This document shows, piece after piece, positions 1 through 64,000 of a stretch of DNA of 64,000 bases. Positions within the stretch are counted from its first letter, which is position 1. The number at the start of each line of letters is the position of its first letter. The stretch lies in the NCBI GenBank assembly GCA_020054495.1, contig JAHWGK010000010.1, positions 1-64,000 on the forward strand. The letters are read 5' to 3'. Under the pieces are notes generated by a model. That model did no database searches. It was not told where the DNA came from and was given only the letters and a program-made list of their open reading frames with translations. The translations under genes and the position numbers were made by a program. Source of the DNA: Thermoplasmata archaeon (lineage in GTDB: Archaea > Thermoplasmatota > E2 > DHVEG-1).

Positions 1-50
1 CACATAGTGGTGTAGGGCTTGCCGAGGAAGCGAAGGCGGAACAGGGGATC

Positions 51-69
51 ATAAGGGCACAGCCCTTAT
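51..69. terminator. 8-bp hairpin followed by T-rich sequence
   Basis: ATAAGGGC and GCCCTTAT form a perfect 8-bp stem with an ACA loop, followed by TTTC. The preceding 50 bases are GC-rich for this genome and contain no convincing gene. It is probably the 3' end of a transcription unit lying outside the window, or part of a structured RNA cut by the window edge. Confidence 0.45.
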
Positions 70-206
70 TTCACTTTGTTATCATACTTTTTAAATTTTA
101 TCCAAATCATCAAAAATTAAAAAGCGAAAGGTATAAAAACGTATATTTTATAACAAATTTACACTTTAATTTTACTATGAGGGTGTAAAAAGGATGGGAT
201 GCAGAA

Positions 207-719
207 ATGGAAATTAGTAAAATAACAGTATATTTAATAGCAATTATGCTGATAGCTACGACACCATTAGTATTAGCCGCAACTGAGGATAATGTTATCA
301 TTACTTTTGACCCAGATGGAGATATAGACATTAATGTAGATATAGTGGCCTATAATTTCAGTAGCTTTGTTGCTAATACATGGTCAAATACTACAGGTAG
401 TACCTTTACGCTATATAACAATGGAACTGTTTCAATGGATACATCAATAAAGACGAATGATAGTACAGATACGGGTGTTATGGATCTAAATACGTCCTCA
501 GCTGCTCCTGGTAATGATGAATATGCAATTTATATAACTGGTCTTGATAATTTTAATCAGTATGTCAATAACACTTATGCATTGTACGGTTTCTATGATA
601 CAGCTCTTGTCCCAGATGACAGTGAACAATTCGACATTTGTCTTCTATTGGGTACTAATCTTTCTGCTAATCATAGCTGGCAGATGACAACGATATACTT
701 CCAAGGAACTCAAGCGTAG
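207..719 (+). CDS. Secreted surface protein, paralogue of the next gene
   Basis: 170 residues. An N-terminal hydrophobic segment (about residues 5-23, ending LVLA before AATEDN) looks like a signal peptide, and there is no C-terminal membrane helix. The mature part is acidic, rich in Asn/Thr/Ser, and carries several N-x-S/T sequons, as expected for an N-glycosylated archaeal surface protein. It shares most of its length with the protein at 1165-1728 (FDPDGDIDI, TFTLYNNGTV, YALYGFY, FDICLLLG). A purine-rich site GGATGGGATG lies just before the ATG. The family is not recognised. A filament-subunit role is possible by analogy with the TasA-like proteins at the other end of the window, but I see no direct homology. 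Confidence 0.8.
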   Translation: MEISKITVYLIAIMLIATTPLVLAATEDNVIITFDPDGDIDINVDIVAYNFSSFVANTWSNTTGSTFTLYNNGTVSMDTSIKTNDSTDTGVMDLNTSSAAPGNDEYAIYITGLDNFNQYVNNTYALYGFYDTALVPDDSEQFDICLLLGTNLSANHSWQMTTIYFQGTQA

Positions 720-1143
720 GTCGATTAAGTAATATAAAAAAATTAATCCAAACTCTCTATTTTCTATTATTTTAAATAATAATTGTAATAGATATTACGA
801 AGAAAATGCTAGAAATATTTGAATGAATGTTTGTAAATAAGATAGCATTATTCTTATTTGTATATTCATCTGTAAAAGTTGCCAACATTCCCCATGTTGA
901 TTTAAGCTGGAATTTTTTCAATTTATCTGATAAAATGATTTATTACCACCTTTATTATTAGTTTATAATAGAAATAGCTATGATAGACTAATAATCTTTC
1001 TTTTATAACAATATTTTAGTTTACGCCCCTCCTGTTGATTATCTGTTAGACGTAGACCTATTTGCACATGCGTATGCATATCTATCTACAAAAAAGGCAT
1101 TTAAAACATGCATACATCATTATACGTATATATGAGATGATGG
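720..1143. other. Intergenic region with promoter of the second paralogue
   Basis: No gene is supported in these 424 bases. The sequence is very AT-rich. Near the right end, GCATTTAAAACATGC is a plausible TATA element for the next gene, flanked by ATGCATA sequences at about 1071-1078 and 1109-1115. Confidence 0.4.
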
Positions 1144-1164
1144 ATGTGTATGGAGAGGGGATGC

Positions 1165-1728
1165 ATGAAGAAAAATCAGAGTGATTTCCATAAGCAGTTG
1201 ATTTCAAATAGGATGATAGACAAAAAAATATTATTCGCCTGTCTAGTATCATCTATGGTGATTATTGCTACTAGCCCATTAGTGATGGCAGCAACTGAGG
1301 ATAGTGTTATAATTACCTTTGACCCGGATGGAGATATTGATATAGATGTAAACTTATCGAGCTATAATTTTAGTTCTGTACTTTCTTCTGCATGGACTAA
1401 TACGACAGGTAATACTTTTACACTCTATAACAATGGAACTGTTGCAATGAATACACAGATAAAGACGAATCTCACTACAGATGAAACTAATATGAGTCTA
1501 AACCTTTCTACTGCTCCCCCCGGTCAAGATCAATATGCAATTTATATCGAAGGCCTCAATGCTATGGATCAGTATGTGAACAGTACATATGCGCTATATG
1601 GTTTCTATAGTCAAAATCTTAACCCAGATGACAATGAGGTTTTTGACATTTGCCTTCTGTTAGGTAACCTTTCTGCTAATCACACTTTACAGACGACAAC
1701 AATATACTTCCAAGGTTCTCAGGTATGA
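1165..1728 (+). CDS. Secreted surface protein, paralogue of the first gene
   Basis: The frame opens at 1144, but the Shine-Dalgarno-like GGAG at 1152-1155 fits the ATG at 1165. A further in-frame ATG at 1213 would give a signal peptide aligned with the paralogue (MIDKKILFACLV to VMA before ATEDSV). The mature part has about 145 residues, is rich in N-x-S/T sequons and lacks a membrane anchor. It is clearly homologous to 207-719 along its whole length, so the pair is a tandem duplication that has already diverged. The function is unknown; an exported structural subunit is the simplest reading. Confidence 0.8.
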   Translation: MKKNQSDFHKQLISNRMIDKKILFACLVSSMVIIATSPLVMAATEDSVIITFDPDGDIDIDVNLSSYNFSSVLSSAWTNTTGNTFTLYNNGTVAMNTQIKTNLTTDETNMSLNLSTAPPGQDQYAIYIEGLNAMDQYVNSTYALYGFYSQNLNPDDNEVFDICLLLGNLSANHTLQTTTIYFQGSQV

Positions 1729-1835
1729 AGGGTAGGATAAAATCTTTACCTTACCTCTCTATTTTTTGAATAATAATACTAGATAAGGAAAAAAATTAAG
1801 TATATCTCTTTTTATATAGGTGTGGAGCGGGATTT

Positions 1836-2441
1836 GTGAAGAAGATAATAGTTATATTCCTAGTATTTTTGATTTTATTTACAGGTTTTTCTATAGTTAC
1901 TAGCGGTGTAAAAGTATGGCCCGGCAAACATTATATCACTATAAATAAGTGGTATGGCCCGGGGGAAGAGGTCAAGAATCCTATAATTCATGTTACCAAT
2001 ACAGAATCTTATGGCATTAATGTGTCTGTGAGAATAAATGCCCCTGGTAGTAAGTCTTTATCAGTTGGTTACTCAAATATACCTGATATATCCTGGGTCA
2101 AAACTGTTCCAGAGGTACTTTATATACCTGCTGGTTCATCAGGGGAACTTGAAGTGATTATTGAAGTGCCAGAAAGTCAACAATCATTGCATTATAATGA
2201 AAAATGGGAGGCTTATGTTGTCATATCTCCCCCTTTAACGTCTGGAGGAGGTATAAACGTCCAAACAGAGCTTGCAGTGAAACTATTTATTAAGACTCCT
2301 ACCGGTGAAGCAGCAGGGTTTCAATATATACATATTCTATTATTTTTCATCACTTTAATAATTTTAATGTGTATAGTATTTTTCTATGTTGGAAAGAAAA
2401 AAAGGAGTGCAACTCTTTTCTATTTTAAAAAGAAAAAATGA
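1836..2441 (+). CDS. Ig-like single-pass membrane protein
   Basis: About 201 residues with a GTG start behind GGAGCGGG. It has a signal peptide (about residues 1-22), one beta-sandwich ectodomain (about 25-160), one C-terminal transmembrane helix (about 168-188) and a Lys-rich cytoplasmic tail (GKKKRS to FKKKK). The ectodomain has the layout of an Ig-like or chaperone-like fold: a WPGKHYITI strand, later ISWVKTVPEVLYIPAGSSG, and VIIEVPESQ. The protein at 5209-5808 has the same length and order (ITMDDEF, LDLSWVDIEP, HLDIPESEEY, RLYINTPTE), so the two are paralogues. The role is unknown; they may assist or anchor the surface proteins encoded next to them. Confidence 0.8.
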   Translation: MKKIIVIFLVFLILFTGFSIVTSGVKVWPGKHYITINKWYGPGEEVKNPIIHVTNTESYGINVSVRINAPGSKSLSVGYSNIPDISWVKTVPEVLYIPAGSSGELEVIIEVPESQQSLHYNEKWEAYVVISPPLTSGGGINVQTELAVKLFIKTPTGEAAGFQYIHILLFFITLIILMCIVFFYVGKKKRSATLFYFKKKK

Positions 2442-2617
2442 GGCAATTTAAGGAATAATAAACCTTGAATAATAAAATTTTATATTTTTTTTATTTCTAA
2501 TAATTTGTATATGTTTTTTTAAAAGCTAATAGGGTGCTCCTTTTTCAGTATTATTTTAGCGTATTATTAGTATATTTATTTTCATTCTTTTTTATCTCAG
2601 AGAATTCTCTCCTTATA

Positions 2618-2758
2618 TGATTCACATATGACTCATATATGACTCATATATGAATCAAAAAAGTATCTGATACAAATCATATATATATCAAATATGAACT
2701 GTTTATGAGTCAAAAGATTTATAAATAAGTGATTCATATGTGATTCAGTGATGAGTTA
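2618..2758. promoter_or_regulatory. Phased TGANTCA operator array around the TATA box of the RHH gene
   Basis: Heptamers TGATTCA, TGACTCA, TGACTCA and TGAATCA start at 2618, 2629, 2640 and 2651, exactly 11 bp apart with 4-bp ATA-type spacers. TGAGTCA follows at 2706. TGATTCA, TGATTCA and TGAGTTA start at 2730, 2741 and 2752, again 11 bp apart. The TATA box TTTATAAATA (about 2718-2727) lies between the groups. RHH repressors typically bind short palindromic or direct-repeat subsites on one DNA face. The array lies directly before an RHH gene, so it is most likely the autoregulatory operator (inference). Confidence 0.8.
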
Positions 2759-2764
2759 GTAAGG

Positions 2765-2953
2765 ATGGGCAAAAGTCAGAGATTTCCTGTTGGTTTTCCT
2801 CCCATAATCAGGGAGATTATAAAACAACAAGTAGGTATTCTAGGGAATTCTGAGGCTGAAGTAGTCAAAAACATAGTTCTGATCTACATTACTGAAAAAG
2901 GACTCCTAAAGAAATTCAAATCCCAAAACAAAAAGGAGGGGAGGGAGAAATGA
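2765..2953 (+). CDS. Ribbon-helix-helix transcriptional regulator
   Basis: 62 residues. The layout is that of an RHH (CopG/MetJ/Arc-like) protein: a short strand QRFPVGFP (about 5-12), helix A (IIREIIKQQVGIL), a turn with Ser (GNSEAE), helix B (VVKNIVLIYITEKG), then a basic tail. The stop overlaps the ATG of the next gene in an ATGA arrangement (4 nt), so regulator and surface protein are translationally coupled. The TGANTCA array upstream is the obvious target. It probably represses its own operon and perhaps the neighbouring surface-protein genes. Confidence 0.85.
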   Translation: MGKSQRFPVGFPPIIREIIKQQVGILGNSEAEVVKNIVLIYITEKGLLKKFKSQNKKEGREK

Positions 2954-5190
2954 ACAGGAAAATAGGAGTCCAAATAATTGTGTTTATAACAGCATTCCTG
3001 TTTATATTTACAACTCTTTCCAACACAGTACATTCTATTCCTCCAGTAACCCAAGAAACTTTAATAGTTGATATTACTGGGAACGGAGACTATACAAGCA
3101 TACAAGAAGCTATCGATAATGCAGATGCAACTGATATTGTTTTAATACGAAACGGAATCTATAACGAGCATAGCATTGGCATAGGTAAAAAAATAGAAAT
3201 TATCGGGGAAGACCCCAGCAACACAATAATCAACTGCTCAGGTAATATTGCTCTAACCTTAAGCAGTGCATATGTGGATATAAGTAATATCCAAATAATC
3301 AACACAGAAGAATTTGCAATAACTACTCTACCTGGCAGCACTGGTTGTACTATATCCAATTGTATAATTAATACAAATTATAAGGGAGTTGCAATTGATA
3401 TCAGATCCTCATACAACACGATTTCTGATTGTAACTTAATTGGATTTGATACAAGTAAACAGGGTGTTAAGATACATGGATCTTATAATGTTGTTGAAAA
3501 TTGTGACATACAAAATTTCGCTAATGGAGTTCTAGTAATATTTGAATCAAGTAATAATCAGATTATAGGCTGTAATATTATAGACAATGAAAATGCTATC
3601 GACTTTAGGCTTGACTCCAACAACAACATAGTAACAGGTTGTAATATCTATTCCAATCTACAAAGCATAAAAATCTGGCAAGGCTCAAATTACAATCTTG
3701 TCTATCTAAACAACTTCTGGAAAAACGATATAAATACTATTGATGAAGGAAACAATTCTTGGGATAATGGAGCTAAAGGTAACTACTGGGACAAATACCA
3801 AGGACAAGACTCTAATGGTGATGGGATTGGAGATACGCCATATACACTATCTAGAGGAAATAACGATAGATTCCCAGTAATCTCTAGAATCCTCCCAGAT
3901 ATAGTAACAGCTCCAACTAGTGTAAGACACACCACTAGTAAATCAGACCACACACCTTCCTTTGCCTGGAATCCATCGATTTATAATAAAGGCCTAAGAG
4001 GATATTATGTAAAAATAGATACCAACTCTGAAATCTTTATTGGTGACACAACAAGTTGGACTTCGTCTGAGCCGCTTTCAGATGGTGTCCATATGTTTTA
4101 TGTGTGGGGAGTTGGTGAAGATAATACAACAAGTAGCTATTCTATTATTACATTTTCAATTGATACATCAATTATAGATACAGATGCAGATGGGTGGTCA
4201 GATGAAGATGAACAACAATATGGCACAGATCCAGACAATCCAGACAATTATCCATTAGATTCAGATGGTGACCATATACCAGACTCAGTTGATACAGATG
4301 ATGATAATGATGGTTACAGTGATGACATGGAGTCATCCTATGGAACAGATACAGCAAACTTGAACGATTATCCAACTGATACAGACAATGATGGTGTACC
4401 AGATGATGATTCCTCAGATGGAAAATATACAGGAGATGTAGATGATGATGGAGATGGTCTCACAGATATTGCTGAAGCTACACTTGGGTCTAGCTCAAAA
4501 ACTGGATCAGATGCTACTAAAATCTATATCGGCGGAAACTCATACTATCTTGTTGATGTATCTCAGGATAGTTACTATGATGTCCTATACGAGCCCACAA
4601 GTGGTACTATAACAGGAGTAGAAAAACACGGTGAGGACTACCTCCTAGATGTTGATGGAGACGGTACATCAGACCGTATATATAGTACATCAGATGGATC
4701 AGTATCTACATATGAAGAACAACTAACTTTGCCACTGGCCGTTTGGCTATTCATAATCCTAACAGTAATACTTGCTGCATTATTCATTATTCCAAAGTAT
4801 CTAAAACGCAGACCAATCAAATATAGAGCTCAAAGAAAGCCTGAGAGAATCATTAAAAGACCATTAACCGAGAAAATCTTAAGTATCTCTGCGGGTGATA
4901 AAAAAGATACAGTAGAAATGATTACTCAAACAAGGGCTCTGCTGCAACATATACAACAAGATGTAGAAGTATACATGGATAAACTCCATGAAATGGAACA
5001 ACAATTCACAGTAATGCATATAGATGAAAAAGAAGCAATAGTAAAGCCTCCCAAGGAAGAAGCAGTAACTACAGAGGAAAAAATAGAGCTCCCAGAGGAA
5101 AAAACAAGTGAGCTAGAAGAAACTCAGGGGGTAGAATCAAAAGTTGACAAACTCTTATCGCAATTGGATGATAAAGATAAAAACCAATAA
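2950..5190 (+). CDS. Surface beta-helix protein with calcium repeats, membrane helix and coiled-coil tail
   Basis: 746 residues. In order: signal peptide (about 1-30); NosD-like right-handed parallel beta-helix (about 35-300, DYTSIQEAIDNA followed by repeated N-x-I-x-x-C strands and the usual GNYWDKYQG end); an Ig/Fn3-like stretch (about 320-400); Asp-rich thrombospondin type 3 repeats (about 405-510, DTDADGWSDEDEQQYGTDPD type); a small domain; one membrane helix (about 595-615); then a roughly 130-residue cytoplasmic tail with predicted coiled coil (TRALLQHIQQDVEVYMDKL) and Glu/Lys-rich sequence. The strong GGAGG site before the ATG lies inside the RHH gene. The long cytoplasmic tail is unusual for a purely structural surface protein and might contact internal partners. 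Confidence 0.85.
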   Translation: MNRKIGVQIIVFITAFLFIFTTLSNTVHSIPPVTQETLIVDITGNGDYTSIQEAIDNADATDIVLIRNGIYNEHSIGIGKKIEIIGEDPSNTIINCSGNIALTLSSAYVDISNIQIINTEEFAITTLPGSTGCTISNCIINTNYKGVAIDIRSSYNTISDCNLIGFDTSKQGVKIHGSYNVVENCDIQNFANGVLVIFESSNNQIIGCNIIDNENAIDFRLDSNNNIVTGCNIYSNLQSIKIWQGSNYNLVYLNNFWKNDINTIDEGNNSWDNGAKGNYWDKYQGQDSNGDGIGDTPYTLSRGNNDRFPVISRILPDIVTAPTSVRHTTSKSDHTPSFAWNPSIYNKGLRGYYVKIDTNSEIFIGDTTSWTSSEPLSDGVHMFYVWGVGEDNTTSSYSIITFSIDTSIIDTDADGWSDEDEQQYGTDPDNPDNYPLDSDGDHIPDSVDTDDDNDGYSDDMESSYGTDTANLNDYPTDTDNDGVPDDDSSDGKYTGDVDDDGDGLTDIAEATLGSSSKTGSDATKIYIGGNSYYLVDVSQDSYYDVLYEPTSGTITGVEKHGEDYLLDVDGDGTSDRIYSTSDGSVSTYEEQLTLPLAVWLFIILTVILAALFIIPKYLKRRPIKYRAQRKPERIIKRPLTEKILSISAGDKKDTVEMITQTRALLQHIQQDVEVYMDKLHEMEQQFTVMHIDEKEAIVKPPKEEAVTTEEKIELPEEKTSELEETQGVESKVDKLLSQLDDKDKNQ

Positions 5191-5208
5191 GACATTTAGA
5201 GATTGTAC

Positions 5209-5808
5209 ATGAAAAAAACATTTGTTCTGACATTGATAATCTTAATTTCATTGATGTTACCATGTTGCTGTAAAGGAGCTATGTCAGTTCATCCTCTAGA
5301 ACTTTGGATTACAATGGACGACGAGTTCATAAATGGTAATGCTTCGAAAAAAATAATGGTAAAAAACAACGATGACTTCAGCGTTAACTTCACATGGTAT
5401 CTTGATCATCCTGATCCATCCATGATTAGACCCAATAAAACATCTATTCTTGATTTATCCTGGGTTGATATAGAACCAAAATGGCGTATTGCCCAACCAG
5501 GCGATACTGTATCGTTTTATATCCATTTAGATATTCCAGAGAGTGAAGAGTATCTGAGTCAACATTGGGAGATATGGCCTACATTTAAACAAAACAAAAG
5601 CCAAGGTATGTTTCCCTTCGAGCAAGCTGTTAGATTGTACATAAATACTCCTACTGAATTAATAACTAACAGCAATCAAGGTTCCGATTCTTTATCGATT
5701 GTTATTGGAGATAAAATCAAGATACCATTGTTTGATGTTGCTATTGTAGCAATTATAATACTTCTGCTCATCATTGGTCTGATAGTAATAAAAAAGAAAA
5801 AATTATAA
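5209..5808 (+). CDS. Ig-like single-pass membrane protein (second paralogue)
   Basis: 199 residues from the ATG at 5209 (a TTG two codons upstream is an alternative). It has a signal peptide with a CCC cluster near residues 20-22, so a lipid-modified N-terminus is conceivable although no clean lipobox is seen. One beta-sandwich ectodomain is followed by a membrane helix (about 173-193) and a KKKKL tail. It is homologous to the protein at 1836-2441. It lies 18 nt after the beta-helix gene and is probably the last gene of the RHH operon. Confidence 0.8.
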   Translation: MKKTFVLTLIILISLMLPCCCKGAMSVHPLELWITMDDEFINGNASKKIMVKNNDDFSVNFTWYLDHPDPSMIRPNKTSILDLSWVDIEPKWRIAQPGDTVSFYIHLDIPESEEYLSQHWEIWPTFKQNKSQGMFPFEQAVRLYINTPTELITNSNQGSDSLSIVIGDKIKIPLFDVAIVAIIILLLIIGLIVIKKKKL

Positions 5809-5829
5809 CTTTGATCTAGGTTTTTTTAC

Positions 5830-6372
5830 CTATAATTTATCAAATATTTTCTGCATTTCATCCCTAAACTCGTCAATATCTCCTTCATTTGAAACCATAA
5901 TATCAGCAGATGCAATAACTGTACCTAAGCCCCATCGCAATTCTCTTTTGTCACGCTGTTCAAGATCTTGTATATCTGTACTGTCATCTTCTCGACCGCG
6001 TTTTAAAAATCTTTTCTGTCTTGTTTCATCGGATGAAGTAATAGCGATTATAATGAAATCTTTACCTAATTCTTTTTTGAATGTTTCTATCTCTTCGACA
6101 TTACGAATGCCATCGATAACAATACAATCCAACTTCTCAAATGATGTAATTTTTTCAAGTGCTCTCTGCGCCCATATATCTTTTCCAAATCCTTCTCGCA
6201 TCTGACTAGCGACATTTCCTATATGTTTATCATCCAATGGAAGTCTCTGATTTTTAACCTCTTCCAAAACTATGTTACCCATTCTGATTACAGGGATACT
6301 TCTCTCTTTTGCTATTTGTACAGCTTCTGTTTTACCTGAACATGGCATTCCTGTAAATGCTATGATTTTCAA
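5830..6372 (-). CDS. UPF0200-type P-loop kinase-like protein
   Basis: 180 residues with a TTG start behind GGTGAAGAG. A Walker A motif GMPCSGKT is at residues 8-15 after a beta strand (KIIAFT), and the later pattern IVIDGIRNVEEIE is typical of nucleoside-monophosphate or dephospho-CoA kinase folds. Size and the N-terminal sequence match the archaeal UPF0200 family. The substrate is not established. It lies tail-to-tail with the preceding operon and 40 nt downstream of the ACT-domain gene, with which it may be co-transcribed. Confidence 0.8.
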   Translation of the reverse strand: MKIIAFTGMPCSGKTEAVQIAKERSIPVIRMGNIVLEEVKNQRLPLDDKHIGNVASQMREGFGKDIWAQRALEKITSFEKLDCIVIDGIRNVEEIETFKKELGKDFIIIAITSSDETRQKRFLKRGREDDSTDIQDLEQRDKRELRWGLGTVIASADIMVSNEGDIDEFRDEMQKIFDKL

Positions 6373-6411
6373 CTCTCTTCACCATAAGACCTGTTATTAA
6401 CGCTTTATAAA

Positions 6412-7062
6412 CTAGGTTTTGGATGTTTTAATAAGTTTTTCTAAAGCGTTGTAAGTTCTCATGGAATCATCTCTTGAAATAAGTAGATTAAATTCTTGGG
6501 TAGTTAGCCAAATACTAAGGATATTTATGTTTTCCCATGCAAGAAATCTGGAAACATTGTAGATGATACCAGGGGTTAATAGATAATCCTTTGAATATGT
6601 AAGAGAAATTACAACAAGATCTTCTACAACTCTTGAAATATTTTCATTTACTAATTCATCTAGAATCATTCCTTTTGTTCTCTGATTTGTAATTATACCT
6701 ATTTCATAGTTTGCATGTACAATGTTAAAAATGTTACCATGTTTTAGCTCCATTTTGTTATAAATTGATTGAATTTTGTTTAAAGTTGCTGCCGATTCTT
6801 CAACAATTATGTAGCATATATCTGTTTTTAAAAGTGTTTCTCTGAAATAGTTTAAGGAGATAGTATTTCCTTTCGACTCCATTTTTTCTGCATATCTTCG
6901 GATGGCCATTGAAACTGCTGAATGTTTTAATTTTTTTCCAAGTTCTTTTTCAATTTCTGGTTTAATATATTCAGCAAGTTTGTTATAGGATACAATTCCA
7001 TGACTGATGGCTTCTTGTAAAAAGATTTGTTTTCTTAATGTTTCTTCAACTAATTTACTCAC
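6412..7062 (-). CDS. ACT-domain regulator (COG2150-like)
   Basis: 216 residues with a GTG start. The N-terminal part (about 1-75) is helical and helix-turn-helix-like (ISHGIVSYNKLAEYIKPEIE, then KHSAVSMAIRRYAEKM). Two ACT-like beta-alpha-beta units follow (about 85-210, ending NILSIWLTTQEFNLLISRDD). This order matches the archaeal family annotated as predicted regulators of amino-acid metabolism. The ligand is unknown. It is probably a small-molecule-sensing transcription factor. Confidence 0.7.
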   Translation of the reverse strand: MSKLVEETLRKQIFLQEAISHGIVSYNKLAEYIKPEIEKELGKKLKHSAVSMAIRRYAEKMESKGNTISLNYFRETLLKTDICYIIVEESAATLNKIQSIYNKMELKHGNIFNIVHANYEIGIITNQRTKGMILDELVNENISRVVEDLVVISLTYSKDYLLTPGIIYNVSRFLAWENINILSIWLTTQEFNLLISRDDSMRTYNALEKLIKTSKT

Positions 7063-7205
7063 TGTAGCCAGCTAAACTCCCCCATGGTAATGTTATACAT
7101 TAAATATTTGTTTATATGTTTTATTATTTGAACAAATTTTTTTCCTAATGTTTTCAATTAATAAAAAACAAAGAGCTTTCTGTCTAAATCTAAAGATTGA
7201 GCAAG

Positions 7206-7329
7206 TGCAGGGGAAGCGATTCGAACGCTCGAAGACCTACGTCACAGGGTTTCTTAGTAATATAGCGTGAAAAAACACGCTTCTAATTACACCTAAGCCC
7301 TGCCCCTTTGACCACTAGGGTACCCCTGC
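7206..7329 (-). tRNA. tRNA-Leu (anticodon TAG) with a 41-nt intron
   Basis: On the minus strand the acceptor GCAGGGG (from 7329) pairs with CCCCTGC, with discriminator A at 7206. The D arm is CCC/GGG, the T arm has GTTCGAATC, and a long variable arm (GAC/GTC hairpin) marks a class II tRNA. The anticodon stem CAGGG/CCCTG encloses CTTAGG, an intron, then A, giving anticodon TAG at the canonical 37/38 intron position. The intron can form GTAAT/ATTAC and an AGCGTG/CACGCT hairpin with a T6 loop, consistent with a bulge-helix-bulge. CCA is not encoded. Confidence 0.92.
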
Positions 7330-7387
7330 TTATAGAATCCACTAATGTACATAATGCTGAAAAATGTTTTTGAAAAAATCCCTTTTT

Positions 7388-7591
7388 TTATTTATTGCCA
7401 AAAAGAAGTTTTTTTTCTCCATATTTTATGTAACAATCAGAGCAAAATTGACGTGCGATAAGTGAATGAAGGTGTTCTTTAACTCCTTTTTCTTGATGAA
7501 AAGCATTACCAATGATAATTTCATTTTTACAATTAGTACAAACTCTTGGAAATTTTGCTACTTTTTTAACTAGATGTGTTTCAATTTCCAT
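7388..7591 (-). CDS. Small zinc-ribbon protein
   Basis: 67 residues behind a clear GGAGGTAATC site. CTNC (about residues 18-21) and CSDC (about 50-53) form a four-cysteine zinc-finger pattern, with His residues between them (KEHLHSLIA). The family is not recognised. It lies alone between two tRNA genes. A small zinc-binding regulatory or ribosome-associated protein is possible but not shown. Confidence 0.65.
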   Translation of the reverse strand: MEIETHLVKKVAKFPRVCTNCKNEIIIGNAFHQEKGVKEHLHSLIARQFCSDCYIKYGEKKLLFGNK

Positions 7592-7713
7592 TTATTAGAT
7601 TACCTCCATTTTATCAATTTAAAATAAGCTTATAATATTTTTCTTGTCAGACCACAAAATGTACTAACTTTAAGTATAAGAAACATTATTCCCAAAAGAT
7701 TGTTTGAGTATAT

Positions 7714-7846
7714 AGCGGGGCGACTGCCCGTCATAGCGAGCATTTATCCTTAGAGAGATGAGATGATGCCTATAAGGGTGGGGTAGCCAGGAGATCCCGA
7801 CGGGCCCATAACCCGTAGATCAGTGGTTCAAATCCACTCCCCGCTA
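7714..7846 (+). tRNA. Initiator tRNA-Met interrupted by a 58-nt insertion near the acceptor stem
   Basis: AGCGGGG (7714-7720) pairs with CCCCGCT (7839-7845), discriminator A at 7846. The body from 7779 is a normal initiator tRNA: A1-T72 end pair, three G-C pairs in the anticodon stem (ACGGG/CCCGT), anticodon CAT, T arm GTTCAAATC. Between the 5' acceptor strand and position 8 sit 58 extra bases (7721-7778). Removing them leaves a 75-nt tRNA. Because GGG stands at both borders, the junction can slide between positions 4/5 and 7/8. The loop reads CCCATAA, so position 33 is C instead of the usual T. The insertion is most simply a non-canonical archaeal intron, but I could not draw a clean bulge-helix-bulge. 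Confidence 0.85.
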
Positions 7847-7912
7847 TCCTAACTTTTTTTAGAATTTATTTTATAGGTTAAATGACATCTTACTTTAGTT
7901 TAAGGTTTATAT

Positions 7913-8635
7913 ATGATTCAATACCTGATAAGAACGATAAAACATAAGAACTTGCTATTTAGGCTAATGGTAATTTTATTAATCTTAGTTCCAATAATTT
8001 TTTTTAAAGAGTTCTACCAACATATCTATTCTCATTTTACTGGTACAATTCTTCCGCATGTGATAACTCATCAGTGGCATATTGTGCTGATAAATATTTT
8101 GATGTTTATTACGTTTCTAATACCATTGTCATTTCGACGGAAGATAGATTGGAAAGAATATGGAATTGTTACAGCGTTTTTTGTCTCTCTTTTCATAGAA
8201 ATGTATGGCATACCGTTGACAATTTTATTTGCTTCAAAATCAATTAATAGTCCTAGTATTGAAATAGCAAATGTTGTATATGAGTTCGAATTTTTAGGTG
8301 TTACTATTGCTATGGATATAGCAATGCTGTATGCTAGTGTTTTAATTGTTATTGGTACAATTTTTATACTTGTAGCTTGGATAACTCTTTATAAGAAGAT
8401 TAAAAAAGAGGAATTGGTTACAACTGGAATATATTCGTATTCTAGACATCCACAATATTTTGGTTTTATTTTGATAATAATTGGTTGGTTTGTAGGTTGG
8501 CCAACTATTTTAACGGTATTATTTGCGATTATTTTAATTTATAAATACATAAAAGTATGTAGAGTTGAAGAAAAAGAGTTAGCCCATATAAAGAGCTATC
8601 AAAAGTACAGAGATAATGTGCCTTTTTTCATATAA
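7913..8635 (+). CDS. Membrane methyltransferase, isoprenylcysteine carboxyl methyltransferase/PEMT-like
   Basis: 240 residues with about six hydrophobic helices. The C-terminal part carries the family signature: TTGIYSYSRHPQYFGF, a further membrane helix, then EEKEL near the end and a short tail. The family uses S-adenosylmethionine to methylate prenylcysteines or phospholipids; the substrate here cannot be told. TTTATATAT just before the ATG may be the TATA box, in which case the start may be a later ATG (7967). It follows the tRNA-Met gene on the same strand. Confidence 0.75.
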   Translation: MIQYLIRTIKHKNLLFRLMVILLILVPIIFFKEFYQHIYSHFTGTILPHVITHQWHIVLINILMFITFLIPLSFRRKIDWKEYGIVTAFFVSLFIEMYGIPLTILFASKSINSPSIEIANVVYEFEFLGVTIAMDIAMLYASVLIVIGTIFILVAWITLYKKIKKEELVTTGIYSYSRHPQYFGFILIIIGWFVGWPTILTVLFAIILIYKYIKVCRVEEKELAHIKSYQKYRDNVPFFI

Positions 8636-8689
8636 ATTGTAGAAAAATATAAGTTCTAATTTACTATACTATCGTGTTGGAGAAGTAGG

Positions 8690-9895
8690 ATGGGGTATAG
8701 CAATCCAGGGTCACTAACAGAATCTGGCATGAAATATATTAGTCAATGTTTGTTACTCCAGTTTTGTATAATTTTAATTCTGATGTTAAGTTCTATTGCA
8801 CTTATTTTTAGTAAGGATTCATCTACCTTGTTTATAGCTTTTATTTTTCTAGAACTATTGATTTTTATTTTGCTAATATTAAGTTTAGTAAAACTGTATA
8901 ATGGCAGAAATGAATTCGGTTCAAAGCATGAATATAACATAATACTAAGTTTAATACTAATCGCTGTCTACTTTTTTTTATCATTAGGTGAACTCATTTT
9001 GTCTGGAGGTATTTTTGGCGGTAGTTCTATAGTGTCAGCAGCTGCATCCGGTTTTTCTACTTCATCTATAATACAAACTATTATTGTTATTTCACTATCT
9101 ATTGCTTCAAGGATATTTTTTGGATTTGCTCTCATTTATTTAATCTCAGAATTTATTTCAGAGGATTTTAACAAATATCTTCGTAAAAATGTGTTTTATT
9201 TATTGGTTTTAGGTCCACTTACCTTTGAGATAACTGGATTATTAGCTATTAGGTCATTTTATAATACATATAGAACAATATATCTGAAAATTCATGAAGG
9301 CAAACTTAAACCTGCAGTTACTGCACCTTGTCCCATTTGTAATAAGGATATTCCTATAGAATCTAAAGTATGCCCTTATTGTGAAACAGAATTTGAAGAA
9401 AACCCTGATATGGAGATTGATCCTATACTTAAGGTGGAGGTACCAAAAAAGCAGTTAAATATGTCACCTGGTTATACTCCTGTTAAAGGACCTACTGAAG
9501 AAGAAAAGAAAAAAGTGTATAGAATAATAACAATAATTATTGCATTTATTGTTATTGTTGCAGCAGCATATCTTGTTTTACAGATTTTCAGTAATGAAGA
9601 TAAATCTAGTGTCAAGGATGAACTTATTGGAACTTGGCAGGGGGGTATGACTAACGGCAGTGGTTATGAGACTAATAAAATATGGATCTTTTTTACCAAT
9701 AATTCTCTTAAAGAAAATGACACTTTTGGAGTGGATTGGTACACATATTATACTGAAGGAGATAAAAAACTTTGTAAAGAAGATGTTTCCATTTCTTTTC
9801 TAATGTGTTATGGTTTGGAATTAACAAATAATGGCAATACCCTTTCGTTATCATTGGGCGGTTCACCAATGTTTAAATTTAATAAAGTCCAATAG
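8690..9895 (+). CDS. Multi-pass membrane protein with cytoplasmic zinc ribbon and C-terminal beta domain
   Basis: 401 residues. Four or five hydrophobic helices fill about residues 1-190. A zinc ribbon CPICNKD to CPYC follows (about 215-235), then a Lys-rich linker, one more membrane helix (about 278-297) and an exported C-terminal domain (about 305-401). That domain starts ELIGTWQGG and ends LSLSLGGSPMFKF, resembling lipocalin-like or CopC-like small beta-barrel stress domains. The start at 8690 has GGAGAAGTAGG directly upstream. No known family is assigned. Confidence 0.7.
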   Translation: MGYSNPGSLTESGMKYISQCLLLQFCIILILMLSSIALIFSKDSSTLFIAFIFLELLIFILLILSLVKLYNGRNEFGSKHEYNIILSLILIAVYFFLSLGELILSGGIFGGSSIVSAAASGFSTSSIIQTIIVISLSIASRIFFGFALIYLISEFISEDFNKYLRKNVFYLLVLGPLTFEITGLLAIRSFYNTYRTIYLKIHEGKLKPAVTAPCPICNKDIPIESKVCPYCETEFEENPDMEIDPILKVEVPKKQLNMSPGYTPVKGPTEEEKKKVYRIITIIIAFIVIVAAAYLVLQIFSNEDKSSVKDELIGTWQGGMTNGSGYETNKIWIFFTNNSLKENDTFGVDWYTYYTEGDKKLCKEDVSISFLMCYGLELTNNGNTLSLSLGGSPMFKFNKVQ

Positions 9896-9918
9896 CACTT
9901 GACGTTCAATCCAAATTT

Positions 9919-10923
9919 TTAAAATTCAACCCCTTTTCCCTTTTCTATTTTTCCAACAATTTTTACTTTAGATTTAGAATATTTTTTAAGAATTTTCATC
10001 GTTTCGTCGACATCTTGTCTAGGGGCAACAACTACAAATCCCATTCCCATGTTAAACGTTTGATACATCTCTTTATCCTCGATGTTTCCATATTTTTGAA
10101 GGAATTTAAAGATAGGTTGAGGTTCAAAAGAATCATCTATTACAAATTTCACATTTTTATTCAGTCGCGGGAGGTTCTGCAATCCGCCTCCAGTTATATG
10201 GGCTAAACCATGAACTTTTACTTTTTTTAAAAGTTCAACAATCTCTTTAACATAAATTTGGGTTGGTGCAAGCAAAATTTCACCTATTTTTTTATCTGGA
10301 TATATGCCATCTAGAAATTTATCAGTATATGATAGCCCAGCATGTTGAACCACTTTCCTGGCAAGTGTATAACCGTTGGAATGAAGACCGCTACTACTCA
10401 ACCCTATAATAACATCGCTAGGTGTTATCTTTTCACCAGTGATAATTTCATCTTTTTTAACATAAGCAAGACAAGTACCTGCAAGATCAAAACCATTAAT
10501 AATTTCTGGTAATGATGCAGTCTCTCCGCCAATAATTGAAATGTTTGATAGCTCGGCACCTTTTTCAAGTCCTTTACCAATTTCTTTTGTAATCTCTGGT
10601 TTGGGGTCATCTATTGCTAAATAATCTACAAATGCTAGTGGTTCAGCTCCTACACATATAGCATCATTAACATTCATTGCGATACAGTCAATACCTACTG
10701 TATCCCACTTTTTTAGTTCCGATGCGATTTTTACCTTACTACCAACACCATCAGTGCATAAAACAAGGGCATATTCACCAAATTCTACCATCCCTGCATA
10801 ATGTCCGCCGAGGGATTTTCCTATACCTTCTCTTTGTGTTTTAATACTTGAAAGAAGTCCTTTTATTGCTTTTTCTTCTTTTAAGATGTCAACTCCACTT
10901 TCGGCATATGTCATTTTTTTCAA
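9919..10923 (-). CDS. purM: Phosphoribosylformylglycinamidine cyclo-ligase (AIR synthetase)
   Basis: 334 residues, the usual PurM length. PurM converts FGAM to AIR with ATP in the fifth step of purine synthesis. Matching motifs in order: MTYAESGVDI at the start, GVGSKVKIA, VGIDCIAMNVND, GAEPLAFVDYLA, the Gly-rich IIGGETA, GLHSNGYTLAR and GLAHITGGGL. The frame opens with TTG at 10923; the ATG three codons later (10914) is the family-like start. It is monocistronic here, convergent with the zinc-ribbon membrane protein. Confidence 0.95.
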   Translation of the reverse strand: MKKMTYAESGVDILKEEKAIKGLLSSIKTQREGIGKSLGGHYAGMVEFGEYALVLCTDGVGSKVKIASELKKWDTVGIDCIAMNVNDAICVGAEPLAFVDYLAIDDPKPEITKEIGKGLEKGAELSNISIIGGETASLPEIINGFDLAGTCLAYVKKDEIITGEKITPSDVIIGLSSSGLHSNGYTLARKVVQHAGLSYTDKFLDGIYPDKKIGEILLAPTQIYVKEIVELLKKVKVHGLAHITGGGLQNLPRLNKNVKFVIDDSFEPQPIFKFLQKYGNIEDKEMYQTFNMGMGFVVVAPRQDVDETMKILKKYSKSKVKIVGKIEKGKGVEF

Positions 10924-11094
10924 CTTATCGCCCCGTTTACAACTTAGCGAAAAGAAAATAGTTATGATAAACTTTTTGAATGTAGAATTTTTTGTAAAAT
11001 CATATTATTTTTTTCATAATAAACTGTAATTAAGACAACATTTGTTAAATAAAGGTTTTAAATAATAAAAGATATATCTAACAATGGGCATATA

Positions 11095-12396
11095 ATGAGT
11101 GCGAAGAAAATCATAGCAGTATTGTTGATTATTGCAATTGCGATACCCGTGATATTCATATATTCTGAAGAAGATAAAGCTGACCTTAATAGGAAACCTA
11201 TCGTCGAGATTACTTATCCTCATAATGGAGATGCTGTCTCTAAAATTGTTATGATTAGTGGAATTGCTTCTGACCCAGATGGTGATGATAACTTATTAGA
11301 AGTTGAGGTAATGGTTAATGATAAATGGAATATTGTTGATGGTAATGTAAAGTGGAGTTATGAGTGGAAGACCTATGAGATTGAAGAGGGTTCCTATACT
11401 GTACGCGTACGTTCTTGGGATGGTATAGATTACTCAGAAATTGAAGAAATAACAATTAGAATTAATAACCCAGAAATTGTAGAATCTGATACTCATAAAT
11501 GGGCGATTTTTATAGCAGCAGCTAACTTCCCAGAAAACAATGAAAGTAAACTTGGTAATGGTGCACTTAACTTAGCAGAAGATATGGCTACTTTTTTTAT
11601 CAATGATTTAGGCTATGCTACAAATAACATATTCATTCTTTTTGATGATGGTTGGATAAGAAAAGATAACGGTTATGGTAAACCAATTGAGACATTGCAG
11701 CAACGTAAGCACCAATATGACTTTACTTATGCTGGAGCTACAAAGGAAACTGTGGTATCAAGCATAAACTATATCGTGGAAGAATCAAATAAGTTTGACG
11801 ATAGTGAAGTTTTCATTTGGATTGCTAGCCATGGTTGCGGGGATGAAGATAAAAAATTATTTGGCGGAAAAATATTGGAAAGAAGCGCAATTTTTCTTTG
11901 GGATAATACTATGAATGATAAAGAATTAGGAGATATTTTATCTAGTCTAAGATCAGATAAGACCTGTATTGTTGTTGATGCTTGTTATAGTGGAGGCTTT
12001 GCTGATAAAACAATATTTAACTTTCCAGAGTTTTTCTTATTTAAATCAAATATTCCAAGTTCTGGTAGAGTTGTATTAACTGGTGCAAGCAAATTTAGAC
12101 TTGGATACGCCAGCACCACACAAGGTCCATTATTTTCTCAGCTTTGGTTTTATGGAATCACTAGTGGTGAAGCTGATGGTTTTAGACCGTTTATTGCAGA
12201 TATGGGGAGACCGACAAAGCTTAAAATGTTTAAAGATGGTAAAGTCTCGGTAGAAGAATCATTCTATTATGCTCGATATGTTTTAAGAAAAGATATGAAC
12301 CTAAAAGATTACAATAAAATGGAACCACAGATTAATGATCGATATCCTCGAAAGGGTCCTATTGGTAGTCTCAAAGGTTTGATACTTGGTAAATAA
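11095..12396 (+). CDS. Secreted caspase-like (clan CD, C13/C14-type) cysteine peptidase
   Basis: 433 residues. An N-terminal signal anchor (about 4-22) is followed by an Ig-like domain (about 35-125, KPIVEITYPHNGDAV to EEITIRI) and a clan CD peptidase domain (about 135-420). The catalytic dyad is visible: His246 in IASHGCGD and Cys297 in VVDACYSGGF, both at the end of hydrophobic strands as in legumain and caspase-like enzymes. It probably acts on the outside of the cell, cleaving or maturing surface proteins, which are abundant in this window. TTTAAATAATAAAAG about 40 nt upstream is a plausible TATA box. Confidence 0.8.
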   Translation: MSAKKIIAVLLIIAIAIPVIFIYSEEDKADLNRKPIVEITYPHNGDAVSKIVMISGIASDPDGDDNLLEVEVMVNDKWNIVDGNVKWSYEWKTYEIEEGSYTVRVRSWDGIDYSEIEEITIRINNPEIVESDTHKWAIFIAAANFPENNESKLGNGALNLAEDMATFFINDLGYATNNIFILFDDGWIRKDNGYGKPIETLQQRKHQYDFTYAGATKETVVSSINYIVEESNKFDDSEVFIWIASHGCGDEDKKLFGGKILERSAIFLWDNTMNDKELGDILSSLRSDKTCIVVDACYSGGFADKTIFNFPEFFLFKSNIPSSGRVVLTGASKFRLGYASTTQGPLFSQLWFYGITSGEADGFRPFIADMGRPTKLKMFKDGKVSVEESFYYARYVLRKDMNLKDYNKMEPQINDRYPRKGPIGSLKGLILGK

Positions 12397-12434
12397 GATT
12401 TAAATACACCATCTTTGTATATTTAGATATTGTA

Positions 12435-13466
12435 ATGAAGCGAGAGGCAAGTTTTTGGAAGAAAATTGAAGAAAAAAAAGTGCAATGCAGCCTTTGTTCT
12501 CATTGTTGTAAGATAGATGACAACAAAATAGGTATATGTGGCGTTCGAAAGAACGAGAATGGTAAACTATTCACATTGGTTTATGGCTCTTGCTCTTCTG
12601 TTGCTGCAGATCCAATAGAAAAAAAACCATTATATCATTTTTATCCAGGTACAAACGCGTTTTCAATAGGAACAGTTGGATGTAATTTCAAATGTAGCCA
12701 CTGTCAGAATTATAGTATTTCAACAGCTGATCCACAATTTCCGTATACGCAAGAGCTCACGCCTGATCAGATTGTTGATCGCGCAAAACAATATGATTGC
12801 CAAGGTATTGCTTACACTTATAATGAGCCGACTATTTGGCATGAATTTTGTTTTGATTCTGCAAAACTAGCAAATAAGGCAGGTTTGTATAATGTCTATG
12901 TTAGCAACGGGTACATTAGTGAAGATCCACTTAGAGAGATTTCGCCTTATTTAGATGCAATTAATGTAGATGTTAAAGCGTTTAATGAAGACTTTTACAG
13001 AAAGATTTGTAAGGCACATTTGGAACCCGTGCTTAAAACATGTGAACTTATGAAGGAACTTGATATTCATCTAGAGTTAACCTATCTTGTTATACCTAAT
13101 TACAATGATTCAATTGATGAAGTTAGAGATTTTTGCAGTTGGATTATTGAAAAACTAGGTAGTAGTACGCCTGTTCATTTTTCCCGTTTCCACCCTGATT
13201 ATAAAATGACTGATATACCAAGAACTTCAATGGAGACTCTTTTAAAAATGTATGATATTGCAAAAGAAGTCGGTGTTTTATATCCTTATCTTGGGAATGT
13301 TCCTCATGGAGATTATGAAAACACAGTTTGTCCAAAATGTGGAAGTGTTTGTGTTGAAAGGAAGGGGCATTCTATAAATATTGATGGTTTTATCGATGGT
13401 AAATGTATGAAATGTGGAAATGTTCTACCAATAATAGATAATAATTATAATAAACAAAAAATTTAA
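12435..13466 (+). CDS. amrS: AmmeMemoRadiSam system radical SAM enzyme
   Basis: 343 residues. The N-terminal cysteine pattern CSLCSHCC to GICGVRKN and the radical SAM motif Cys83-x3-Cys87-x2-Cys90 (GCNFKCSHCQN) are those of AmrS/PflA-like proteins. Near the C-terminus CPKCGSV and CMKCGN form an extra zinc-ribbon-like pair (about 299-330). AmrS is usually found with AMMECR1 and Memo; neither partner is in this window, and the substrate is unsettled in general. The TATA-like GATTTAAATAC at 12396 sits about 30 nt before the ATG, so the mRNA is nearly leaderless. Confidence 0.88.
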   Translation: MKREASFWKKIEEKKVQCSLCSHCCKIDDNKIGICGVRKNENGKLFTLVYGSCSSVAADPIEKKPLYHFYPGTNAFSIGTVGCNFKCSHCQNYSISTADPQFPYTQELTPDQIVDRAKQYDCQGIAYTYNEPTIWHEFCFDSAKLANKAGLYNVYVSNGYISEDPLREISPYLDAINVDVKAFNEDFYRKICKAHLEPVLKTCELMKELDIHLELTYLVIPNYNDSIDEVRDFCSWIIEKLGSSTPVHFSRFHPDYKMTDIPRTSMETLLKMYDIAKEVGVLYPYLGNVPHGDYENTVCPKCGSVCVERKGHSINIDGFIDGKCMKCGNVLPIIDNNYNKQKI

Positions 13467-13603
13467 TAAGGGGACTCTACTTTATATTTATTATATTTTA
13501 AATAAATATATTGAAATAAAAGGAAAAACTTAATAAAGTAGAAAATATACTTATATTTATAGAAAAATAGAATTTAAAATATAAAAAAACAATGGGTGAA
13601 CCA

Positions 13604-14353
13604 ATGAATTTGAAAAAAAGTGATAAGATAATAGCAATAATTGGAGTTATTATATTGATAGTTGCAGGAATTGGTATTGTTCTTTACTCTGCTGAAGAGG
13701 GACCAGATAAAAAGGGTATGGGAACAAAAGAAACAACTTTTGAAGTTAAGTGGGTTCAATACTCTGATGGAATAATGACGATAAATGGTTATGCTGGAAA
13801 AAAACAACCCCATACTGATCCTATTACTATTAATTTGGAAGAGAGATGTGTTTTAACAACTGTGGAAGTACAAATTGTTTGGAATGATGATTATACAAAA
13901 GGTTTGATTTTCAATAAGGGAGAAGACAAATTAGAAGCAACAATAGGCCTCGCTGGTGAGGAATATATTCAAACCCATAAAAGCACAAAAAAAGCAAATG
14001 CAACATTGGATCCCTTCATAATAAACGATGTCCCGCAAGATGAAACCATTAAAGATGCTGAGGATATTTACGAAATTGAAGACAAGATATTTACTGAATA
14101 TCTTGGTAAGAACACTGTGACTTTTGATGTAAAGGTAACAGTGACACCTGGAGAAAAATTACTGACACTACGCCCTATAAAATTTTTAAACTATCTTAGA
14201 GACAAAGGTAACAATTTTGATTTGATTGTTAAATATGAATATTACAAACTGGATATAGAGGAAGTCGAAAAGAACAATCCTAGTACTCCTACGGGTGCAA
14301 GAGTAGGAGCTGGGGTTTACACAACTACTAATTTTGCATTCTCTAAACTTTAA
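13604..14353 (+). CDS. Membrane-anchored extracytoplasmic protein of unknown family
   Basis: About 249 residues from the ATG at 13604, preceded by GGGTGA; the frame itself opens at 13592. One N-terminal membrane helix (KIIAIIGVIILIVAGIGIVLY) is followed by an exported, beta-rich domain with many Thr and charged residues (TFEVKWVQYSD, VTFDVKVTVTPGEK). No motif is recognised. It is convergent with pelota, with only 2 nt between the stop codons. Confidence 0.65.
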   Translation: MNLKKSDKIIAIIGVIILIVAGIGIVLYSAEEGPDKKGMGTKETTFEVKWVQYSDGIMTINGYAGKKQPHTDPITINLEERCVLTTVEVQIVWNDDYTKGLIFNKGEDKLEATIGLAGEEYIQTHKSTKKANATLDPFIINDVPQDETIKDAEDIYEIEDKIFTEYLGKNTVTFDVKVTVTPGEKLLTLRPIKFLNYLRDKGNNFDLIVKYEYYKLDIEEVEKNNPSTPTGARVGAGVYTTTNFAFSKL

Positions 14354-14355
14354 AA

Positions 14356-15399
14356 TCAAATTTTAAATCTTAATAGGGCTCCTACGCCTCCTATTCCTTT
14401 TATTTTTTTTCCTGCTTCATGCATTGTATTAATTATTGTAAATTCACTATTATTTTGTTTCGCGAGTTTTAGAATTTTTTCTCCCTTTTCTTCTCTGACC
14501 AAAATATCAATAATAAGTAATCTTTCTACTGCTCCATTCATTAAGGCATTTTTTACATCTTGTTCTCCATAAGTTACTGGTCCATCCTTTTTTATCCCCT
14601 CAAAGAGTTTTTCTACAAGACTTGTTTCAAATACTACTCTGTTTTCTTTAGTTATTTGCTCAATAATACCCGTTTTGATTGCCTCTTGAACACCGTTCAT
14701 ACCAGAATGTCCAGTCCCATGAACAACATATTTTTCAAAAAGTATTGGTTCTTTTTCTTTTCCATGTTTTATGAAATGTTCTTTAGTAAAACCAGGGCCC
14801 AATACAACTAATGTTGAATCTTTTGTCTTGTTTGTTCTTACAACAGATATGATTTCACCAAAATACTCTTTTTCCGTATCCTTGCTTTTATACATTTTGC
14901 CAGATCGCTTTGAATCAATATCTGCAATCCACTGTACACCACTCTGTCTTAAAACAGCAATAGTTGCAACATCATCATCAAGTGATACAAATGTTAATAT
15001 GGCTTGTTTACTAAGCTTAACTGCTTCGTCTATGCGTTGTAGTTGATGGTCCTTCCATTGTTCCTTGACAATGGATAATTTATCCATTTTCTCTGCATCA
15101 ATATTTAAGGTATGAAAAGATCCAAGATCCTGAGGTCCTTCTTCTATTTTCCCATGTATCCGAAGTCTATCTGAAAACTCATGGAACTTTACCTCACTAA
15201 CCCTTATGCCAACCTTCATACGTTTTTTTTCTGCTTTTTTTGATCTTATTTTATCATCTTTTTGCTCATCAGTTCTAAAAGTAACGGCACGTACGAGATC
15301 GCCTTCATAAACGATATTGTACAAATGCCAGATATCATCAAGATTTTCAGGCATTAGTTTAACTTCTCCATGTTTAAGGTCCTTAAATATCACTTTCAT
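14356..15399 (-). CDS. pelA: Protein pelota homologue (ribosome rescue factor)
   Basis: 347 residues, the archaeal pelota length. An N-terminal Sm-like domain (about 1-130: LMPENLDDIWHLYNIVYEGD, VRAVTFR) is followed by an eRF1 domain 2 region (VATIAVLRQSGVQWIADID, VVLGPGFTKEHFI) and eRF1 domain 3 (PVTYGEQDVKNALMNGAVERLLIID). Pelota dissociates stalled ribosomes together with an ABCE1/EF-type GTPase. Its GAGGT ribosome-binding site overlaps the stop of rqcH 11 nt upstream, so both are one transcription unit: splitting of stalled ribosomes and processing of the stuck 50S nascent chain. Confidence 0.95.
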   Translation of the reverse strand: MKVIFKDLKHGEVKLMPENLDDIWHLYNIVYEGDLVRAVTFRTDEQKDDKIRSKKAEKKRMKVGIRVSEVKFHEFSDRLRIHGKIEEGPQDLGSFHTLNIDAEKMDKLSIVKEQWKDHQLQRIDEAVKLSKQAILTFVSLDDDVATIAVLRQSGVQWIADIDSKRSGKMYKSKDTEKEYFGEIISVVRTNKTKDSTLVVLGPGFTKEHFIKHGKEKEPILFEKYVVHGTGHSGMNGVQEAIKTGIIEQITKENRVVFETSLVEKLFEGIKKDGPVTYGEQDVKNALMNGAVERLLIIDILVREEKGEKILKLAKQNNSEFTIINTMHEAGKKIKGIGGVGALLRFKI

Positions 15400-15410
15400 A
15401 TGAATTTACC

Positions 15411-17378
15411 TCAACGTAATTCAAAACCAACAGTTTCAACAATTGTTGCACCGCCTGGAGGAAGAACTCTGTCAACATTATCAACTGATGTATCAAATGC
15501 CTTTGCAAGTTTATGAGCTAGATCACTTTTTTTAATCTCACCGGGTTGAATAATTACATACTTATTTGCCATTTTTTTAACAGCATCTAAAGGGCCACAC
15601 ATAGTTTTCGGCTCATCGTTAATTATGACCTTACCAACTGCAAGTTCTAATTTACACCTGCTATAATTCCTTTTACCACGTATTATAAAAGCCCCTTTTG
15701 GGACAAACTCTCCACTTTGAGGCGTTTTACTTACTTGTTCAGGTAAAACCCAGTACGCTTGAGCTTCAGCAAACTGTTTCCAGGCTTTTGAAAATGATGC
15801 AGCAAAAATACAAGCTTCTTCTAGTGTTTTTTCAGATATTTTTAAATTCTTATCTTTAACATCCTTACTTTTTATAATGCAACTAGAAGCACCCTGGATA
15901 TCGGCATGCAGATACCGATCACCGTCCTTTAGATATTTTTTTACAACCAATTCGTTGCTCTTCGCGTCTTTCCCACCAATAACAATGTTTCCATCACTTG
16001 AAATAAACCATCTAAATCGTTCAAACCATAAAATCTTATCTTTCTTCACAGTCTTTTTTTCCTTTGATTTTTCTATTTTATCTTTCTTTTTTGCTGAGTC
16101 AATCAATTTTTTTGTTTCATCGATTGATTTTTTTGCCCCTTCCAACTTTTTCCTTAACTTTTTATTGTCATAATATGCTTTTTCTGCATTTTTTGCAACA
16201 GTTTTTCTAAAATCAATTCTTACTTCGGAAATTTGCCCTTTTGAATTTTTAAGGTTAACCACAAGTAGATTATCCAGTGGATCAAAATCCTTGACAATTT
16301 CTTTTTTATTTATTTCTCTTATCTTCTCTCCTTTATCCTTGCATCGTAAAATTTCTGTAATTTCATTTAAAAGTAATTCTAACGGTTGATAATTAAGATA
16401 AATTAAATCTCCTTCTAACTTCTTTTGTTCAATTTTTTTGTTCAGCTCTGCAATACTCCCCTGTTGTTGCTTTAATTGTCTATTTAGTTTTCCAATTTTT
16501 TTCTCTAGATCCCCAATTTTTTCCTTTTCAGCTTTTTTAACATCAATAAATGTTTCTAAACTTCTGGTGAATTTCTCTGCTTTTTCAAAATCTATTTTCC
16601 TATAGCTTTCAAATTCAAAAGGTAAAATGTCAATAACTTTCCCATCTTTTTTAACCAAAACAGGCTCAAATTTTTTGTTTTTAAACAATTCCAAAAAGCC
16701 TGACAAAGTCGTAAAAACTCTGTCTATGATTTCATTATCAATATCTTTTATCTTAGTTGTTTTATCAACATTAGCTTTTTTGCAAATTTCTTCAGCGATT
16801 AATCCACTTAGATTGATATTAACTGCAAGTGTCCTAACTAAATCTGCCTTACTCTCTTTTATTAAATCTAAAAATTTTTCTTTTGTTAGATAAAAAGGAT
16901 TTATTTGAGATGGAGGTGGCATGTAAGATACATTGCCTTTTACTGATCTATGTGCCCAATGTTGTTTAATTAATGGAAGGATTATTTTTCCTTCAGGGTT
17001 TACAAGGATAATATTTCCATTGGAGAAAAACTCCATTACAAGAACATACTCTCCTTCTTTCCTGCTGATTTTAATTTTTATAATTCTATCGAACTCATGC
17101 TGTGTTATTTCCGTTATTCTTCCGTTTAGAAGGTATTTTCTTAAAGTCATTGCAAATGTTGTAGGTTTCAATGGAGTCTCAAATTGTCTGTTAGTGATAC
17201 ATATTAGCTCTCCGTTTCTTACAAATAAGAATTCTTTTTGTTTGATGCTAATATTTTTAACTCTAACAATTAACTCGTTACGAGTAAGTTGGTATATCTT
17301 GTCTATGTAGCTTCCCTTTAATTCTTGAAGTTCTGAAACTATTACATAGATATCAAATGATGAAAGTTGTCTTTGCAT
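15411..17378 (-). CDS. rqcH: RqcH/NEMF family ribosome quality-control protein
   Basis: 655 residues. NFACT-N is about 1-200 (MQRQLSSFDIYVIVSELQEL, FVRNGELICITNRQFETP). Helical and coiled-coil parts with very Lys/Glu-rich stretches follow (about 270-450). NFACT-R (DUF814) is about 455-570, with WFERFRWFISSDGNIVIGG, KDAKSNELVVKKYL and YLHADIQGASS. The C-terminal region is short. In bacteria RqcH recruits tRNA-Ala to 50S-nascent-chain complexes; in eukaryotes NEMF/Rqc2 does the same, and archaeal proteins are expected to act alike. It lies 11 nt upstream of pelota. Confidence 0.93.
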   Translation of the reverse strand: MQRQLSSFDIYVIVSELQELKGSYIDKIYQLTRNELIVRVKNISIKQKEFLFVRNGELICITNRQFETPLKPTTFAMTLRKYLLNGRITEITQHEFDRIIKIKISRKEGEYVLVMEFFSNGNIILVNPEGKIILPLIKQHWAHRSVKGNVSYMPPPSQINPFYLTKEKFLDLIKESKADLVRTLAVNINLSGLIAEEICKKANVDKTTKIKDIDNEIIDRVFTTLSGFLELFKNKKFEPVLVKKDGKVIDILPFEFESYRKIDFEKAEKFTRSLETFIDVKKAEKEKIGDLEKKIGKLNRQLKQQQGSIAELNKKIEQKKLEGDLIYLNYQPLELLLNEITEILRCKDKGEKIREINKKEIVKDFDPLDNLLVVNLKNSKGQISEVRIDFRKTVAKNAEKAYYDNKKLRKKLEGAKKSIDETKKLIDSAKKKDKIEKSKEKKTVKKDKILWFERFRWFISSDGNIVIGGKDAKSNELVVKKYLKDGDRYLHADIQGASSCIIKSKDVKDKNLKISEKTLEEACIFAASFSKAWKQFAEAQAYWVLPEQVSKTPQSGEFVPKGAFIIRGKRNYSRCKLELAVGKVIINDEPKTMCGPLDAVKKMANKYVIIQPGEIKKSDLAHKLAKAFDTSVDNVDRVLPPGGATIVETVGFELR

Positions 17379-17475
17379 TTCTCTTGGCTATATCGGCTGT
17401 ATTATTAAAAATACTGGTGTGTGCTGAAGTATAGGAAAATTAAGCACTTTAAAAAAATCCGTAAGATATTATAAC

Positions 17476-18768
17476 TTATCCTAGTTTTATTATCTTGTTC
17501 AAAATTTTTGCAAAAAGATTTATAAAAATTTGATTTGAGTAAAGGTTGCTTTGATGGTTGACTGGTATATTTTCTATCTGTTTAGCTATATTATTACTTA
17601 ATGGTTTGTTACCTGTTTTTATCAACCACACATCACGCTGCTGAACTGGGTAATTATAGGGGAACTCCCTGTATCCTATGATAATATAACCCTCATCATT
17701 TGTTTGCTGTACAAAATTTCCTGCATCTCTATATTCTCCACCATAGATTCGTTTCCATTCCTCGTTTCCCTCTGAATCGATTTTAATCAATTTGAGATCT
17801 GTACTTTTGAATGTTTCCTTCCACCAGTACTCCTTATACCCAGTGATTATGTATCCGCCATCAGTTGTTTGTTGAATACATCTACTGCCAAGTGGTTTAC
17901 TCCATTCCTCGTTGCCATCAACATCAGTTTTTATTAGTAATTGTTCTCCAGCAAGTATGTATCCACCATCTGAAGTAAGTTGAATACAACGACCCATGTT
18001 CCAAGTTGATTCGTCTCCAAATGTTTTATCCCATTGAAAGCTACCATAATTATCTGTTTTTATCAACCAGATATCAGAATTTCCCTCTAAAGTAGGGGCT
18101 TTTCCCCCAACAATAATATATCCTTCATCAGGAGTTTGTTTAACTGAATAGGCTCTATTATAATAAGGTCGTTCAAAAGTCTGATTCCATTCTTCGTATC
18201 CTAAGTTATTAACCTTCAATAACCAAACGTCATAACAGTTCAACCAGTTGAAAGGGCTCGTATAACCTGTTATAATATAGCCCCCATCATTGGTTTTTTG
18301 AATGCAAAAACCAGAGCTTTCTTTTTTATAACTATGAAAGCGCTCCCATTCTTTATTTCCATTTTTATCAGTTTTTATAAGCCAGACATGTTCAAAATCG
18401 TTTATCTCAGTCTCAGCTAACACAATGTATCCGTTATCATCTGTTTGAAGAACATACCAGCCATAATCTGGATGATCATGTTCATAATATTTATGCCATA
18501 ATATGTTACCTTTGTTATCAAACTTAATCAGCAATACTTTATAGCCATCTCCATGCCCAACACAAATGTATCCACCGTCATTGGTCTGTTGGACACAAGT
18601 GCCTATATCGCATTTATCCGAATCAAATGTTTTTCCCCATTCGAGAAATCCAGTTGGCTTCTCTAGGGGTGTGGCTAGAGAATCATTTATATCGATCCCT
18701 GACACTAGAAAAGTGCTGGGAATTACAAATAAGAACACAATAACAGTAAGAAGTTTTGTTTTCATCAT
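17476..18768 (-). CDS. Secreted protein with propeller-like QQTxDGGYIxxG repeats
   Basis: 430 residues. A signal peptide (about 1-24) is followed by about seven repeats of some 50 residues, each with Q-Q-T-x-D-G-G-Y-I-x-x-G and a paired V-W-L-I-K-T-D-x-x-G-N-x-E-W. They probably fold as a beta-propeller-like structure. The same repeat builds the protein at 50189-51496. The C-terminus (INLFAKILNKIIKLG) is hydrophobic and basic like the C-terminal tag in the 42-55 kb cluster, but only weakly similar. TATA-like sequence lies in the AT-rich region above 18780. Surface location is inferred. Confidence 0.8.
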   Translation of the reverse strand: MMKTKLLTVIVFLFVIPSTFLVSGIDINDSLATPLEKPTGFLEWGKTFDSDKCDIGTCVQQTNDGGYICVGHGDGYKVLLIKFDNKGNILWHKYYEHDHPDYGWYVLQTDDNGYIVLAETEINDFEHVWLIKTDKNGNKEWERFHSYKKESSGFCIQKTNDGGYIITGYTSPFNWLNCYDVWLLKVNNLGYEEWNQTFERPYYNRAYSVKQTPDEGYIIVGGKAPTLEGNSDIWLIKTDNYGSFQWDKTFGDESTWNMGRCIQLTSDGGYILAGEQLLIKTDVDGNEEWSKPLGSRCIQQTTDGGYIITGYKEYWWKETFKSTDLKLIKIDSEGNEEWKRIYGGEYRDAGNFVQQTNDEGYIIIGYREFPYNYPVQQRDVWLIKTGNKPLSNNIAKQIENIPVNHQSNLYSNQIFINLFAKILNKIIKLG

Positions 18769-18890
18769 AAACTATGCCTCTAATTAATATAATATCTAAC
18801 ATATTATATAATAATTACTATTTAAGTATAGCTAATGAAAAATATGATTAGAGGGCAATCATAGCATCCTGATTTAATAAAAATCAAAAG

Positions 18891-18990
18891 AAAAAAGAGT
18901 GAGGAGAGGATGGGAAGGAATGGGATGAATCTAATTATGTGGCAGAAATGCCAGCTTGGCTGGCATGTCCCCCATATCTCACGTCAATCT
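18891..18990 (-). ncRNA. Candidate structured non-coding RNA
   Basis: A GC-rich island in an AT-rich gap. Read on the minus strand, GTGAG (18978-18982) pairs with CTCAC (18899-18903) as a closing stem. ATGGGG pairs with a CCCAT segment inside it. The centre is the perfect 8-bp hairpin ATGCCAGC/GCTGGCAT (18948-18966, 3-nt loop). ACATATATAAAGC at 19012-19024 is a good TATA box placing the start near 18990, and TTTTTTC after CTCAC is a T-rich archaeal terminator. No coding frame or known RNA family fits. The strand is inferred from the TATA and T-run. Confidence 0.6.
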
Positions 18991-19134
18991 AATACTATGA
19001 AAGTTGTTTCTGCTTTATATATGTAAAAAAGGGGTCATTGAAAGTACTCATTGGCTTTGTCTCAAAATTTAATAATACTTTCATTAACCCTTAAAAAAAG
19101 ATTTTAATACTTTATTGGTTTTTAAATCTTAAAA

Positions 19135-20256
19135 ATGCCAAAAATAGGAATTGCAAATTTACCATTACATGGCGGTAGGGTACCAAAATGGTTATTTAAA
19201 AGAATGGTAAAACTATCAAAAGGTATTACAGATGTAATAATTCACGAATACGGACGAGAAGAATTTTTGAAAAGGCTATCTGATCCCTTTTGGTTTCAAG
19301 CTTTGTCTTGTGCTCTTGGGTACGATTGGCACAGTTCTGGATGTACTACCGTGACCTGTGGAGCTCTCAAAGAAGCGATTAATCCAGAGGAATATGGTTT
19401 TGCAATAACTGGTGGCAAAGGAAAGGCATCAAGAAAAACAATTCAACAGATTGAAGAGATTGGAGATCAATATAATTTTTCAACAGCAAAAATTGAATAT
19501 TTAAAATATTCTAGTCGAATGTCAGCAAAAGTAGATAACACTGCGATTCAAGACGGCCATGATTTATATCATCATGTTTTTTTCTTCACTGAAAACGGAT
19601 TCTGGGGAGTTATTCAACAGGGTTTAAACTCAGAGACCAATTATGCTCGCAGGTATCATTGGCTTTCTGAACGGGTAGATAGTTTTGTTTGCGAACCAAA
19701 TAATTCGATAATGGGTGAGAAACGTCAAGAGTCCGTTTTAAATATGACATCTAAAAAAAGCGAGCCAAGTCAAAGGACATGTGTTGATCTTGTAAATGAT
19801 AATCCGCGGCATCTAAGAAGTGATTGGGCTACTTTGACATTACATAATAATCAAAAAACTTTAGACAATTGGATACCTGGCAAAGAGAAAAGCAAACCTA
19901 TTGAATGTCTAAACATGCCTAGAAGTATAAACTGGATGAAGATGAAGGAGATTTATGATTTTCAACCAAAAAATTATGAAGAACTTCTATCGTTAAGAGG
20001 AGTAGGTCCAAATACTATCAGAGCACTTGCTCTTATTTCTGACCTTATTTATGGTGACAAACCTTCATGGATTGATCCTATTAAATACACTTTTGCTCAT
20101 GGTGGGAAGGATGGCGTACCTTATGAAGTAAATCGTCAAGCAATGGATAAGTCTACCGCGGTTATTAAATCGGGTATTGAACAGGCCAGGATCGGAGATA
20201 AGGATAAACTTAATGCTCTAAAAAGATTACATAATTTCTTCTCAGTTTATCAGTAA
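19135..20256 (+). CDS. DUF763 family protein
   Basis: 373 residues. The N-terminus PKIGIANLPLHGGRVPKWLF and the segment FWFQALSCALGYDWHSSGCTT are characteristic of DUF763, found mainly in archaea. A helix-hairpin-helix-like segment near the C-terminus (YEELLSLRGVGPNTIRALAL, about 283-302) suggests nucleic-acid contact. The function is not established. TTTTAATAC some 30 nt before the ATG is a plausible TATA box, giving a nearly leaderless mRNA. Confidence 0.88.
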   Translation: MPKIGIANLPLHGGRVPKWLFKRMVKLSKGITDVIIHEYGREEFLKRLSDPFWFQALSCALGYDWHSSGCTTVTCGALKEAINPEEYGFAITGGKGKASRKTIQQIEEIGDQYNFSTAKIEYLKYSSRMSAKVDNTAIQDGHDLYHHVFFFTENGFWGVIQQGLNSETNYARRYHWLSERVDSFVCEPNNSIMGEKRQESVLNMTSKKSEPSQRTCVDLVNDNPRHLRSDWATLTLHNNQKTLDNWIPGKEKSKPIECLNMPRSINWMKMKEIYDFQPKNYEELLSLRGVGPNTIRALALISDLIYGDKPSWIDPIKYTFAHGGKDGVPYEVNRQAMDKSTAVIKSGIEQARIGDKDKLNALKRLHNFFSVYQ

Positions 20257-20382
20257 ATTTTTTCGTTTTATTGAAAAATACCATTACTATAATTTTAGTA
20301 TAATTAAAAATATTAGTTTATTAAAATAAAAAGAGAATATTTAAATATCATGACTTACCATATATATAATATAAGGGGTAAA

Positions 20383-23300
20383 ATGAAAAGAAGAGGTGTA
20401 ATTTTAAAAATTATTGCCATAGCAATATTATTATTTTTAGTTATTGCTGCAGCAGGTCAGACAGATATCACTATCTTTTTGGAAGACAAAGAAATTTTTG
20501 ACTTTGGTAAAGGTGGCCCACTTGGATTATGGGAAGATAATTTTAATGATGCTTCAAAGATAGACCCAAATCCTCCTGGCTCAGGAATGTCTGATAATTA
20601 TATTGTATCAGGCGGTAAAGTAAAAATGATTGATACCTATGATGCATGGACTGATTCATCTTGGACGAAACTCCGAGTTATAGATGTAACAAATAATGCA
20701 GGGCAAACTCTTGACAATTATGCATTAAAAATGACTATCAATTATGATTCAGACATGCAATCAGACTATGCTGATCTTAGATTCAAGCATGAAAGTGATT
20801 ACAATACTTGGTTAAGTTATTGGATTGAAAGTTATGATTCAACTCAAGCTGATGTATGGGTAAATATTCCTACACTTCAAATGGGTACAACCGAACTTTA
20901 TATGTTCTATGGAAATTCAGATGCATCAAGCGAAAGTGACATCGGCGGTGTATTTATTGAATGGGACGAGCAATGGTCTGATGATGAGCTAATAACCTAT
21001 AAGATGGACAAGGAAGGGTGTTGGGACCCAGATGTTAGCTATGGTAATGGTGAGTTTTTAGTTTGCTGGGAGGAAGGTCAGCCATATTGGGCACTTCATG
21101 GTCTTTTGGGGTTCAAACAAGAAATTAGAGCATCGATTTATGAACCAGATAACCAAGATCCAGTAGTCTTTGATAAAGAAGTGTTTACAGATACTGGTTG
21201 GACTTATTATAGAAATGAGGATCCTTCTATTGCTTTTGGTGGTGGTAAATGGTTTGTTGCGTGGGAACATTACCAACCGAAAATGCTACCACCACATAAC
21301 CCTGATGCGTCAACGATGGATATAAAAGCTAGAACGGTAACAAGAAGTGGCTCTAGTTTATCTCTTGGGTCTGTTATTGATGTATGTAGCGTGTCTGAAT
21401 GTCAGGCTGATGCTAATGTTGAGTTTGACTCTGTAAATAACAGGTTTATGGTTGTTTGGGAGGATGCTCGTGATGGTACGGATGATTACGATATTCGTGC
21501 TAGTACGTATAGTACCAGTGGTGGTGTTATTGTCAGTAATAAACTAATATGTAATGATGCAAATAGTCAATGCGAACCTTGGGCTGCTTTTGATCCAATA
21601 AATGAACAATACTTTATCGTCTGGGAGGATGGTGTTACAGCAGATGTTGGTCCTTTCAGAATAAAGGGTGGTATTTTTGATGATGATTTAAACCCGATCT
21701 GGACTGGTACAATTGCAGAACCATCTGGATATCCTAATGATGATGTGGATTATAATTTCCCTTGTGTATTTTTCAATTCAGAAACTGAGGAGTATTTAGT
21801 AACTTGGAATGATGGCGACATTAGTGATATCGACTGGCGTGGAGATATTTATGGGAAAATTTTCAATCCTTCAGGTGGTACTGTTGTTGATACTTTTGTA
21901 ATTAGCTCTGGAGATTTCGTTCGAACAGATATTAATACTTATCCAATGTCTGATTTTGATGATCCTTATTTTGTTTCTTATGATGGGGATTCTAAAATTT
22001 GGGGAAATATTGTATCAGATGATGGAGAACCATCTTCTACTGAAATTCAACTTTCTATAAGTAATGATCCAGATATGGTAGCTGATTGGGCTAATATTGA
22101 TATTGGTGATGGAAATGTCTTTGTTGTTTGGGAAGATATTCGTGAGGAGTATGAACCATCTTATTATGATGATTTCCCTGATGCTTTTGGAAATCTATGG
22201 GAGCATGCAACTCAATCTGGTTCTTCGGTTTCATACTTGGTAGGTAATGAAAAAGATCAGATCCTTTTGGCTCATGTTACATCAATAAAAATTGTAAAAC
22301 CCTCTTCTGATTATTGGGATATATTTACTGCTATTTGTTCCAGTTCAGGCTTAGAATATAGTATTTTGGATGGTGATACTGGAGATATAATCATTTCTGG
22401 CATTGAACCAGGGGATCTTCCATATAGTCTTTCTAGTGTTACTGCTTCATCACTTAGACTTATGGCGACATTTGAAAGACCAACGCCTTCTAACACTCCT
22501 GAAATTGATTATTGGAGTGTTAATTGGATAGTTAATAATCCACCTAATGCCCCAAATAATCCAGATCCTTATGATGGTGAAACTGGTGTTTCTGTTGATA
22601 CTGATCTTTCTTGGTCTTGTAGTGATCCTGATGGTGATTCATTAACTTATGATGTATATTTTGGTACAAGTAATCCTCCACCAAAAATTATCTCTGGACA
22701 AACTGAAACTACATATGACCCTGGAATTTTAAGTTATGGTACTACTTATCACTGGAAAATAGTTGCATTTGATAATCATGGTGCATCAACAGAAGGTCCA
22801 ATTTGGAGTTTTACTACATGGGTAAATAATCCACCTAATGCCCCAAATGATCCAGATCCTTATGATGGTGAAACTGGTGTTGATATTAATGCTGATCTCT
22901 TTTGGAATTGTAGTGATCCTGATGGTGATCCATTAACTTATGATGTTTATTGGGGTACAAGTAACCCTCCGCCTTTAAAATCTACTGGTCAAGAGGATAC
23001 AACTTATGATCCAGGTACAATGGACTTTGGCGAAACATATTATTGGAAAATAGAAGCATTTGATAACCATGGGGGGTCAACAGAAAGTCCTGTTTGGAGT
23101 TTTACAACGGGTGCTAATGATCCACCCTATGAGCCTAGTAACCCCTCTCCTGAGGATGGGGCAACAAATGTAGATGTAAATGCTGATATTAGTTGGACAG
23201 GTGGGGATCCAAATGGTGATATAGTTTATTACGATGTTTATTTTGATATCGTTAATCCACCTGAGGATAAGGTTTCTGATGATCAAACTGGAACAACTTT

Positions 23301-24144
23301 TGAACCAGGTACTATGTTCTTTGAGATGACTTATTATTGGCAAATTGTTGCAAAAGATGAACCTGGAGCTATAACAGAAGGTCCTATTTGGAGTTTTACA
23401 ACGGGTTCTAATGATCCACCCTATGTCCCTAGTAATCCCTCTCCTCCAGATGGGGCAACAGATGTGGATATAGATGCTGATATTAGTTGGACAGGTGGTG
23501 ATCCAAACCCGGGAGATACTGTTACTTACGACATTTACCTAGATATTAAGACACCTCCAGATATATTTATCCGGGACCACCCTGATACTACATATAATCT
23601 ACAAGGTATGAGCTATAATACCCGTTATTATTGGCAAATAGTTGCAAAGGATAACAATGGAGAAGAAACAGAAGGTCCAATATGGTATTTCATTACAAGA
23701 TCTGATATTAATCGTCCTCCAGGGTTGCCAGGTATAGATGGCCCTACTTTAGTGCCGGTAAATGTTGAAACTGATTTCGAATTCTGGGCATCTGATCCAG
23801 ATGGTGACAATGTCTACATTAAAGTTAGCTGGGGAGATGGTGAGGGGACTGGTTGGCAGGGACCGTATTCATCTGGAGAAAAAATAACTCTATCTCATGC
23901 CTGGATTAAGCCTTTGATGCCTTATGTCATAAAAGCAAAAGCCAAGGATGTTAACGATGAAGAGGGCCCAGAAGCATCGTTCCCAATATTTATCACTATG
24001 TCAAAAAGCGTGCAAATAAACAGGGTTGTTTTATATAATCACATTAAAACCATACGAGAACATTGTCCACTGTTGTTTTTATTTATACAAAAAATGTCTA
24101 CGCATCCGATATTAACTAGATTGCTATTTAATCAATGGAACTAA
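20383..24144 (+). CDS. Large secreted surface protein: DUF2341, propeller-like and Fn3/PKD-type repeats
   Basis: About 1253 residues from the ATG at 20383, chosen for the AAGGGG site just upstream and a TATA box (ATATTTAAATATC) overlapping the earlier ATG at 20350. In order: signal peptide; DUF2341 domain (about 85-190, LRVIDVTNNAGQTLDNYALK); a propeller-like region with FxVVWEDxR strands (about 200-590); four Fn3-like repeats of about 95 residues starting NxPPNAPNNPDPYDGETGV or a variant (about 715-1110); a PKD-like domain (about 1115-1205); a C-terminal stretch without a clear anchor. The C-terminus (STHPILTRLLFNQWN) only loosely resembles the tag of the 42-55 kb proteins. Confidence 0.85.
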   Translation: MKRRGVILKIIAIAILLFLVIAAAGQTDITIFLEDKEIFDFGKGGPLGLWEDNFNDASKIDPNPPGSGMSDNYIVSGGKVKMIDTYDAWTDSSWTKLRVIDVTNNAGQTLDNYALKMTINYDSDMQSDYADLRFKHESDYNTWLSYWIESYDSTQADVWVNIPTLQMGTTELYMFYGNSDASSESDIGGVFIEWDEQWSDDELITYKMDKEGCWDPDVSYGNGEFLVCWEEGQPYWALHGLLGFKQEIRASIYEPDNQDPVVFDKEVFTDTGWTYYRNEDPSIAFGGGKWFVAWEHYQPKMLPPHNPDASTMDIKARTVTRSGSSLSLGSVIDVCSVSECQADANVEFDSVNNRFMVVWEDARDGTDDYDIRASTYSTSGGVIVSNKLICNDANSQCEPWAAFDPINEQYFIVWEDGVTADVGPFRIKGGIFDDDLNPIWTGTIAEPSGYPNDDVDYNFPCVFFNSETEEYLVTWNDGDISDIDWRGDIYGKIFNPSGGTVVDTFVISSGDFVRTDINTYPMSDFDDPYFVSYDGDSKIWGNIVSDDGEPSSTEIQLSISNDPDMVADWANIDIGDGNVFVVWEDIREEYEPSYYDDFPDAFGNLWEHATQSGSSVSYLVGNEKDQILLAHVTSIKIVKPSSDYWDIFTAICSSSGLEYSILDGDTGDIIISGIEPGDLPYSLSSVTASSLRLMATFERPTPSNTPEIDYWSVNWIVNNPPNAPNNPDPYDGETGVSVDTDLSWSCSDPDGDSLTYDVYFGTSNPPPKIISGQTETTYDPGILSYGTTYHWKIVAFDNHGASTEGPIWSFTTWVNNPPNAPNDPDPYDGETGVDINADLFWNCSDPDGDPLTYDVYWGTSNPPPLKSTGQEDTTYDPGTMDFGETYYWKIEAFDNHGGSTESPVWSFTTGANDPPYEPSNPSPEDGATNVDVNADISWTGGDPNGDIVYYDVYFDIVNPPEDKVSDDQTGTTFEPGTMFFEMTYYWQIVAKDEPGAITEGPIWSFTTGSNDPPYVPSNPSPPDGATDVDIDADISWTGGDPNPGDTVTYDIYLDIKTPPDIFIRDHPDTTYNLQGMSYNTRYYWQIVAKDNNGEETEGPIWYFITRSDINRPPGLPGIDGPTLVPVNVETDFEFWASDPDGDNVYIKVSWGDGEGTGWQGPYSSGEKITLSHAWIKPLMPYVIKAKAKDVNDEEGPEASFPIFITMSKSVQINRVVLYNHIKTIREHCPLLFLFIQKMSTHPILTRLLFNQWN

Positions 24145-24195
24145 TCAATCAACTAATCTTTTTTTCTTTTTATAAAATAGTTTATAGAATGCTGA

Positions 24196-24255
24196 TGGGC
24201 CCGGCAGGAGGTTAACAGTCTAACAGGAGAAATCTCGGGTAAAATATCTTCAATA
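24196..24255. repeat. Conserved intergenic element, copy 1
   Basis: Contains the exact motif TGGGCCCGGCAGGAGG plus TTAACA (24196-24217), followed by a looser shared part (CAGGAG, TAAAATATCTTCAATA). Identical 22-bp cores occur at 32046 and 33897. It lies between convergent genes, ending 27 bp after the stop of the minus-strand gene at 24282. Confidence 0.8.
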
Positions 24256-24281
24256 CTGAATTGTTTTATTTTTTCCAAATT

Positions 24282-25634
24282 TTACCAGAGGTTGATGCCC
24301 CAAAATCGTATAGTCATAATTATCCCGATAACAATGATAATGACACCAAATATCTTCTGCATCCATTTACCTGCAGTTACATATTTATTGCCAAGTTTTC
24401 CACGAACGCTGCTTGTAACAGCACATAGTGGTATAATTGGAATTCCATGACCAAGACCAAAGACAAATAATAGTAATCCTCCCATTATAATAGATATTTT
24501 TTGAGAAAGTGTTAATATGAAAACAGGCATCATAAGTGACATTGCGCATGGTGCCCATCCAATAGAAAATAATACGCCTAAGAAAAAAGCTCCAAGATAA
24601 ATTGATTTTTTACTAAGGGTTAAAAATATGTTTTTACCTTTATCCATAACTTGTGAGATGGTTTTGCCTTCTTTTTTATTACTTATAATTTCCTTTAGTG
24701 GTTTGAAAACGTTTATACCAAGAATTATCAGCACAATTCCAGATATTAAATAAAACATAGTTGAAATCTCTACAAATATTCCAACAGATGAAATTATTAA
24801 ACCAAAAATAAAAAATACAAATGCCATTCCTAGTGTAAATACAATTCCAATCCAGATCCCCTGTATTGAATATTTTTTTATATTCTCTTTTTCATTTTGT
24901 TTTTGAAGTGATCCAACATATGAGATCATGGCGACAAGAAGTGCGATAGAACATGGTGATAACGCAGTCAATATGCCAAGCGCAAAAATTCCAATAAATG
25001 TAATTCCTTCGTTATATTTTCCTCCTTTAAATTCGCTCCATTCGCCAGATTTTATCTGCTGGATATCTTGATTTAATGATTCAGCGGTTTGAATTCCATC
25101 AATTTTTCCTTTTCCAAGGGTGTAAATATTATATACCCCAACGATACTTGAATTAGTATCAATTAAAACAATTGTTGGATTAGAAAAAGCCCCATTATAT
25201 GTCCAATACTCCTGATAAAGCCCAGCAAATTGATACGGCTCAAAGCCTTCAACCCAATTCCAACTAATATTTATTCCATAAGTTTGTTCAGCAATACTTT
25301 TACCAGTTGTAGAATATGGGTTTTTACGAATATTTATAGTAATTATTTTAACATCATCATTTGACTTTGAAAGTTTTTCTAATTGTTCTAATTGTCCTAT
25401 CATTTCCTCTTCACATTCAATACAAAGAGGAGTTTCTAAGCCAGTAATATGAATAAGTGTAACATTGCTTCTATAGTCACTTAATGAAAACTCGATACCA
25501 TTTTCATCAACTGCTGTGAAATCTGGTGCTGGTTTAATCTCATACTGGCCAGTTTGTAACAAGGATGGGAAAAAAGCAAGAATTAATATAAAAATTATAA
25601 AAGCACCAATAACAGCAGCTAATAATTTTTTCAT
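24282..25634 (-). CDS. Thioredoxin-like/CcdA (DsbD-type) fusion membrane protein
   Basis: About 450 residues from the ATG at 25634, 4 nt after the stop of the upstream lipoprotein gene; earlier in-frame starts would overlap it. An N-terminal signal anchor is followed by a TlpA-like domain (APDFTAVDENGIEFSLSDYR) with the redox motif CIEC. A DsbD/CcdA transmembrane domain of about six helices follows, holding its two conserved Cys in ALSPCSIALL and GWAPCAMSLM. DsbD-type proteins carry electrons from cytoplasmic thioredoxin across the membrane. Its partners are probably the upstream thioredoxin-like lipoprotein and small CxxC protein. Confidence 0.88.
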   Translation of the reverse strand: MKKLLAAVIGAFIIFILILAFFPSLLQTGQYEIKPAPDFTAVDENGIEFSLSDYRSNVTLIHITGLETPLCIECEEEMIGQLEQLEKLSKSNDDVKIITINIRKNPYSTTGKSIAEQTYGINISWNWVEGFEPYQFAGLYQEYWTYNGAFSNPTIVLIDTNSSIVGVYNIYTLGKGKIDGIQTAESLNQDIQQIKSGEWSEFKGGKYNEGITFIGIFALGILTALSPCSIALLVAMISYVGSLQKQNEKENIKKYSIQGIWIGIVFTLGMAFVFFIFGLIISSVGIFVEISTMFYLISGIVLIILGINVFKPLKEIISNKKEGKTISQVMDKGKNIFLTLSKKSIYLGAFFLGVLFSIGWAPCAMSLMMPVFILTLSQKISIIMGGLLLFVFGLGHGIPIIPLCAVTSSVRGKLGNKYVTAGKWMQKIFGVIIIVIGIIMTIRFWGINLW

Positions 25635-25638
25635 AAAC

Positions 25639-26253
25639 TCAGCCTTCATTATACATGTTATAATAGTAAATCGCATCTTTAATCCAGGATTCCATCACAG
25701 AATCTTCAACATCAAGTTCCCAGCTATGCCAACCAATCTTAATTTCACCATTATCTTCAATGTAAGTGAAAACACCTGTGAGAGCAATATAACCTGGTGC
25801 CCCATTTGGATCATAAAGATACGCCTCATTTGACATCTGTTGAATTATTGCAGTAGCACCAGATACTGCATCAATATCATGAAATTCTACATCTTCACTG
25901 TATTTTTCAGCAAGAGAAATAACAAGGTCTCCTTGTTCTTTACAACCAAGACATCCTGTTCTATGAACAACAAATAAAACACAATTATTATCAATTGTAT
26001 CTGTGACCCAGTCAAAATGTTCAAGAGATTGCCCGTAACTATCACTGCCTGCAGGAAATTCTATCCAGAAATCATCTGATCCTGTTCCAATAGTATGTAC
26101 AGGCGTATAATTTTCTAACCAATTGGAATCATCAGAACCATTATCAGAATTATCATCTGAATTATTATTATCTGTATTATTGCTAGTGCAGCCGCTTAAA
26201 AATAATAGAATACCAACCATAAGCAAAGTTAACAATAGAGTTTTTATTTTCAA
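25639..26253 (-). CDS. Thioredoxin-like lipoprotein
   Basis: 204 residues with a TTG start preceded by AAAGGTGAT. A lipobox (LFLSGC, Cys22) predicts a lipid-anchored exported protein, followed by an Asn/Asp-rich linker (about 24-45). The body contains VVHRTGCLGCKEQGDLV, a CxxC motif in a thioredoxin-like fold, and later GAPGYIALTGVFTYIED. It is very likely the extracytoplasmic partner of the CcdA fusion encoded 4 nt downstream. Confidence 0.82.
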   Translation of the reverse strand: MKIKTLLLTLLMVGILLFLSGCTSNNTDNNNSDDNSDNGSDDSNWLENYTPVHTIGTGSDDFWIEFPAGSDSYGQSLEHFDWVTDTIDNNCVLFVVHRTGCLGCKEQGDLVISLAEKYSEDVEFHDIDAVSGATAIIQQMSNEAYLYDPNGAPGYIALTGVFTYIEDNGEIKIGWHSWELDVEDSVMESWIKDAIYYYNMYNEG

Positions 26254-26264
26254 TTTATCACCTT

Positions 26265-26495
26265 TTATTGAAGTAATTTTTTTAATTCATCTGTTGTTGG
26301 AACACGACCAACAATTTTTGCTTCTCCATCTATAAAAACTGCTGGTGTCATCATAATTCCACGATTTACAATCTCTTGTAAATCCTCCACTTTTACAATA
26401 TCTGCTTGAATACCTAATTCTTCAACAATATTTCTAACAAGTTTTTCAACAGATTTACATTTTGCACAGCCGCTACCTAATATCTCAATTTTCAT
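26265..26495 (-). CDS. Small thioredoxin-like CxxC protein
   Basis: 76 residues behind a strong GGAGGT site. Redox pair Cys10/Cys13 in ILGSGCAKCKSVEKLV; PAVFIDGEAKIVGRVP contains the cis-Pro region typical of the fold. It matches the small redox-active disulfide protein family of archaea and bacteria (MTH895-like), often next to UPF0718/ArsP permeases, as here. It is a probable cytoplasmic electron carrier for the neighbouring proteins. Confidence 0.88.
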   Translation of the reverse strand: MKIEILGSGCAKCKSVEKLVRNIVEELGIQADIVKVEDLQEIVNRGIMMTPAVFIDGEAKIVGRVPTTDELKKLLQ

Positions 26496-26501
26496 CTTTT
26501 T

Positions 26502-27608
26502 CTAACCTCCAATTAATCCATAAATAAATCCAACAAATGTTGCCACAACAATTACAAGGCAGATGTATACTAGGGCTTTTTTTAATCCGATAACTTTTGT
26601 AATAACAATCATATTTGGAAGACTAAGTGATGGGCCTGCAAGCAATAAAGCAAGAGCGGGACCACCACCCATAATTCCAGCACTATACCCAAAAAGATCA
26701 CCAACAATAGCAACTTCCAAGAGAGTTGGCATATACAAAACCGCACCTATAACAGAGGCAAAGAAACACGAAAAAATATTATTTCCACCAATATATGGAG
26801 CGACAGCTACACCAACAGCATTAGCTGGATCAGCACCAGGGATAAAATACGCAGCAACACCACCAATAATTCCAACAATAAAAACACCAATTAGAAGAAT
26901 CGGCAGTATCTTTTTTGCCAAACCCCAAGTCTCATGACCCCATTGTTTAACTTCACTTCTAGTATAATAAAAAATAAGGATAATAGAAACAAAAATCGTT
27001 ATCATATATACTATAGCAAGTTTCGGAATCCAAGGAATGTACTCAGAACTTGCTGCACCAATAACAAGTATTAAAACAAGGAGAACAAAAAACAAAACCG
27101 ATATTTTCAACGGACGATTAGTTTTTTCATCACCTGGTTCTACAAACATGTCATTATTTTTCTTTTCTCTTTCTTCTTTCCTAAAAATAAATGCCATAAT
27201 TAGTCCAATAATAATGGACATACCAACAGCACCAACAACACGAGCAAGGCCAATATTAAAACCTAAAACCCGCGCAGTTAGAATAATCGCAAGAATATTA
27301 ATTGCGGGGCCTGCAAAAAGAAAGGTTGTAGCCGGACCTATACCTGCACCACGCTTATAAATGCCCATAAATAATGGGAGAACAGTACAGCTACATACTG
27401 CAAGAACGGCTCCTGAAACAGAAGCAACAGAATATGAAATATATTTTTTAGCCTGCGCTCCGAAATACGTCATAACTCCTTTTTTAGAGACAAATACGGC
27501 TATAGCACCAGCAATAAAAAACGCTGGAACAAGACAAGTTAGGACATGTGCTGATAAATAATCACTAAGAGCATCTAATCCCAAAAAAAATATATCAATA
27601 GGAGTCAT
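26502..27608 (-). CDS. UPF0718/DUF318 (ArsP-like) permease
   Basis: About 368 residues from the ATG at 27608; the frame opens at a TTG (27620) that would overlap arsR. About eight to ten membrane helices. Signature regions are AVCSCTVLPLFMGIYKRGAG, PATTFLFAGPAIN and a second repeat near PTLLEVAIVGDLFGYSAG plus GGGPALALLLAGPSLSLPN. Some family members (ArsP) export trivalent organoarsenicals. The vicinal Cys (CSC) in a helix fits binding of a thiol-reactive metalloid. The substrate here is inferred from the ArsR and redox neighbours. Confidence 0.85.
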   Translation of the reverse strand: MTPIDIFFLGLDALSDYLSAHVLTCLVPAFFIAGAIAVFVSKKGVMTYFGAQAKKYISYSVASVSGAVLAVCSCTVLPLFMGIYKRGAGIGPATTFLFAGPAINILAIILTARVLGFNIGLARVVGAVGMSIIIGLIMAFIFRKEEREKKNNDMFVEPGDEKTNRPLKISVLFFVLLVLILVIGAASSEYIPWIPKLAIVYMITIFVSIILIFYYTRSEVKQWGHETWGLAKKILPILLIGVFIVGIIGGVAAYFIPGADPANAVGVAVAPYIGGNNIFSCFFASVIGAVLYMPTLLEVAIVGDLFGYSAGIMGGGPALALLLAGPSLSLPNMIVITKVIGLKKALVYICLVIVVATFVGFIYGLIGG

Positions 27609-27612
27609 ATTA

Positions 27613-27870
27613 CTAACCAATTTTTTTCACTTGTTCAATAATGTTGTAAATGTTCTCATCTGATACTTTAATCATAACTCTTGTACCATCCTTTCTTTCA
27701 TAAATAATTCCAGCTTGTTTCAGTACTTTTAAATGCTGAGAAACACAAGGTTGTGATTTACCAGTATATGGAATAATTTCACAAATGCACTTTTCACCAC
27801 CTTTAATACATTCAAGAATTTTTAATCTAGTACGAGCTACCAAAGCTTTAAAAACATCAACTTCACTCAT
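27613..27870 (-). CDS. ArsR-family winged-helix regulator
   Basis: 85 residues from the ATG at 27870, chosen by alignment with the paralogue at 28017-28274 and a TATA box (AATATTTAAATATT) centred about 29 bp upstream; the frame extends six codons further. ArsR fold with KCICEI (metal-binding ELCVC-like motif), the recognition helix SQPCVSQHLKVLKQAG and the wing RKDGTRVMIKV. It has one extra Cys (QPC) compared with the paralogue (QPN). It heads the permease/redox operon. Confidence 0.88.
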   Translation of the reverse strand: MSEVDVFKALVARTRLKILECIKGGEKCICEIIPYTGKSQPCVSQHLKVLKQAGIIYERKDGTRVMIKVSDENIYNIIEQVKKIG

Positions 27871-27891
27871 TAAACATATATAAGTCAATTC

Positions 27892-27906
27892 GAATATTTA
27901 AATATT
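27892..27906 (-). promoter_or_regulatory. TATA element of the ArsR-permease-redox operon
   Basis: AATATTTAAATATT, itself palindromic, lies about 29 bp before the ATG at 27870, so the transcript would start at or near the start codon. The symmetry could also serve ArsR binding. Confidence 0.5.
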
Positions 27907-28016
27907 ACTATGTTTTTTAGGTTAACAGTATAAAAAATTCAGCATCTCAATTAATACAAAACCATTAAATACAATAAAAATTCAACAATATATATTTAAT
28001 TTATGCTTTATAACTG

Positions 28017-28274
28017 TTATTTTAACTTTTTAACTGAATTAAGTATATAGAATATTTCCTTATGAAAAACTTTAATCATAACTCTTGTACCATCTTTTCT
28101 TTCTTTGATAAGGCCAGCGTGCTTAAGTATTTTTAAATGCTGTGAAACATTGGGTTGTGATTTACCAGTATATGGAATAATTTCACAAATGCACTTTTCA
28201 CCACCTTCGATACATTCAAGAATTTTTAATCTTGTTGGATCAGCTAGAGCCTTAAAAATGGTTACCGTGTTCAT
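28017..28274 (-). CDS. ArsR-family winged-helix regulator (second paralogue)
   Basis: 85 residues, about 75 percent identical by eye to the ArsR protein at 27613-27870, with the same KCICEI motif and DNA-recognition helix (SQPNVSQHLKILKHAG). A TATA box (AATATTTAAATT at 28297-28308) sits about 28 bp before the ATG, so it is probably transcribed alone as a leaderless mRNA. Tandem ArsR duplication may allow separate metal inputs; the Cys/Asn difference in the recognition helix is the main visible change. Confidence 0.88.
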   Translation of the reverse strand: MNTVTIFKALADPTRLKILECIEGGEKCICEIIPYTGKSQPNVSQHLKILKHAGLIKERKDGTRVMIKVFHKEIFYILNSVKKLK

Positions 28275-28296
28275 TGTTCAGATATAATATAACTAG

Positions 28297-28308
28297 AATA
28301 TTTAAATT
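28297..28308 (-). promoter_or_regulatory. TATA element of the second arsR gene
   Basis: AATATTTAAATT about 28 bp upstream of the ATG at 28274, matching the arrangement before the other arsR gene. Confidence 0.5.
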
Positions 28309-28464
28309 GTTTTAATTATTAGTATTGTAATTACTAAAAAGTAAATTTTTTTCATAAAGAACTCAATTGTATCTAAGTTATAGAGCCAGAAAAACAGTTT
28401 TTATAATCGATAAATTTAAATATTCAGATATATTTATACTTTGATAAAGGGAGGTAATATTAAA

Positions 28465-30006
28465 ATGAGATATAATAAATTTAGAACCGCATTAGTGCTT
28501 TTAATTATTTTCTTATTTGTTGGAATGAATTTTACTATCATAATAACTGGTAATTTTGAAAAAATTAATAATATATCCGAAGAAAAAAATTCTAATCTTT
28601 TTTCTATGTTTACTAATTCATTATTAGCCTATTGGAGTTTTGATGAAGGTAGTGGTAACATTATATATGATTATTCTGGCCATGGTTTTGATGGGATAAG
28701 AAATGGGGCATCATGGACTACTGGTTATTCGGGTTATGCCCTTGATTTTGATGGGTCCAATGATTATGTTAGTATTGATTTTTACTCAGAAGATTTGGGA
28801 TTCAATAAAACTGATGACTATAAAATTTCAGTATGGATTAAAACAGAGTTAAATGATCCAGGTATAATTTATGAGATGAGTGATTCCGATGAGATTCCAG
28901 TCACTTATTTAAAAATGAATTCTGATGGTACATTAGAAATAAAAGTACAAAGTACTGCAACCTGTGATGTTACAACATACTCTAATGATAGTTATAACGA
29001 TGGTTTATGGCATTATATCGAGGGCATATATCATGGTAATTCCTCTTATCCAACAGTGGAAATGTATGTTGATGGTGAATTAGTTGGTTTTAAAACAGAT
29101 TGGTTATGTCCCCAGGACTCAAATCAGTTTAAAAGAGCCAAAATAGGTATAACAAGTTATGATGATACAGAGTGTTTTAATGGAGTAATTGATGAAGTTA
29201 AAATATACAAAAACCCTGAAGGAAATCAACCTCCAAATGCACCAACAATAGAAGGCCCAACCACAGGAACAGTTGGTGAAGAGTATAGTTATACCTTTTT
29301 GGCTACAGATCCAGAGGGAGGCGATATATCCTACTGGATTGATTGGGGAGACGATAACAATACAGGCTGGATCGGACCATATAGTTCGAACGAAGTAGTA
29401 AATGTAAATTATACGTGGTCTGAAAATGGATTATTCGAAATTAGAGCCAAAACAAAAGATATTTTTCATGATGAAAGTGAATGGACAACATTACTTGTGG
29501 CAATGGGAAATCTAGCCCCAGATGCGCCAAGTATAACAGGTCCAACAAGTGGAAAAAAGGGAGAACAGATGGAATTTACATTTGTTACAACAGATATAAA
29601 TGGACATGATGTAAGCTATTATGTTGAATGGGGAGATGATTCAAATACCGGATGGACTGAAAATTATCCTTCAGGGGAAGAAGTAACTCTTAGTCACAGT
29701 TGGTCTGTTCCTGGAACATATATGTTTCGGGCAAAAGCAAAGGATATTTATGATGCTGAAAGTGATTGGTCTGAATCATATTCAATTACTATAACAGAAA
29801 AAACTCTTCTTTTAGGATTCATTACGAATATGAGTTCAAATGAAGAATACATTACTTTCGATGCAAAACTGTTAATATATATAGGATTAAATCCAATTAA
29901 CACCAGGTTTTATTCATCCGAAGAAACGATATTATTATCAAACGATTATACTGGAAAAATAACCGAGCAATATATATTAGGTATTTTTAATACAGTTATC
30001 ATCTAA
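28465..30006 (+). CDS. Secreted LamG/concanavalin-like protein with two PKD-type domains
   Basis: About 513 residues from the ATG at 28465, which has GGGAGGT upstream; the frame opens at a TTG at 28441. A signal anchor (about 5-30) is followed by a LamG-like jelly-roll (about 55-255: LLAYWSFDEGSGNIIYDYSG, ALDFDGSNDYVSI, GVIDEVKIY). Two PKD-like domains follow (about 260-355 and 355-450, each with WGDDxNTGW). The C-terminal 70 residues show no membrane helix. It is probably a carbohydrate- or surface-binding adhesin. Confidence 0.82.
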   Translation: MRYNKFRTALVLLIIFLFVGMNFTIIITGNFEKINNISEEKNSNLFSMFTNSLLAYWSFDEGSGNIIYDYSGHGFDGIRNGASWTTGYSGYALDFDGSNDYVSIDFYSEDLGFNKTDDYKISVWIKTELNDPGIIYEMSDSDEIPVTYLKMNSDGTLEIKVQSTATCDVTTYSNDSYNDGLWHYIEGIYHGNSSYPTVEMYVDGELVGFKTDWLCPQDSNQFKRAKIGITSYDDTECFNGVIDEVKIYKNPEGNQPPNAPTIEGPTTGTVGEEYSYTFLATDPEGGDISYWIDWGDDNNTGWIGPYSSNEVVNVNYTWSENGLFEIRAKTKDIFHDESEWTTLLVAMGNLAPDAPSITGPTSGKKGEQMEFTFVTTDINGHDVSYYVEWGDDSNTGWTENYPSGEEVTLSHSWSVPGTYMFRAKAKDIYDAESDWSESYSITITEKTLLLGFITNMSSNEEYITFDAKLLIYIGLNPINTRFYSSEETILLSNDYTGKITEQYILGIFNTVII

Positions 30007-30178
30007 CCTAATAATTCTTACTTTTTTAGAAAAAATAAAGCAATAATTTCTCCAAAAAAACAAATATCATATTTTTTCTCTCATTTTTTTTGTTTTGATT
30101 ATGAAATTAGTTGCATTAAAACCCAACATTTTAAGTAATCAAACTCTTTTTTAAAATTAATAGAAAAGAGATTTTAGC

Positions 30179-31705
30179 ATGAAAAAGAAAACGTTAGCAG
30201 TTGGATTTACTGTTTTACTGTTTACAACAATTTTGAATGGATGTATACAAGAATCTCCATCAGATGAAGAACCAAATACAATTGAAGATTCTGAAACTGT
30301 TGAAGAACCAATGACGGCTTACATAGATGATGATTTTAATATAACATACTCAGGGTGGGGTGTTGATCATTTTGATTCAATCCAAGATGGAATTAATAAT
30401 GTAACTGAGGGAAGTACTGTTTATGTTTACAATGGTATTTATTATGAAAGCATAGTTATCAACAAATCTATAACCCTGATTGGAGAGGATAAATTCAACA
30501 CCATCATCGATAACAGGGGAGATAGAGATGTAGTAAAGATCACCATTGAAAACTGTACTATTCGAAATATAAATATAAGCAATGGATCCTATGCAGGAGT
30601 TAAAATATTTTCAAATAGAAACACATTAGCAAACAACACTTTCTATAACAATAACTATAGTATCTGGATTGATACACGGTCAGATAATATAATTTCTGAC
30701 AATATTTTTTCACACAATCAAAATGGTATAAGATTAAAAAAGGCATCTAATACTATAGTAACCCAGAATCAAATATTGTCAAATAATTCAGAAGGAGTTA
30801 TACTTGAATCTTCCATTAATGCAACAATTTTAGATAATATATTTCAAAACAATGGAATTATAATTTCAGGATTGAACTCCGCATGGAATACCCATGTTAT
30901 TGAAAACAATACTGCAAACGATAAACCAATATATTATTATAAAAATGAAAACAGAATAACAATTCCAAATGATGCAATTCAGATAATACTTGCAAATTGT
31001 AGTAATATTGAAATTAAAAACATCAATTTTGAAAACATGAAAATTTCTATTCAAATAGGTTATAGTTCGAATATTAGAATTGAGAGTAACTACTTTGAAT
31101 CTAGCGTTCAAAGTGCAATGTTACTATATAAGTCAAATGATAATGTAATACTTAATAATACGATTGATTCTGTAAATGGTATTGATATAAGCAAATCAGA
31201 AAATAATGACATTAGACAAAATGCCATAAAAAACACTAATAATGCAATTATAATGTATCTATCAAAATACAACAACATTACAGAAAATAATATCTATTCA
31301 AATAGTGAATACGGAATATATATACAAGCTAGATCAGACAACAACATAATATCAAAAAATATACTATACAATAATCATGTTGGCATTCGTCTAAAAAGCT
31401 CAAAAAATAACAATGTATATAAAAATGAATTCAACAATAACTCTTACAAAGGACTTTATATATGTTGCCAATCAGAAAACAATACAATATACAATAACTC
31501 ATTTATTAAGAACTTAGAACATGTAGATTATGCTGTTCCTAATTTAAATTATTTTTATAACAATGAAATCGGTAACTACTGGGATGATTACCAAGCAAGA
31601 TATCCAGATGCTATGCAACTAAATGGAGTTTGGGATATATCTTACAAAATTCCTTTCAGTAGTTACGAAGATAAATATCCGTTAGTTTATCCTGTTGAGT
31701 TTTAA
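30179..31705 (+). CDS. Beta-helix (NosD-like) lipoprotein
   Basis: 508 residues. A signal peptide with lipobox LNGC (Cys22 region) is followed by an acidic linker. A right-handed parallel beta-helix (about 60-480) starts DHFDSIQDGINNVTEGSTVYVYNG and has many N-N-x-I/N-x-I repeats. The end, EIGNYWDDYQARYPDA with YKIPFSSYEDKYPLVYP, is the usual closing unit of these proteins. N-x-S/T sequons are dense. Cell-surface attached; ligand unknown. Confidence 0.85.
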   Translation: MKKKTLAVGFTVLLFTTILNGCIQESPSDEEPNTIEDSETVEEPMTAYIDDDFNITYSGWGVDHFDSIQDGINNVTEGSTVYVYNGIYYESIVINKSITLIGEDKFNTIIDNRGDRDVVKITIENCTIRNINISNGSYAGVKIFSNRNTLANNTFYNNNYSIWIDTRSDNIISDNIFSHNQNGIRLKKASNTIVTQNQILSNNSEGVILESSINATILDNIFQNNGIIISGLNSAWNTHVIENNTANDKPIYYYKNENRITIPNDAIQIILANCSNIEIKNINFENMKISIQIGYSSNIRIESNYFESSVQSAMLLYKSNDNVILNNTIDSVNGIDISKSENNDIRQNAIKNTNNAIIMYLSKYNNITENNIYSNSEYGIYIQARSDNNIISKNILYNNHVGIRLKSSKNNNVYKNEFNNNSYKGLYICCQSENNTIYNNSFIKNLEHVDYAVPNLNYFYNNEIGNYWDDYQARYPDAMQLNGVWDISYKIPFSSYEDKYPLVYPVEF

Positions 31706-32045
31706 TTTTTTTATTTTGTTTTGATAAAGAAGGAAAAATAACAAAGGGCATAAATTCCAATCTATTGCTAATATTCTTAAAGGACTTTCTAAGTTGTCAT
31801 CCTGATCCAGTCCCAATACTACATTTATTACTTAATCGTTTAAGTTAAAATTATTCTTTTCCTCCTCTTTTCTTTTTTAATCAGAAAGTATTAAAGAGGC
31901 AAGTTGGGAAACATAACCTGTTCAACCTTGCCCTTAGATCATATAAAAAAGGCGTGAGAGGAAAGAAAATTTATAAGAACCGGAGAATTTTAGATTGTTT
32001 GACAAAAAAGGCTCAATCGATCAATTTTTATCCGAGAAATCTAGG
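31706..32045. other. Intergenic region with an inverted repeat
   Basis: No gene is supported. GGCAAGTTG (31898-31906) can pair with CAACCTTGCC (31923-31932, one bulged C), giving a 9-bp imperfect hairpin with a 16-nt loop. It may be a terminator for one of the flanking genes or part of a small RNA. Confidence 0.3.
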
Positions 32046-32103
32046 TGGGCCCGGCAGGAGGTTAACAGTTTTACAGAAGTAATTCTAGCTAAAACATTAA
32101 TAT
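32046..32103. repeat. Conserved intergenic element, copy 2
   Basis: The 22-bp core at 32046-32067 is identical to the copies at 24196 and 33897. Downstream CAGAAG and TAAAACATTAATA are similar to the other copies. It lies about 33 bp after the stop of the nucleotidyltransferase gene and forms, with the copy at 33897, a pair of direct repeats around that two-gene module. Confidence 0.8.
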
Positions 32104-32135
32104 TTTTTGATGTTTTTAGTTAACTTATAATTCAT

Positions 32136-32765
32136 TCATTTTATATATTCCACACGATGTCCTTTTTCTTCTATTTTTTTCATTTTTATGTTAAAATCAT
32201 TAATTATACCTTTGAATTTCTTTGATTGTTTTTTTATTTCTTTATGTACTATTGTAAAATCAATTTCTGATTTAGTCAATAGAAGAATTAGATCATCTTC
32301 ATCTCTTTCTCTAGGAGTAATACTTTTAAATAAAAAAATATCATGCCTGTCTAAACAGTTTATATTTAGTTTCTTTGTTGACAACTTTGTTCTTACTGAT
32401 CGACTCATAATTGAATCTGTTAGTTCAAATTTACCCATTACGTTTTCAACGAATAGATCTATCCATATCTCATCATCTTTATATATGAAAAATGTTGCTT
32501 CCATTTGAACTACTGGTGGGAAGTATTGTTCAGATGTCTCATATCCGAGTTCAGTTATTGCATTAAAGAATTCTGCGCAATCATATTTGTTCTTGAACAA
32601 TATATCAACATCTTTTGTCGCATCTTTATATCCATAATAGCTCATTGCTGAGCCACCAATAAGATAAATTTCAATTTCATTTTTTAATAATGTATCTATT
32701 TGTATTAACTCATTTTTTATGTAACTCCAGTTTTGTGTTTTATATTCATAGTTGCCCATGATCAT
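32136..32765 (-). CDS. Nucleotidyltransferase-fold protein of an AbiE-like two-gene module
   Basis: 209 residues. The motif IYLIGGSAMSYYGYK followed by KDVDILF (Gly-Gly-Ser and Asp-x-Asp) is the minimal nucleotidyltransferase active site; ITPRERDEDDLILLL lies later. It overlaps the upstream winged-helix gene by 4 nt (ATGA). Winged-helix plus nucleotidyltransferase pairs of this type resemble AbiE/MNT-like toxin-antitoxin systems, in which the transferase is the toxin. Toxicity is inferred from organisation only. Confidence 0.7.
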   Translation of the reverse strand: MIMGNYEYKTQNWSYIKNELIQIDTLLKNEIEIYLIGGSAMSYYGYKDATKDVDILFKNKYDCAEFFNAITELGYETSEQYFPPVVQMEATFFIYKDDEIWIDLFVENVMGKFELTDSIMSRSVRTKLSTKKLNINCLDRHDIFLFKSITPRERDEDDLILLLTKSEIDFTIVHKEIKKQSKKFKGIINDFNIKMKKIEEKGHRVEYIK

Positions 32766-33697
32766 CTTCCATATAGTTGGTCAAGTTCTTCTATATACTT
32801 CATCTTCAGTTGGGGAGTCTCTTTATTGTATTGGAAAAGATCTATTACTTGTTTCATCGCTTCTTTATAATAATACTTACCTTTTGATTTAAATTCATCT
32901 TGATTGGGCTGTTTAATATAATATAAATATGCCAAATATCGTAGCTGTGTTGGATCTTGTTTTCTAGATAAGACTGTTAAAAATGCATCATCCCAGATAT
33001 TTAATTTCCTATTTGAATATATATAAAAATTGTTGCCAGGTAGCAATTTTAATCCATATTTTTCTAGCATTGCTGCCCCTGTTTTTTGGAACGTTGATTG
33101 CTGTATATTTTTTTGAGTTTTTATTAGAAACTCAATTCCCTTTAACCATATCAATGATGCGTTTTTATCTGCACTTTGAATTATCTGTAGCGCTTTGAAC
33201 TCCTCATATGCTTCTAAGAAGTTAATTAGCTCATTATTTATTCTATTTATTCCCCAAGTATATTCATTTGAAATTTTTGCTTCTTTATATCTTTTAATAA
33301 TTGCCAATTTATGAAGCTTGGATAAATATCTTTTCGTATTCCTAATACTGAGAGCAACAATTTCTGCAATAAATTTTGCAGTACATTTATCATGTAGCAT
33401 GCTCAGCAATACTTTCAAGGTTGTATCTTTAAAAACACCTTTGTTAAGTAAGTGAGGATATCCATCAAGTAGGTTTTTTAAATATGAAGCAACTGGAATA
33501 TTTGCTTGCTGAATTTGTATATTTTTACCATTTTCTCTTTTTTCAATAAGCCCTAGATATTGAAGCCGATATATACTTGTATAAATTGTTTTGTATTTTA
33601 GGATAGAGCCATATTCTTTTTTTATTTTATGATACATCTGTGATGGTGTTACTAATTCATTTGAATTTTGAAATATTAGCAGGTCAATCTCGTTCAT
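32762..33697 (-). CDS. Winged-helix protein of an AbiE-like two-gene module (putative antitoxin/regulator)
   Basis: 311 residues. The N-terminal part (about 1-65: LVTPSQMYHKIKKEYGSILK, YTSIYRLQYLGLIEKRENG) is a winged helix, and a second helix-turn-helix-like part follows (about 90-140, KFIAEIVALSIRNTKRYLSK). The C-terminal half is helical. It precedes and overlaps the nucleotidyltransferase gene. The promoter has a perfect inverted repeat around its TATA box, the expected binding site for autoregulation. Confidence 0.65.
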   Translation of the reverse strand: MNEIDLLIFQNSNELVTPSQMYHKIKKEYGSILKYKTIYTSIYRLQYLGLIEKRENGKNIQIQQANIPVASYLKNLLDGYPHLLNKGVFKDTTLKVLLSMLHDKCTAKFIAEIVALSIRNTKRYLSKLHKLAIIKRYKEAKISNEYTWGINRINNELINFLEAYEEFKALQIIQSADKNASLIWLKGIEFLIKTQKNIQQSTFQKTGAAMLEKYGLKLLPGNNFYIYSNRKLNIWDDAFLTVLSRKQDPTQLRYLAYLYYIKQPNQDEFKSKGKYYYKEAMKQVIDLFQYNKETPQLKMKYIEELDQLYGR

Positions 33698-33700
33698 GCG

Positions 33701-33750
33701 TATGACAAAATTAGAGAACCATATTTAAATATTTCTTTATTTTTGTCATA
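33701..33750 (-). promoter_or_regulatory. Inverted-repeat operator flanking the TATA box of the first module
   Basis: TATGACAAAA (33701-33710) and TTTTGTCATA (33741-33750) are a perfect 10-bp inverted repeat, centres 40 bp apart. The palindromic TATA element ATATTTAAATAT lies between. The inner arm is 3 bp from the start codon, so a dimeric regulator bound to both arms would block the whole promoter. Confidence 0.75.
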
Positions 33751-33896
33751 GTTATGTGTTTTTTAAAGATGTTATTAATTATCATGTCACCATCGGACTG
33801 TGAACAGATCAACATGAGAAAATCAGGTAAAATCTGGTTTACTGTATTAAACTATCGTTTAACTAAATAAACGTTTTAAGGTTTAAAAAGTAAAAG

Positions 33897-33955
33897 TGGG
33901 CCCGGCAGGAGGTTAACAATTCAGCAGGAGATAAATCAGTTAAAATATATTCAAT
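33897..33955. repeat. Conserved intergenic element, copy 3, with a degenerate half-copy upstream
   Basis: The exact 22-bp core is at 33897-33918, followed by CAGGAGATAAATCAGTTAAA and TTCAATA. A second, diverged stretch at about 33803-33838 (AACAGATC, CATGAG, AAATCAGGTAAAATC) matches only the distal part. It lies 36 bp after the stop of the giant surface-protein gene. Confidence 0.75.
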
Positions 33956-33991
33956 AGGTGCTCGTTTTGTTTTTTCCCCTATCTGTTGATG

Positions 33992-36900
33992 TTATTTCTT
34001 CTTTTTTGTCTGTTTTTTATTTTGTTTCTTATCTTTTTCAACAGTTTTTTCCTTTTGTTTTTCAGCTTCTCCTTTCTTCCTTTTTATAATTAAATAGGAT
34101 ATAATGACTAATATTACGATAAAAATAAGAGCTATGTAAGTGTAAGATATATTCTCCTTATAATCTACTAGCTCGTCGTTATTAGGATCGTATACATAAT
34201 CCCATGTTCCATCTTTTTCATAATCTATCAAATAGGTACCATCTTCTTGTTGGAGATAATCTACATCAATGAATATTAGCAATTGATTTGACCATCCAGA
34301 GAGGGCACTATTGTTATCTTCCGATTGAGCCCGAACTCTATAAAATCCAGCCTCATTAAAAGTGTGATTAATTATTGATGTTTCGCCTGAATTGTAGAAA
34401 TCTGTCCATTCATCAACAGTATTATCATTGTCCCAATCCCAGCCATATCTTAGTAAGTCATTTATGTCGTTGTCTTCTGAAATTGCTATAAAGCTATATT
34501 TAATGCCCGATTCTCCTTCTGTGGGCCCATTAACAATTGGTTTTGTTGGTGGATTATTTGCTATAGTAATTGTAACACTAATTGTATCTGTATCGGTTTT
34601 TCCTGAATCATCTGTAACGGTGAGTTTTACAGTGTATGTTCCAATTTCTGAATAGATATGCGTTGTTTGTTGGCCACTGTCCGTGTCTCCATCGCCAAAA
34701 TCCCAATTATAATTTATTATTCTGCTATCATCAGTGCTTCTAGATGCATCAAAAGTTATTGGAGTGTTGATAAAGCCAAATTCTTCACTAGCCGAGGCAT
34801 CTGCATTTGGGGGAAAGTCTGTTGTGTAAGATGATGAAGATGAACCGCCTCCTCCGCCGGGTGTTATAAGATTTCCAGCGATTCCATAAAGTGAAAAATG
34901 TGAAACCTTTGCCCATATATATCCTTCATAGTTTTTGCCATATAATTCAACATTTGCAGTGTCTACACCTGTTTCAAAAACCCAGTCAAGATCATCTGTT
35001 ACTTTTATCCATTTTCTAGTTTCCTCACTGAAGAAATAGAATTTCAAAGAATTTTCATTTATATCGCCGACATCCTTTGCGTCTCCATCACCTGTTCTAT
35101 CCAGATCAGATGCTGTGTAATGTATGATTATCCATGCTTCATCAATTATGTCCCTTGTTTTATTCTGAATATTTTCACTCAAATTTATTTCGAGATATTT
35201 CCCAGTGTTTTCTTCATTAGAGTTTAATCCCATGGTATGGGTTAATGCGAAAGGAGTTGCCGAGGTGTTATACCGGGTCATTTTTATCCATGGTTTTGCA
35301 GTTCCATTGAGTTCAACCCAAATAGTTGAGTCTATATGTTTAATTGCTTCTACGTAGAATAAATCCCGTGGTGTTGGATATTGTACCTCAATGGAATTTG
35401 GTAATATCGTCTGCCTTTTGGCTTTAAGAATATTTAGCACAATCCAATGATCTGAATGGTATGGATGGGAAATCATCACTATTGTTTGTGTGTTATTCCA
35501 TACTCCGTATTTGACAGCTAGCCGGTTATAATCTGAATCAATCATCTCTGAAATATTATCTCCTGATTCATTCAAAATATTATACGTAATGTTTCCAACG
35601 GTTTCACTTCCGGCATCTGGTCTGCCAATAAGGACGATGTTTGAAGCATTATAATAGTTTGAATTTGACAGTAGTTCTTCTGCTGAAACAATGGTAATAT
35701 TGGTATAGATGTCAAGGTTATCCATGAAATCTAAAACATCTTGATCAATGTCATATGCTAGAATGATGTTATCTACATGTGGTGCATAAGTATCTAAATC
35801 TTCAGAGTCGTTAACGCCATCAAAGTCTGTATCCTCGATAAGTGGATGGCTGCCGTAAAATATTTCATCTCCATCATTTAGTGAATCATTATCTGTATCA
35901 CTAAGGAGTGGATCTGTCATCCAATGAATTTCAGCAGAATCATTTAATCCGTCGAAGTCTGTGTCATTATTTTTTGGATCTGTGTTTAAGAATACCTCGT
36001 ATCCATCAATTAATCCATCTTCATCAGTATCTGGATTCCTAGGATTTGTAGTTAAATTATATTCCATCTTATCAAAAAGTAAATCACTATCAGTATCTGC
36101 TATAATCAAGCTTGAGTTAAACATGTATTCTTCATAGTCACTGAGTCCATCTGAGTCGGTATCAGGTTTATTTGGATTAGAATTAAGTTTGAACTCTATT
36201 GAGTCATTTAGTCCATCAAAATCTGTATCAATCAAGTTAGGATTGCTTCTGAAATTGATTTCAGTTGAGTCATCAAGACTATCATGGTCAGTATCATAAT
36301 GAAGGGGATTGGTACCAGTTATTATTTCTGTTGGATCAGTGAGACCATCATGATCAGTATCAACATCTCGTGGGTTTGTTGAATTGCTATAACAGTTGTG
36401 TTCCCATAGATCAGAAAGACCGTCACCATCTGTATCTACTACCCTGTGATCGCTTGTGACATTAATTGTATGCTCTCCAGAGATGTCTGTATAAGTTACA
36501 GGCCAGCCTATAATTTCATTTACATCTATAATAAAATCACCATCAGTATCTGTTCCATCTCCAAAACATTCCCATGTGATTGCCCCAGATCCTGTTGTAT
36601 TTACTTCTATGAATCCAATTATTTCTCTTTTAAGTTCTGGTGGTAGTGCACCTGAATAATTCCAGAGGATATAATATTGCATCAAATAAGAACCATTGGC
36701 AAGTGAGTTATTTATCGTAAAGGTAGTTGAATTCTCAGAAATTAGCCCAACAGATGGTTTTCCATTGAATATCTCTTGAGTATAATTGGAACCTTTTAGT
36801 GTTATTATTAGAGAGCAATTATCAGGTTGTCCAGTATCTGGTCGCTCAATTCCCAAAACTCGATATTTGATTACTGTTGAGATGGTCTCATTTGGGGAGA

Positions 36901-39900
36901 CTCTAATGCTATTTCCCTTTCCGTTAAAGCTGACATCAGTGATGAGTCCATATGATGGGAAGCGAGATTCATTATAATCATCGACTCCATCTCCATTGGT
37001 ATCTTTTGATTTCGGATTGAGATTTTTCATATATTCTTCTATATCGCTTAGCCCATCACCATCACTGTCATTTTCTAAAGGATCTGATGATACATGCATA
37101 GCGAATTCTGTTCCAAAAAAATTAAATTCTATTGACCAGCCTCTCCATTCTTCATAATCGGTGAGCGTATCATTATCGGTATCTGTTACTAATGGATCAG
37201 TATTCAATTGCAACTCACGTTTATCCCCCAGCCCATCAGAGTCACTATCGGCTATATATGTAAGAGTTTTTATATCAACCTCAAATCCATCCCAAAGACC
37301 ATCTCCATCGGTATCAGAGTTCCATGGGTTTGCAGTATAATCTATTTCCTCATTATTGGTGAGTCTGTCACCGTCATTGTCAGATGATGTGATTTCATTC
37401 CATGCTAAAAAATCGATGATATCTTCAGGCATAACATCAAAATGCATTGTGGTAAGATCGTTTACTGATCTGCTGCTTGTTGACTCTCGGTCACAATGCC
37501 AGCCAAAGAACCACCAACATTCATCGTAATATACACGATAATTATAGGCTAGTTTTACTGTAATTGGGAAATTAACCATATTACGCGCCTCAACCCATGC
37601 TCCTAGTTTATATGTTTCATATCTGTAATTAGGATAGCCATAAATTGTTTGAGTTAATTGACTAGTACTGCCCCAGTTAGAATTTGGCGGAACATTTAAT
37701 GTAAGATATGGAGTGACATAACTTTGGCAAACATCTCCCCAGTTTCCATCACTGGTTCTTGTGACATTTCCTGCAACTTTGCATTTATATTCAATAAGAT
37801 CTCCGCCATCTATGCCGTTATCATCTATATCATCGGCATTTACTAATGGGTCTCCTACAAAATCAATATCAATATTGGAACGCTGATCAATTCGAGTAAA
37901 TAAGTCAATAATCCAACCCATGATTATGTCCCCAATTCCAAATATTATGTCAAAAATTGCGAGAGCTAATGCAATTAATGCTCCAACCGGTCCGCCAAGA
38001 ATACATAGTGCAGCATATAATCCTGCCCAGTTGATAATAACCATATATGACAACCAGCCAACATATACACCAAAATCAGACCATCCATGATCATCTGCAA
38101 ATGAAAACCATGAATAAAGACCAATTACAAAACTTATTACCAAATCAATGACAAATAATACTTTAGAGACCTTTCCAATGTATTTAAACGCTTTTGTAAC
38201 TTTTGCCCCGTTCAAAGCTTTATAAGTGCTTTGTAGTGCTTTAAGAACTTTACTTGACTGTCCAAGGCATGGTTTTAAAAACTTATAAGCAGATGAGGCT
38301 CCTTTTCTAACTAATTCTGCAATATCTATCAGACCTGAGACCGTAAATAAACCATACGCCTGTATTTTATCAAGGACCATTGGTGCCTCAGGAGAATTGA
38401 CTTCGATGTAATCTGTACCAATTTTGATTACTCTTGATTCTCCAACGTTCCATGCAAGTATTATACTCATATATGTATCCAAAGCTTCGCTTGATTCACC
38501 GAGTCCTTTTGCAATTCCCCAATCTTTTATTTCTTTAAGAAACTCTTCTTCATTAAGAACTTCTTTTGAAGCCGTATTGTACCATCCTAATTTGAAATAT
38601 TTAGCAGTTGCTGTTTGTAGATTTGAATTATTAATCGAAAATGTATCTCCATTATATTCTCCATATGAAAATTCGTCCATTGTGTATATTGAAAATTCAT
38701 CTTCAAGGGCAATAATAATAGGCAAAATTTTATCATCTGTTTTATTATCTAATTCTTCTAATGCAGCTATAGTTATATTGCTCGTTAATTCTAAGATTGC
38801 TAGGTCCATATGTGCGATATCTGTAGTAATTGTAGAGTTCACTGTCACATTATTATCTGGAATGACATATTGTTGCATATCTGTTAGAGACGTCTGATTA
38901 TTTCTCAAAAATTCATATGCCATGATAAAACTTGCTGCTAACGTCTGGTTTTCATCAGTGCTGTAGAATAGACTTGCATCGGAGCCATAGTTCTCTTGTG
39001 TACTGAAACCAGTGAACATGAAATTTTCTTTATAGCGTGCAAGCGTGATGACATTTGATACATAACCTGCATCTATTAATTCAAATGTTTCATGAATCCC
39101 AATAGTTGAACTATTTGCAACAAGTAATCCTTGTTCATTATCGACTGCGACATATTTTTCATTCCAAGCTTCAAGAGCAATTTTATTGTCGCCTAAGTCA
39201 GTTGTTGTAAACATTTCTTGCTCATCGATCGACGAACTATTTCCTATAAGCTCAAATTCTTCATTATCAGTCGCAGTGACAAACAAACCATTATATGTTC
39301 CAATAGCAACTTTTTTATTTCCTAAATCTTTAAATTCAAACTTTTCCTGTTCAGGGGAATCAGATTCGTTTGCTATAATCCCAGTTACATTGTTACTGCT
39401 GACTGAAACGTTAAAACCATTTGATGCCTTTAATACATCAACTTTTTTATCAGTGTCCCCACTCACTTTCCATACTAATTGCATATCCATAGAAATATTG
39501 GTGTACATTGTTGGAGGGTAGAATAATCTCCCCTTTAGGGCAACGGTGGTGCCATAATCATAAACTGGTGAAAGAGGAATGGATAGTTTGTTTAATTCTA
39601 CAACTATTCCATAATCAATCATATCTTCAATCGGTGGAATATATGTTCCGATTGGTTCTAATTTCCAAAGCTGGTGGCCAAGGCTCCAATAATCGTTTTG
39701 TTGAATATTCCCCCCGTCTTCAGTATCTTCATTGAAAACCTCAAGGCATTTTCCACTATGTTTAGCAATAATGTTATAATAACCTTCTGAGACCGGCTCA
39801 AATCTCCATAGCTGGTTATCATGATATGAAATATTCGATTGTTGAACATTTGCCCCATCATCAGTACTTGCATTGAAAACCTCAAGACATTTTCCACTAT

Positions 39901-40810
39901 TTTTTGAAATAATTTTATAATACCCTTCTTCAAAAAACTCTAAATCCCATAGTTGGTTTTCTAAATCAGCATAAGTTGATTGCTGTATATTTGCTCCATC
40001 TTCCATACTTGCATTATCGACCTCTAAACATTTGTGACTATGTTTTGCACTTATTTTAAAATCTGTGGGTATTGTTACCTCAAGAGTTGGAATTATTATT
40101 ACATCCTCTTCAGAGTTATCAAGATCAGTCATCGACCCTTTATCATCATTTGGCCAGTTCCATGTTTGTTGTGCGAGTTTTAAATAATTAGAATTACTAG
40201 GCTTTATTTGAAAATCGATGTATGTAGGTTTCCCTGTTGTTTGAATATCAAAATGAAAATTTGATTTTATCTCTGAATACGAAAAAGGAGACATATCTGA
40301 AACATCTGGAACATTGTCACCATCATTATCATAATCCCAAGCATTTGCAGTTCCATCATTGTCAACATCAAGTGGGACATTTGTTACTTCAAAATAATCT
40401 ACAATACCATCATTATTTGAATCCGGTTCCATTGGATTTGTTAAATGATTTATAGACTCGTCATAATCGCTTAACCCATCAAAATCTGAATCACAATTTT
40501 TTAAATCAGTTCCAATAACTTTCTCAACGGAATCATACAATCCATCATTATCCGTATCAACATCGCTATTTGCTTCTGCAATACTATTTAACTCAGGAAT
40601 ATCCACATCATTTTCTGGTTGCATATTTAAAACAATTGAACTATCAGCTTCAGAAACATATGCTAAAGAAGAAAATAACTCATATTCTTCATCTGATAAA
40701 GATGATATATGATCCCATACAGGATTCATAGCAGGATGAAAAACAACTGCTACTAGGATAGCTACTGAAAAAATGGCAGATATGCGCGTAATACTATATT
40801 TTCTATGCAA
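33992..40810 (-). CDS. Giant multidomain surface protein (2272 residues)
   Basis: Domains in order: signal peptide; first calcium-type TSP3 repeats (about 80-165); three ricin-type beta-trefoil repeats (about 258-390, each HSGKCLEVxN to NQLW); a fascin-like trefoil (about 490-590, GNKKVAIGTYNGLFVT); a large helical region with a strongly hydrophobic block (about 880-985); a beta domain; a long TSP3 array (about 1170-1700, repeats of DTDxDGLxDxxE); an alpha/beta region; a PKD domain (about 2010-2090) and a second PKD-like unit; a C-terminal membrane helix (about 2222-2242) and Lys-rich tail. GGGGGAATAAAATTTGC precedes the ATG. Lectin plus calcium-stiffened stalk suggests an adhesin. It lacks the C-terminal tag found on its neighbours and uses a membrane anchor instead. 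Confidence 0.85.
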   Translation of the reverse strand: MHRKYSITRISAIFSVAILVAVVFHPAMNPVWDHISSLSDEEYELFSSLAYVSEADSSIVLNMQPENDVDIPELNSIAEANSDVDTDNDGLYDSVEKVIGTDLKNCDSDFDGLSDYDESINHLTNPMEPDSNNDGIVDYFEVTNVPLDVDNDGTANAWDYDNDGDNVPDVSDMSPFSYSEIKSNFHFDIQTTGKPTYIDFQIKPSNSNYLKLAQQTWNWPNDDKGSMTDLDNSEEDVIIIPTLEVTIPTDFKISAKHSHKCLEVDNASMEDGANIQQSTYADLENQLWDLEFFEEGYYKIISKNSGKCLEVFNASTDDGANVQQSNISYHDNQLWRFEPVSEGYYNIIAKHSGKCLEVFNEDTEDGGNIQQNDYWSLGHQLWKLEPIGTYIPPIEDMIDYGIVVELNKLSIPLSPVYDYGTTVALKGRLFYPPTMYTNISMDMQLVWKVSGDTDKKVDVLKASNGFNVSVSSNNVTGIIANESDSPEQEKFEFKDLGNKKVAIGTYNGLFVTATDNEEFELIGNSSSIDEQEMFTTTDLGDNKIALEAWNEKYVAVDNEQGLLVANSSTIGIHETFELIDAGYVSNVITLARYKENFMFTGFSTQENYGSDASLFYSTDENQTLAASFIMAYEFLRNNQTSLTDMQQYVIPDNNVTVNSTITTDIAHMDLAILELTSNITIAALEELDNKTDDKILPIIIALEDEFSIYTMDEFSYGEYNGDTFSINNSNLQTATAKYFKLGWYNTASKEVLNEEEFLKEIKDWGIAKGLGESSEALDTYMSIILAWNVGESRVIKIGTDYIEVNSPEAPMVLDKIQAYGLFTVSGLIDIAELVRKGASSAYKFLKPCLGQSSKVLKALQSTYKALNGAKVTKAFKYIGKVSKVLFVIDLVISFVIGLYSWFSFADDHGWSDFGVYVGWLSYMVIINWAGLYAALCILGGPVGALIALALAIFDIIFGIGDIIMGWIIDLFTRIDQRSNIDIDFVGDPLVNADDIDDNGIDGGDLIEYKCKVAGNVTRTSDGNWGDVCQSYVTPYLTLNVPPNSNWGSTSQLTQTIYGYPNYRYETYKLGAWVEARNMVNFPITVKLAYNYRVYYDECWWFFGWHCDRESTSSRSVNDLTTMHFDVMPEDIIDFLAWNEITSSDNDGDRLTNNEEIDYTANPWNSDTDGDGLWDGFEVDIKTLTYIADSDSDGLGDKRELQLNTDPLVTDTDNDTLTDYEEWRGWSIEFNFFGTEFAMHVSSDPLENDSDGDGLSDIEEYMKNLNPKSKDTNGDGVDDYNESRFPSYGLITDVSFNGKGNSIRVSPNETISTVIKYRVLGIERPDTGQPDNCSLIITLKGSNYTQEIFNGKPSVGLISENSTTFTINNSLANGSYLMQYYILWNYSGALPPELKREIIGFIEVNTTGSGAITWECFGDGTDTDGDFIIDVNEIIGWPVTYTDISGEHTINVTSDHRVVDTDGDGLSDLWEHNCYSNSTNPRDVDTDHDGLTDPTEIITGTNPLHYDTDHDSLDDSTEINFRSNPNLIDTDFDGLNDSIEFKLNSNPNKPDTDSDGLSDYEEYMFNSSLIIADTDSDLLFDKMEYNLTTNPRNPDTDEDGLIDGYEVFLNTDPKNNDTDFDGLNDSAEIHWMTDPLLSDTDNDSLNDGDEIFYGSHPLIEDTDFDGVNDSEDLDTYAPHVDNIILAYDIDQDVLDFMDNLDIYTNITIVSAEELLSNSNYYNASNIVLIGRPDAGSETVGNITYNILNESGDNISEMIDSDYNRLAVKYGVWNNTQTIVMISHPYHSDHWIVLNILKAKRQTILPNSIEVQYPTPRDLFYVEAIKHIDSTIWVELNGTAKPWIKMTRYNTSATPFALTHTMGLNSNEENTGKYLEINLSENIQNKTRDIIDEAWIIIHYTASDLDRTGDGDAKDVGDINENSLKFYFFSEETRKWIKVTDDLDWVFETGVDTANVELYGKNYEGYIWAKVSHFSLYGIAGNLITPGGGGGSSSSSYTTDFPPNADASASEEFGFINTPITFDASRSTDDSRIINYNWDFGDGDTDSGQQTTHIYSEIGTYTVKLTVTDDSGKTDTDTISVTITIANNPPTKPIVNGPTEGESGIKYSFIAISEDNDINDLLRYGWDWDNDNTVDEWTDFYNSGETSIINHTFNEAGFYRVRAQSEDNNSALSGWSNQLLIFIDVDYLQQEDGTYLIDYEKDGTWDYVYDPNNDELVDYKENISYTYIALIFIVILVIISYLIIKRKKGEAEKQKEKTVEKDKKQNKKQTKKKK

Positions 40811-40876
40811 ATTTTATTCCCCCATAATTAAATTAACGGAATGTTAATCATATATTTAGCTCTAACCAATAAAACA

Positions 40877-42273
40877 CAGTAGTTCGGCAAGTGAGTGATA
40901 CAAATTGACAATTGAATAACTTGTCGAATTCTTCTTTTATGTTCAAATTAGATATTTACATAGGATCACAGGAAATCGGCCAGTTCTAGATTGAAAAACC
41001 TGTTCTTTTAACCTAGCTTACGCTAACCAGATCGTTTGTTATCGTCCAAGAATTGAATCAGAAATAAAATCTTTAAATTCCTCAAGAATGATCACATATC
41101 CATCTTTATCCCAGCAGATTACAATGCTAAGTGTGATATTGCAGAGCTGCCATAGATTGTAGAGGAGTATGGAAAGCAATTGCAAAAGCAGCCGTATTGC
41201 ATAATTCCGTGAGCATGTTTTCCCACGGACTTCTTCTTTTACACGGTATCCTGTTTCTATACCCCAAACGACTTCGGTAACTATCTGCAATTTCCAATGC
41301 ATTACCTCTTGTTACAGGTATATTTGTTGCATAGGCAAAAGTGGTCCATTCATCATCTGGTTCCTTAGGCGGCTCAACAACAATGACAAAAGTGAATGTT
41401 GCAGAATCCTTGTATCGTTTAAGTGTATATTCAGCGGTCAATGAATAATGTTTTTCATATGGATGAGCTTGACAATTCTGTTTGAATTCCTGGATCATCT
41501 GATCTATCTTCTTGTTTCTTATTGCAGGGATTACAAATGGAGCAAAGAGTTCCTTTAATGCATTTATTGACTCAATGTTGAAGAACTCTCTATCCAAGAA
41601 CAACCTACTGATATCAACATGTTTTCTTGCCTCATTTACAAGAAAACGTATAATCTTCTTCTTAGAAGTAAATTGATGTAATGGTAAAGCAGCCAGTGTA
41701 AATCGTTTACCAGGTTCAACACATTCTAGGCTCGCATATCCATGCCCGAAATTTGTACCCCTTGCTCGTTTCATACCAAGGACATGACCATCTTTCTTTT
41801 TACCAAACCATGGAATTTTATGTTTATCTAAACCACACCATACTGTTCTGTTGAAAACATTATGTTCTTCAGCCTGTTTCAACAATGTCTGATTTAACTG
41901 TTGAAACACTGAGAACACTGTGTTTTCATTTAGTTTGTTAAGATGATAAAACACAGCATCACTAGATGGGCAGAAACCTTTTTTATCCCGTAATCTTTTG
42001 GAACTATATTCTATGAAGTTGTTATTTGAAACAGAGAAAACAACAGTGTTGATAATGTTCTTTTTTGAGTAGGTGCAGTTTTCTGCCATTGGTATCGGCA
42101 GACTGTTGACGAATTCTTTTCTGATAGATTTTTTAAGACATTTGCCTATATCTTTTTGTGTATGATGTGAGTGCATCTAGACATCCAAATTGTACTCATA
42201 TCATACACTCTCAAATAATTTTTATCAAAAAGACGAATTTGAGTTAGTCAAATTCTAGCTTGCCGAACTACTG
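40877..42273 (-). mobile_element. Insertion sequence with perfect 15-bp terminal inverted repeats
   Basis: CAGTAGTTCGGCAAG (40877-40891) and CTTGCCGAACTACTG (42259-42273) are perfect inverted repeats enclosing 1397 bp with one transposase gene. AATAAA occurs just outside both ends (3 nt off on the left), so a target duplication is possible but not certain. It landed in the gap between the promoter region of the giant protein and the 3' end of the tagged gene at 42313. The transposase type fits the IS4 superfamily, close to the archaeal ISH3-like group (inference). Confidence 0.88.
41039..42176 (-). pseudogene. IS4-superfamily (ISH3-like) transposase with a frameshift
   Basis: The intact frame runs from 42176 and carries CGLDKHKIPWFGKK (first Asp region) and SRLFLDREFFN (second Asp). 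At CGTTTGGGG (plus-strand 41262-41269) one extra T shifts the frame. Before it reads EIADSYRSR; the other frame continues WGIETGYRVKEEVRGKT, which restores the Y-x2-R-x3-E-x6-K signature with the catalytic Glu, and ends at 41039. As it stands the main frame lacks the catalytic Glu and stops at 41127. It is either a decayed copy, a programmed frameshift or an assembly error in a T/G run. Confidence 0.85.
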
Positions 42274-42312
42274 AATAAAGAAAAAAAGAAAAGAAGTAGA
42301 ATTTGGTTTTTA

Positions 42313-43566
42313 TTAATTTTGTAGTCCTAGTCGCATTATTAGTCGTTGTAGTATTGGAAACAGATTAGGATGACTTGTTAGGAAATTTAGGAATGGTGCG
42401 TTGATTACTCTGGCCTTTTTATAAGCATGAACATATGCCCAGTCATCATCCTTTACAATATAAGGCTCACAATCACATTGGGCTAAAGCCTCGGCATGGT
42501 TAGAATCAGTGCTACATTCTGGTCCTTCAACATGTGCCGTGAGGTTAATTACAATCTTCTGATTAGGTGATAAAGGTCCAGGGATTAACCAATATATTTC
42601 GTAAAAAGGTGGTTTATATTCGACTGAGTTGGGCTTTGGATCTGCACTGATATATTTTAGGCTATCATGCATTGTATCGTAAATGTTTATGTTAAATAAA
42701 TCACAGCATACTCCAGCATTTTGAATTATGATCTTAAATTTTGCATCTGTACATATTGGTAAATTTACAGCTGCAGGCTCAGAATCGGCTTGAACCCATT
42801 TTTCAAGACGCGGATCCCATACATATTTTTCGACATCGATGTTTGGATAACATTTTCTAGTTAACTGGAAACACATATCAGCGGGATTTCCTAGGACATC
42901 CTCTGAATCACTCCAATATGGAAAACCAAAATAATCCGATCCAAATACAGCTTGGTGCAGCAAGATCGGTTGATAATGACATCCCCACATAGACTGCGGG
43001 TATACAGAACCCTCACCCCAAATAGAAATCCAGAACTTATAACATCCTGGGAACATTATATTTTCTGGTAGATCAACAGACATCTCAAAGTATCCATCTC
43101 CAAGGTCTACCTTTTCGATCTCTTCCCAAGTATAGCAGAATGGCCCTGCAAAGCTAGGATCTTGAGGATGACTATCAGGTGCATTACCAGTACCATCATC
43201 GTTCATGAACGATATGCACCAATCAAATGGTTCAGGGTCACCGTTAAAGTAAGCACCAATCCAGTGCACATCACCTACTTCTGTATCTTCCTCAAAGTAG
43301 AAGTCATCTGCTGGATATGCATCAAGCGGATAATCTGGATCATACTGCGCGGCGAGCGAGTTATCATAATTCATTCCGTTGTCCCAGACAACAATTCCAT
43401 TTAGAGTCTGGGGACCGATTTGTCTATTTATAGTAGGATTTTCTGGGCATACAACTAGAAGTTGAGTATTATTGTTTATATGTGCTGTCACAGCAACAGT
43501 TGATAAAACTATACACAATGCTCCAAATAAAACACTTGCCTCTTTCAAAATATTTTTTTTATTCAT
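42313..43566 (-). CDS. Secreted Ig/DUF11-type surface protein with C-terminal tag
   Basis: 417 residues. A signal peptide (about 8-30) is followed by a beta-rich N-terminal domain (about 45-235, with TLNGIVVWDNGMNYDN and DDFYFEEDTEVGDVHWIGAY), which resembles domains of unknown function in other secreted proteins. A DUF11-like Ig domain follows (about 240-375, CTDAKFKIIIQNAGVCCDLF, ISADPKPNSVEY, HVEGPECSTDS). The C-terminus is the shared tag INAPFLNFLTSHPNLFPILQ with RLIMRLGLQN. No membrane helix. Promoter copy 1 lies upstream. The IS element inserted some 40 bp beyond its stop. Confidence 0.8.
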   Translation of the reverse strand: MNKKNILKEASVLFGALCIVLSTVAVTAHINNNTQLLVVCPENPTINRQIGPQTLNGIVVWDNGMNYDNSLAAQYDPDYPLDAYPADDFYFEEDTEVGDVHWIGAYFNGDPEPFDWCISFMNDDGTGNAPDSHPQDPSFAGPFCYTWEEIEKVDLGDGYFEMSVDLPENIMFPGCYKFWISIWGEGSVYPQSMWGCHYQPILLHQAVFGSDYFGFPYWSDSEDVLGNPADMCFQLTRKCYPNIDVEKYVWDPRLEKWVQADSEPAAVNLPICTDAKFKIIIQNAGVCCDLFNINIYDTMHDSLKYISADPKPNSVEYKPPFYEIYWLIPGPLSPNQKIVINLTAHVEGPECSTDSNHAEALAQCDCEPYIVKDDDWAYVHAYKKARVINAPFLNFLTSHPNLFPILQRLIMRLGLQN

Positions 43567-43623
43567 ATTTTTTTCTACCTCTCACTAACTATAAAATTAG
43601 CGTGGTTGTAATATATTATTTTC

Positions 43624-43692
43624 TTTTAAATGTATGCATAACAATCGTTAATTACAACAAAATGTTAATAAAAAAACTGATATGATTACATT
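43624..43692 (-). promoter_or_regulatory. Shared promoter/operator of the tagged-protein cluster, copy 1
   Basis: TTTTAAATGTATGCATA is followed by the near-palindrome TAACAATCGTTA (43639-43650), then ATTACAACAAAATGT and an imperfect downstream arm ATTACATTTTG. Read on the minus strand, the palindrome sits just upstream of the TATA element CATTTAAAAG. It precedes the gene starting at 43566. Confidence 0.8.
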
Positions 43693-43740
43693 TTGATTTC
43701 AATTTAAACAATTACTAAAAAAAGAAAAGAAGAAGGGGTT

Positions 43741-45009
43741 TTACAGTCTCATCAGTAATCTTTGTAGTATTGGAAACAGATTTAGATGCGACTCTATTTG
43801 TATATTATTATCCTTTTGCATACTATCTTTAAGGTTTTTACTAATTATCTTATCTAAAGAGCAAGCACCGATATAATTTTTAACAGGATCTACTAATGGG
43901 TAGTTGTCAATGTTACTAATCTCGATAACATATGGAGTAGTTCCAATCCCATTTGAGCCAGATGTTCCTGTATAATCATCCCAATAGTTGCCCATGTTGC
44001 TTGTGAAATATTTCCATTGGTAGAAGTAGTTTATTGGATTTGGCGAATTCCAGTTATTCAGACAAGTTTCATCAGTATAAGCGTTCACACTATTTCCAAT
44101 AAAGTCGTTGAGGTATATTTTGTTATCAGATGAGTATTCCCTGATGTTAATGCCATATTGATTATTTGATATATCATTGCAGGCTATTTGGTTGTTGCTT
44201 GGCTCAGAGAAGATATGAATACCATAAAAGTTATTTGATAAAATGTTGTTTTTTATTTGGTTGTTGTTTGACAACCTTGTAAGATAAATACCATAGTTAG
44301 TGTTTTCTGAGATTTCGTTGTTGATTATTTTATTTTCTGAAGACCAGAGGATAAAGATGCCTCTTGTGTTTTCAAAGATCTTGTTGTTTTTAATTTGGCT
44401 TTTATCCGAAGATGAGAGACGGATACCGTGCTCGTTTCCGAAGATCACGTTTTTGATTATTTCATTGTTTGATGATCCAGTTCCATCAATCACAATACCT
44501 TCTGCATCTGATCCTGTAATAGTAAATCCCTTTATCTTCACGTTATCAGCCATTATATAAAAGACAGCTCCATTTGGGTCTAAGGCCTGAACGGTTGTAG
44601 AAGCAGAACCCCATAGGGACATGATGGTTACACTCACATCAAACACAAATACATTTTCCACATAAGTTCCAGGCAACAATACAAGGACAATATCGCCAGA
44701 AGATGAAGCGTCTACTGCTTCTTGAATTGTTGGATATGGGAATGGCACTCCTCTTATAGTAGATGGAAAAGGCTGCTGTAATTGATTAAATTTTGTTGAT
44801 GCATGTGAAACCAACATTACATCAGAGAAAAAACTATTACGGTTCCCGTTTGAAACCTTCAACTGATCAATTTCATTTATGTTGCTTATATTTTTCGCAT
44901 CAAAATCCAAATTATTTTTTATACTTAAATTTTCCATCCCAGCAACAGGTAAAACAGTAGCGGCTATCAACAGCGTCGTTACTAAAATACCTACTATTTT
45001 TGTTTTCAT
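43741..45009 (-). CDS. Secreted beta-helix (NosD-like) protein with C-terminal tag
   Basis: About 422 residues from the ATG at 45009, behind the shared GGGAGGTAGGAAAAAT site; the frame opens at a GTG (45027) inside that site. The signal peptide is the cluster type KTKIVGILVTTLLIAATVLP. The beta-helix (about 85-380) starts FPYPTIQEAVDASSSGDIVL and has N-x-I repeats, ending MGNYWDDYTGTSGSNGIGTT. The C-terminus is ESHLNLFPILQRLLMRL, the shared tag with Leu in place of Pro and without the LGLQ end. Confidence 0.85.
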   Translation of the reverse strand: MKTKIVGILVTTLLIAATVLPVAGMENLSIKNNLDFDAKNISNINEIDQLKVSNGNRNSFFSDVMLVSHASTKFNQLQQPFPSTIRGVPFPYPTIQEAVDASSSGDIVLVLLPGTYVENVFVFDVSVTIMSLWGSASTTVQALDPNGAVFYIMADNVKIKGFTITGSDAEGIVIDGTGSSNNEIIKNVIFGNEHGIRLSSSDKSQIKNNKIFENTRGIFILWSSENKIINNEISENTNYGIYLTRLSNNNQIKNNILSNNFYGIHIFSEPSNNQIACNDISNNQYGINIREYSSDNKIYLNDFIGNSVNAYTDETCLNNWNSPNPINYFYQWKYFTSNMGNYWDDYTGTSGSNGIGTTPYVIEISNIDNYPLVDPVKNYIGACSLDKIISKNLKDSMQKDNNIQIESHLNLFPILQRLLMRL

Positions 45010-45065
45010 ATTTTTCCTACCTCCCACTAATTAACAAAATTAGCAGGATTGTAATATATTATTTT

Positions 45066-45113
45066 GTTTTAAAAGTATCCATAACAATCGTTAACTAAAT
45101 CAACAAAATTTGT
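45066..45113 (-). promoter_or_regulatory. Shared promoter/operator, copy 2
   Basis: TTTTAAAAGTATCCATAACA with the near-palindrome TAACAATCGTTA at 45082-45093, then a diverged downstream part (CAACAAAATTTGTAA). It serves the gene starting at 45009. Confidence 0.75.
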
Positions 45114-45179
45114 AAAAAAATTAGAAAGAAAAAAAAGAGAAGTTTTTAGATTTTTAGTAGACCAGCAATATTCCGGGTA

Positions 45180-46205
45180 TTAGGATGACTCGTAATCTGC
45201 AACAATGTACCAATGACCATTAAAATTACCATCACTGACCACAATGATGGAATCACATGGCTCTAGGGGGAATTCTGGAAAACCATTACAATCATCTATT
45301 AAATCGCCACTAGATGGTATGACATAAATAATTTCACCATAGTTGCCATCAATAAACTTGATTGTATATTCTCGACCGGGACAAGGATCGGCAGGTGGTA
45401 GTTTTACCCAGCCAACAGTATCTGGGGGATCCAGCTTCGCAAAGATGACGCTATCGTCATCAGTAATATCATAGGGAGTCAGCCAACTGGAACCTGCAAA
45501 AACGGTTGTAATGGCCGTGGCCACAGGACCATTGACATGTAATTTCGTAGTTGGATTCACCGTTCCGATGCCGACATTGCCGGTGTCGCCTCTGATAATC
45601 ATATTTAAAACTTCAGTAGCTACACCACCAGTAATGGTTTCATGCACAAACTCGATACTACCTGAAGGTTGAGTATTATCAGTATCATCGCTTGAGAATA
45701 TCCTTACGCCCCCATGTTTCCAGCCATTTGAATTTGGGGTTATAGAAATCCAACCACCTCCAATTGCTGCATTACTCTCAGCCTTGAGGCTAAGCGCACT
45801 ATAGCCTGTTCCTATGATTGTATTATACTCTCTACTTGTTAAATTCAGGTATCCCTTAAGGTCATATTTAAATTCTACATTCCCACCAACCACTTCTAAT
45901 TTACTTGTAGGATTTTTCGTTCCAATGCCGACATTACCACCATACTCCGCGCCAATGGCATACATATCTCCTCCAGGCCAGTAATGCCAATCTTCATCTA
46001 CAATACGCGATTGTTGTATCCAAGGGGTTTTATAAGGTGGTGGTTGAAGTGTAAGTATCCGATTACCAAAACTAGATGAATCATCAGATTCGGTTGGTGT
46101 TTCCACATCTTGGTTTCTTCCAACATTCATGTTCCCTGTTACTGGTAAAACAGCAGTTGCAATCAACAGCGTCATTACTAAAATACCTACTATTTTTGTT
46201 TCCAT
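45180..46205 (-). CDS. Secreted tail-fibre-like protein; C-terminal tag lost by frameshift
   Basis: 341 residues with the cluster-type signal peptide ETKIVGILVMTLLIATAVLP. Two copies of NVGIGTxNPTxKLxVxG (near residues 90-107 and 212-228) are typical of phage tail-fibre and trimeric adhesin shaft domains. The C-terminal part (about 240-341, SSWLTPYDITDDDSV to HWYIVADYESS) resembles a small beta domain. Just before the stop, another frame reads ITSHPNTRNIAGLLKI, whose TSHPN equals the start of the shared tag, with 12 identical bases (AGTCATCCTAAT) to the gene at 42313. A small indel has probably removed the tag. Confidence 0.78.
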   Translation of the reverse strand: METKIVGILVMTLLIATAVLPVTGNMNVGRNQDVETPTESDDSSSFGNRILTLQPPPYKTPWIQQSRIVDEDWHYWPGGDMYAIGAEYGGNVGIGTKNPTSKLEVVGGNVEFKYDLKGYLNLTSREYNTIIGTGYSALSLKAESNAAIGGGWISITPNSNGWKHGGVRIFSSDDTDNTQPSGSIEFVHETITGGVATEVLNMIIRGDTGNVGIGTVNPTTKLHVNGPVATAITTVFAGSSWLTPYDITDDDSVIFAKLDPPDTVGWVKLPPADPCPGREYTIKFIDGNYGEIIYVIPSSGDLIDDCNGFPEFPLEPCDSIIVVSDGNFNGHWYIVADYESS

Positions 46206-46261
46206 ATTTTTTCCTACCTCCCACTAATATAAAATTAGTAAAATTGATATACAATATTTTC

Positions 46262-46332
46262 TTTTAAATGTATGCATAACAATCGTTAATTACAACAAAA
46301 TGTAAGAAAAAAACCGATATGGTTACATTTTG
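46262..46332 (-). promoter_or_regulatory. Shared promoter/operator, copy 3
   Basis: TTTTAAATGTATGCATAACA with TAACAATCGTTA at 46277-46288. A perfect 10-bp inverted repeat follows: CAAAATGTAA (46296-46305) and TTACATTTTG (46323-46332), 17 bp apart. It precedes the gene starting at 46205. Confidence 0.82.
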
Positions 46333-46417
46333 ATTTCAATTTCAACATTACTAAGTTTTTTAAAATAAACCATAAATAAAAATAAAGAAAAAAAGAGAGG
46401 TAGGATTTGTTTTTTTT

Positions 46418-48352
46418 TTATTGCAGCCCTAAACGTAATAGTAGCAGGCGTTGTAGTATTGGAAACAGATTTGGATGCTGCTGTAAAAATGTTCCTATTA
46501 ACAGATAAACAGGTCTTGTCTTTTCAAAAGAGTTTTCCTCGGTTTTCTCCATTGTTTCGAGAATCCATACGCAGTCTTGCCCTATGATTGCAGTACCACC
46601 ATCGTCCTCATTGAGTTCACCGGTTATTATAAGTGGAATTGTTAATCCTAGTCCATCACTAAGACCTAGGGTTTCTACTACATCTCGAGTTTTAAATTTG
46701 AGTGTAAGGTCCATTATGCCATCGCCATTGAGATCGTGACAGCCACATTCTTCTTCCCCTGTATAAAGCGTAGCGACATCTTCGTAACTCCAGCGAAGCG
46801 GTGGAACACCTTCTTCATATCCCTCACGTGTTAAAAGAATCGTCTCTGGGTCAATAGTGGTAACATCGAAATCTTCTGTACCACAGATAGCAACTGGCAA
46901 TACACCTTTTCCCTTAGGATTAATTGGGTTCGGACAGGAACCAGGTTTGATATCCACATCGACATTTATCACAGGTGGCGGTGGAGTTATTTTTTCTAAT
47001 GTCAGTAGTGCCCATACCGTTGATAGAAGTTTTCCAGACATGTAACCTGGGTGTCCATCTGTCCAGACATAACATGGTGAACTAGGCCATGAACCATCTG
47101 GATTCTGATCAGCTAAAAGAATTGTCGCAAGTTCATCAAACCAGTCATGCTCCAGTATATTATCGCCATCAAGATCAAGGAGGTTTTCCCCACTATACTC
47201 TAAACCTTTCATAAGACAGTACATTGCTTGATAATGATTGCTCAACCCCATATCTTCATCTACTAAGCCATCTCCATCGTTGTCCGCCCAATCATATGGA
47301 TCTTCATCAACTAATCCATCCATGTCGTCATCAATTCCAGCATCTCCTCTAAATCCAGGTTGAAGATTTGCATCATTCCAATGCCTCTCAATATAATCCA
47401 TTGCATACTGGAAACGTAGAATACTTGAGTCATCTCCATAGAACGTCATTTCAAAGATTAAGTTACCTGTTTTGAGCTCATTAACCCAGCTAGATGCAAC
47501 CGCGTATCCAGAGCCACCATCAGGTGTAGGTTCCCCACCGTCATCTCCTGCGCCTTGATCGTTTTGTATATAATCAATCCAGACATCGAGCTCGTCTTTA
47601 ACCCACTGCGGAACATTACAACCAAATCCTTCTGCAGCAGCCAGTCCAAGGTAGGCATATCCTGAATTTGAGTTGTCAGCACCCCAACATGCATTGTCTT
47701 GAGCACCATATGAATAACCGCCTTCATAGGTTCCAACATCTGCCTGTGCAAAAGCAAGCCAATCAACGCAATCTTGAGCGATTTCACCAAACGTATCAGG
47801 ATTCATATCACCATCGTAATCTATTAATCCCTCGTTTATATGATTTGGATCCTCACTCGCTGCAAGAGCCATTAGACAAATTCCAGTACTATATATAGTA
47901 TAAGGGGAAAAGTAAATTCCATAGCCATTTACTCTTGTATCAGGATCATCATCTGTTCCACTTGCCCCTAACGTATGATCTTGATTACCAATCGTTTGTT
48001 TAATTGCATAAAGTGGGTTTCCTGCTCCGTCAACGCTAAATAAATATTTCCATCCATCAATAACATTGGTGGCATATTCATAGTAATCCGGCTCTGCTGA
48101 ATCTGTTTCAAAAGGATCCAATTCTAATTCAATCGCACGATCCTGAAGCTTAATGAGAACAAACCCAGTACGTGGCACGTCCTGCCATTTTCCATCAACT
48201 GGATCTTGCTGTGATACAAGCCAAGCAATTCCATTAGATATAGCTAGTTCTATGTCAGCTTCATCAACAGCACTTACATCTGATGGTACTATCGAAAAAA
48301 CGGTCAACACCAGCGTCAAACAAACTACTATTGAGATAGATTTTCTTTTCAT
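46418..48352 (-). CDS. Secreted alpha/alpha-toroid (prenyltransferase-like) protein with C-terminal tag
   Basis: About 644 residues from the ATG at 48352, placed 6 nt after TTGGAGG; the frame opens at 48379. A signal peptide (about 1-28) is followed by a helical repeat domain of the squalene-cyclase/terpenoid-toroid type (about 30-465: ISNGIAWLVSQQDPVDGKW, LADQNPDGSWPSS, GKLLSTVWALLTLE), interrupted by a calcium-like Asp loop (DDDMDGLVDEDPYDWADNDG). A domain common in secreted proteins follows (about 470-590, DIKPGSCPNPINPKGKGVLP). The C-terminus is GTFLQQHPNLFPILQRLLLL plus RLGLQ, the shared tag with one extra Leu. Catalysis is not evident. Confidence 0.82.
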   Translation of the reverse strand: MKRKSISIVVCLTLVLTVFSIVPSDVSAVDEADIELAISNGIAWLVSQQDPVDGKWQDVPRTGFVLIKLQDRAIELELDPFETDSAEPDYYEYATNVIDGWKYLFSVDGAGNPLYAIKQTIGNQDHTLGASGTDDDPDTRVNGYGIYFSPYTIYSTGICLMALAASEDPNHINEGLIDYDGDMNPDTFGEIAQDCVDWLAFAQADVGTYEGGYSYGAQDNACWGADNSNSGYAYLGLAAAEGFGCNVPQWVKDELDVWIDYIQNDQGAGDDGGEPTPDGGSGYAVASSWVNELKTGNLIFEMTFYGDDSSILRFQYAMDYIERHWNDANLQPGFRGDAGIDDDMDGLVDEDPYDWADNDGDGLVDEDMGLSNHYQAMYCLMKGLEYSGENLLDLDGDNILEHDWFDELATILLADQNPDGSWPSSPCYVWTDGHPGYMSGKLLSTVWALLTLEKITPPPPVINVDVDIKPGSCPNPINPKGKGVLPVAICGTEDFDVTTIDPETILLTREGYEEGVPPLRWSYEDVATLYTGEEECGCHDLNGDGIMDLTLKFKTRDVVETLGLSDGLGLTIPLIITGELNEDDGGTAIIGQDCVWILETMEKTEENSFEKTRPVYLLIGTFLQQHPNLFPILQRLLLLRLGLQ

Positions 48353-48590
48353 TTTTTCCTCCAATTTTTTTTCTTTCATCTACATTTTTTACCCTGCGAG
48401 GTAGGGCACACAAGGTTTGTTCCGCCTCGCTCGTCAAAAACAAATCGTACATTTCAAATATCTAATCGGTTTCTTAAGATAATACCAGCTTTAAAAAAAA
48501 GCTATAGAACAAGCTACCTTTTTCTAATTCAAACAATATCCATTTCTTTTTATCTACCTCCCCAAAAGATACAAACATTTGTAATAAATT
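48353..48590 (-). other. Unusually long leader with a GC-rich hairpin
   Basis: Between the shared promoter (copy 4) and the start at 48352 lie about 240 bases, where the sister genes have about 60. GCGAGG (48396-48401) and CCTCGC (48425-48430) form a perfect 6-bp stem in an otherwise AT-rich region. The usual GGGGAGGTAG ribosome site is present near 48570 but leads only to ATG-GAT-ATT-GTT-TGA. So the original start region seems to have been displaced by inserted sequence, or the leader is regulatory. Confidence 0.5.
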
Positions 48591-48591
48591 A

Positions 48592-48669
48592 TTTAAATTT
48601 AAATGTTTGCATAACAATTGTTAATAGCAACAAAATGTTAATAAAAAAACTGATATGGTTACATTCTGA
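48592..48669 (-). promoter_or_regulatory. Shared promoter/operator, copy 4
   Basis: TTTAAATTTAAATGTTTGCA is followed by TAACAATTGTTA at 48612-48623, here a perfect 12-bp palindrome, then CAACAAAATGTTAA and GGTTACATTCTG. It serves the gene starting at 48352. Confidence 0.8.
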
Positions 48670-48755
48670 TTTCAATTTCAACATTACTAAGTTTTTTAAA
48701 ATAAACCATAAATAAAAATAAAGAAAAAAAGAAAAGAAGTAGAATTTGGTTTTTA

Positions 48756-50183
48756 TTAATTTTGTAGTCCCAATCGCATTATTAGTCGTTGAAATATTGG
48801 GAATAGATTAGGATGACTTTGTAGGAAGTTTAGGAATGGTATGTTGATTATTTTGTTTCTTGGCATATCTACTGTTAATGTTGCCTCAGGACCAACTAAA
48901 CCTTCTGTGTCTTCAGCTGAAGCTGTAATGATATAAGTTCCTTCTTCACTCCAAGTGTGTTGTACTTGTACATCTGTACCCGAGGGGTTAAAAGCAGTCG
49001 TTTCAGCGTCGCCATCGTCCCAGTCGATAATGTACCTGACATTATCACCATCAGGATCCACTGCATTAAATACATATGTATGAGGAGTTCCTACTTCCCC
49101 ACTTGTTGGACCATCAATACTTGGTGCTTCTGGCGGTTCATTTTCAATTGGGCAGATGACAACTGCAAACTCAACGAAGGTCCAATCAAAATCTTCATTA
49201 GGAGGATAACCAGTGACTCTCCATTCGAAGTCAAGGTTTGAACATGGACACTGAAATCGAACACCATAAATGTCATGTGAAACAAATTGTGCATCGTTAT
49301 GATTTGATGAACTTGGATCTTCAATATCAAAGAATGGGTCGCTAAATGCTATTTGAATCGGTATGCCTTCCGTTACCCCTGCGCAAGTAACATAATGTGT
49401 TACTCTCTGTATACAAGTACCATCAACATCATCATATTGTCCTAGCTGTAGAATAACATTCTGACTCCGCATCACCTCATCTTTTATAAAACCCCAGGTT
49501 GGTGCTTCAAATACATTCACCTCAAACGTATCATCGAGACCAGTGTCAACAAGCCAGTCATTAATAGCATTCTCCATATTATTAACTGGGGTATTACCAT
49601 TGATGTTGGTTTCCATTGCTATAGCCAAATTTTCAATGAGGAGCGGAACATTGTCTGCCGCATGGTCATCTCCAACCCCATAATCTTCAACAAGTGGAAA
49701 TTGATCTTCTCCATCACCAGGTGTCCCATCTGGATCTGCAAATTGAGAATCAAACCACCAGAAACAATTGGCTACTGATACTGGTCCACAAAACGCCCAC
49801 ATATACTCATCGTCGGGTTGTTCCCATGTATCAAGGTAACAGTCTGGTCCTGGTGCCACAATAACATCCCCTGGATTTACTGGGTTTCCTACAGCGACAA
49901 CCTGTATGTCATCCCCAATTGCTGGTGTATCTGCGATACCATTTCCTCCAATAATAGGTTCACATACACTCCCCCACCACACAGGTGGTTGCGATTGATT
50001 GAAATCAGGCATACCACCAGGAATATGCGGTGCATAGTTTGGAAATGGTTCTTTCCAAAACCATTCCTCCTCATTTGAAACAGCTTTACTCTCGCATTCT
50101 TCGTTTATCATTCCTACCACTGGTAAAACAGCAGCGGCTATCAACAGCGTACAAACTAAAATACCTACTATTTTTTTATTCAT
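48756..50183 (-). CDS. Secreted cysteine-peptidase-like (C39-type) protein with PKD domain and C-terminal tag
   Basis: 475 residues with the cluster-type signal peptide NKKIVGILVCTLLIAAAVLP. A papain/C39-like domain spans about 100-340: Cys132 in FCGPVSVANCFWWFD, His263 in VTHYVTCAGV, followed by IAFSDPFFD. A PKD domain follows (about 348-445, PSIDGPTSGEVGTPHTYVFN). The C-terminus is MPRNKIINIPFLNFLQSHP then NLFPIFQRLIMRLGLQN, the shared tag. It starts 5 nt after the stop of the gene upstream, so the two form an operon. Peptidase activity is likely but unproven. Confidence 0.8.
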   Translation of the reverse strand: MNKKIVGILVCTLLIAAAVLPVVGMINEECESKAVSNEEEWFWKEPFPNYAPHIPGGMPDFNQSQPPVWWGSVCEPIIGGNGIADTPAIGDDIQVVAVGNPVNPGDVIVAPGPDCYLDTWEQPDDEYMWAFCGPVSVANCFWWFDSQFADPDGTPGDGEDQFPLVEDYGVGDDHAADNVPLLIENLAIAMETNINGNTPVNNMENAINDWLVDTGLDDTFEVNVFEAPTWGFIKDEVMRSQNVILQLGQYDDVDGTCIQRVTHYVTCAGVTEGIPIQIAFSDPFFDIEDPSSSNHNDAQFVSHDIYGVRFQCPCSNLDFEWRVTGYPPNEDFDWTFVEFAVVICPIENEPPEAPSIDGPTSGEVGTPHTYVFNAVDPDGDNVRYIIDWDDGDAETTAFNPSGTDVQVQHTWSEEGTYIITASAEDTEGLVGPEATLTVDMPRNKIINIPFLNFLQSHPNLFPIFQRLIMRLGLQN

Positions 50184-50188
50184 ACTTT

Positions 50189-51496
50189 TTATCGCCCTAA
50201 ATTAAATATCTGAAATATTCTAAACACGTTTGGAAATAATTCAAATACCCTAAATTTCAACAGACTTTTACCGTAGTTCGATGGCGCGTTCCCATTGGAA
50301 TCTGTCTTTACTAGCCAAAGGTCATGATAGAGACCTGAAGCTTTGAATCCAGATAAAATATAGCCACCATCGTTGGTCTGCTTAACTGATAAGGCTATGT
50401 CAGAACCTCTTCCACCATAGAATATAATCCATTCCTCTTCACCTTCACTGTTTGTTTTAATCAACATTGCATCTAATTTAATATTATGTGGGCCATCTCC
50501 ACAAATAATATAGCCACCTTCGTTTGTCTGTTGAATTGAGTTTCCCCTCTCCCAACCCAATCCGCCGAAGGTTTTATCCCATAATAACTCTCCATTGCTA
50601 TCAGTTTTTATCAGCCATACATCATAGGAACCAACACCTTTAGATTCTGTTTCACCAGTGATAATATAGCCACCATCATCAGTTGTTAATACTGAATGCC
50701 CATAATCATATCCAGCTCCTCCAAACGTTTTATCCCATAGTAATTCACCATCACTATCAGTTTTAATTAACCAAAAATCAAATTCACCAGCACCATATGA
50801 TGCAGTCCAACCAATTAGGATATATCCACCATCTGGGGTCTGTTGAACAGATTCTCCTCTATCGTAATCATTTCCTCCAAAAGTTTTATCCCATTCAATA
50901 TTTCCCTCAGAATCAGTTTTAACTAAATAAATATCTCTTTCCCCAGCTCCATAAGAAACAGTTACTCCTATAAGGACGTAACCACTATCACTTGTCTGCT
51001 TCACGTCATAGGCTGTATCAAAATCATTGCCACCAAAAGTTTTATCCCATAATTTATTCCCATCTGCATCAATTTTAATAAGCCAAATGTCACTCCCCCC
51101 ATTACCATATGAATAAGTTTTTCCTGCTATGATATAACCTCCATCATTTGTATGTTGAATCGAAAGTCCAAGGTCGGTCTTATCTCCTCCAAAAAATTTT
51201 TCCCACATCATATTTCCATTGATATCAGTTTTAATCAACCAAATATCTTCTTCACCAGAACCAAAAGATAAAGTATCTCCACAAACAATGTAACCACCAT
51301 CAGAAGTTTGTAAAACTGAATTACCAACATCAGATTGATGACCACCAAAAGTCCTCATCCATTTATCACCATTTGTAAGAGGACTATTTTTATCAGTATC
51401 TATGCTAATAGATATCTCATTTACTTGCCCAACAACATGAATTGCAGCGACAATCAACAGCATACATACAAAAATACCTACTATTTTTGTTTTCAT
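50189..51496 (-). CDS. Secreted propeller-like repeat protein with variant C-terminal tag
   Basis: 435 residues with the cluster-type signal peptide KTKIVGIFVCMLLIVAAIHV. About seven repeats of some 51 residues follow, each QQTxDGGYIxxG ... DxWLIKTDSxGxxxWDKTFGG, probably a beta-propeller. The protein at 17476-18768 has the same repeat. The C-terminus LLKFRVFELFPNVFRIFQIF plus NLGR is a clear variant of the tag (Leu-Phe-Pro-x-x-x-x-Ile-x-Gln). Promoter copy 5 precedes it, and the cysteine-peptidase-like gene follows 5 nt downstream. Confidence 0.83.
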   Translation of the reverse strand: MKTKIVGIFVCMLLIVAAIHVVGQVNEISISIDTDKNSPLTNGDKWMRTFGGHQSDVGNSVLQTSDGGYIVCGDTLSFGSGEEDIWLIKTDINGNMMWEKFFGGDKTDLGLSIQHTNDGGYIIAGKTYSYGNGGSDIWLIKIDADGNKLWDKTFGGNDFDTAYDVKQTSDSGYVLIGVTVSYGAGERDIYLVKTDSEGNIEWDKTFGGNDYDRGESVQQTPDGGYILIGWTASYGAGEFDFWLIKTDSDGELLWDKTFGGAGYDYGHSVLTTDDGGYIITGETESKGVGSYDVWLIKTDSNGELLWDKTFGGLGWERGNSIQQTNEGGYIICGDGPHNIKLDAMLIKTNSEGEEEWIIFYGGRGSDIALSVKQTNDGGYILSGFKASGLYHDLWLVKTDSNGNAPSNYGKSLLKFRVFELFPNVFRIFQIFNLGR

Positions 51497-51551
51497 CTTT
51501 TTTCCTACCGCCCACTAATATAAAATTAGTAAAATTGATATACAATATTTT

Positions 51552-51615
51552 CTTTTAAATGTATGCATAACAATCGTTAATTACAACAAACGGTAATAAA
51601 AAAACGCTTGTTTTT
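51552..51615 (-). promoter_or_regulatory. Shared promoter/operator, copy 5
   Basis: TTTTAAATGTATGCATAACA with TAACAATCGTTA at 51568-51579, then TTACAACAAACGGTAA. The downstream inverted-repeat arms are diverged here. It drives the operon 51496-48756. Confidence 0.78.
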
Positions 51616-51649
51616 TTACATTCTAATTTAAAATTTCAAATAAAACAAA

Positions 51650-52006
51650 TTGAAGTTAATGGGGTCTTGGATACCTAATTGCATTAAAGAGTTATTAAAG
51701 CCATAATAAATTTAATATATAAATTGGGCTATAATTAATTAAAGGAGTTGATCTCTTGAACATATATTTTTCGATCACCCCAACCCCCCTCAACACAATC
51801 TCCCTTAAAAGGGCAGTATGCAGATAAAATGGGGTAAAACATATTCAACCTGTCACATACAGTGACCATATCTGGGGCCGTTTGGCCTTGGGGCGATTCC
51901 TTCGCTTTTTTATCATTCTCGTATTATCAATAGCTTGGCATCAACTTAAAACCCTAAAAGACAGATTAAAAATAAAAAGAAACAAAGGAACGAAAAAGAG
52001 ATACTT
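51650..52006. other. Intergenic region with GC-rich inverted repeats, no gene supported
   Basis: GTCAC-ATACA-GTGAC (about 51855-51869) is a perfect 5-bp hairpin, and GGCC-GTTT-GGCC (about 51878-51889) lies close by. TTAATATATAAATT near 51713 is TATA-like. The composition is richer in G and C than nearby gaps. It may hold a small RNA or the remains of a mobile element. Confidence 0.3.
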
Positions 52007-52741
52007 TCAACACTTTAGTTTCTTTTCAATGTACTTCATTATTTTAACATGTTCTTTGATATTAATGCCTACGTTCATAGCTAGGATGTGTTCCAACCTA
52101 TCTCTTTGACTTAATCTTCCAATGAGTTTTGGTATGCGCCTTAGCACCATTTCTGCCCAATCATCATTTTCTTTAATCACTTCAACTACTTTATCAACAT
52201 CACAAACATCCAGTAAAACCTGTGAATCTAGATTATTTTTATAATCCATAGGAAGACCAAGCTTTACAGCAGCCATATGTTCTGCAGGCGGTACCTTCAC
52301 CATTACTTTGTTTCCGCCCATATGATAAGATATAGTTCTAGGTTCGTAGTCAGTCAAGCTAAATTCAAAATAATGAGGGGTTTGGAATTCTTTTATTCTT
52401 GGTCCTGATATTTCAATTCTCAATTCTATTTTTTCTATATCATTTTTCATGTTTTCAGGAATCTTGATTCTTGGATCATATTTATGATAGAATTGGACGC
52501 CCCATTCATTTCTACGCATATTCATTCCAACACTTGATAATTTAGACTCAATTTCCTTCATTTTACTAATCTCTGCCACTCCATCAATATCTAATGTGTA
52601 ACGACCATGCTTATCCCCAATCAAAGCTCTAACAGCCCAGCCTCCTATCACTATAATGTCATCTGCTACATACTCTAAAACAGACAAAGAAGAATCTTCG
52701 ATATCTTCCTTTACCAGATCGGGAAAGTCTTCAAAATTCAT
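52007..52741 (-). CDS. Nucleotidyltransferase-fold protein of the second AbiE-like module
   Basis: 244 residues. IIVIGGWAVRALIGD and YTLDIDGVAE give the Gly-Gly-Trp and Asp-x-Asp elements of a nucleotidyltransferase. VPPAEHMAAVKLGL and LDVCDVDKVVEVI follow, as in nucleotidyltransferase toxins of the AbiEii/DUF6036 type. Its ATG overlaps the stop of the upstream winged-helix gene by 4 nt (ATGA), as in the module at 32-34 kb, although the two transferases are only distantly similar. Confidence 0.72.
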   Translation of the reverse strand: MNFEDFPDLVKEDIEDSSLSVLEYVADDIIVIGGWAVRALIGDKHGRYTLDIDGVAEISKMKEIESKLSSVGMNMRRNEWGVQFYHKYDPRIKIPENMKNDIEKIELRIEISGPRIKEFQTPHYFEFSLTDYEPRTISYHMGGNKVMVKVPPAEHMAAVKLGLPMDYKNNLDSQVLLDVCDVDKVVEVIKENDDWAEMVLRRIPKLIGRLSQRDRLEHILAMNVGINIKEHVKIMKYIEKKLKC

Positions 52742-53757
52742 AGCGCTCTAACTCCATGTTTAATTGCTCCAATATCCAAGTAAAGATCCACATTCCACTT
52801 CTTTGTGTATTTTTCTTCCCATCCAGATTTCCCATAGTTCATCTCATCTTTTAAAAAGACATATTTTCTTTTTGAAATTTTTTTATGAAAATTCTTAACT
52901 ATTTCATTTGGAACAATTCCTCTCTTAATATCGTTAATGATGTCAAGATAGCATCCAATCTGATTAACAAGATTCTTTTTAATGGCAAGTTGAAGTAAAG
53001 CATCATAATTGATATTTTTATATGCTAGAATTTTGATGCAAACATCCTCAACACCTTCCGAAGTCATTAATTTATTGATAAAAATCTCCTCAAGAGTTTG
53101 TTTTGTAGCAACGCTTTCAAGAATTGCAATTTTATCTTTTTTCCCCTTTATCATAAAACCAGTTCTTTTAATTGTTAAACTTTCATCGATCTTGTCATAA
53201 AGGATTTTTTCAATATTATCTGGAGTTGTAATAATCTCCTCAAAAGGAGTTGCCCCTGGCGTATAAATTCTATCATCTGCATCTGTTCTTTTTAACATTG
53301 TGCCTAGTAATACGTTTAGTGGATGGTCTTTCACTTTTACTGCAATGATTGGTTTTCTTTTTTCAAATTTTACCAATCCGTAGCTAGAAAGAACTTTCAG
53401 GAATTTTCTCACAGATTTTTCAGAGAGTTTGGTTTTTTGTGAGATATCTTCAACATTATTAAAGAAATCAAGCGTTCTCCATATTAAAAAAGTATTTTCC
53501 CTTAGAGGGAGCTCAGGATCTACTCCATAACTCAATGATTTGATGAAAAATTCTTTCAACTTTTGATTCTTGTAATCCTTTGAGATGTCCAATCTTGTTT
53601 CTCCATTGGTTTTAATTTTAACGATTTTTGCATCTTTTAACATATCCTCAATTGCATTATAAATGGATGCTGGCGAGTAAGGTAACCTTTTAATAACGTT
53701 ATTAATTGTCTGTGGTTTGATGCAAATTAAACCAAAGATTGCTGATCTGATATTCAT
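52738..53757 (-). CDS. Winged-helix protein of the second AbiE-like module
   Basis: 339 residues. The first winged helix is about 1-60 (TINNVIKRLPYSPASIYNAI), the second about 90-150 (DISQKTKLSEKSVRKFLKVL, SYGLVKFEKRKPIIAV). The C-terminal half is helical and mixed. It sits upstream of the transferase gene with a 4-nt overlap, the order typical of antitoxin-toxin pairs. A 9-bp inverted repeat flanks its promoter, consistent with autoregulation. Confidence 0.65.
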   Translation of the reverse strand: MNIRSAIFGLICIKPQTINNVIKRLPYSPASIYNAIEDMLKDAKIVKIKTNGETRLDISKDYKNQKLKEFFIKSLSYGVDPELPLRENTFLIWRTLDFFNNVEDISQKTKLSEKSVRKFLKVLSSYGLVKFEKRKPIIAVKVKDHPLNVLLGTMLKRTDADDRIYTPGATPFEEIITTPDNIEKILYDKIDESLTIKRTGFMIKGKKDKIAILESVATKQTLEEIFINKLMTSEGVEDVCIKILAYKNINYDALLQLAIKKNLVNQIGCYLDIINDIKRGIVPNEIVKNFHKKISKRKYVFLKDEMNYGKSGWEEKYTKKWNVDLYLDIGAIKHGVRAL

Positions 53758-53820
53758 AGTAAACGTACCTTAATTATTGAAAAGCATTTAAATGTTTCCA
53801 TAATTTTTTTCCGTTTACTA
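53757..53820 (-). promoter_or_regulatory. Inverted-repeat operator flanking the TATA box of the second module
   Basis: TAGTAAACG (53757-53765) and CGTTTACTA (53812-53820) are a perfect 9-bp inverted repeat, centres 55 bp apart. The palindromic TATA element CATTTAAATG lies between. The inner arm touches the start codon. Same architecture as 33701-33750 but a different sequence. Confidence 0.72.
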
Positions 53821-54002
53821 GCCAGCATATAAATAATAAATGTTCTTACTGTGAATGAATCAAAATAAATTATTTTGTTCAATGTTATTGAAAACATCTA
53901 ATATAGAAAATGAATATAAAAAATATAGGAAAATAAGAAAAATAAAAAGAAATTAAAAATAAAGGAATAACCTTAAACAAAAGAAAAAAAGAAGGATTGG
54001 TT

Positions 54003-55304
54003 TTAGAGTTTAAGGAATCGTTGCAGTAGCTGGAATATCATTGGATGCTGTTGTATGAAATCTAGGAATGGTGTGTTAATTGCTCGGTTCCTTGGCATAG
54101 TAACTTCAAGTTCCCCCCAATCACTTTCAGCACCATATTTATCAATTAATTTTGCTCTAATTGTAAAAGTTCCTTGTTCACTCCAACTATGAGTAAGTGT
54201 AAAACCTCCTCCTGATTCTGCAAATCCTTCATCAATGCCTCCATCGTTCCATTCTACGTGATAAGTCATATCATCACCCTCAGGATCAACTGCAGTAAAA
54301 TCATAATCATAAAATTCTAGGACATTGCCACTTAATGGACCATCAATAGTTGGTTTTGTTGGAGGGTCATTTCCATTTATCTGCATTAATGGATATCTGT
54401 CTTGATTATTTCCTGCTGATATATTATAAGGAGTATCTCCTATACCATCTCCGTCATTATCTATTCCATCATAATCATCCCAGAAATTACCTCCAGTAGG
54501 ATAACCGTTATCCCAATCATTAATACATGAATCTCTAGCATTTTCATCATTATCATAGAAAGTATTATGGAAAAATAAATTATTATTTGATGATTCTCTT
54601 AAAAAAACACCTCGTTTGCCATTATTGGAAATATTGTTTCTATTGACATAGTTATAATAACTTGAATTATAAAAACAGATACCGTTACCACCATTTATAG
54701 TTACTATATTATTAATAAAAGTATTATTATTAGAATGGTCTAAAAATATTCCATTATCATAATTAAAAGTAATAAAGTTATTATAAATATTGTTACTTTT
54801 TGAATTGAGATGCAAAACAATTCCTTCATCATTGTTTAATAAAATATTATTTGAAATATCACAAAAAGTGACATTATCTAATCTAATACCACCTCTTAAA
54901 CCAGCACTCTCATTTGTGCCTTCTATAGTAAATCCCATAATAATAACGTTATCTGATTTTACATCAAAAACATGATTATTTGCATCAATTGCATGAATAA
55001 TTGTATCATAAGGGTTTTGACTATAGGATTTAATTATTAATGATAAATTAACAATCACATTTTCATAATAAATACCACTAAATACAATAATAGTATCCCC
55101 AATACTAGCGTTTCCAATGGCTTCTTGAATTTTACTATAGTTTCCAGGTCCAGACCCCCCAACATATAAAGTAGTTCCACGACCATTAATTTTAGAAATC
55201 GTTGTGTTTTTTAAATTAATAGTAAATCCAGTAACAACGTTTGCTCCAACTAAAAGTATTATTATTCCTATTACCAGTCCTTTTCTAAAAACAAAATTGT
55301 TCAT
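54003..55304 (-). CDS. Secreted beta-helix/PKD protein with C-terminal tag
   Basis: 433 residues behind AAAGGAGGTAG. A signal peptide (about 8-27) is followed by a NosD-like beta-helix (about 45-310: GNYSKIQEAIGNASIGDTII, many NNI repeats, FWDDYDGIDNDGDGIGDTPY) and a PKD-like domain (about 315-405). The C-terminus is MPRNRAINTPFLDFIQQHPM then IFQLLQRFLKL, the tag in a shorter form. The MPRN linker is shared with the protein at 48756-50183. Promoter copy 6 lies upstream. Confidence 0.85.
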   Translation of the reverse strand: MNNFVFRKGLVIGIIILLVGANVVTGFTINLKNTTISKINGRGTTLYVGGSGPGNYSKIQEAIGNASIGDTIIVFSGIYYENVIVNLSLIIKSYSQNPYDTIIHAIDANNHVFDVKSDNVIIMGFTIEGTNESAGLRGGIRLDNVTFCDISNNILLNNDEGIVLHLNSKSNNIYNNFITFNYDNGIFLDHSNNNTFINNIVTINGGNGICFYNSSYYNYVNRNNISNNGKRGVFLRESSNNNLFFHNTFYDNDENARDSCINDWDNGYPTGGNFWDDYDGIDNDGDGIGDTPYNISAGNNQDRYPLMQINGNDPPTKPTIDGPLSGNVLEFYDYDFTAVDPEGDDMTYHVEWNDGGIDEGFAESGGGFTLTHSWSEQGTFTIRAKLIDKYGAESDWGELEVTMPRNRAINTPFLDFIQQHPMIFQLLQRFLKL

Positions 55305-55341
55305 TTTTTTCTACCTCCTTTCAGTTATAATATAATATTTT

Positions 55342-55413
55342 AATTTAAATGTATCCATAACAGTTGTTAACTACAACAAAATGTAAGAAAAACACCGATA
55401 TACTTACATTTTG
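55342..55413 (-). promoter_or_regulatory. Shared promoter/operator, copy 6
   Basis: TTTAAATGTATCCATAACA with TAACAGTTGTTA at 55358-55369, then the perfect inverted repeat CAAAATGTAA (55377-55386) and TTACATTTTG (55404-55413), arms 17 bp apart as in copy 3. It precedes the gene starting at 55304. Confidence 0.8.
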
Positions 55414-55564
55414 ATTTCAATTTCAACATCACTAAGTTTTTTTAATTATTGCTGTTCAAATCGAGAAGGAAACATGAGTTTACTAGTAAAAGTTATACCT
55501 TTTTATTTAAAAACAATAAAAAAAAGGGGGGGAGGTTGAAATTAATTAAACCTCATGAACTTTT

Positions 55565-55963
55565 TTAATTACAGTTTTTGATACCAAATATGAATGGTCC
55601 AAATACAAAACCTGTGCCCATCCAAGTCTCTGCATAATCAAAATCTATGGTAATATCAATTTTTCCAAGACCAAATACAAAATCACTAGTTTCAGAAATT
55701 TCAGAAGCTTTGTAATCAAGAAAATCTATTTTACCAGATTCTGTTATATCTATATTTCCAAACACCCCTCCTTTCACAGAAACACTATATTCAATGTCAT
55801 TAAGTGATGTTTCTCCAGTATTTTCCATTAATATACTAATATGTCCAATTCCACCATTAACTTCTAATATCTCTATTAATTTTTGTTGTTCATCGTCAGC
55901 AACAGCTCCAAGTCCACCTAGGACTAAAAACCCCACAACAAAAAGTGGCAATATTTTCCTCAT
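55565..55963 (-). CDS. Small secreted protein of unknown family
   Basis: 132 residues behind GGAGGAAAAAAC. A signal peptide (about 1-20, LPLFVVGFLVLGGLGAVA) is followed by a beta-rich domain with Gly-rich strands (GHISILMENTGETSLNDIEY, GVFGNIDITESGKID, FVFGPFIFGIKNCN). No anchor or tag. The central Asn-Thr-Gly turn resembles small Ig-like domains (NEAT/CARDB-like), but I cannot name the family. Confidence 0.7.
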   Translation of the reverse strand: MRKILPLFVVGFLVLGGLGAVADDEQQKLIEILEVNGGIGHISILMENTGETSLNDIEYSVSVKGGVFGNIDITESGKIDFLDYKASEISETSDFVFGLGKIDITIDFDYAETWMGTGFVFGPFIFGIKNCN

Positions 55964-56288
55964 GTTTTTTCCTCCTTATTTTATACATCATATTAAAAAA
56001 ATTATTAATAAAATTATTTAGTAAAAAAATTGAACGAAATTTTAAAATATCTCAAAAAAAATCACGTTATGTTCAAAAATTATTGTTTTCCCTTCAAGAC
56101 TAAATTATTTCTATTACTCAATTGGCTTTAAATAATTCAAAAATGTTATTTTGTAAAATTTTTTTTATCTTTTTTTGACATTTTGTCAATTTGTCATTCT
56201 TACTTTTTGTTAGTATTATTAAATATTTTTATATAGTATCATTGCCAAAGATTATCACGACATAGAATATCAATGTGGTGGATATTAG
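55964..56288. other. Intergenic region between divergent genes
   Basis: No gene is supported. AT-rich. TTGACATTTTGTCAATTTGTCA at 56176-56195 and neighbours contains TGACA-TTT-TGTCA, a short palindrome that could bind a regulator of the protease gene; AAATATTTTTATATAG near 56220-56236 is TATA-like. Confidence 0.35.
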
Positions 56289-59200
56289 GTGAAAGGAGAG
56301 AAACGCAGAAAGGTAAATAGATTACAGTATCAATTTTTTATTATAGGATTAACATTAATGATGGTTCTTCCGACTATTGTTTTTATTACCCCTGTAAAAG
56401 CTGATCCCTCAATTGATGGGTCTTCTGTTGTTTGTAAGATTTCTTTTGAACCTCCCATATTGACTGATGTTCAAATAAGCAGTGAAATATTTACTCAAGT
56501 AAATATGCCTAATTGTATTTCGCAGGCAAAGCCTGGAGATCCTGCACTTCCAGTGTTTCCGGCTCGTATTCTTATACCGCAGGGTAAAACAGTAAGTAAT
56601 ATTCGTATCAAAAATAGTGTGAGGGTTGAGATTAACCATGACTTTGTTAGTAAACCTGTTGCTCCTCAACAGGAGTTATATCCCTTCAGTGAGATGCCAA
56701 ATAATGCACCTTTTGTAAAAAATGATGCTGTGTATGATTCCATTAATCCCGTGTTTGATACTATTTATGACGAAGGTGAGATTGGTTTCTGCCGTGGTTT
56801 TAGTATTTTGACAGTTTATCTTTATCCAGTGCAGTATGTTCCAAAAACTGGGTGTTTGTATTATTTTAAAGATATAACTATCACGGTCGAGTTTGATAGT
56901 TTTGCAACATTTGCTTGTAACAACGATAACAAGCATCTTCGCAATAGTAAACAGGATCAAGATGCGATTAGTAACATGGTAGAAAATCCAGTAAGCATCA
57001 TCTCGTATGATCCAGATAACGATGGAGGATCTAGTGGTCCTCCAACGTTTGGCGGTGGAGGAGCAACATTTGGTTATACCGCAGGTATCTGTGATCCAGC
57101 TGATAGTTATGAGTATGTAATTATTACAAATGATGCATTGAAAGATACAACTGGTTATTCGTATAACTGGTCTGATTTATTAAATCACAGACAGAGTTTC
57201 AGTGGGCTTAGTGGAATTATTGTAACTGTTGAAGAAATTGATGCATGCACTGATTATTGGAATATTACTTCCTTATACAATGATACTCAGGCGCATGTTC
57301 GTGAGTTCTGTAAGGATGCATATGAGGACTGGGGCATGGAGTATCTGTTGTTAGGCGGTGATTGCGATAGTGACGGCAGTCCAAACGTTGTTCCATATAG
57401 GTTGTTTGAAGATCGTTTGGAAACTGATACATATGATACAATGCCCTGTGATATGTATTATAATCACCTTGATGGTGATTGGTACTATACAGGATCTGGA
57501 GGAATGTGGGGTGGAGGAAGAAGTAGTGGTGTTAACGATCCATATGCTGAATTTTATCTTGGCAGGTTGACAGTAATTAATGCAGAGCAGATTTCAAATA
57601 TCGTCCAAAAAATTATTTGGTATGATACAGCTGAGCAAGATAGTTGGTTTGGTAGTTCTGCATTTTTCGGAGGTGCCCTTGGTTGGGATGCAACATCAAA
57701 GCAGTATCTTGAGGAGATAAGAGAAGGTGATGGTTCATTTTCTGAAAATGAGGGATTCGAGGAGTGGAATTCTGCTTATTCTCAATACTCAATTGATACA
57801 TCTGAACGACTTTACGATGCTGATCTTGGATCATCCACTATATATCAAGCAGCTGTTAAACAATCCATCAATGATGATAATGCATCTATCATCAATCATT
57901 TAGATCATGCATCATCAACTTCGGCATTAAGTATGACATCTTCTATTATTCGTTCGTTAACAAACACCAAACCTTTCATTGCTTATTCTCAAGGATGCTT
58001 GAGTGGACGGTTTATTTCCGGTGTAACAACAGAGCAGATGTTGACTGTTGAAGATGGAACTAACCAAGCATTAGCTGTTGTCCTTAACACAGGTTATGGT
58101 TATGGAAGTTTATCAACTACTGCTGGTGCGAGTCAGCATCAGATGAAATTCTTTTGGGATTATTTCTTTAACGCATCAGCTGTAAATCAAAATAACTGGC
58201 AGTTGGGCAAAGCTCAAGCGTATTCCAAGGATAAAATGTCAGCGTATGTTGATAGTCTCAGCTGGAGTCATGCGTGGTGTTATGTTTGGTATGGCAGTCA
58301 TCTTTTCGGTGACCCCGCGCAGACATTAAGAGTTGTTGATTCAAATAATGCAGTTGATTTAAGCAGTGAAAATCCAAGTAATGAAGCATCTAATGTTTCT
58401 ATTATTAACGTTACACTTTCTGTAACAATTGAAGATCCTGAAGGAGAACCTTTTAATTGGACTATTGAAACAATTCCAAATGTCGGTAGCAACTCAGGAA
58501 ATTATGAATCAAACGGCAGTAAATCTTGTAATATTTCTGGTTTAAGTTTTGAAACAAGTTATACTTGGTTTGTAAATTCAACAGATGGAAACAGTTGGAC
58601 AAATGAAACATATTCTTTTTCCACAGTAGCAGAATCAGTAAACAACTCACCAATATTTTCTAGTCCGTCTATTGAAAATGGTTCAACAGGAGTCAGCATT
58701 AACACATCTATTGTTAATATAACAATAAAAGACCCTGAAGGAGAACCTTTTAATTGGACTATTGAAACAAGTCCAAACATTGGAAACAACTCAGGGAACA
58801 ATGCATCAAACGGCAGTAAATCCTGTAATGTAACAGGACTTAATTATTCTACTACATATTACTGGTTTGTAAATTCAACAGATGGGAACAGTTGGACAAA
58901 TGAAACATATTCTTTTACCACAGTGGATATATATGTGAATAACCCGCCATATGCCCCTAGTAGTCCTAGTCCATCAGATGATGCTACTGGGATAAGCATT
59001 TCTGCAGATCTAAGCTGGACTGGTGGAGATCCAGATGGAGATAATGTCACCTATGACGTGTACTTTAGCTCAGTAAATCCACCATCCAAGGTTGCTAGTA
59101 ATCAATCAGGCACTTCTTACGATTGTGGATCGATGAGTTATAATACCCTCTATTATTGGAAGATTGTTGCGTGGGATGATAACAATGCTTCGAATACAAG

Positions 59201-60086
59201 CGTGATATGGAGTTTTACTACAACTTCTGCAAGTCCACCACCACCGTCATCACCGCCTCCATCGCAACCATCTAATCCTAATAAAGCACCAAGTGCGGAT
59301 GCTGGTGGACCATATACAAGTTGCATCAGTCAAAGCATAAGCTTTAATGGTTCTACTAGTAACGATCCTGATGGAAGTATAAGCTCATATATCTGGGATT
59401 TTGGAGATGAAAATACTGGGGAAGGGCAAATCGTAACTCATTCGTATTTAAAAGCTGGAACTTATAATGTTACTTTGAAGGTAACTGATGATGACGGGGC
59501 AGAAGATACTGATATTACAACTGCTACAATTACTACTTGTTGGGATATAGAAGAGGAAACCGGAACAAATATTTCAAGTGAAGTAGATTACCCTCCGACG
59601 AATATCTCTTTTTTTGTCACTAATGATATACCTGATGATATAGTGGAACAAATTGTTACAGATCTGCCTAATGTATCAAGTATTGAATTTGTAAGCCTTA
59701 GTAATGTTACACATTATATTATAGATATCAGTGAAGGAAACAGTCAGGGCAATAGTTTTGTTTTTTATAATGCAACCAGCAATAAGAAAACAACAGCACA
59801 AAAAGTAGATGAGCAAACTCTTCTCATCGATGAGGATGACGATGGCGTATGGGATTATCAGTATAATATTGCTACCCAGGCATTTAGTCCGTTTATGCCT
59901 AATAAAGAGGTTACTCCAACCCAACAAATCCAGAATATTAAACTTTGGATTGTTGTTGTTGGTTCCATCATTTTCACTTTTATCAGCCTTGGAATATATT
60001 TTAGAGACAAGAGTAAACACACGGCGTTTAACAAACAACACAATCATTTGCGTTTTCTTTTTAGGAAAAAGCGTCCTTTTACTTAG
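56289..60086 (+). CDS. Gingipain-like (peptidase C25) surface protease with Fn3/PKD repeats and membrane anchor
   Basis: 1265 residues with a GTG start preceded by GGTGG. Signal peptide (about 1-37); C25 propeptide-like region (about 45-215); C25 catalytic domain (about 265-690), with His540 in NHLDHASS and Cys570 in SQGCLSGRF as the probable dyad; two near-identical Fn3-like repeats (about 700-880, DPEGEPFNWTIET); a third Fn3-like unit; a Pro/Ser linker; a PKD domain (about 995-1080); a C-terminal membrane helix (about 1219-1240). It presumably cuts proteins on the cell surface, and the many secreted proteins of this locus are possible clients (inference). Confidence 0.85.
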   Translation: MKGEKRRKVNRLQYQFFIIGLTLMMVLPTIVFITPVKADPSIDGSSVVCKISFEPPILTDVQISSEIFTQVNMPNCISQAKPGDPALPVFPARILIPQGKTVSNIRIKNSVRVEINHDFVSKPVAPQQELYPFSEMPNNAPFVKNDAVYDSINPVFDTIYDEGEIGFCRGFSILTVYLYPVQYVPKTGCLYYFKDITITVEFDSFATFACNNDNKHLRNSKQDQDAISNMVENPVSIISYDPDNDGGSSGPPTFGGGGATFGYTAGICDPADSYEYVIITNDALKDTTGYSYNWSDLLNHRQSFSGLSGIIVTVEEIDACTDYWNITSLYNDTQAHVREFCKDAYEDWGMEYLLLGGDCDSDGSPNVVPYRLFEDRLETDTYDTMPCDMYYNHLDGDWYYTGSGGMWGGGRSSGVNDPYAEFYLGRLTVINAEQISNIVQKIIWYDTAEQDSWFGSSAFFGGALGWDATSKQYLEEIREGDGSFSENEGFEEWNSAYSQYSIDTSERLYDADLGSSTIYQAAVKQSINDDNASIINHLDHASSTSALSMTSSIIRSLTNTKPFIAYSQGCLSGRFISGVTTEQMLTVEDGTNQALAVVLNTGYGYGSLSTTAGASQHQMKFFWDYFFNASAVNQNNWQLGKAQAYSKDKMSAYVDSLSWSHAWCYVWYGSHLFGDPAQTLRVVDSNNAVDLSSENPSNEASNVSIINVTLSVTIEDPEGEPFNWTIETIPNVGSNSGNYESNGSKSCNISGLSFETSYTWFVNSTDGNSWTNETYSFSTVAESVNNSPIFSSPSIENGSTGVSINTSIVNITIKDPEGEPFNWTIETSPNIGNNSGNNASNGSKSCNVTGLNYSTTYYWFVNSTDGNSWTNETYSFTTVDIYVNNPPYAPSSPSPSDDATGISISADLSWTGGDPDGDNVTYDVYFSSVNPPSKVASNQSGTSYDCGSMSYNTLYYWKIVAWDDNNASNTSVIWSFTTTSASPPPPSSPPPSQPSNPNKAPSADAGGPYTSCISQSISFNGSTSNDPDGSISSYIWDFGDENTGEGQIVTHSYLKAGTYNVTLKVTDDDGAEDTDITTATITTCWDIEEETGTNISSEVDYPPTNISFFVTNDIPDDIVEQIVTDLPNVSSIEFVSLSNVTHYIIDISEGNSQGNSFVFYNATSNKKTTAQKVDEQTLLIDEDDDGVWDYQYNIATQAFSPFMPNKEVTPTQQIQNIKLWIVVVGSIIFTFISLGIYFRDKSKHTAFNKQHNHLRFLFRKKRPFT

Positions 60087-60259
60087 TAACCAGCTGAATA
60101 TAGATTATATAGAACGTTGTTCTAGTATAGTATTTCCAATGGTCTTATATGCATCTTTTTAGTTATGTATTACAACGAAAAAGATATTATCTCTTTGTCG
60201 TATTGGGTTGAACAGGGATCGGAGCGATGCAAATATAAAAATAATAGTTAAATGAAGGA

Positions 60260-60763
60260 ATGAGGATGAAAAAAAAGAAGCTTATAGTATTGGCTCTTAT
60301 TATCGTAATTGCTTCAGCAGGGATTGGTACCAGTTATGCAATTGCAGTAGATGCATTTAACACGAATGGAGATAGTGAATATTGGTATGATGTAGCTTTT
60401 ACTTTTGTTTCCACATCTGATAATGAATATGTCAAAGATGTTGCTTTTGTTGATGCAATAATTATTGATGATAACAATATTGAGGTATCTTTAACCAATG
60501 CTTATCCCGGTTATATTGCATATATTGATTTTACAATCACTAACACTGGTATAGACCCTATTATTGTTGATGCGGTAACAATTAATCCTTATAATACAGT
60601 GGCTCTTGATGTTCAAGTAGTTGATGTCATTGCAGGAACAATTCTCTATGTAAATGGCGATATAATCGATGGACAAGTAACAATCGAAGTGTTACAGGGT
60701 GCAGCCCAGGGAACAATTTATCCGGTTACTATTGACATTGGTTTTGCTGACTTTATTGAATAA
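60260..60763 (+). CDS. TasA/camelysin-like secreted protein with SipW-type signal peptide
   Basis: 167 residues; the ATG at 60266 is an alternative start. The signal KKLIVLALIIVIASAGIGTS with YAIA is of the SipW-dependent type. The mature part has the family hallmark NAYPGYIAYIDFTITNTG, also found in the next three proteins. TasA-like proteins form donor-strand-exchanged filaments in Bacillus, and archaeal relatives form bundling pili (established for AbpA-type proteins). Here a filament-subunit role is inferred. The 3' end of this gene is duplicated at 62.1 kb. Confidence 0.75.
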   Translation: MRMKKKKLIVLALIIVIASAGIGTSYAIAVDAFNTNGDSEYWYDVAFTFVSTSDNEYVKDVAFVDAIIIDDNNIEVSLTNAYPGYIAYIDFTITNTGIDPIIVDAVTINPYNTVALDVQVVDVIAGTILYVNGDIIDGQVTIEVLQGAAQGTIYPVTIDIGFADFIE

Positions 60764-61170
60764 CAAGAAATCCAATATTATTAAATTTTAATGATTTTTT
60801 AAAAACTTTAAATCTATTATTATAAATTTTCTTTTAAACGTTTTTCTTACGTCAAGGATGTAGTTTTTTTTGTATATAAGTATGATTATAATATTTTTTA
60901 ATTTTAACAAATCATATGATTTAAATGAGTAGTATATATAGTTGTGGAAACATTATCCTAGAATATAACTACTTATTGTTATATAAACTAAATTTTATTT
61001 ATCTTTTTCTAGCGAACAATTTATTTTTTGCGAAATAGTTCGTGGAGGAATCAGACGACAAGGAGATAGTTCCTTGCCAATGATAGAGGGAGGAAAATTT
61101 CTTAAGTCTGAGTGGAGGAGAGGCTCGGCTTTGCACTCCGCCTTGCCAAATAAATTAAAGCAGAAGTAAA
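60701..61170 (+). repeat. 470-bp duplicated segment, copy A
   Basis: Near-identical by eye to 62114-62584. It covers the last 60 bases of the gene at 60260, the gap after it, a promoter region (TTATATAAAC near 60979-60988) and a structured leader up to the ribosome-binding site of the next gene. Confidence 0.9.
61013..61141 (+). promoter_or_regulatory. Structured 5' leader, copy A
   Basis: Stems seen: CGAAC/GTTCG (61013-61017 with 61038-61042); TCAGAC/GTCTGA (61051-61056 with 61106-61111) enclosing CAAGGA/TCCTTG (61059-61064 with 61071-61076); GTGGAG/CTCCGC (61112-61117 with 61136-61141). It lies between the TATA element and the gene at 61192. In copy B the last stem changes a T-G pair to C-G, preserving pairing. 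No known riboswitch class is recognised. Confidence 0.55.
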
Positions 61171-61191
61171 CAGAAAGGAGGTGAAAAGAAA

Positions 61192-61770
61192 ATGGAAATA
61201 AAAAAAATAAGAACACTTTTTATGGTCGCTATCATAGCTCTTGGTGGTGTTGGAATAGGTTATGCTATGTGGACAGAAAGCGTCGATATCGATGTATCAG
61301 CTACAACAGGGAATCTCGATTTCAAAATAGAACAAATTCAGATTCTTGATGCTGATGGAGCAACCATTACTACAAATAAAGTTAATGACTATGAGTGGGA
61401 CATTACCGTGACAGACACCTATCCCGGTTGGATGGGTTATATAAACATCCTTCACAGGAATGCAGGTACGGTATCGTTAAAATATGAAAGCTTCCAGGTA
61501 CTGGCATTAATAGGTCCGGCTGCATTGAAAAATGGATATACTATAACATTCTATGACCCATTAGATAATCCAAATGTTTGGGGAACCTTACAGGAATTTA
61601 CTACAAAACAATACTATTGGGATGATTGGAGTATCCCTGCTGCAGCTATCACATTGATACCAGGGCAAGGTCAATGGAGCAAGGTCAGCTTAGATCTTAA
61701 TAGTAATATCGTAGGATTTGAAGATACAGTTGTTACATTCACATTCCGCATGTGGGCAACACAAGCATGA
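61192..61770 (+). CDS. TasA/camelysin-like secreted protein with SipW-type signal peptide
   Basis: 192 residues behind a strong AAAGGAGGTGA site. SipW-type signal TLFMVAIIALGGVGIGYAMW. The mature part has VTDTYPGWMGYINILHRNAG, the family motif, then a second beta half (SKVSLDLNSNIVGFEDTVVT). It differs from its neighbours in having a Trp-rich second half. It is driven by copy A of the duplicated promoter/leader. Candidate filament subunit or adaptor. Confidence 0.78.
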   Translation: MEIKKIRTLFMVAIIALGGVGIGYAMWTESVDIDVSATTGNLDFKIEQIQILDADGATITTNKVNDYEWDITVTDTYPGWMGYINILHRNAGTVSLKYESFQVLALIGPAALKNGYTITFYDPLDNPNVWGTLQEFTTKQYYWDDWSIPAAAITLIPGQGQWSKVSLDLNSNIVGFEDTVVTFTFRMWATQA

Positions 61771-61850
61771 ATCTCTGGACCCCTGGACCCTATATAGGTA
61801 AGAAAATAAATTAGAAACTCCAGGATTTTCAATTACCTAAAAATCTAAAA

Positions 61851-61870
61851 TAGGGCAATTATTTGCCCTA
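61851..61870 (+). terminator. 8-bp hairpin with T-run
   Basis: TAGGGCAA and TTGCCCTA form a perfect 8-bp stem with a TTAT loop, followed by ATAAATTTTTAA. It lies 81 bp after the stop of the gene at 61192. Confidence 0.55.
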
Positions 61871-62110
61871 ATAAATTTTTAACATAGGAATAGGAGACAA
61901 AATTAGAAACATATGAAAAAAAGAATGAGATTAACCTTTCTCCAAATAGAAATACTGTTTATTTTTCTGTTATCTTTACTTATTCCTTAATCCTCCCACT
62001 TCTAATCAAAAAAACAACTAACAGTTTATATAATTCTGCTTAACAGTTGTTTATAACTAATTCATCACTTTATCATAAATTTCTTCAAATCTTCCTCAGA
62101 TTGATAATTA

Positions 62111-62176
62111 AATGCATCTCAAGGAACAATTTATCCAGTTACTGTAGACATTGGTTTTGCTGATTGGACTGAATAA
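62111..62176 (+). pseudogene. Remnant of a TasA-like gene (last 21 codons)
   Basis: The frame encodes NASQGTIYPVTVDIGFADWTE then stop, matching the end of the protein at 60260 (AAQGTIYPVTIDIGFADFIE). No upstream coding part remains. It marks the left border of duplicated copy B. Differences (TVD for TID, DWT for DFI) show it is not a very recent copy, or that it came from another paralogue. Confidence 0.85.
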
Positions 62177-62584
62177 AAAGAAATCATATATTATTAAATT
62201 TTAATGATTTTTTAAAAACTTTAAATCTATTATTATAAATTTTTTTTTAAACGTTTTTCTTACATCAAGGATGTAGTTTTTTTTGTATATAAATATGATT
62301 ATAATATTTTTTAATTTTAACAAATCATATGATTTAAATGAGTAGTATATATAGTTGTGGAAACATTATTCTAGAATAAAACTACTTATTGTTATATAAA
62401 CTAAATTTTATTTATCTTTTTTAAGCGAACATTATAAATTTTAGCGAGCTAGTTCGTGGAGGAATCAGACGACAAGGATAAGTTTCCTTGCCAATGATAG
62501 AGGGAGGAAAATTTCTTAAGTCTGAACGGAGGAGAGGCTCGGCTTTGCACTCCGCCTTGCCAAATAAATTAAAGCAGAAGTAAA
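62114..62584 (+). repeat. 470-bp duplicated segment, copy B
   Basis: Second copy of 60701-61170, including the gene-tail remnant, promoter region and structured leader. It supplies the promoter and leader of the gene at 62605. The non-coding part is about as conserved as the leader, which suggests a fairly recent duplication or gene conversion. Confidence 0.9.
62426..62554 (+). promoter_or_regulatory. Structured 5' leader, copy B
   Basis: The same stems as copy A: CGAAC/GTTCG (62426-62430, 62452-62456); TCAGAC/GTCTGA (62465-62470, 62520-62525); CAAGGA/TCCTTG (62473-62478, 62485-62490); CGGAG/CTCCG (62527-62531, 62550-62554). Loop sequences differ from copy A while stems are kept. Confidence 0.55.
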
Positions 62585-62604
62585 TGAAAGGAGGAAAAAG
62601 AGAT

Positions 62605-63174
62605 ATGAAAACAGCAAAAATTGGTGCAATATTCCTGATATCTGTAATTGGTCTTGCTGGTGCAAGCGCTGGTTATGCACTGTGGTGGGATGAGTTGCAT
62701 CTTGATATAAGTGTTGAAACAGGATATATTAATGCAAAATGGAGCGTTGAGAGTGCATACGATAGTGAAATAGCAGGAAAAGATTACAGCTCTATTACTT
62801 GGGAATTATTTGATGATTTCCGATCAGCTCAAGGTGCTATGCCACAAATAGATGGTTGGTTATGGATTTATATTCATAATGCTTATCCATGCATTGATTA
62901 CACAATTAATTTTAACATTGAAAACACTGGAACAATTCCAATCCATGTTGAAGCCATAGACTACAACTGGAATAACATGCCAGATGCAGCTGAGGTTAAA
63001 ATTACAGATATGAATAATCAACCAATCGCATTCCCATTACAGATACACCCAGATGGCCCAATATTTTATGGAAAGATGGTATTCCACTTTGACAACACCT
63101 TGGAACAAGATTTGGATATGACCCATGTTATTTGTGCAGATTTAATGTACCACCAATACAACGAAGTTACATAA
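62605..63174 (+). CDS. TasA/camelysin-like secreted protein with SipW-type signal peptide
   Basis: 189 residues from the ATG at 62605, chosen because AAAGGAGG lies at 62587-62594; the frame opens at 62584. Signal KIGAIFLISVIGLAGASAGY with ALWWDE, SipW-type. The mature part has NAYPCIDYTINFNIENTGTI, the family motif with Cys in place of Gly, and ends HVICADLMYHQYNEVT. It is closely similar in its first 40 residues to the protein at 63251. Confidence 0.78.
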   Translation: MKTAKIGAIFLISVIGLAGASAGYALWWDELHLDISVETGYINAKWSVESAYDSEIAGKDYSSITWELFDDFRSAQGAMPQIDGWLWIYIHNAYPCIDYTINFNIENTGTIPIHVEAIDYNWNNMPDAAEVKITDMNNQPIAFPLQIHPDGPIFYGKMVFHFDNTLEQDLDMTHVICADLMYHQYNEVT

Positions 63175-63184
63175 ACATGGTTGA

Positions 63185-63213
63185 GGAACCTAAAATTATA
63201 ATTTTTGGGTCCC
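63185..63213 (+). terminator. Imperfect long hairpin between two TasA-like genes
   Basis: GGAACCTAAAATT pairs with AATTTTTGGGTCCC (G-T pairs included). It lies between the stop at 63174 and the ribosome site at 63238, and may be a terminator or a processing/attenuation site. Confidence 0.4.
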
Positions 63214-63250
63214 TTAACTTATTTCATCTCTTAATTAGGAGGTATAAAAC

Positions 63251-63934
63251 ATGAAACACAGAATAAACAAAATGGCAGCAATATTCATAATATCAGTAAT
63301 ATCTCTAGCAGGTGCTAGCGCAGGCTATGCACTATGGTATGACAATCTACATCTCGACGTAAGTGTTGAAACAGGAACTCTTAGCTGGATATTTCAGTAC
63401 CCTGTAACTCTCACAGATACCTCATGTCCGCCACCATATTACCCCACAGGTTCACCAGATTATCTGTGTGATCCAAATCTTGGATTCTATGGACCTGGCT
63501 CACAACCCTACATTGGAGAAAAAAATGTTGGCTGTGGAAGTGCAATCTTAGTTGATGATCACAATATACAAGTTATCATCAACAATGCATATCCTGGCTA
63601 CTCTAACCACTTGGATTTCTGGGTAAAATGTACCGGAACTGTCCCATTAGTCATTGACAGCCTACTCATCTATGATGCATCTGGTAATCTCATAGCAGTC
63701 ATAAACTCTATGGGTGTTACCGAGTTTGATATCGATGGTGACGGCAGCAATGACATGCAAATAAAATGGGGACATCCATTTGGTGAACCAGGAGCACAGC
63801 TTCATCCAGGAGATGAGCGAGATATCAGCTTTTTATTCTGTTTCCTACAACCATTGAAACAAGATGATACAATAGTATTGCATTTTAGCCTACTTGGCAT
63901 ACAATACAACGAATGGGTACCACCCGCAACGTGA
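63251..63934 (+). CDS. TasA/camelysin-like secreted protein with SipW-type signal peptide
   Basis: 227 residues behind TTAGGAGGT. Signal KMAAIFIISVISLAGASAGY with ALWYDN, nearly the same as the preceding protein. The mature part has four Cys (TSCPP, YLCDP, VGCGS, WVKCTG) and NNAYPGYSNHLDFWV, the family motif. The Cys-rich insertion (about 57-95) is not seen in the other three and may be disulfide-bonded. A SipW-type signal peptidase gene would be expected nearby, outside the window. Confidence 0.78.
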   Translation: MKHRINKMAAIFIISVISLAGASAGYALWYDNLHLDVSVETGTLSWIFQYPVTLTDTSCPPPYYPTGSPDYLCDPNLGFYGPGSQPYIGEKNVGCGSAILVDDHNIQVIINNAYPGYSNHLDFWVKCTGTVPLVIDSLLIYDASGNLIAVINSMGVTEFDIDGDGSNDMQIKWGHPFGEPGAQLHPGDERDISFLFCFLQPLKQDDTIVLHFSLLGIQYNEWVPPAT

Positions 63935-63957
63935 ACTAAATCTAACTAAAATATATC

Positions 63958-63979
63958 TGGGGCTGACTTTTAGGCCCCA
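63958..63979 (+). terminator. Hairpin terminator after the last TasA-like gene
   Basis: TGGGGC and GCCCCA form a 6-bp stem around a 10-nt loop, followed by CTCTAATATCTTTTCC. It lies 24 bp after the stop at 63934. Confidence 0.6.
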
Positions 63980-64000
63980 CTCTAATATCTTTTCCAATAA

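Follow-up and report, generated by a model that had tools for sequence, protein, structure and literature searches.

Autorepression is a known property of the RHH proteins CopG and ParD. Among archaeal representatives, F55 of the virus SSV1 is an experimentally studied small RHH autorepressor with tandem-repeat sites at its own and at other promoters (PMC5569661). For the RHH autoregulators SvtR (SIRV1) and AvtR (AFV6), it has been proposed that occupation starts at strong distal sites and spreads over degenerate sites in the direction of the promoter, and AvtR both activates and represses (PMC5569661). In the omega/ParB system of pSM19035, RHH dimers occupy contiguous heptamers (PMC9499535). 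We found nothing closer than F55, SvtR, and AvtR in the literature on archaeal RHH autoregulators of this kind. The locus analyzed here lies in a stretch of 64,000 nucleotides (the window) from a Thermoplasmatota MAG related to, among others, archaeon SG8-52-3, and a preliminary description had reported palindromic TGANTCA heptamers in two 11-bp runs surrounding the TATA box of a gene for a 62-residue RHH protein.

A pattern scan of the 64-kb window placed seven exact TGANTCA heptamers before this gene, starting at 2618, 2629, 2640, 2651, 2706, 2730, and 2741. The first four (2618..2657), which are putative operators without strand orientation like all those that follow, are spaced at exactly 11 bp. 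The interval from 2651 to 2706 is 55 bp, or five periods, and the positions between are filled by four degenerate in-register copies (2662..2701; 2662 AGTATCT, 2673 CAAATCA, 2684 TATATCA, and 2695 TGAACTG), which are probably low-affinity sites. The putative operator TGAGTCA at 2706..2712 is exact again and forms the last upstream register, abutting the 5' side of the TATA box, so that the upstream block comprises nine registers at 11 bp (2618-2712), four of them degenerate, and stops just before this element. The TATA box itself (TTTATAAATA, 2718..2727, + strand, read from the sequence) fills the one gap in the array, 24 bp from 2706 to 2730, after which the series continues with the putative downstream operators 2730 TGATTCA, 2741 TGATTCA, and 2752 TGAGTTA (2730..2758). 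The last of these retains five of the six fixed bases of TGANTCA, and the second exact 11-bp run (2730-2752) therefore consists of two exact copies and one near copy, next to the four copies of the first (2618-2651). Both the two runs and their position on either side of the TATA box are as reported previously, and the array is larger than first described. That account did not include the degenerate copies that keep the register, the conservation of phase from one side of the TATA box to the other, or the wider clade discussed below. The downstream operators are expected to overlie the transcription start, and the leader of the RHH transcript should be ~15 nt, judging from the position of the TATA box.

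One register 5' of the first operator lies a boundary element (CTCTCCTTATA, 2607..2617, + strand) with the family form TTCTCCTTAWG, the sequence of which is unlike the operators. In 10 of the 16 genomes compared below, CTCC lies at position -9 relative to the first TGANTCA, and in two more it is nearby, against a background of 1.6% of 22-bp windows, and the element was located at the matching place in 12 of the collected loci. Reading CTCCTT as a minus-strand Shine-Dalgarno sequence was rejected by eye, as no start codon lies at a suitable distance.

The segment 2600-2764 contains 7 sites and 4 exact 11-bp pairs. When its sequence was shuffled 5000 times with dinucleotide composition preserved, the averages were 0.33 sites and 0.0006 pairs (maxima of 3 sites and 1 pair). 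TGANTCA per se is not enriched in the 64-kb window (37 observed vs. 32 expected); thus, the unusual feature is the arrangement, without an excess of the heptamer itself. The same holds at the scale of the 2.72-Mb genome, where an exact pair scan found TGANTCA-N4-TGANTCA nowhere else and no other place lies within one mismatch of TGANTCA-YATR-TGANTCA. With two mismatches allowed there are four further places, all at two mismatches, vs. two for the reversed control pattern. The preliminary description had proposed a scan for 11-bp TGANTCA pairs and had named occurrence at many unrelated sites as the observation that would speak against an operator. The scan places such pairs solely at the RHH promoter in this genome, and the array does not recur elsewhere. 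A regulon wider than the RHH operon was rejected, since the genome holds no second site pair, exact or with one mismatch, and the putative regulon is one operon.

The first gene of this operon (2765..2953, + strand) encodes a 62-aa predicted RHH-fold regulator, recognized from its ORF, its orthologs, and its predicted fold. In the AlphaFold model (pLDDT 83), helices 13-22 and 30-60 take up the RHH arrangement, and the best structural neighbours are mostly RHH proteins, namely ParD, CopG, NikR, and AtaR (Z 4-5.7). The protein fits the RHH strand-helix-helix fold of about 45 residues, with the strand unresolved in the single-chain model and weak Foldseek E-values; poor values are usual at such a size, so the fold match is support, short of proof. 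The model thus supports an RHH-like fold. Pfam and NCBIfam RHH models matched none of the 18 members of the family, and we found no solved structures related by sequence. The RHH identity given in the preliminary description is therefore borne out by the fold neighbours and not by the curated family models. The absent curated match appears to mark an undescribed sequence branch, and the definition of the fold does not require one. A comparison with relatives, which have R-Q-S, suggests that the conserved N-terminal R6-x-P8-x-G10 supplies the residues of the ribbon that face outward. A viral origin of the gene was rejected, as the viral contigs encoded no close RHH relative. The members found were distant ones, namely one that is viral, another from a Methanobacteriales virus, and a third carried by a Methanothrix plasmid.

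Orthologs of the 62-aa protein occur in 16 genomes within its family or order (window genome counted), with 61-87% identity to the window protein, and exact 11-bp TGANTCA pairs occur at the RHH promoter in all 16. Together these promoters hold 73 exact sites and 31 exact pairs, vs. 3.4 and 0.001 in shuffles. Stray pairs were found in 11 of 129 other genomes, none with a YATR linker (Fisher p = 1.7e-14 for co-occurrence of gene and pairs), and 31 of the 32 pairs in RHH-bearing genomes are located at the RHH promoter. This retention in every orthologous promoter and the near-exclusive co-occurrence agree with the earlier assignment of the array to the RHH gene as its operator. The promoters share a common plan, [TTCTCCTTAWG][TGANTCA-YATR]n - TATA - [TGANTCA-YATR-TGANTCA] - start codon, with sites on both flanks of the TATA box and extending to the start region in nearly all of them. 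The upstream block varies from two or three up to 11 registers, and genome G038 keeps at minimum TGAAT or TGATT in eight consecutive registers. Non-canonical in-register heptamers in the promoters of the relatives score 3.3/6 vs. 1.1-2.3 at ten other phases. The YATR linker is found in 30 of the 31 pairs. The centre base of the heptamer is free (T33 A29 C7 G4), and adjacent copies share it in 16 of 31 pairs and differ in 15; with centre bases this variable and neighbours often unlike, the arrays are not fresh repeat copies. In three genomes, the RHH gene itself is tandemly duplicated inside the operon in two or three copies (G008, L016/L040; G011, L017/L041; G019, L044); the array precedes the first copy, which looks degenerate in G019.

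The phase across the TATA box is also conserved. Between the closest exact site on the upstream side and the first site downstream, the spacing equals 1 or 2 modulo 11 in all 16 promoters, a count for which the downstream site was picked by eye, with 5/6 matches in a few genomes, and in which G046 with its long gap carries little weight. Thus, the TATA box fills the place of a single register with 1-2 bp to spare, and this slip points to two blocks instead of one uninterrupted filament. In most relatives, the downstream pair is located at -21/-10 from the ATG and a TATA-like element at about -31 to -33. This implies a leaderless transcript, which in turn would place both downstream sites between the TATA box and the start point in most relatives.

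With sites, period, phase across the TATA box, conservation, co-occurrence, and gene order observed or computed as above, together with the RHH-like fold prediction, we consider it highly probable that the array is the operator through which RHH dimers cooperatively repress their own three-gene operon. Proximity and co-occurrence point to the adjacent RHH protein as the binder of TGANTCA, the geometry suggests cooperative binding along one face, and we infer repression instead of activation. The two-stranded ribbon of an RHH dimer would enter the major groove at each TGANTCA, and as the sites recur every 11 bp, or about one helical turn, adjacent dimers are proposed to stack along nearly the same face. 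The strong sites would be the exact copies at the far 5' end and beside the start codon, with the degenerate in-register sites between them filling up as the protein level rises. A filled upstream block would mask the TATA box on its TFB side, a filled downstream block would mask the transcription start, and occupation of both would shut out TBP, TFB, and RNA polymerase. With its promoter blocked in this way, the RHH protein would restrict how much is made of itself and of the surface protein encoded behind it.

The array might alternatively serve a dual regulator similar to AvtR, with the upstream block recruiting TBP/TFB and thereby activating at low protein levels, and the filling of the downstream block repressing at high levels. 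The blocks flank the TATA box and differ in site quality, AvtR sets a precedent for one protein doing both, and in distant members of the clade the sites are found mainly between the TATA box and the start, which makes the upstream block an addition that needs a reason. However, we saw no sign of activation, and the sites adjacent to the TATA box leave TFB little room once the array is filled; we therefore regard dual regulation as unlikely. It is very unlikely that the TGANTCA sites belong to another cellular DNA-binding protein. The conserved boundary element CTCCTT beside the array suggests that a second factor may act here, but the sites and the RHH gene occur together in 16 of 16 genomes, the regulon is a single locus, and fellow clade members have differently spelled 11-bp sites before their own genes. 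A minisatellite formed by 11-bp slippage without a regulatory role would account for the variation in copy number between genomes, yet it is largely refuted by conservation and was rejected in view of the conserved arms with their variable centre base, found at the same promoter in 16 genomes with a phase of 1 or 2 across the TATA box in each, which leaves it with a negligible probability. Tandem sites adjoining the gene of an RHH protein could also point to a ParB-like RHH protein of the pSM19035 type that acts on a centromere or on replication iterons. This reading is scarcely credible given that no ParA-like gene was recognized among the neighbouring ORFs read, that the contigs of relatives are very long and chromosomal, and that the sites straddle a TATA box with a surface protein as the downstream partner.

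This partner is a 746-aa secreted protein of the NosD/right-handed beta-helix type according to Pfam (2950..5190, + strand), the gene of which shares 4 bp with the end of the RHH gene. The protein contains acidic TSP3-like Ca-binding repeats, a single TM segment around residues 596-622, and a C-terminal cytoplasmic tail of ~120 aa, consistent with the surface protein with a long tail noted earlier in the operon. A ParD-like toxin-antitoxin operon was rejected because the gene directly downstream encodes this protein and not a small toxin. Close orthologs of the beta-helix protein are found in 12 other genomes at 49-63% identity, plus two partial ones, and only in RHH-bearing genomes, directly 3' of the RHH gene where the contig allows; in G011, the contig ends after the RHH gene and a partial beta-helix copy is located on another contig. 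The tail is poorly conserved apart from a helix (DTVEMITQTRALLQHIQQDVEVYMDKL, residues 653-680, window 4906-4990) and a C-terminal VDxLLS, which could possibly form a contact for a partner. The mean identity of the helix is about 0.6, no higher than in the outer domains. This gives no positive indication that the tail sequesters the RHH protein, and the idea was rejected.

A gene for a ~198-aa secreted, membrane-anchored protein with a predicted Ig-like fold (5212..5808, + strand) is likely the third gene of the operon. Its predicted fold resembles fimbrial chaperones and MSP domains (TM about 0.45), and an upstream paralog (1836-2441) is also membrane-anchored and Ig-like. The genes upstream of the array (207-2441) have a conserved order and no TGANTCA pair of their own. 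Together with 5212-5808 they form a conserved surface cluster, seen also at L035, L039, and L043. It encodes a PKD-type protein, the two paralogous Ig-like proteins, and either one or two secreted proteins of ~180 aa (ITFDPDGDIDIDV), and it may be a locus for the assembly of surface fibres.

Profile searches in the phylum revealed second-type homologs (RVQVSF...WLAEKSFIS) and a few others; a single-sequence search reached G090 at E 2e-6, and the remaining links were made by profile search. In 11 promoters of this distant clade, the summed longest match at lag 11 reached z 9 to 11 (other lags ≤4), a test that is not fully independent because two cases had been spotted by eye beforehand. Lag 11 was the single best lag in 8 of the 11, and 45 other window promoters used as a control gave no signal. 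These distant promoters contain no TGANTCA pairs and no long upstream array, and their sites are spelled in different letters (GTGT-type, ACTAAGA in four copies, GATATA, ATTACA, and CATATAG). Shared with the window system are a homologous protein and 11-bp sites between the TATA box and the start codon. Three members were added later: lag 11 was recovered in a viral contig (13-base match) and in plasmid pH6Ac, and virus vir323 failed. A search across the order of G377 yielded one weak extra member without a clear array.

Nine distant members are encoded directly before a DNA methyltransferase gene, five recognized by Pfam, two by a TSPPYP motif, and two by record annotation. These partner enzymes include C5, N4/N6, and Eco57I-like types and are located on chromosomes, the Methanothrix plasmid, and the Methanobacteriales virus. 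The RVQVSF-type sister proteins are probable methyltransferase control proteins, as judged from this gene order. Tentatively, and with a little less than even confidence, we suggest that the clade of small RHH proteins represents a portable self-repression cassette, in which the 11-bp spacing and the placement near the TATA box are fixed, and the operator letters and the partner gene, a DNA methyltransferase or a surface protein, are exchanged. The ribbon residues may then correspond to the operators, with R-P-G going with TGANTCA, R-Q-S/T with GTGT, and R-M-G with ACTAAGA. If true, the clade would provide a natural series of mutually orthogonal repressors. A clade that keeps its geometry and differs in its letters offers a route to how RHH ribbon residues choose a DNA sequence, and to how a repressor could change its operator without losing autoregulation. 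Beyond this, long, helically phased arrays in which site quality is graded, from a lineage of uncultured archaea, represent a testable case of cooperative RHH assembly on a promoter that is eukaryote-like in its use of TATA/TBP/TFB.

Compared with generic RHH genes of the same phylum, the 11-bp period is distinctive: it is absent from 26 PF01402 RHH promoters, many of which lean to 22 bp. In a set of NikR-like RHH genes (PF01402; L153-L182), GTGCTAC-type repeats about 22 bp apart precede the gene. The likeness to CopG, NikR, and ParD is in the shared fold. The omega/ParB system differs in its 7-bp period, its role in partition with ParA, and its location on a bacterial plasmid. SvtR and AvtR are viral, with a non-tandem, imperfect inverted-repeat consensus, and AvtR is a two-RHH monomer; still, the anatomy of the array fits the autorepression model that has been put forward for RHH proteins of archaeal viruses (PMC5569661). 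The closest layout is that of F55. The T6 TATA box of SSV1 is flanked by two pairs of GATAGAG-type repeats (5727/5738 and 5766/5777), each with an 11-bp spacing, so the layout of the array has an experimentally studied counterpart, and the view that this arrangement was known for other RHH repressors proved correct. Both systems have tandem sites 11 bp apart around the TATA box of their own promoter, but F55 matches PF01402 and the window protein does not, and a profile comparison gave no significant homology (probability 0.6%). By analogy, the window protein would be F55-like in its working and lies outside the F55 sequence family. With the two proteins in different RHH sequence families, either this layout is of ancient origin among RHH regulators acting on TATA promoters, or it evolved on two occasions. 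The F55 operator (ATAGATAGAGT) occurs in pairs only and at several viral promoters, whereas the window system has palindromic TGANTCA sites at one chromosomal promoter, with up to 11 upstream registers. Thus, the kind of device is already known, with SSV1 F55 as the precedent for its layout; new within the reach of our searches are the operator sequence, as the preliminary description had proposed, the length of the array, its dedication to a single chromosomal surface operon, and a clade in which the spacing is fixed and the letters change.

Follow-up and report, generated by a model that had tools for sequence, protein, structure and literature searches.

A short two-helix C-terminal tail on exported proteins of one Thermoplasmatota family, a candidate non-transmembrane sorting tag

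Results

A gene cluster with a shared C-terminal tail

Within the window (the whole 64,000-nucleotide stretch of DNA that was analysed), positions 42313–55304 hold a cluster of minus-strand genes for predicted exported proteins that end in a common tail. The genes and their tails are listed below, with tail E-values from profile A3 and domain E-values from Pfam.

42313–43566, minus strand: exported protein with a full-length tail; middle region weakly like Pfam DUF7901 (below the cut-off); signal segment MNKKNILKEASVLFGALCIVLSTVAVTA
42316–42423, minus strand: tail YKKARVINAPFLNFLTSHPNLFPILQRLIMRLGLQN of the 42313 gene (E = 2.1e-17)
43741–45027, minus strand: exported NosD-like beta-helix protein (NosD E = 7.5e-35) with a shortened tail
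43744–43797, minus strand: shortened tail ESHLNLFPILQRLLMRL, second helix only (E = 1.5e-5, the profile having been built without this tail)
46418–48379, minus strand: exported protein with a tail and a weak, non-significant likeness to cyclase repeats
46421–46528, minus strand: tail FEKTRPVYLLIGTFLQQHPNLFPILQRLLLLRLGLQ of the 46418 gene (E = 4.4e-12)
48756–50183, minus strand: exported protein with a C-terminal PKD domain (E = 2.5e-9) and a full tail
48759–48866, minus strand: tail MPRNKIINIPFLNFLQSHPNLFPIFQRLIMRLGLQN of the 48756 gene (E = 4.3e-19), modelled by AlphaFold2 as a pair of short helices lying outside the PKD fold
50189–51496, minus strand: exported beta-propeller protein (DUF5122-like repeats) with a weak, doubtful tail at 50192–50263
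54003–55304, minus strand: exported NosD beta-helix and PKD protein (NosD E = 3.4e-25) with a tail
54006–54098, minus strand: tail MPRNRAINTPFLDFIQQHPMIFQLLQRFLKL of the 54003 gene (E = 6.7e-14)

Each of the six tail-candidate ORFs begins with a signal-like segment; one further ORF of the cluster (45180–46205) has a signal segment and no tail. The sequence-only reading had described near-identical C-termini for these proteins, with a weaker form in the 50189 product, and all six sequences do lie at the ends of minus-strand ORFs. The weaker form is doubtful, as the 50189 tail was found by our first profile, of which it was a seed, and was missed by A3, from which it had been left out. Its form (KSLLKxRxFELFPNxFR) occurs in one other protein, the paralogue C165:17603.

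Copy number and taxonomic range

The tail recurs beyond chance. At E ≤ 1 our first profile, seeded by the cluster tails, matched the genome 74 times, with a stop codon 0–6 residues away in almost every case, and the broader profile A3, built without the 43741 and 50189 tails, gave ∼84 matches at E ≤ 0.001 in the same 2.7-Mb Thermoplasmatota genome. Within the taxonomic family the tail is present in 38 of 45 genomes, in up to 84 copies per genome, and is conserved over many genera. It is restricted to this family, the exceptions being a single genome, matched twice at E ≤ 1e-4, among ∼345 other genomes of the phylum and, for a second variant (A6, with an FPLLExLL ending) that enlarges the set within the family, one genome outside it. 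When 257 Gb of genomes were scanned with a DNA pattern, genuine copies turned up only in Thermoplasmata; bacterial, viral and one Nitrosopumilus-assembly pattern matches were rejected as lying outside genes, being internal or otherwise being unlike the tail. As several genomes of the family have no strict tail and still export PKD proteins, the tail is there dispensable or strongly diverged, a point against the tag proposed below.

C-terminal position and export of the carriers

In this genome 65 of 68 ORFs have the tail at the C-terminus; two of the other three matches lie ≤ 17 residues from the end, and one (C227) is truly internal. Export was scored by a hydrophobicity rule, a heuristic predictor used in place of SignalP, and by this rule 62 of the 63 complete tailed ORFs have a signal-like segment, compared with 160 of 354 neighbours (p = 4e-18). 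Similarly, in a one-contig relative (G007) sampled at even spacing, 10 of 12 tailed ORFs were scored as exported, compared with 70 of the 259 others (p = 1e-4). Lipoboxes were about equally frequent in exported proteins with the tail (3/62) and without it (4/117). Judged by predicted signal segments, the tail is restricted to exported proteins, and the carriers are otherwise unrelated, including C25, S8, C1 and M28 peptidases, beta-propellers, NosD beta-helices and PKD proteins. The earlier reading of a mark on unrelated exported proteins is borne out, the matches being nearly always C-terminal.

Composition and conservation

The tail is ∼35 residues long, with the consensus [MT]P[RK]N[KR]xxNxPFLxFL[EQ]xHPN[LA]FPIL[RQ]xLLxRLGLQ, and starts with a basic linker, after which come two short helices separated by a conserved P-N-x-F-P turn; its length and exact C-terminus differ between carriers. 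Conservation is high at P19 (90 %), F22 (94 %), P23 (86 %) and L25 (90 %) in an alignment of 175 matched sequences, a set that includes a few chance matches from the DNA-pattern scan. The peptide is under purifying selection (pN 0.32, pS 0.76), with synonymous sites saturated. As had been read from the sequence, the tail is basic (mean net charge +3.3) and without a membrane helix: over 19-residue windows the highest mean hydropathy is 1.48 (average 0.67), no tail reaches 1.6, and none is hydrophobic enough to span a membrane. Its described amphipathic character is moderate, the helical moment being 0.64 compared with 0.56 for shuffled tails.

A generic amphipathic membrane-binding helix would account for much of these data. 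On this view the two cationic amphipathic helices, once exported, would attach unaided to the surface layer or to the membrane's outer leaflet, needing no receptor or enzyme dedicated to the task, which agrees with the positive charge, the hydropathy below the transmembrane threshold, the moderate moment, the variable length and end, and the lack of a co-varying enzyme among the four known classes considered below. However, near-invariant P, F, P and L residues alongside saturated synonymous change exceed the needs of generic membrane binding, and the moment is scarcely above that of shuffled tails; we consider such a self-acting anchor rather unlikely.

Candidate processing enzymes and partners

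Searches with the tail matched no family in NCBIfam, Pfam or the PDB, none of the 40 tails searched matched an NCBIfam CTERM family, and no type IX secretion family was matched. The consensus of the 175 sequences has no PGF motif, and our literature search brought up no paper describing the tail.

A signal for processing by an archaeosortase-like enzyme, or by another known C-terminal transpeptidase or protease, would likewise be C-terminal, limited to exported proteins and borne by many substrates per genome, as in the PGF-CTERM and MYXO-CTERM systems, but the three-part motif, the membrane helix and the basic cluster are all missing from the tail. The distribution of the enzymes also speaks against it. 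Of 13 tail-rich genomes 6 had an archaeosortase (PF09721), as did 4 of 16 tail-poor ones, and the enzyme shows a weak, non-significant trend with tail number (p = 0.076); it was undetected in seven genomes with 20–49 tails (G002, G004, G007, G027, G034, G061 and G062) and present in four with 0–5 (G003, G009, G014 and G019), all of them incomplete drafts by marker count, including the one-contig genomes G002, G007, G027 and G034 (marker completeness 64–89 %). Sortase was absent from all 45 family genomes in a search whose control was positive in three bacteria, and rhomboid and CPBP proteases occur in nearly all genomes, mostly as a single copy, whether tail-rich or tail-poor, a pattern that leaves room for a dedicated role of either family. 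Processing by a known enzyme is, on these grounds, improbable, and the earlier suggestion of one shared machine recognising the tail found no backing in these four classes. Recurring neighbour families around tail genes offered no candidate machine, and NCBIfam TIGR04126 (PGF-CTERM), which matched 11 of 14 control genomes, was too unspecific for an inverse count.

Exchange of tail DNA between genes

Tails have been swapped among genes by recombination. The 42313 and 48756 genes are 90 % identical over their last 60 nt and 97 % over the first 40 nt past the stop codon, with upstream DNA at 33–35 %. Elsewhere in the genome tail DNA is 85–98 % identical between genes with unrelated upstream DNA (C122:2648 with C185:11662; C66:8755 with C204:62326), the identity sometimes running on past the stop codon, and orphan tails are present downstream of the stop codons of other genes. 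All of this could be expected if the tail were a recombination by-product, repeated 3'-end DNA copied between genes and specifying a functionless peptide. That reading, already disfavoured, is very improbable, as purifying selection acts on the peptide and synonymous sites are saturated, only exported proteins carry the tail, and it is conserved in many genera.

Relation to the PKD fold

A PKD domain is present in ∼40 of 66 carriers, often with the tail directly behind it. An AlphaFold2 model gives the tail two helices, 9 and 11 residues long, at modest confidence (helix pLDDT ∼58–69), beside a PKD fold that is complete without it, and the solved PDB chain with the best fold match, 4XED, stops at the tail boundary (TLEVTMPK); the tail is modelled as a separate two-helix unit. 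Sampled PKD proteins of tail-poor relatives lack the tail; most have a membrane helix at the end, PGF-CTERM-like in some, and the C25-family relatives within this genome end in either the tail or a membrane helix. That the tail is simply the end of PKD or another globular domain can be dismissed as barely credible, for tails are likewise found behind NosD, beta-propeller, DUF7901-like and other domains. Neither membership of a known globular domain nor equally common cytoplasmic or internal matches, the two observations named beforehand as contrary to a tag, was found.

Discussion

We propose that the tail is probably a new C-terminal tag, which would sort or retain proteins without spanning the membrane and be recognised by a partner common to them at the surface. 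Carriers would leave the cytoplasm via a predicted N-terminal Sec-type signal peptide, after which the tail would be bound by a common cell-surface partner and the protein kept or positioned at the surface. The tail would replace the C-terminal membrane helix or PGF-CTERM anchor used by relatives, and the tag passes between unrelated genes through recombination at their 3' ends. A role at the surface, a specific partner and non-covalent docking instead of cleavage are what we infer from these features. The fuller proposal, to which we give slightly less than even weight, is of a dedicated sorting system without a transmembrane anchor, in which one surface receptor or secretion complex would read the P-N-x-F-P two-helix tail and handle many MBG-D extracellular peptidases and adhesin-like proteins.

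Several known systems resemble the proposed tag in part. PGF-CTERM, the signal of archaeosortase A in haloarchaea and others, is also a short C-terminal homology region borne by many exported surface proteins of archaea that are otherwise unrelated. It consists of a PGF motif, a hydrophobic segment and positive residues in that order (PMC7157517). Such ends occur on PKD proteins in relatives that lack the tail, whereas the tail itself has neither PGF motif nor membrane helix and archaeosortase does not track it significantly. The type IX secretion domain of Bacteroidetes, a beta-sandwich of ∼70–100 residues, similarly marks the C-termini of exported enzymes, including C25 (gingipain) peptidases, without a membrane helix; the tail differs in being ∼35 residues long, modelled as two helices and archaeal. 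The many-to-one design of a C-terminal tag is shared with LPXTG/sortase, MYXO-CTERM/myxosortase and GlyGly-CTERM/rhombosortase. LPXTG signals require a membrane helix and a basic cluster. The same holds for MYXO-CTERM (PMC11980579) and GlyGly-CTERM (PMC6219818). The tail, in contrast to all three, has no membrane helix. Lastly, the encapsulation peptides of bacterial microcompartments and encapsulins, which dock cargo onto a shell, are likewise short C-terminal helices on a flexible linker, but their cargos are cytoplasmic and the tailed proteins have export signals.

How MBG-D archaea export and hold their extracellular peptidases is, to our knowledge, undescribed. These organisms are among the most frequent archaea of global sediments, and their genes encode extracellular peptidases, C25 included (PMC6461988). 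The tail represents a tag architecture absent from the family catalogues searched, and the per-genome tail counts turn the search for a partner into a defined problem of phylogenetic profiling. Found on dozens of exported proteins, C25, S8, C1 and M28 peptidases among them, the tag provides a handle on the secretome of uncultured organisms. Many of the tailed exported proteins of this uncultured sediment family are protein-digesting enzymes, and a tail unlike any catalogued sorting signal points to an undescribed route by which such enzymes are placed on or outside the cell.

A common C-terminal tail on window proteins and their relatives

The sequence-only reading had proposed that exported proteins with unrelated middle regions end in a common C-terminal tag. 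All six of the quoted C-termini were found at the positions given for them, on genes that each begin with a signal-like hydrophobic segment and whose middle regions are indeed dissimilar:

42313, minus strand, DUF7901-like
43741, minus strand, NosD β-helix
46418, minus strand, no confident family
48756, minus strand, PKD
50189, minus strand, DUF5122-like propeller repeats
54003, minus strand, NosD β-helix plus PKD

A profile built from these six tails gave 74 matches at E ≤ 1 in the 2.72-Mb draft genome (G000) of which the window is contig C11. A second profile (A3), made from 40 tails of this genome and trimmed to begin at MPRNK, gave 99 matches at E ≤ 1 and 84 at E ≤ 0.001. It recovered the 43741 tail (E = 1.5 × 10−5) though this was absent from A3; the weak form claimed for 50189, also absent, was missed and stands unconfirmed. 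With A3, tails were detected at E ≤ 0.001 in 38 of the 45 genomes that share its taxonomic family, where copy numbers range from 0 to 84. The original observation was not only borne out but enlarged.

Among ∼345 other genomes of the phylum, A3 found tails in G240 only (same class, family f11; two matches at E ≤ 1 × 10−4, the best at 4 × 10−9), where either gene transfer or a binning error could account for them. Bacterial and archaeal genomes totalling 257 Gb were also scanned with a degenerate DNA pattern that encodes HPNLFPIL and then Q, R, K or the like. This returned 41 stretches, and those matches lying inside ORF-end tails all came from entries bearing the name Thermoplasmatales, Thermoplasmata or Thermoplasmatota. 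The remaining stretches, and all nine viral ones, were rejected because they fell outside genes, were internal or differed from the tail in other ways. Among solved structures, the nearest to a PKD-tail fragment was 4XED, from Thermoplasmatales archaeon SCGC AB-540-F20; as this organism is listed among MBG-D (Thermoprofundales) genomes (PMC6461988), the tail-bearing family is probably MBG-D.

Elsewhere in the window, a transposase-like ORF (41127–42176) lies directly downstream of the tailed cluster. A row of small signal-bearing proteins sharing SAGYALW...DxSVETG (60260–63934) resembles the TasA/camelysin type, and six ORFs on the contig group together. In two gene pairs (32136–33697 and 52007–53757) a winged-helix-like regulator is coupled with a nucleotidyltransferase-like protein, an arrangement reminiscent of AbiE-type toxin–antitoxin pairs.

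Position, export and character of the tail

In the window's genome the tail lay ≤ 12 residues from the stop codon in 65 of 68 matched ORFs, and ≤ 17 residues from the end in two of the other three. Using a hydrophobicity rule, signal-like segments were called in 62 of 63 complete tailed ORFs of ≥ 150 residues, compared with 160 of 354 untailed neighbours (p = 4 × 10−18); the sole exception starts within an apparent broken signal sequence. In G007, a relative assembled as a single contig and sampled at even intervals regardless of tails, the rule scored 10 of 12 tailed ORFs as exported versus 70 of 259 others (p = 1 × 10−4). Pfam searches of 66 tailed proteins returned PKD (40), C25 peptidase (10), PQQ or ACSF4-type β-propeller (7–8), S8, C1, M28 and NosD (two each) and many single families.

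Across 175 matched sequences, which include a few chance matches from the pattern scan, the strongest positions were P2 (91 %), L15 (82 %), P19 (90 %), F22 (94 %), P23 (86 %), L25 (90 %) and L32 (91 %). The tail peptide is under purifying selection: pairwise pN was 0.32 and pS 0.76, against 0.64 and 0.80 in a codon-shuffled control. The tail is basic (mean net charge +3.3), no matched tail reached the transmembrane threshold, and NCBIfam, Pfam and PDB sequence families gave no match at a meaningful score. Its amphipathicity exceeded that of shuffled sequences by a modest margin (helical moment 0.64 vs 0.56).

AlphaFold2 models of 13 PKD-tail sequences showed a confident PKD fold followed by a linker and two helices (residues 104–112 and 116–126, pLDDT about 58–69). 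The best fold match, 4XED, aligned over 97 residues (TM-score 0.96, normalized to its own length), and its chain terminates at TLEVTMPK, where the tail starts. Together, the models and this chain end set the tail apart as a separate unit.

Exchange of gene 3′ ends

Tail DNA was 85–98 % identical between genes with unrelated upstream DNA, and the common stretch sometimes extended beyond the stop codon; 42313 and 48756, for example, share 90 % of the last 60 nt and 97 % of the first 40 nt past the stop, but 33–35 % upstream. Orphan tails of 21–67 residues look like remnants; some of them sit right behind the stop codon of a different gene, either as tandem copies or in another reading frame. Together, these patterns indicate that recombination at gene 3′ ends swaps or adds tails. 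One tandem pair (G000 C44:22684–22917, L032) immediately follows the stop of a peptidase-like gene, which we read as a stack of remnants from 3′-end replacement.

Exported proteins also carry other recurrent C-termini. NosD-like proteins repeatedly share ∼RPRxLPKPIFGxxxxIPWIxFDWxPAxEPYDI (G000 C66 (L035), C177 (L057) and L217; G007 L182, L184 and L194; L230 of the tail-free genome G023), with an out-of-frame tail just behind it at C66:2974 and C177:14452. GFGxTxITVTA...GFVLLFFIxVxPGGG or AFVLGPFIIII (G007 L183, L190, L195 and others; G000 C44:20209–22614, L032) is possibly a second tag or small terminal domain.

Membrane anchors and a proposed recognizing machine

Relatives that have very few tails or none (G019, G020, G023, G032, G036 and G041) still contain candidate carriers, since they hold 19–63 PKD matches. 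Most of their sampled PKD proteins end in a membrane helix with basic residues, several containing PGF (e.g. TPGFELIFVILSIAIFYVVRRR). C25-family relatives in the window's genome end in either the tail or a membrane helix (window 56289–60086). By its architecture, the tail is no member of the tripartite CTERM families.

Archaeosortase (PF09721) was found in 6 of 13 tail-rich versus 4 of 16 tail-poor genomes (Mann–Whitney p = 0.076), and was undetected in the one-contig genomes G002, G007, G027 and G034, which have 20–49 tails. Sortase was found in 0 of 45 genomes, rhomboid and CPBP were near-universal in the family and mostly single copy, and no recurring neighbour family surrounded tail genes in the fetched regions. 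A single recognizing machine, if there is one, is inferred: the near-invariant residues speak for it, but an amphipathic anchor that acts by itself is a competing reading. The best reading of the tail is a C-terminal sorting or retention tag.

Follow-up and report, generated by a model that had tools for sequence, protein, structure and literature searches.

Seven genes on the minus strand of one archaeal contig (42313, 43741, 45180, 46418, 48756, 50189, and 54003, designated here by their first coordinate; Table 1) encode exported proteins that share parts of their ends although their middles are unrelated folds. Does this array represent one fixed frame for expression, export, and tagging, into which new passengers are swapped, as a sequence-only reading of the DNA had proposed, or do the ends move separately? 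The window, that is the whole stretch of DNA analysed, comprises 64,000 nucleotides (G000:C11:1-64000) of G000, a 2.72-Mb MAG of 248 contigs with 34% GC from an uncultured sediment archaeon. MBG-D-like archaea are abundant protein degraders of anoxic sediments, and the source genome likely belongs to this group (Thermoprofundales/MBG-D), because 3300003432D is among its nearest relatives and because structure 4XED stems from an MBG-D genome. The closest named relatives of a housekeeping protein are 'Thermoplasmatales/Thermoplasmata archaeon' MAGs, including 3300003432D, which is a published Thermoprofundales (MBG-D) MAG; the same paper lists SCGC AB-540-F20, the source of 4XED, as an MBG-D genome, and 4XED is the closest solved structure to the PKD domain encoded here. 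Among the genomes compared, G001 belongs to the same genus as G000, and G007 is closed, a single contig of 2.32 Mb.

Table 1. Features of the array and its flanks (window coordinates)
Feature	Position	Strand	Remarks
IS element	40877..42273	-	transposase 41127-42176 between 15-nt perfect terminal inverted repeats (CAGTAGTTCGGCAAG)
Tag and 3' flank block	42274..42412	-	92% over 134 nt to 48717-48855
Gene 42313	42313..43566	-	exported protein; weak DUF7901, then DUF11-like; KEAxVLL-family signal peptide; full tag
Promoter/5' leader block of 42313	43567..43710	-	94% to C169:30823 leader over 144 nt; ends at ATG
Gene 43741	43741..45009	-	NosD-type beta-helix protein; KIVGILV signal peptide; shortened tag
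Promoter/RBS block of 43741	45011..45120	-	RBS 45011-45025
Gene 45180	45180..46205	-	tail-fibre-like protein; KIVGILV signal peptide; tag absent
Promoter/RBS block of 45180	46208..46361	-	
Gene 46418	46418..48379	-	653-aa exported protein, toroid-like; no Pfam match; own signal peptide; no PKD; full tag
Orphan 5' frame	48547..48697	-	promoter block and RBS-like site, then four-codon ORF
Gene 48756	48756..50183	-	cysteine-peptidase-like (label of the sequence-only reading); KIVGILV signal peptide; PKD; full tag
Full tag of 48756	48759..48875	-	MPRNKIINIPFLNFLQSHPNLFPIFQRLIMRLGLQN
Gene 50189	50189..51496	-	SBBP-type propeller; KIVGIFV signal peptide; degenerate tag FELFPNVFRIFQIFNLGR
Promoter/RBS block of 50189	51499..51639	-	
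Gene 54003	54003..55304	-	second beta-helix protein; FRKGL signal peptide; PKD; full tag
Promoter block of 54003	55330-55442	-	same promoter family

Pfam recognises propeller repeats, PKD domains, and the NosD beta-helix in the array; no assignment was obtained for the passengers of 45180, 46418, and 48756. For 48756, a homologue with 47% identity across the whole length is present in G010 (C3:28419), and 45180 has an N-terminal relative in G004 (C27:4354), which likewise lacks the tag. The start of 43741 is ATG 45009; GTG 45027 falls inside the ribosome binding site. A signal peptide of the type KIVGI(L/F)V...LLI had been claimed for four genes and is indeed found in 43741, 45180, 48756, and 50189. 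The list of four was incomplete, since 46418, with its own signal peptide and tag, lies between them. The C-terminal tag, thought to be common to most of the four, is missing from the tail-fibre-like gene, degenerate in the propeller gene, and shortened in the beta-helix gene. Near-identical DNA around the stops of 42313 and 48756 was confirmed, but 42313 has another signal peptide (NILKEASVL) and lies outside the interval then considered. Next to these genes, at 52007-53757, a nucleotidyltransferase-like gene adjoins a winged-helix-like gene. This pair, which is possibly accessory and toxin-antitoxin-like, is kept in G010 and G012 and not in the same genus.

At the 5' ends, the leaders of 42313, 43741, 45180, 50189, and 54003 are members of a single repeated element that contains a TATA-like box and a ribosome binding site; this element is also found in the 3' flank of 48756. 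The promoter blocks are 79 to 94% identical; their 35-nt core yielded four matches in the window and none in any shuffle. The ribosome binding site GGGAGGTAGGAAAAA gave six matches with up to two mismatches, 0.15 being expected. It had been reported for three genes, but it is exact in only two; the third copy has one mismatch (GGGCGG) and the others have two. All these similarities, those of the signal peptides and 3' ends included, are far above chance. The claim of a common promoter region also needs restriction, since 48756 is devoid of its own promoter and its start is separated by 6 nt from the stop codon of 50189, the gene before it. The element is not tied to one signal peptide. It precedes other families in 42313 and 54003 and, elsewhere in the genome, in C169:30823, the leader of which was compared by gapped alignment, as small indels made an ungapped identity profile uninformative. 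The leaders of 45180 and C169:30823 are 93% identical over 193 nt in the longer alignment, and the similarity ends exactly at the ATG, the signal peptides being unrelated. In 45180 and 50189, leader and signal peptide together form a common block. The orphan 5' frame looks like a frame displaced or stripped of its gene; it is located about 170 nt upstream of 46418, a gene with its own signal peptide. The shared leaders also contain a perfect 9-bp inverted repeat (AAAATGTAA...TTACATTTT) ahead of the TATA-like box, at 46297-46331 and 55378-55412, which is a possible regulator site.

Comparisons over the whole genome revealed that such ends are shared as DNA, one module at a time. Single-module blocks of 80 to 95% identity occur between genes without detectable similarity in their middles. 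Besides the block joining 42313 and 48756, in which the same codon is used at 22 of the 26 shared residues and both edges are sharp, tag and 3' flank are 95% identical over 150 nt in C122:2642 and C185:11656, and a PKD domain alone is shared by C109:1639 and C139:6625 of G001 (90% over 299 nt), genes with different passengers and tags. One or two 30-nt windows suffice at the block edges for identity to drop from about 0.8-1.0 to 0.2-0.6. When six genomes were analysed together, edges clustered close to the start codon and around the stop, and also at +60 to +80, where the signal peptide ends, at -320 to -380 (start of PKD), and at -80 to -120 (start of the tag). The breakpoint counts refer to pairs and not to independent events.

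The same passengers were detected in different frames in related genomes. Residues 1-264 of C88:18318 in G000 match C128:5908 of G001 (65%), and residues 245-940 match C173:912 of G001 (63%), where they follow another signal peptide; judged by these alignments, C88:18318 is a chimera relative to G001. A passenger of this type is contained in 46418 in a third frame. The 50189 propeller occurs with a full, a degenerate, or no tag; in G007 the tag is full and in G002 degenerate, and in G001 the propeller stands behind a different signal peptide and in front of an Ig-like C-terminal module. Homologues of the 42313 passenger have other C-terminal ends in G001 (C128:10814 and C106:3077) and G010 (C3:20791 and C77:3263); in G001, this passenger is joined either to PKD and tag or to the Ig-like module, and in G010 to a tag. 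When homologous passenger pairs with classifiable signal peptides were compared, the signal-peptide family differed in 15 out of 52 (about 29%) and was kept in the other 37 (71%, with 0.32 for random pairs). Exchange is thus real, yet most linkages between signal peptide and passenger are stable. Ancient stable orthologues, the finding that would speak against swapping, do exist, C171:6243 being a syntenic one with its tag included, but not all genes are of this kind.

From these data, we consider it rather probable that the array is part of a dispersed modular secretome, in which ends and passengers are re-paired by recombination and the tag serves as an anchor or retention signal after export. 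Exported proteins would combine a promoter and 5' leader, a signal peptide of one family or another, and a passenger, in many cases with a PKD domain added, and would end in one of three or more C-terminal modules. Since diverged copies of the DNA for these modules are spread over the genome, ends and passengers could be re-paired when such copies undergo ectopic homologous recombination or gene conversion. At the level of aligned DNA, the shared blocks have their edges at module borders and flank unrelated middles, and identical passenger types stand in different frames; homologous recombination as the agent of exchange is what we infer from this pattern. Constant ends on different passengers and breakpoints at the borders of signal peptide and tag, both anticipated by the sequence-only reading, are borne out by the relatives, by the sharp edges, and by synonymous codons that agree far above expectation. 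Its single fixed frame at one locus is not: promoter, signal peptide, PKD, and tag move separately and are dispersed over the genome, with signal peptides of several families and C-terminal modules of at least three kinds. The earlier interpretation is therefore partly supported; it names the right kind of arrangement, but confines it too closely to one place and makes it too rigid, as it described one cassette site instead of a dispersed secretome. A further-reaching version, in which a new non-transmembrane sorting tag with its own putative receptor or processing machinery is combined with ongoing genome-wide module exchange that makes new surface and secreted proteins, is tentative, and we would hold it possible rather than probable.

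Plain tandem duplication, after which the middles diverged beyond recognition and the ends were kept by selection, could explain why several genes of like signal peptide and leader lie in tandem and why intergenic blocks are most alike among neighbours. It is already disfavoured, and we regard it as unlikely, since the middles are unrelated folds between ends of 90% identity rather than diverged copies, some blocks find their best partners outside this contig (C169, C185), and sharing proceeds one module at a time.

Equally unlikely is that selection alone, exerted through a common regulator, terminator, and sorting machinery, keeps the ends alike without any copying. The leader with its TATA-like box and its inverted repeat, a candidate binding site, would fit this explanation, as would the conservation of tags across genera and the only modest rise of average codon agreement in tags (0.54 versus 0.42). 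In the specific pairs examined, however, 80 to 100% of the shared residues use the same codon, 35 to 42% being expected from codon usage, a match that selection on the protein alone does not account for. Similarity also extends into the 3' flank and into far-upstream sequences, including the terminator of the preceding gene. Part of the 80 to 95% block identity could nevertheless reflect selection on promoters, terminators, and tags, which counts against re-pairing of modules by recombination. Strong homogenisation of tags across the genome was considered as well and is not seen within the genus, where similarity is 0.55 inside a genome and 0.54 between genomes.

For the array as a whole, a counterpart was searched in relatives. 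Neither the locus nor its flanking genes were found in G001; in G010 (C7) and G012 (C4) the flanking nucleotidyltransferase pair is present, but no such array beside it. Among the genomes compared, no swap was caught at one position in two genomes. No recombinase stood out in the list of open reading frames around the locus, and the IS transposase is the only mobile gene identified. The insertion site of this IS element is the T-rich terminator of 42313, 39 nt past the stop codon, and no clear target duplication is visible; its C-terminal 35 codons recur with 100% identity at the end of contig C169. A second, multi-copy repeat starting with ATGATAATTCATGAGGGTTATGAACCTCGTTCATAGCC is located at about 15646-15712 of L050 and at eight contig ends (C205, C203, C178, C166, C155, C190, C66, and C227). 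At three or more of these contig ends, it begins 20 to 30 nt past the stop codon of a tag gene, and it is probably an unassembled mobile element favouring T-rich terminators. The positions of both elements behind tag genes would suit a transposon-driven process, in which IS elements inserting into T-rich terminators carry or rearrange the ends. Such a process is improbable, because IS elements are missing from the edges of most shared blocks, and the edges coincide with borders of coding modules instead of IS ends. An artefact of assembly or binning, with short-read contigs misjoined at repeats, is very improbable even for a MAG of 248 contigs with many tag genes at contig ends, since the copies are 80 to 95% identical and not identical, and since single-contig G007 has tag blocks that are 77 to 89% alike between loci hundreds of kb apart, which argues against mis-assembly.

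The most novel part of this modular secretome is the tag, which the earlier reader barely mentioned. This commonest C-terminal module consists of about 30 residues on a flexible linker, with the consensus MPRNKAINxPFLxFLxxHPNLFPILRxLLxLGL. In G000, 50 to 57 matches were obtained with one query and 82 with a broad profile; the profile detected 66 in G001, 83 in G010, and 54 in closed G007. Tag-rich genomes, all of one Thermoplasmatota family and including G000, G001, G002, G004, G007, G010, G043, G045, G046, and G052, contain 15 to 83 matches each, and no match was obtained in G011, G020, G021, G023, and G042 of this family. In nearly all genomes of other families searched there were none, the exceptions being three matches in one f11 genome and single ones in two f7 genomes. 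Among the families searched, the tag is thus essentially specific to this one, which is probably Thermoprofundales/MBG-D. Searches with 24 tags against NCBIfam and Pfam gave no match above chance, and a PDB sequence search with the tag gave no match. Searches of literature outside subscription journals yielded no account of the tag or of swapped ends, and the short C-terminal tag is apparently undescribed so far.

Carriers of the tag are diverse. Passengers of 39 tag proteins of G000 include C25, S8, M28, C1, and S15 peptidases, a metallophosphatase, beta-helix and propeller proteins, and laminin-G and H-type lectin domains. A survey of both termini covered 64 complete tag proteins from G000 and G001, each 250 aa or longer, and 63 of them have a signal-peptide-like N-terminus. 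None of the 64 has a C-terminal TM segment, which is present in 26 untagged signal-peptide proteins, and for this reason the tag may take the place of a TM anchor. Two or more other C-terminal modules, which end in VRKFL/VWKFF and GPFxIV, never occur on the same protein as the tag.

An AlphaFold2 model of PKD plus tag shows the PKD domain (pLDDT about 97), then a linker, and then two short helices (103-111 and 115-125, pLDDT 61-72). With a mean hydrophobicity of 0.02 to 0.36 and a moment of 0.38 to 0.63, the helices are amphipathic and not TM-like. The tag probably works as an amphipathic surface anchor that is not cleaved off, or as a sorting or recognition helix for a putative receptor; after export, it would hold enzymes and adhesins at the cell surface.

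C-terminal homology common to many unrelated exported proteins of a genome is the general trait of lineage-specific sorting or anchoring tags, and it is present here. A short lineage-specific C-terminal domain on dozens of unrelated signal-peptide proteins per genome recalls PEP-CTERM/exosortase and archaeal PGF-CTERM/archaeosortase. Those ends are tripartite, with a motif, a transmembrane helix, and a basic cluster (PMC3237569); the present tag has no transmembrane helix with a basic cluster behind it, and no NCBIfam tag model matches it. Archaeosortase (PF09721) was not found in tag-rich G002, G004, G007, and G008 and was found in tag-poor G003 and G019, so that its presence does not follow the tag and it was rejected as the tag's enzyme. 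Surface proteins of the LPXTG/sortase type in Gram-positive bacteria are similarly modular, with common export and anchoring ends and exchangeable middles, but the tag proteins are without LPXTG; sortase (PF04203) was absent from all 40 genomes, controls being detected, and was rejected likewise. Sequence and hydropathy of the tag do not agree with the GlyGly-CTERM/rhombosortase type, which has a Gly-rich motif, a TM helix, and a basic end. The C-terminal secretion domains of T9SS (Por) in Bacteroidota resemble the tag in residing on secreted C25 peptidases and other proteins, and in an architecture unlike that of tripartite tags. T9SS domains are larger and serve an outer-membrane system; the present tag is archaeal, has about 30 residues, and is without Pfam or NCBIfam match. 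Also comparable to the proteins described here are the PKD-domain extracellular peptidases of MBG-D/Thermoprofundales (PDB 4XED; PMC6461988), with the same PKD fold at 41% identity and the same C25, S8, and C1 classes, which were reported as expressed extracellular enzymes (PMC6461988).

Being attached to up to about 80 exported proteins per genome, the tag offers a handle on how MBG-D-like archaea hold or release their extracellular peptidases. It predicts members of one surface or secretion route, provides an annotation model, and defines a search for partner proteins. Module exchange, in turn, would be a way for an archaeal secretome to gain proteins by re-pairing ready-made ends. In the window, a small secreted protein encoded at 55565-55963 ends in an alternative C-terminal module (GLGKIDIT...GPFIF), which is also found on C25-type proteins elsewhere.
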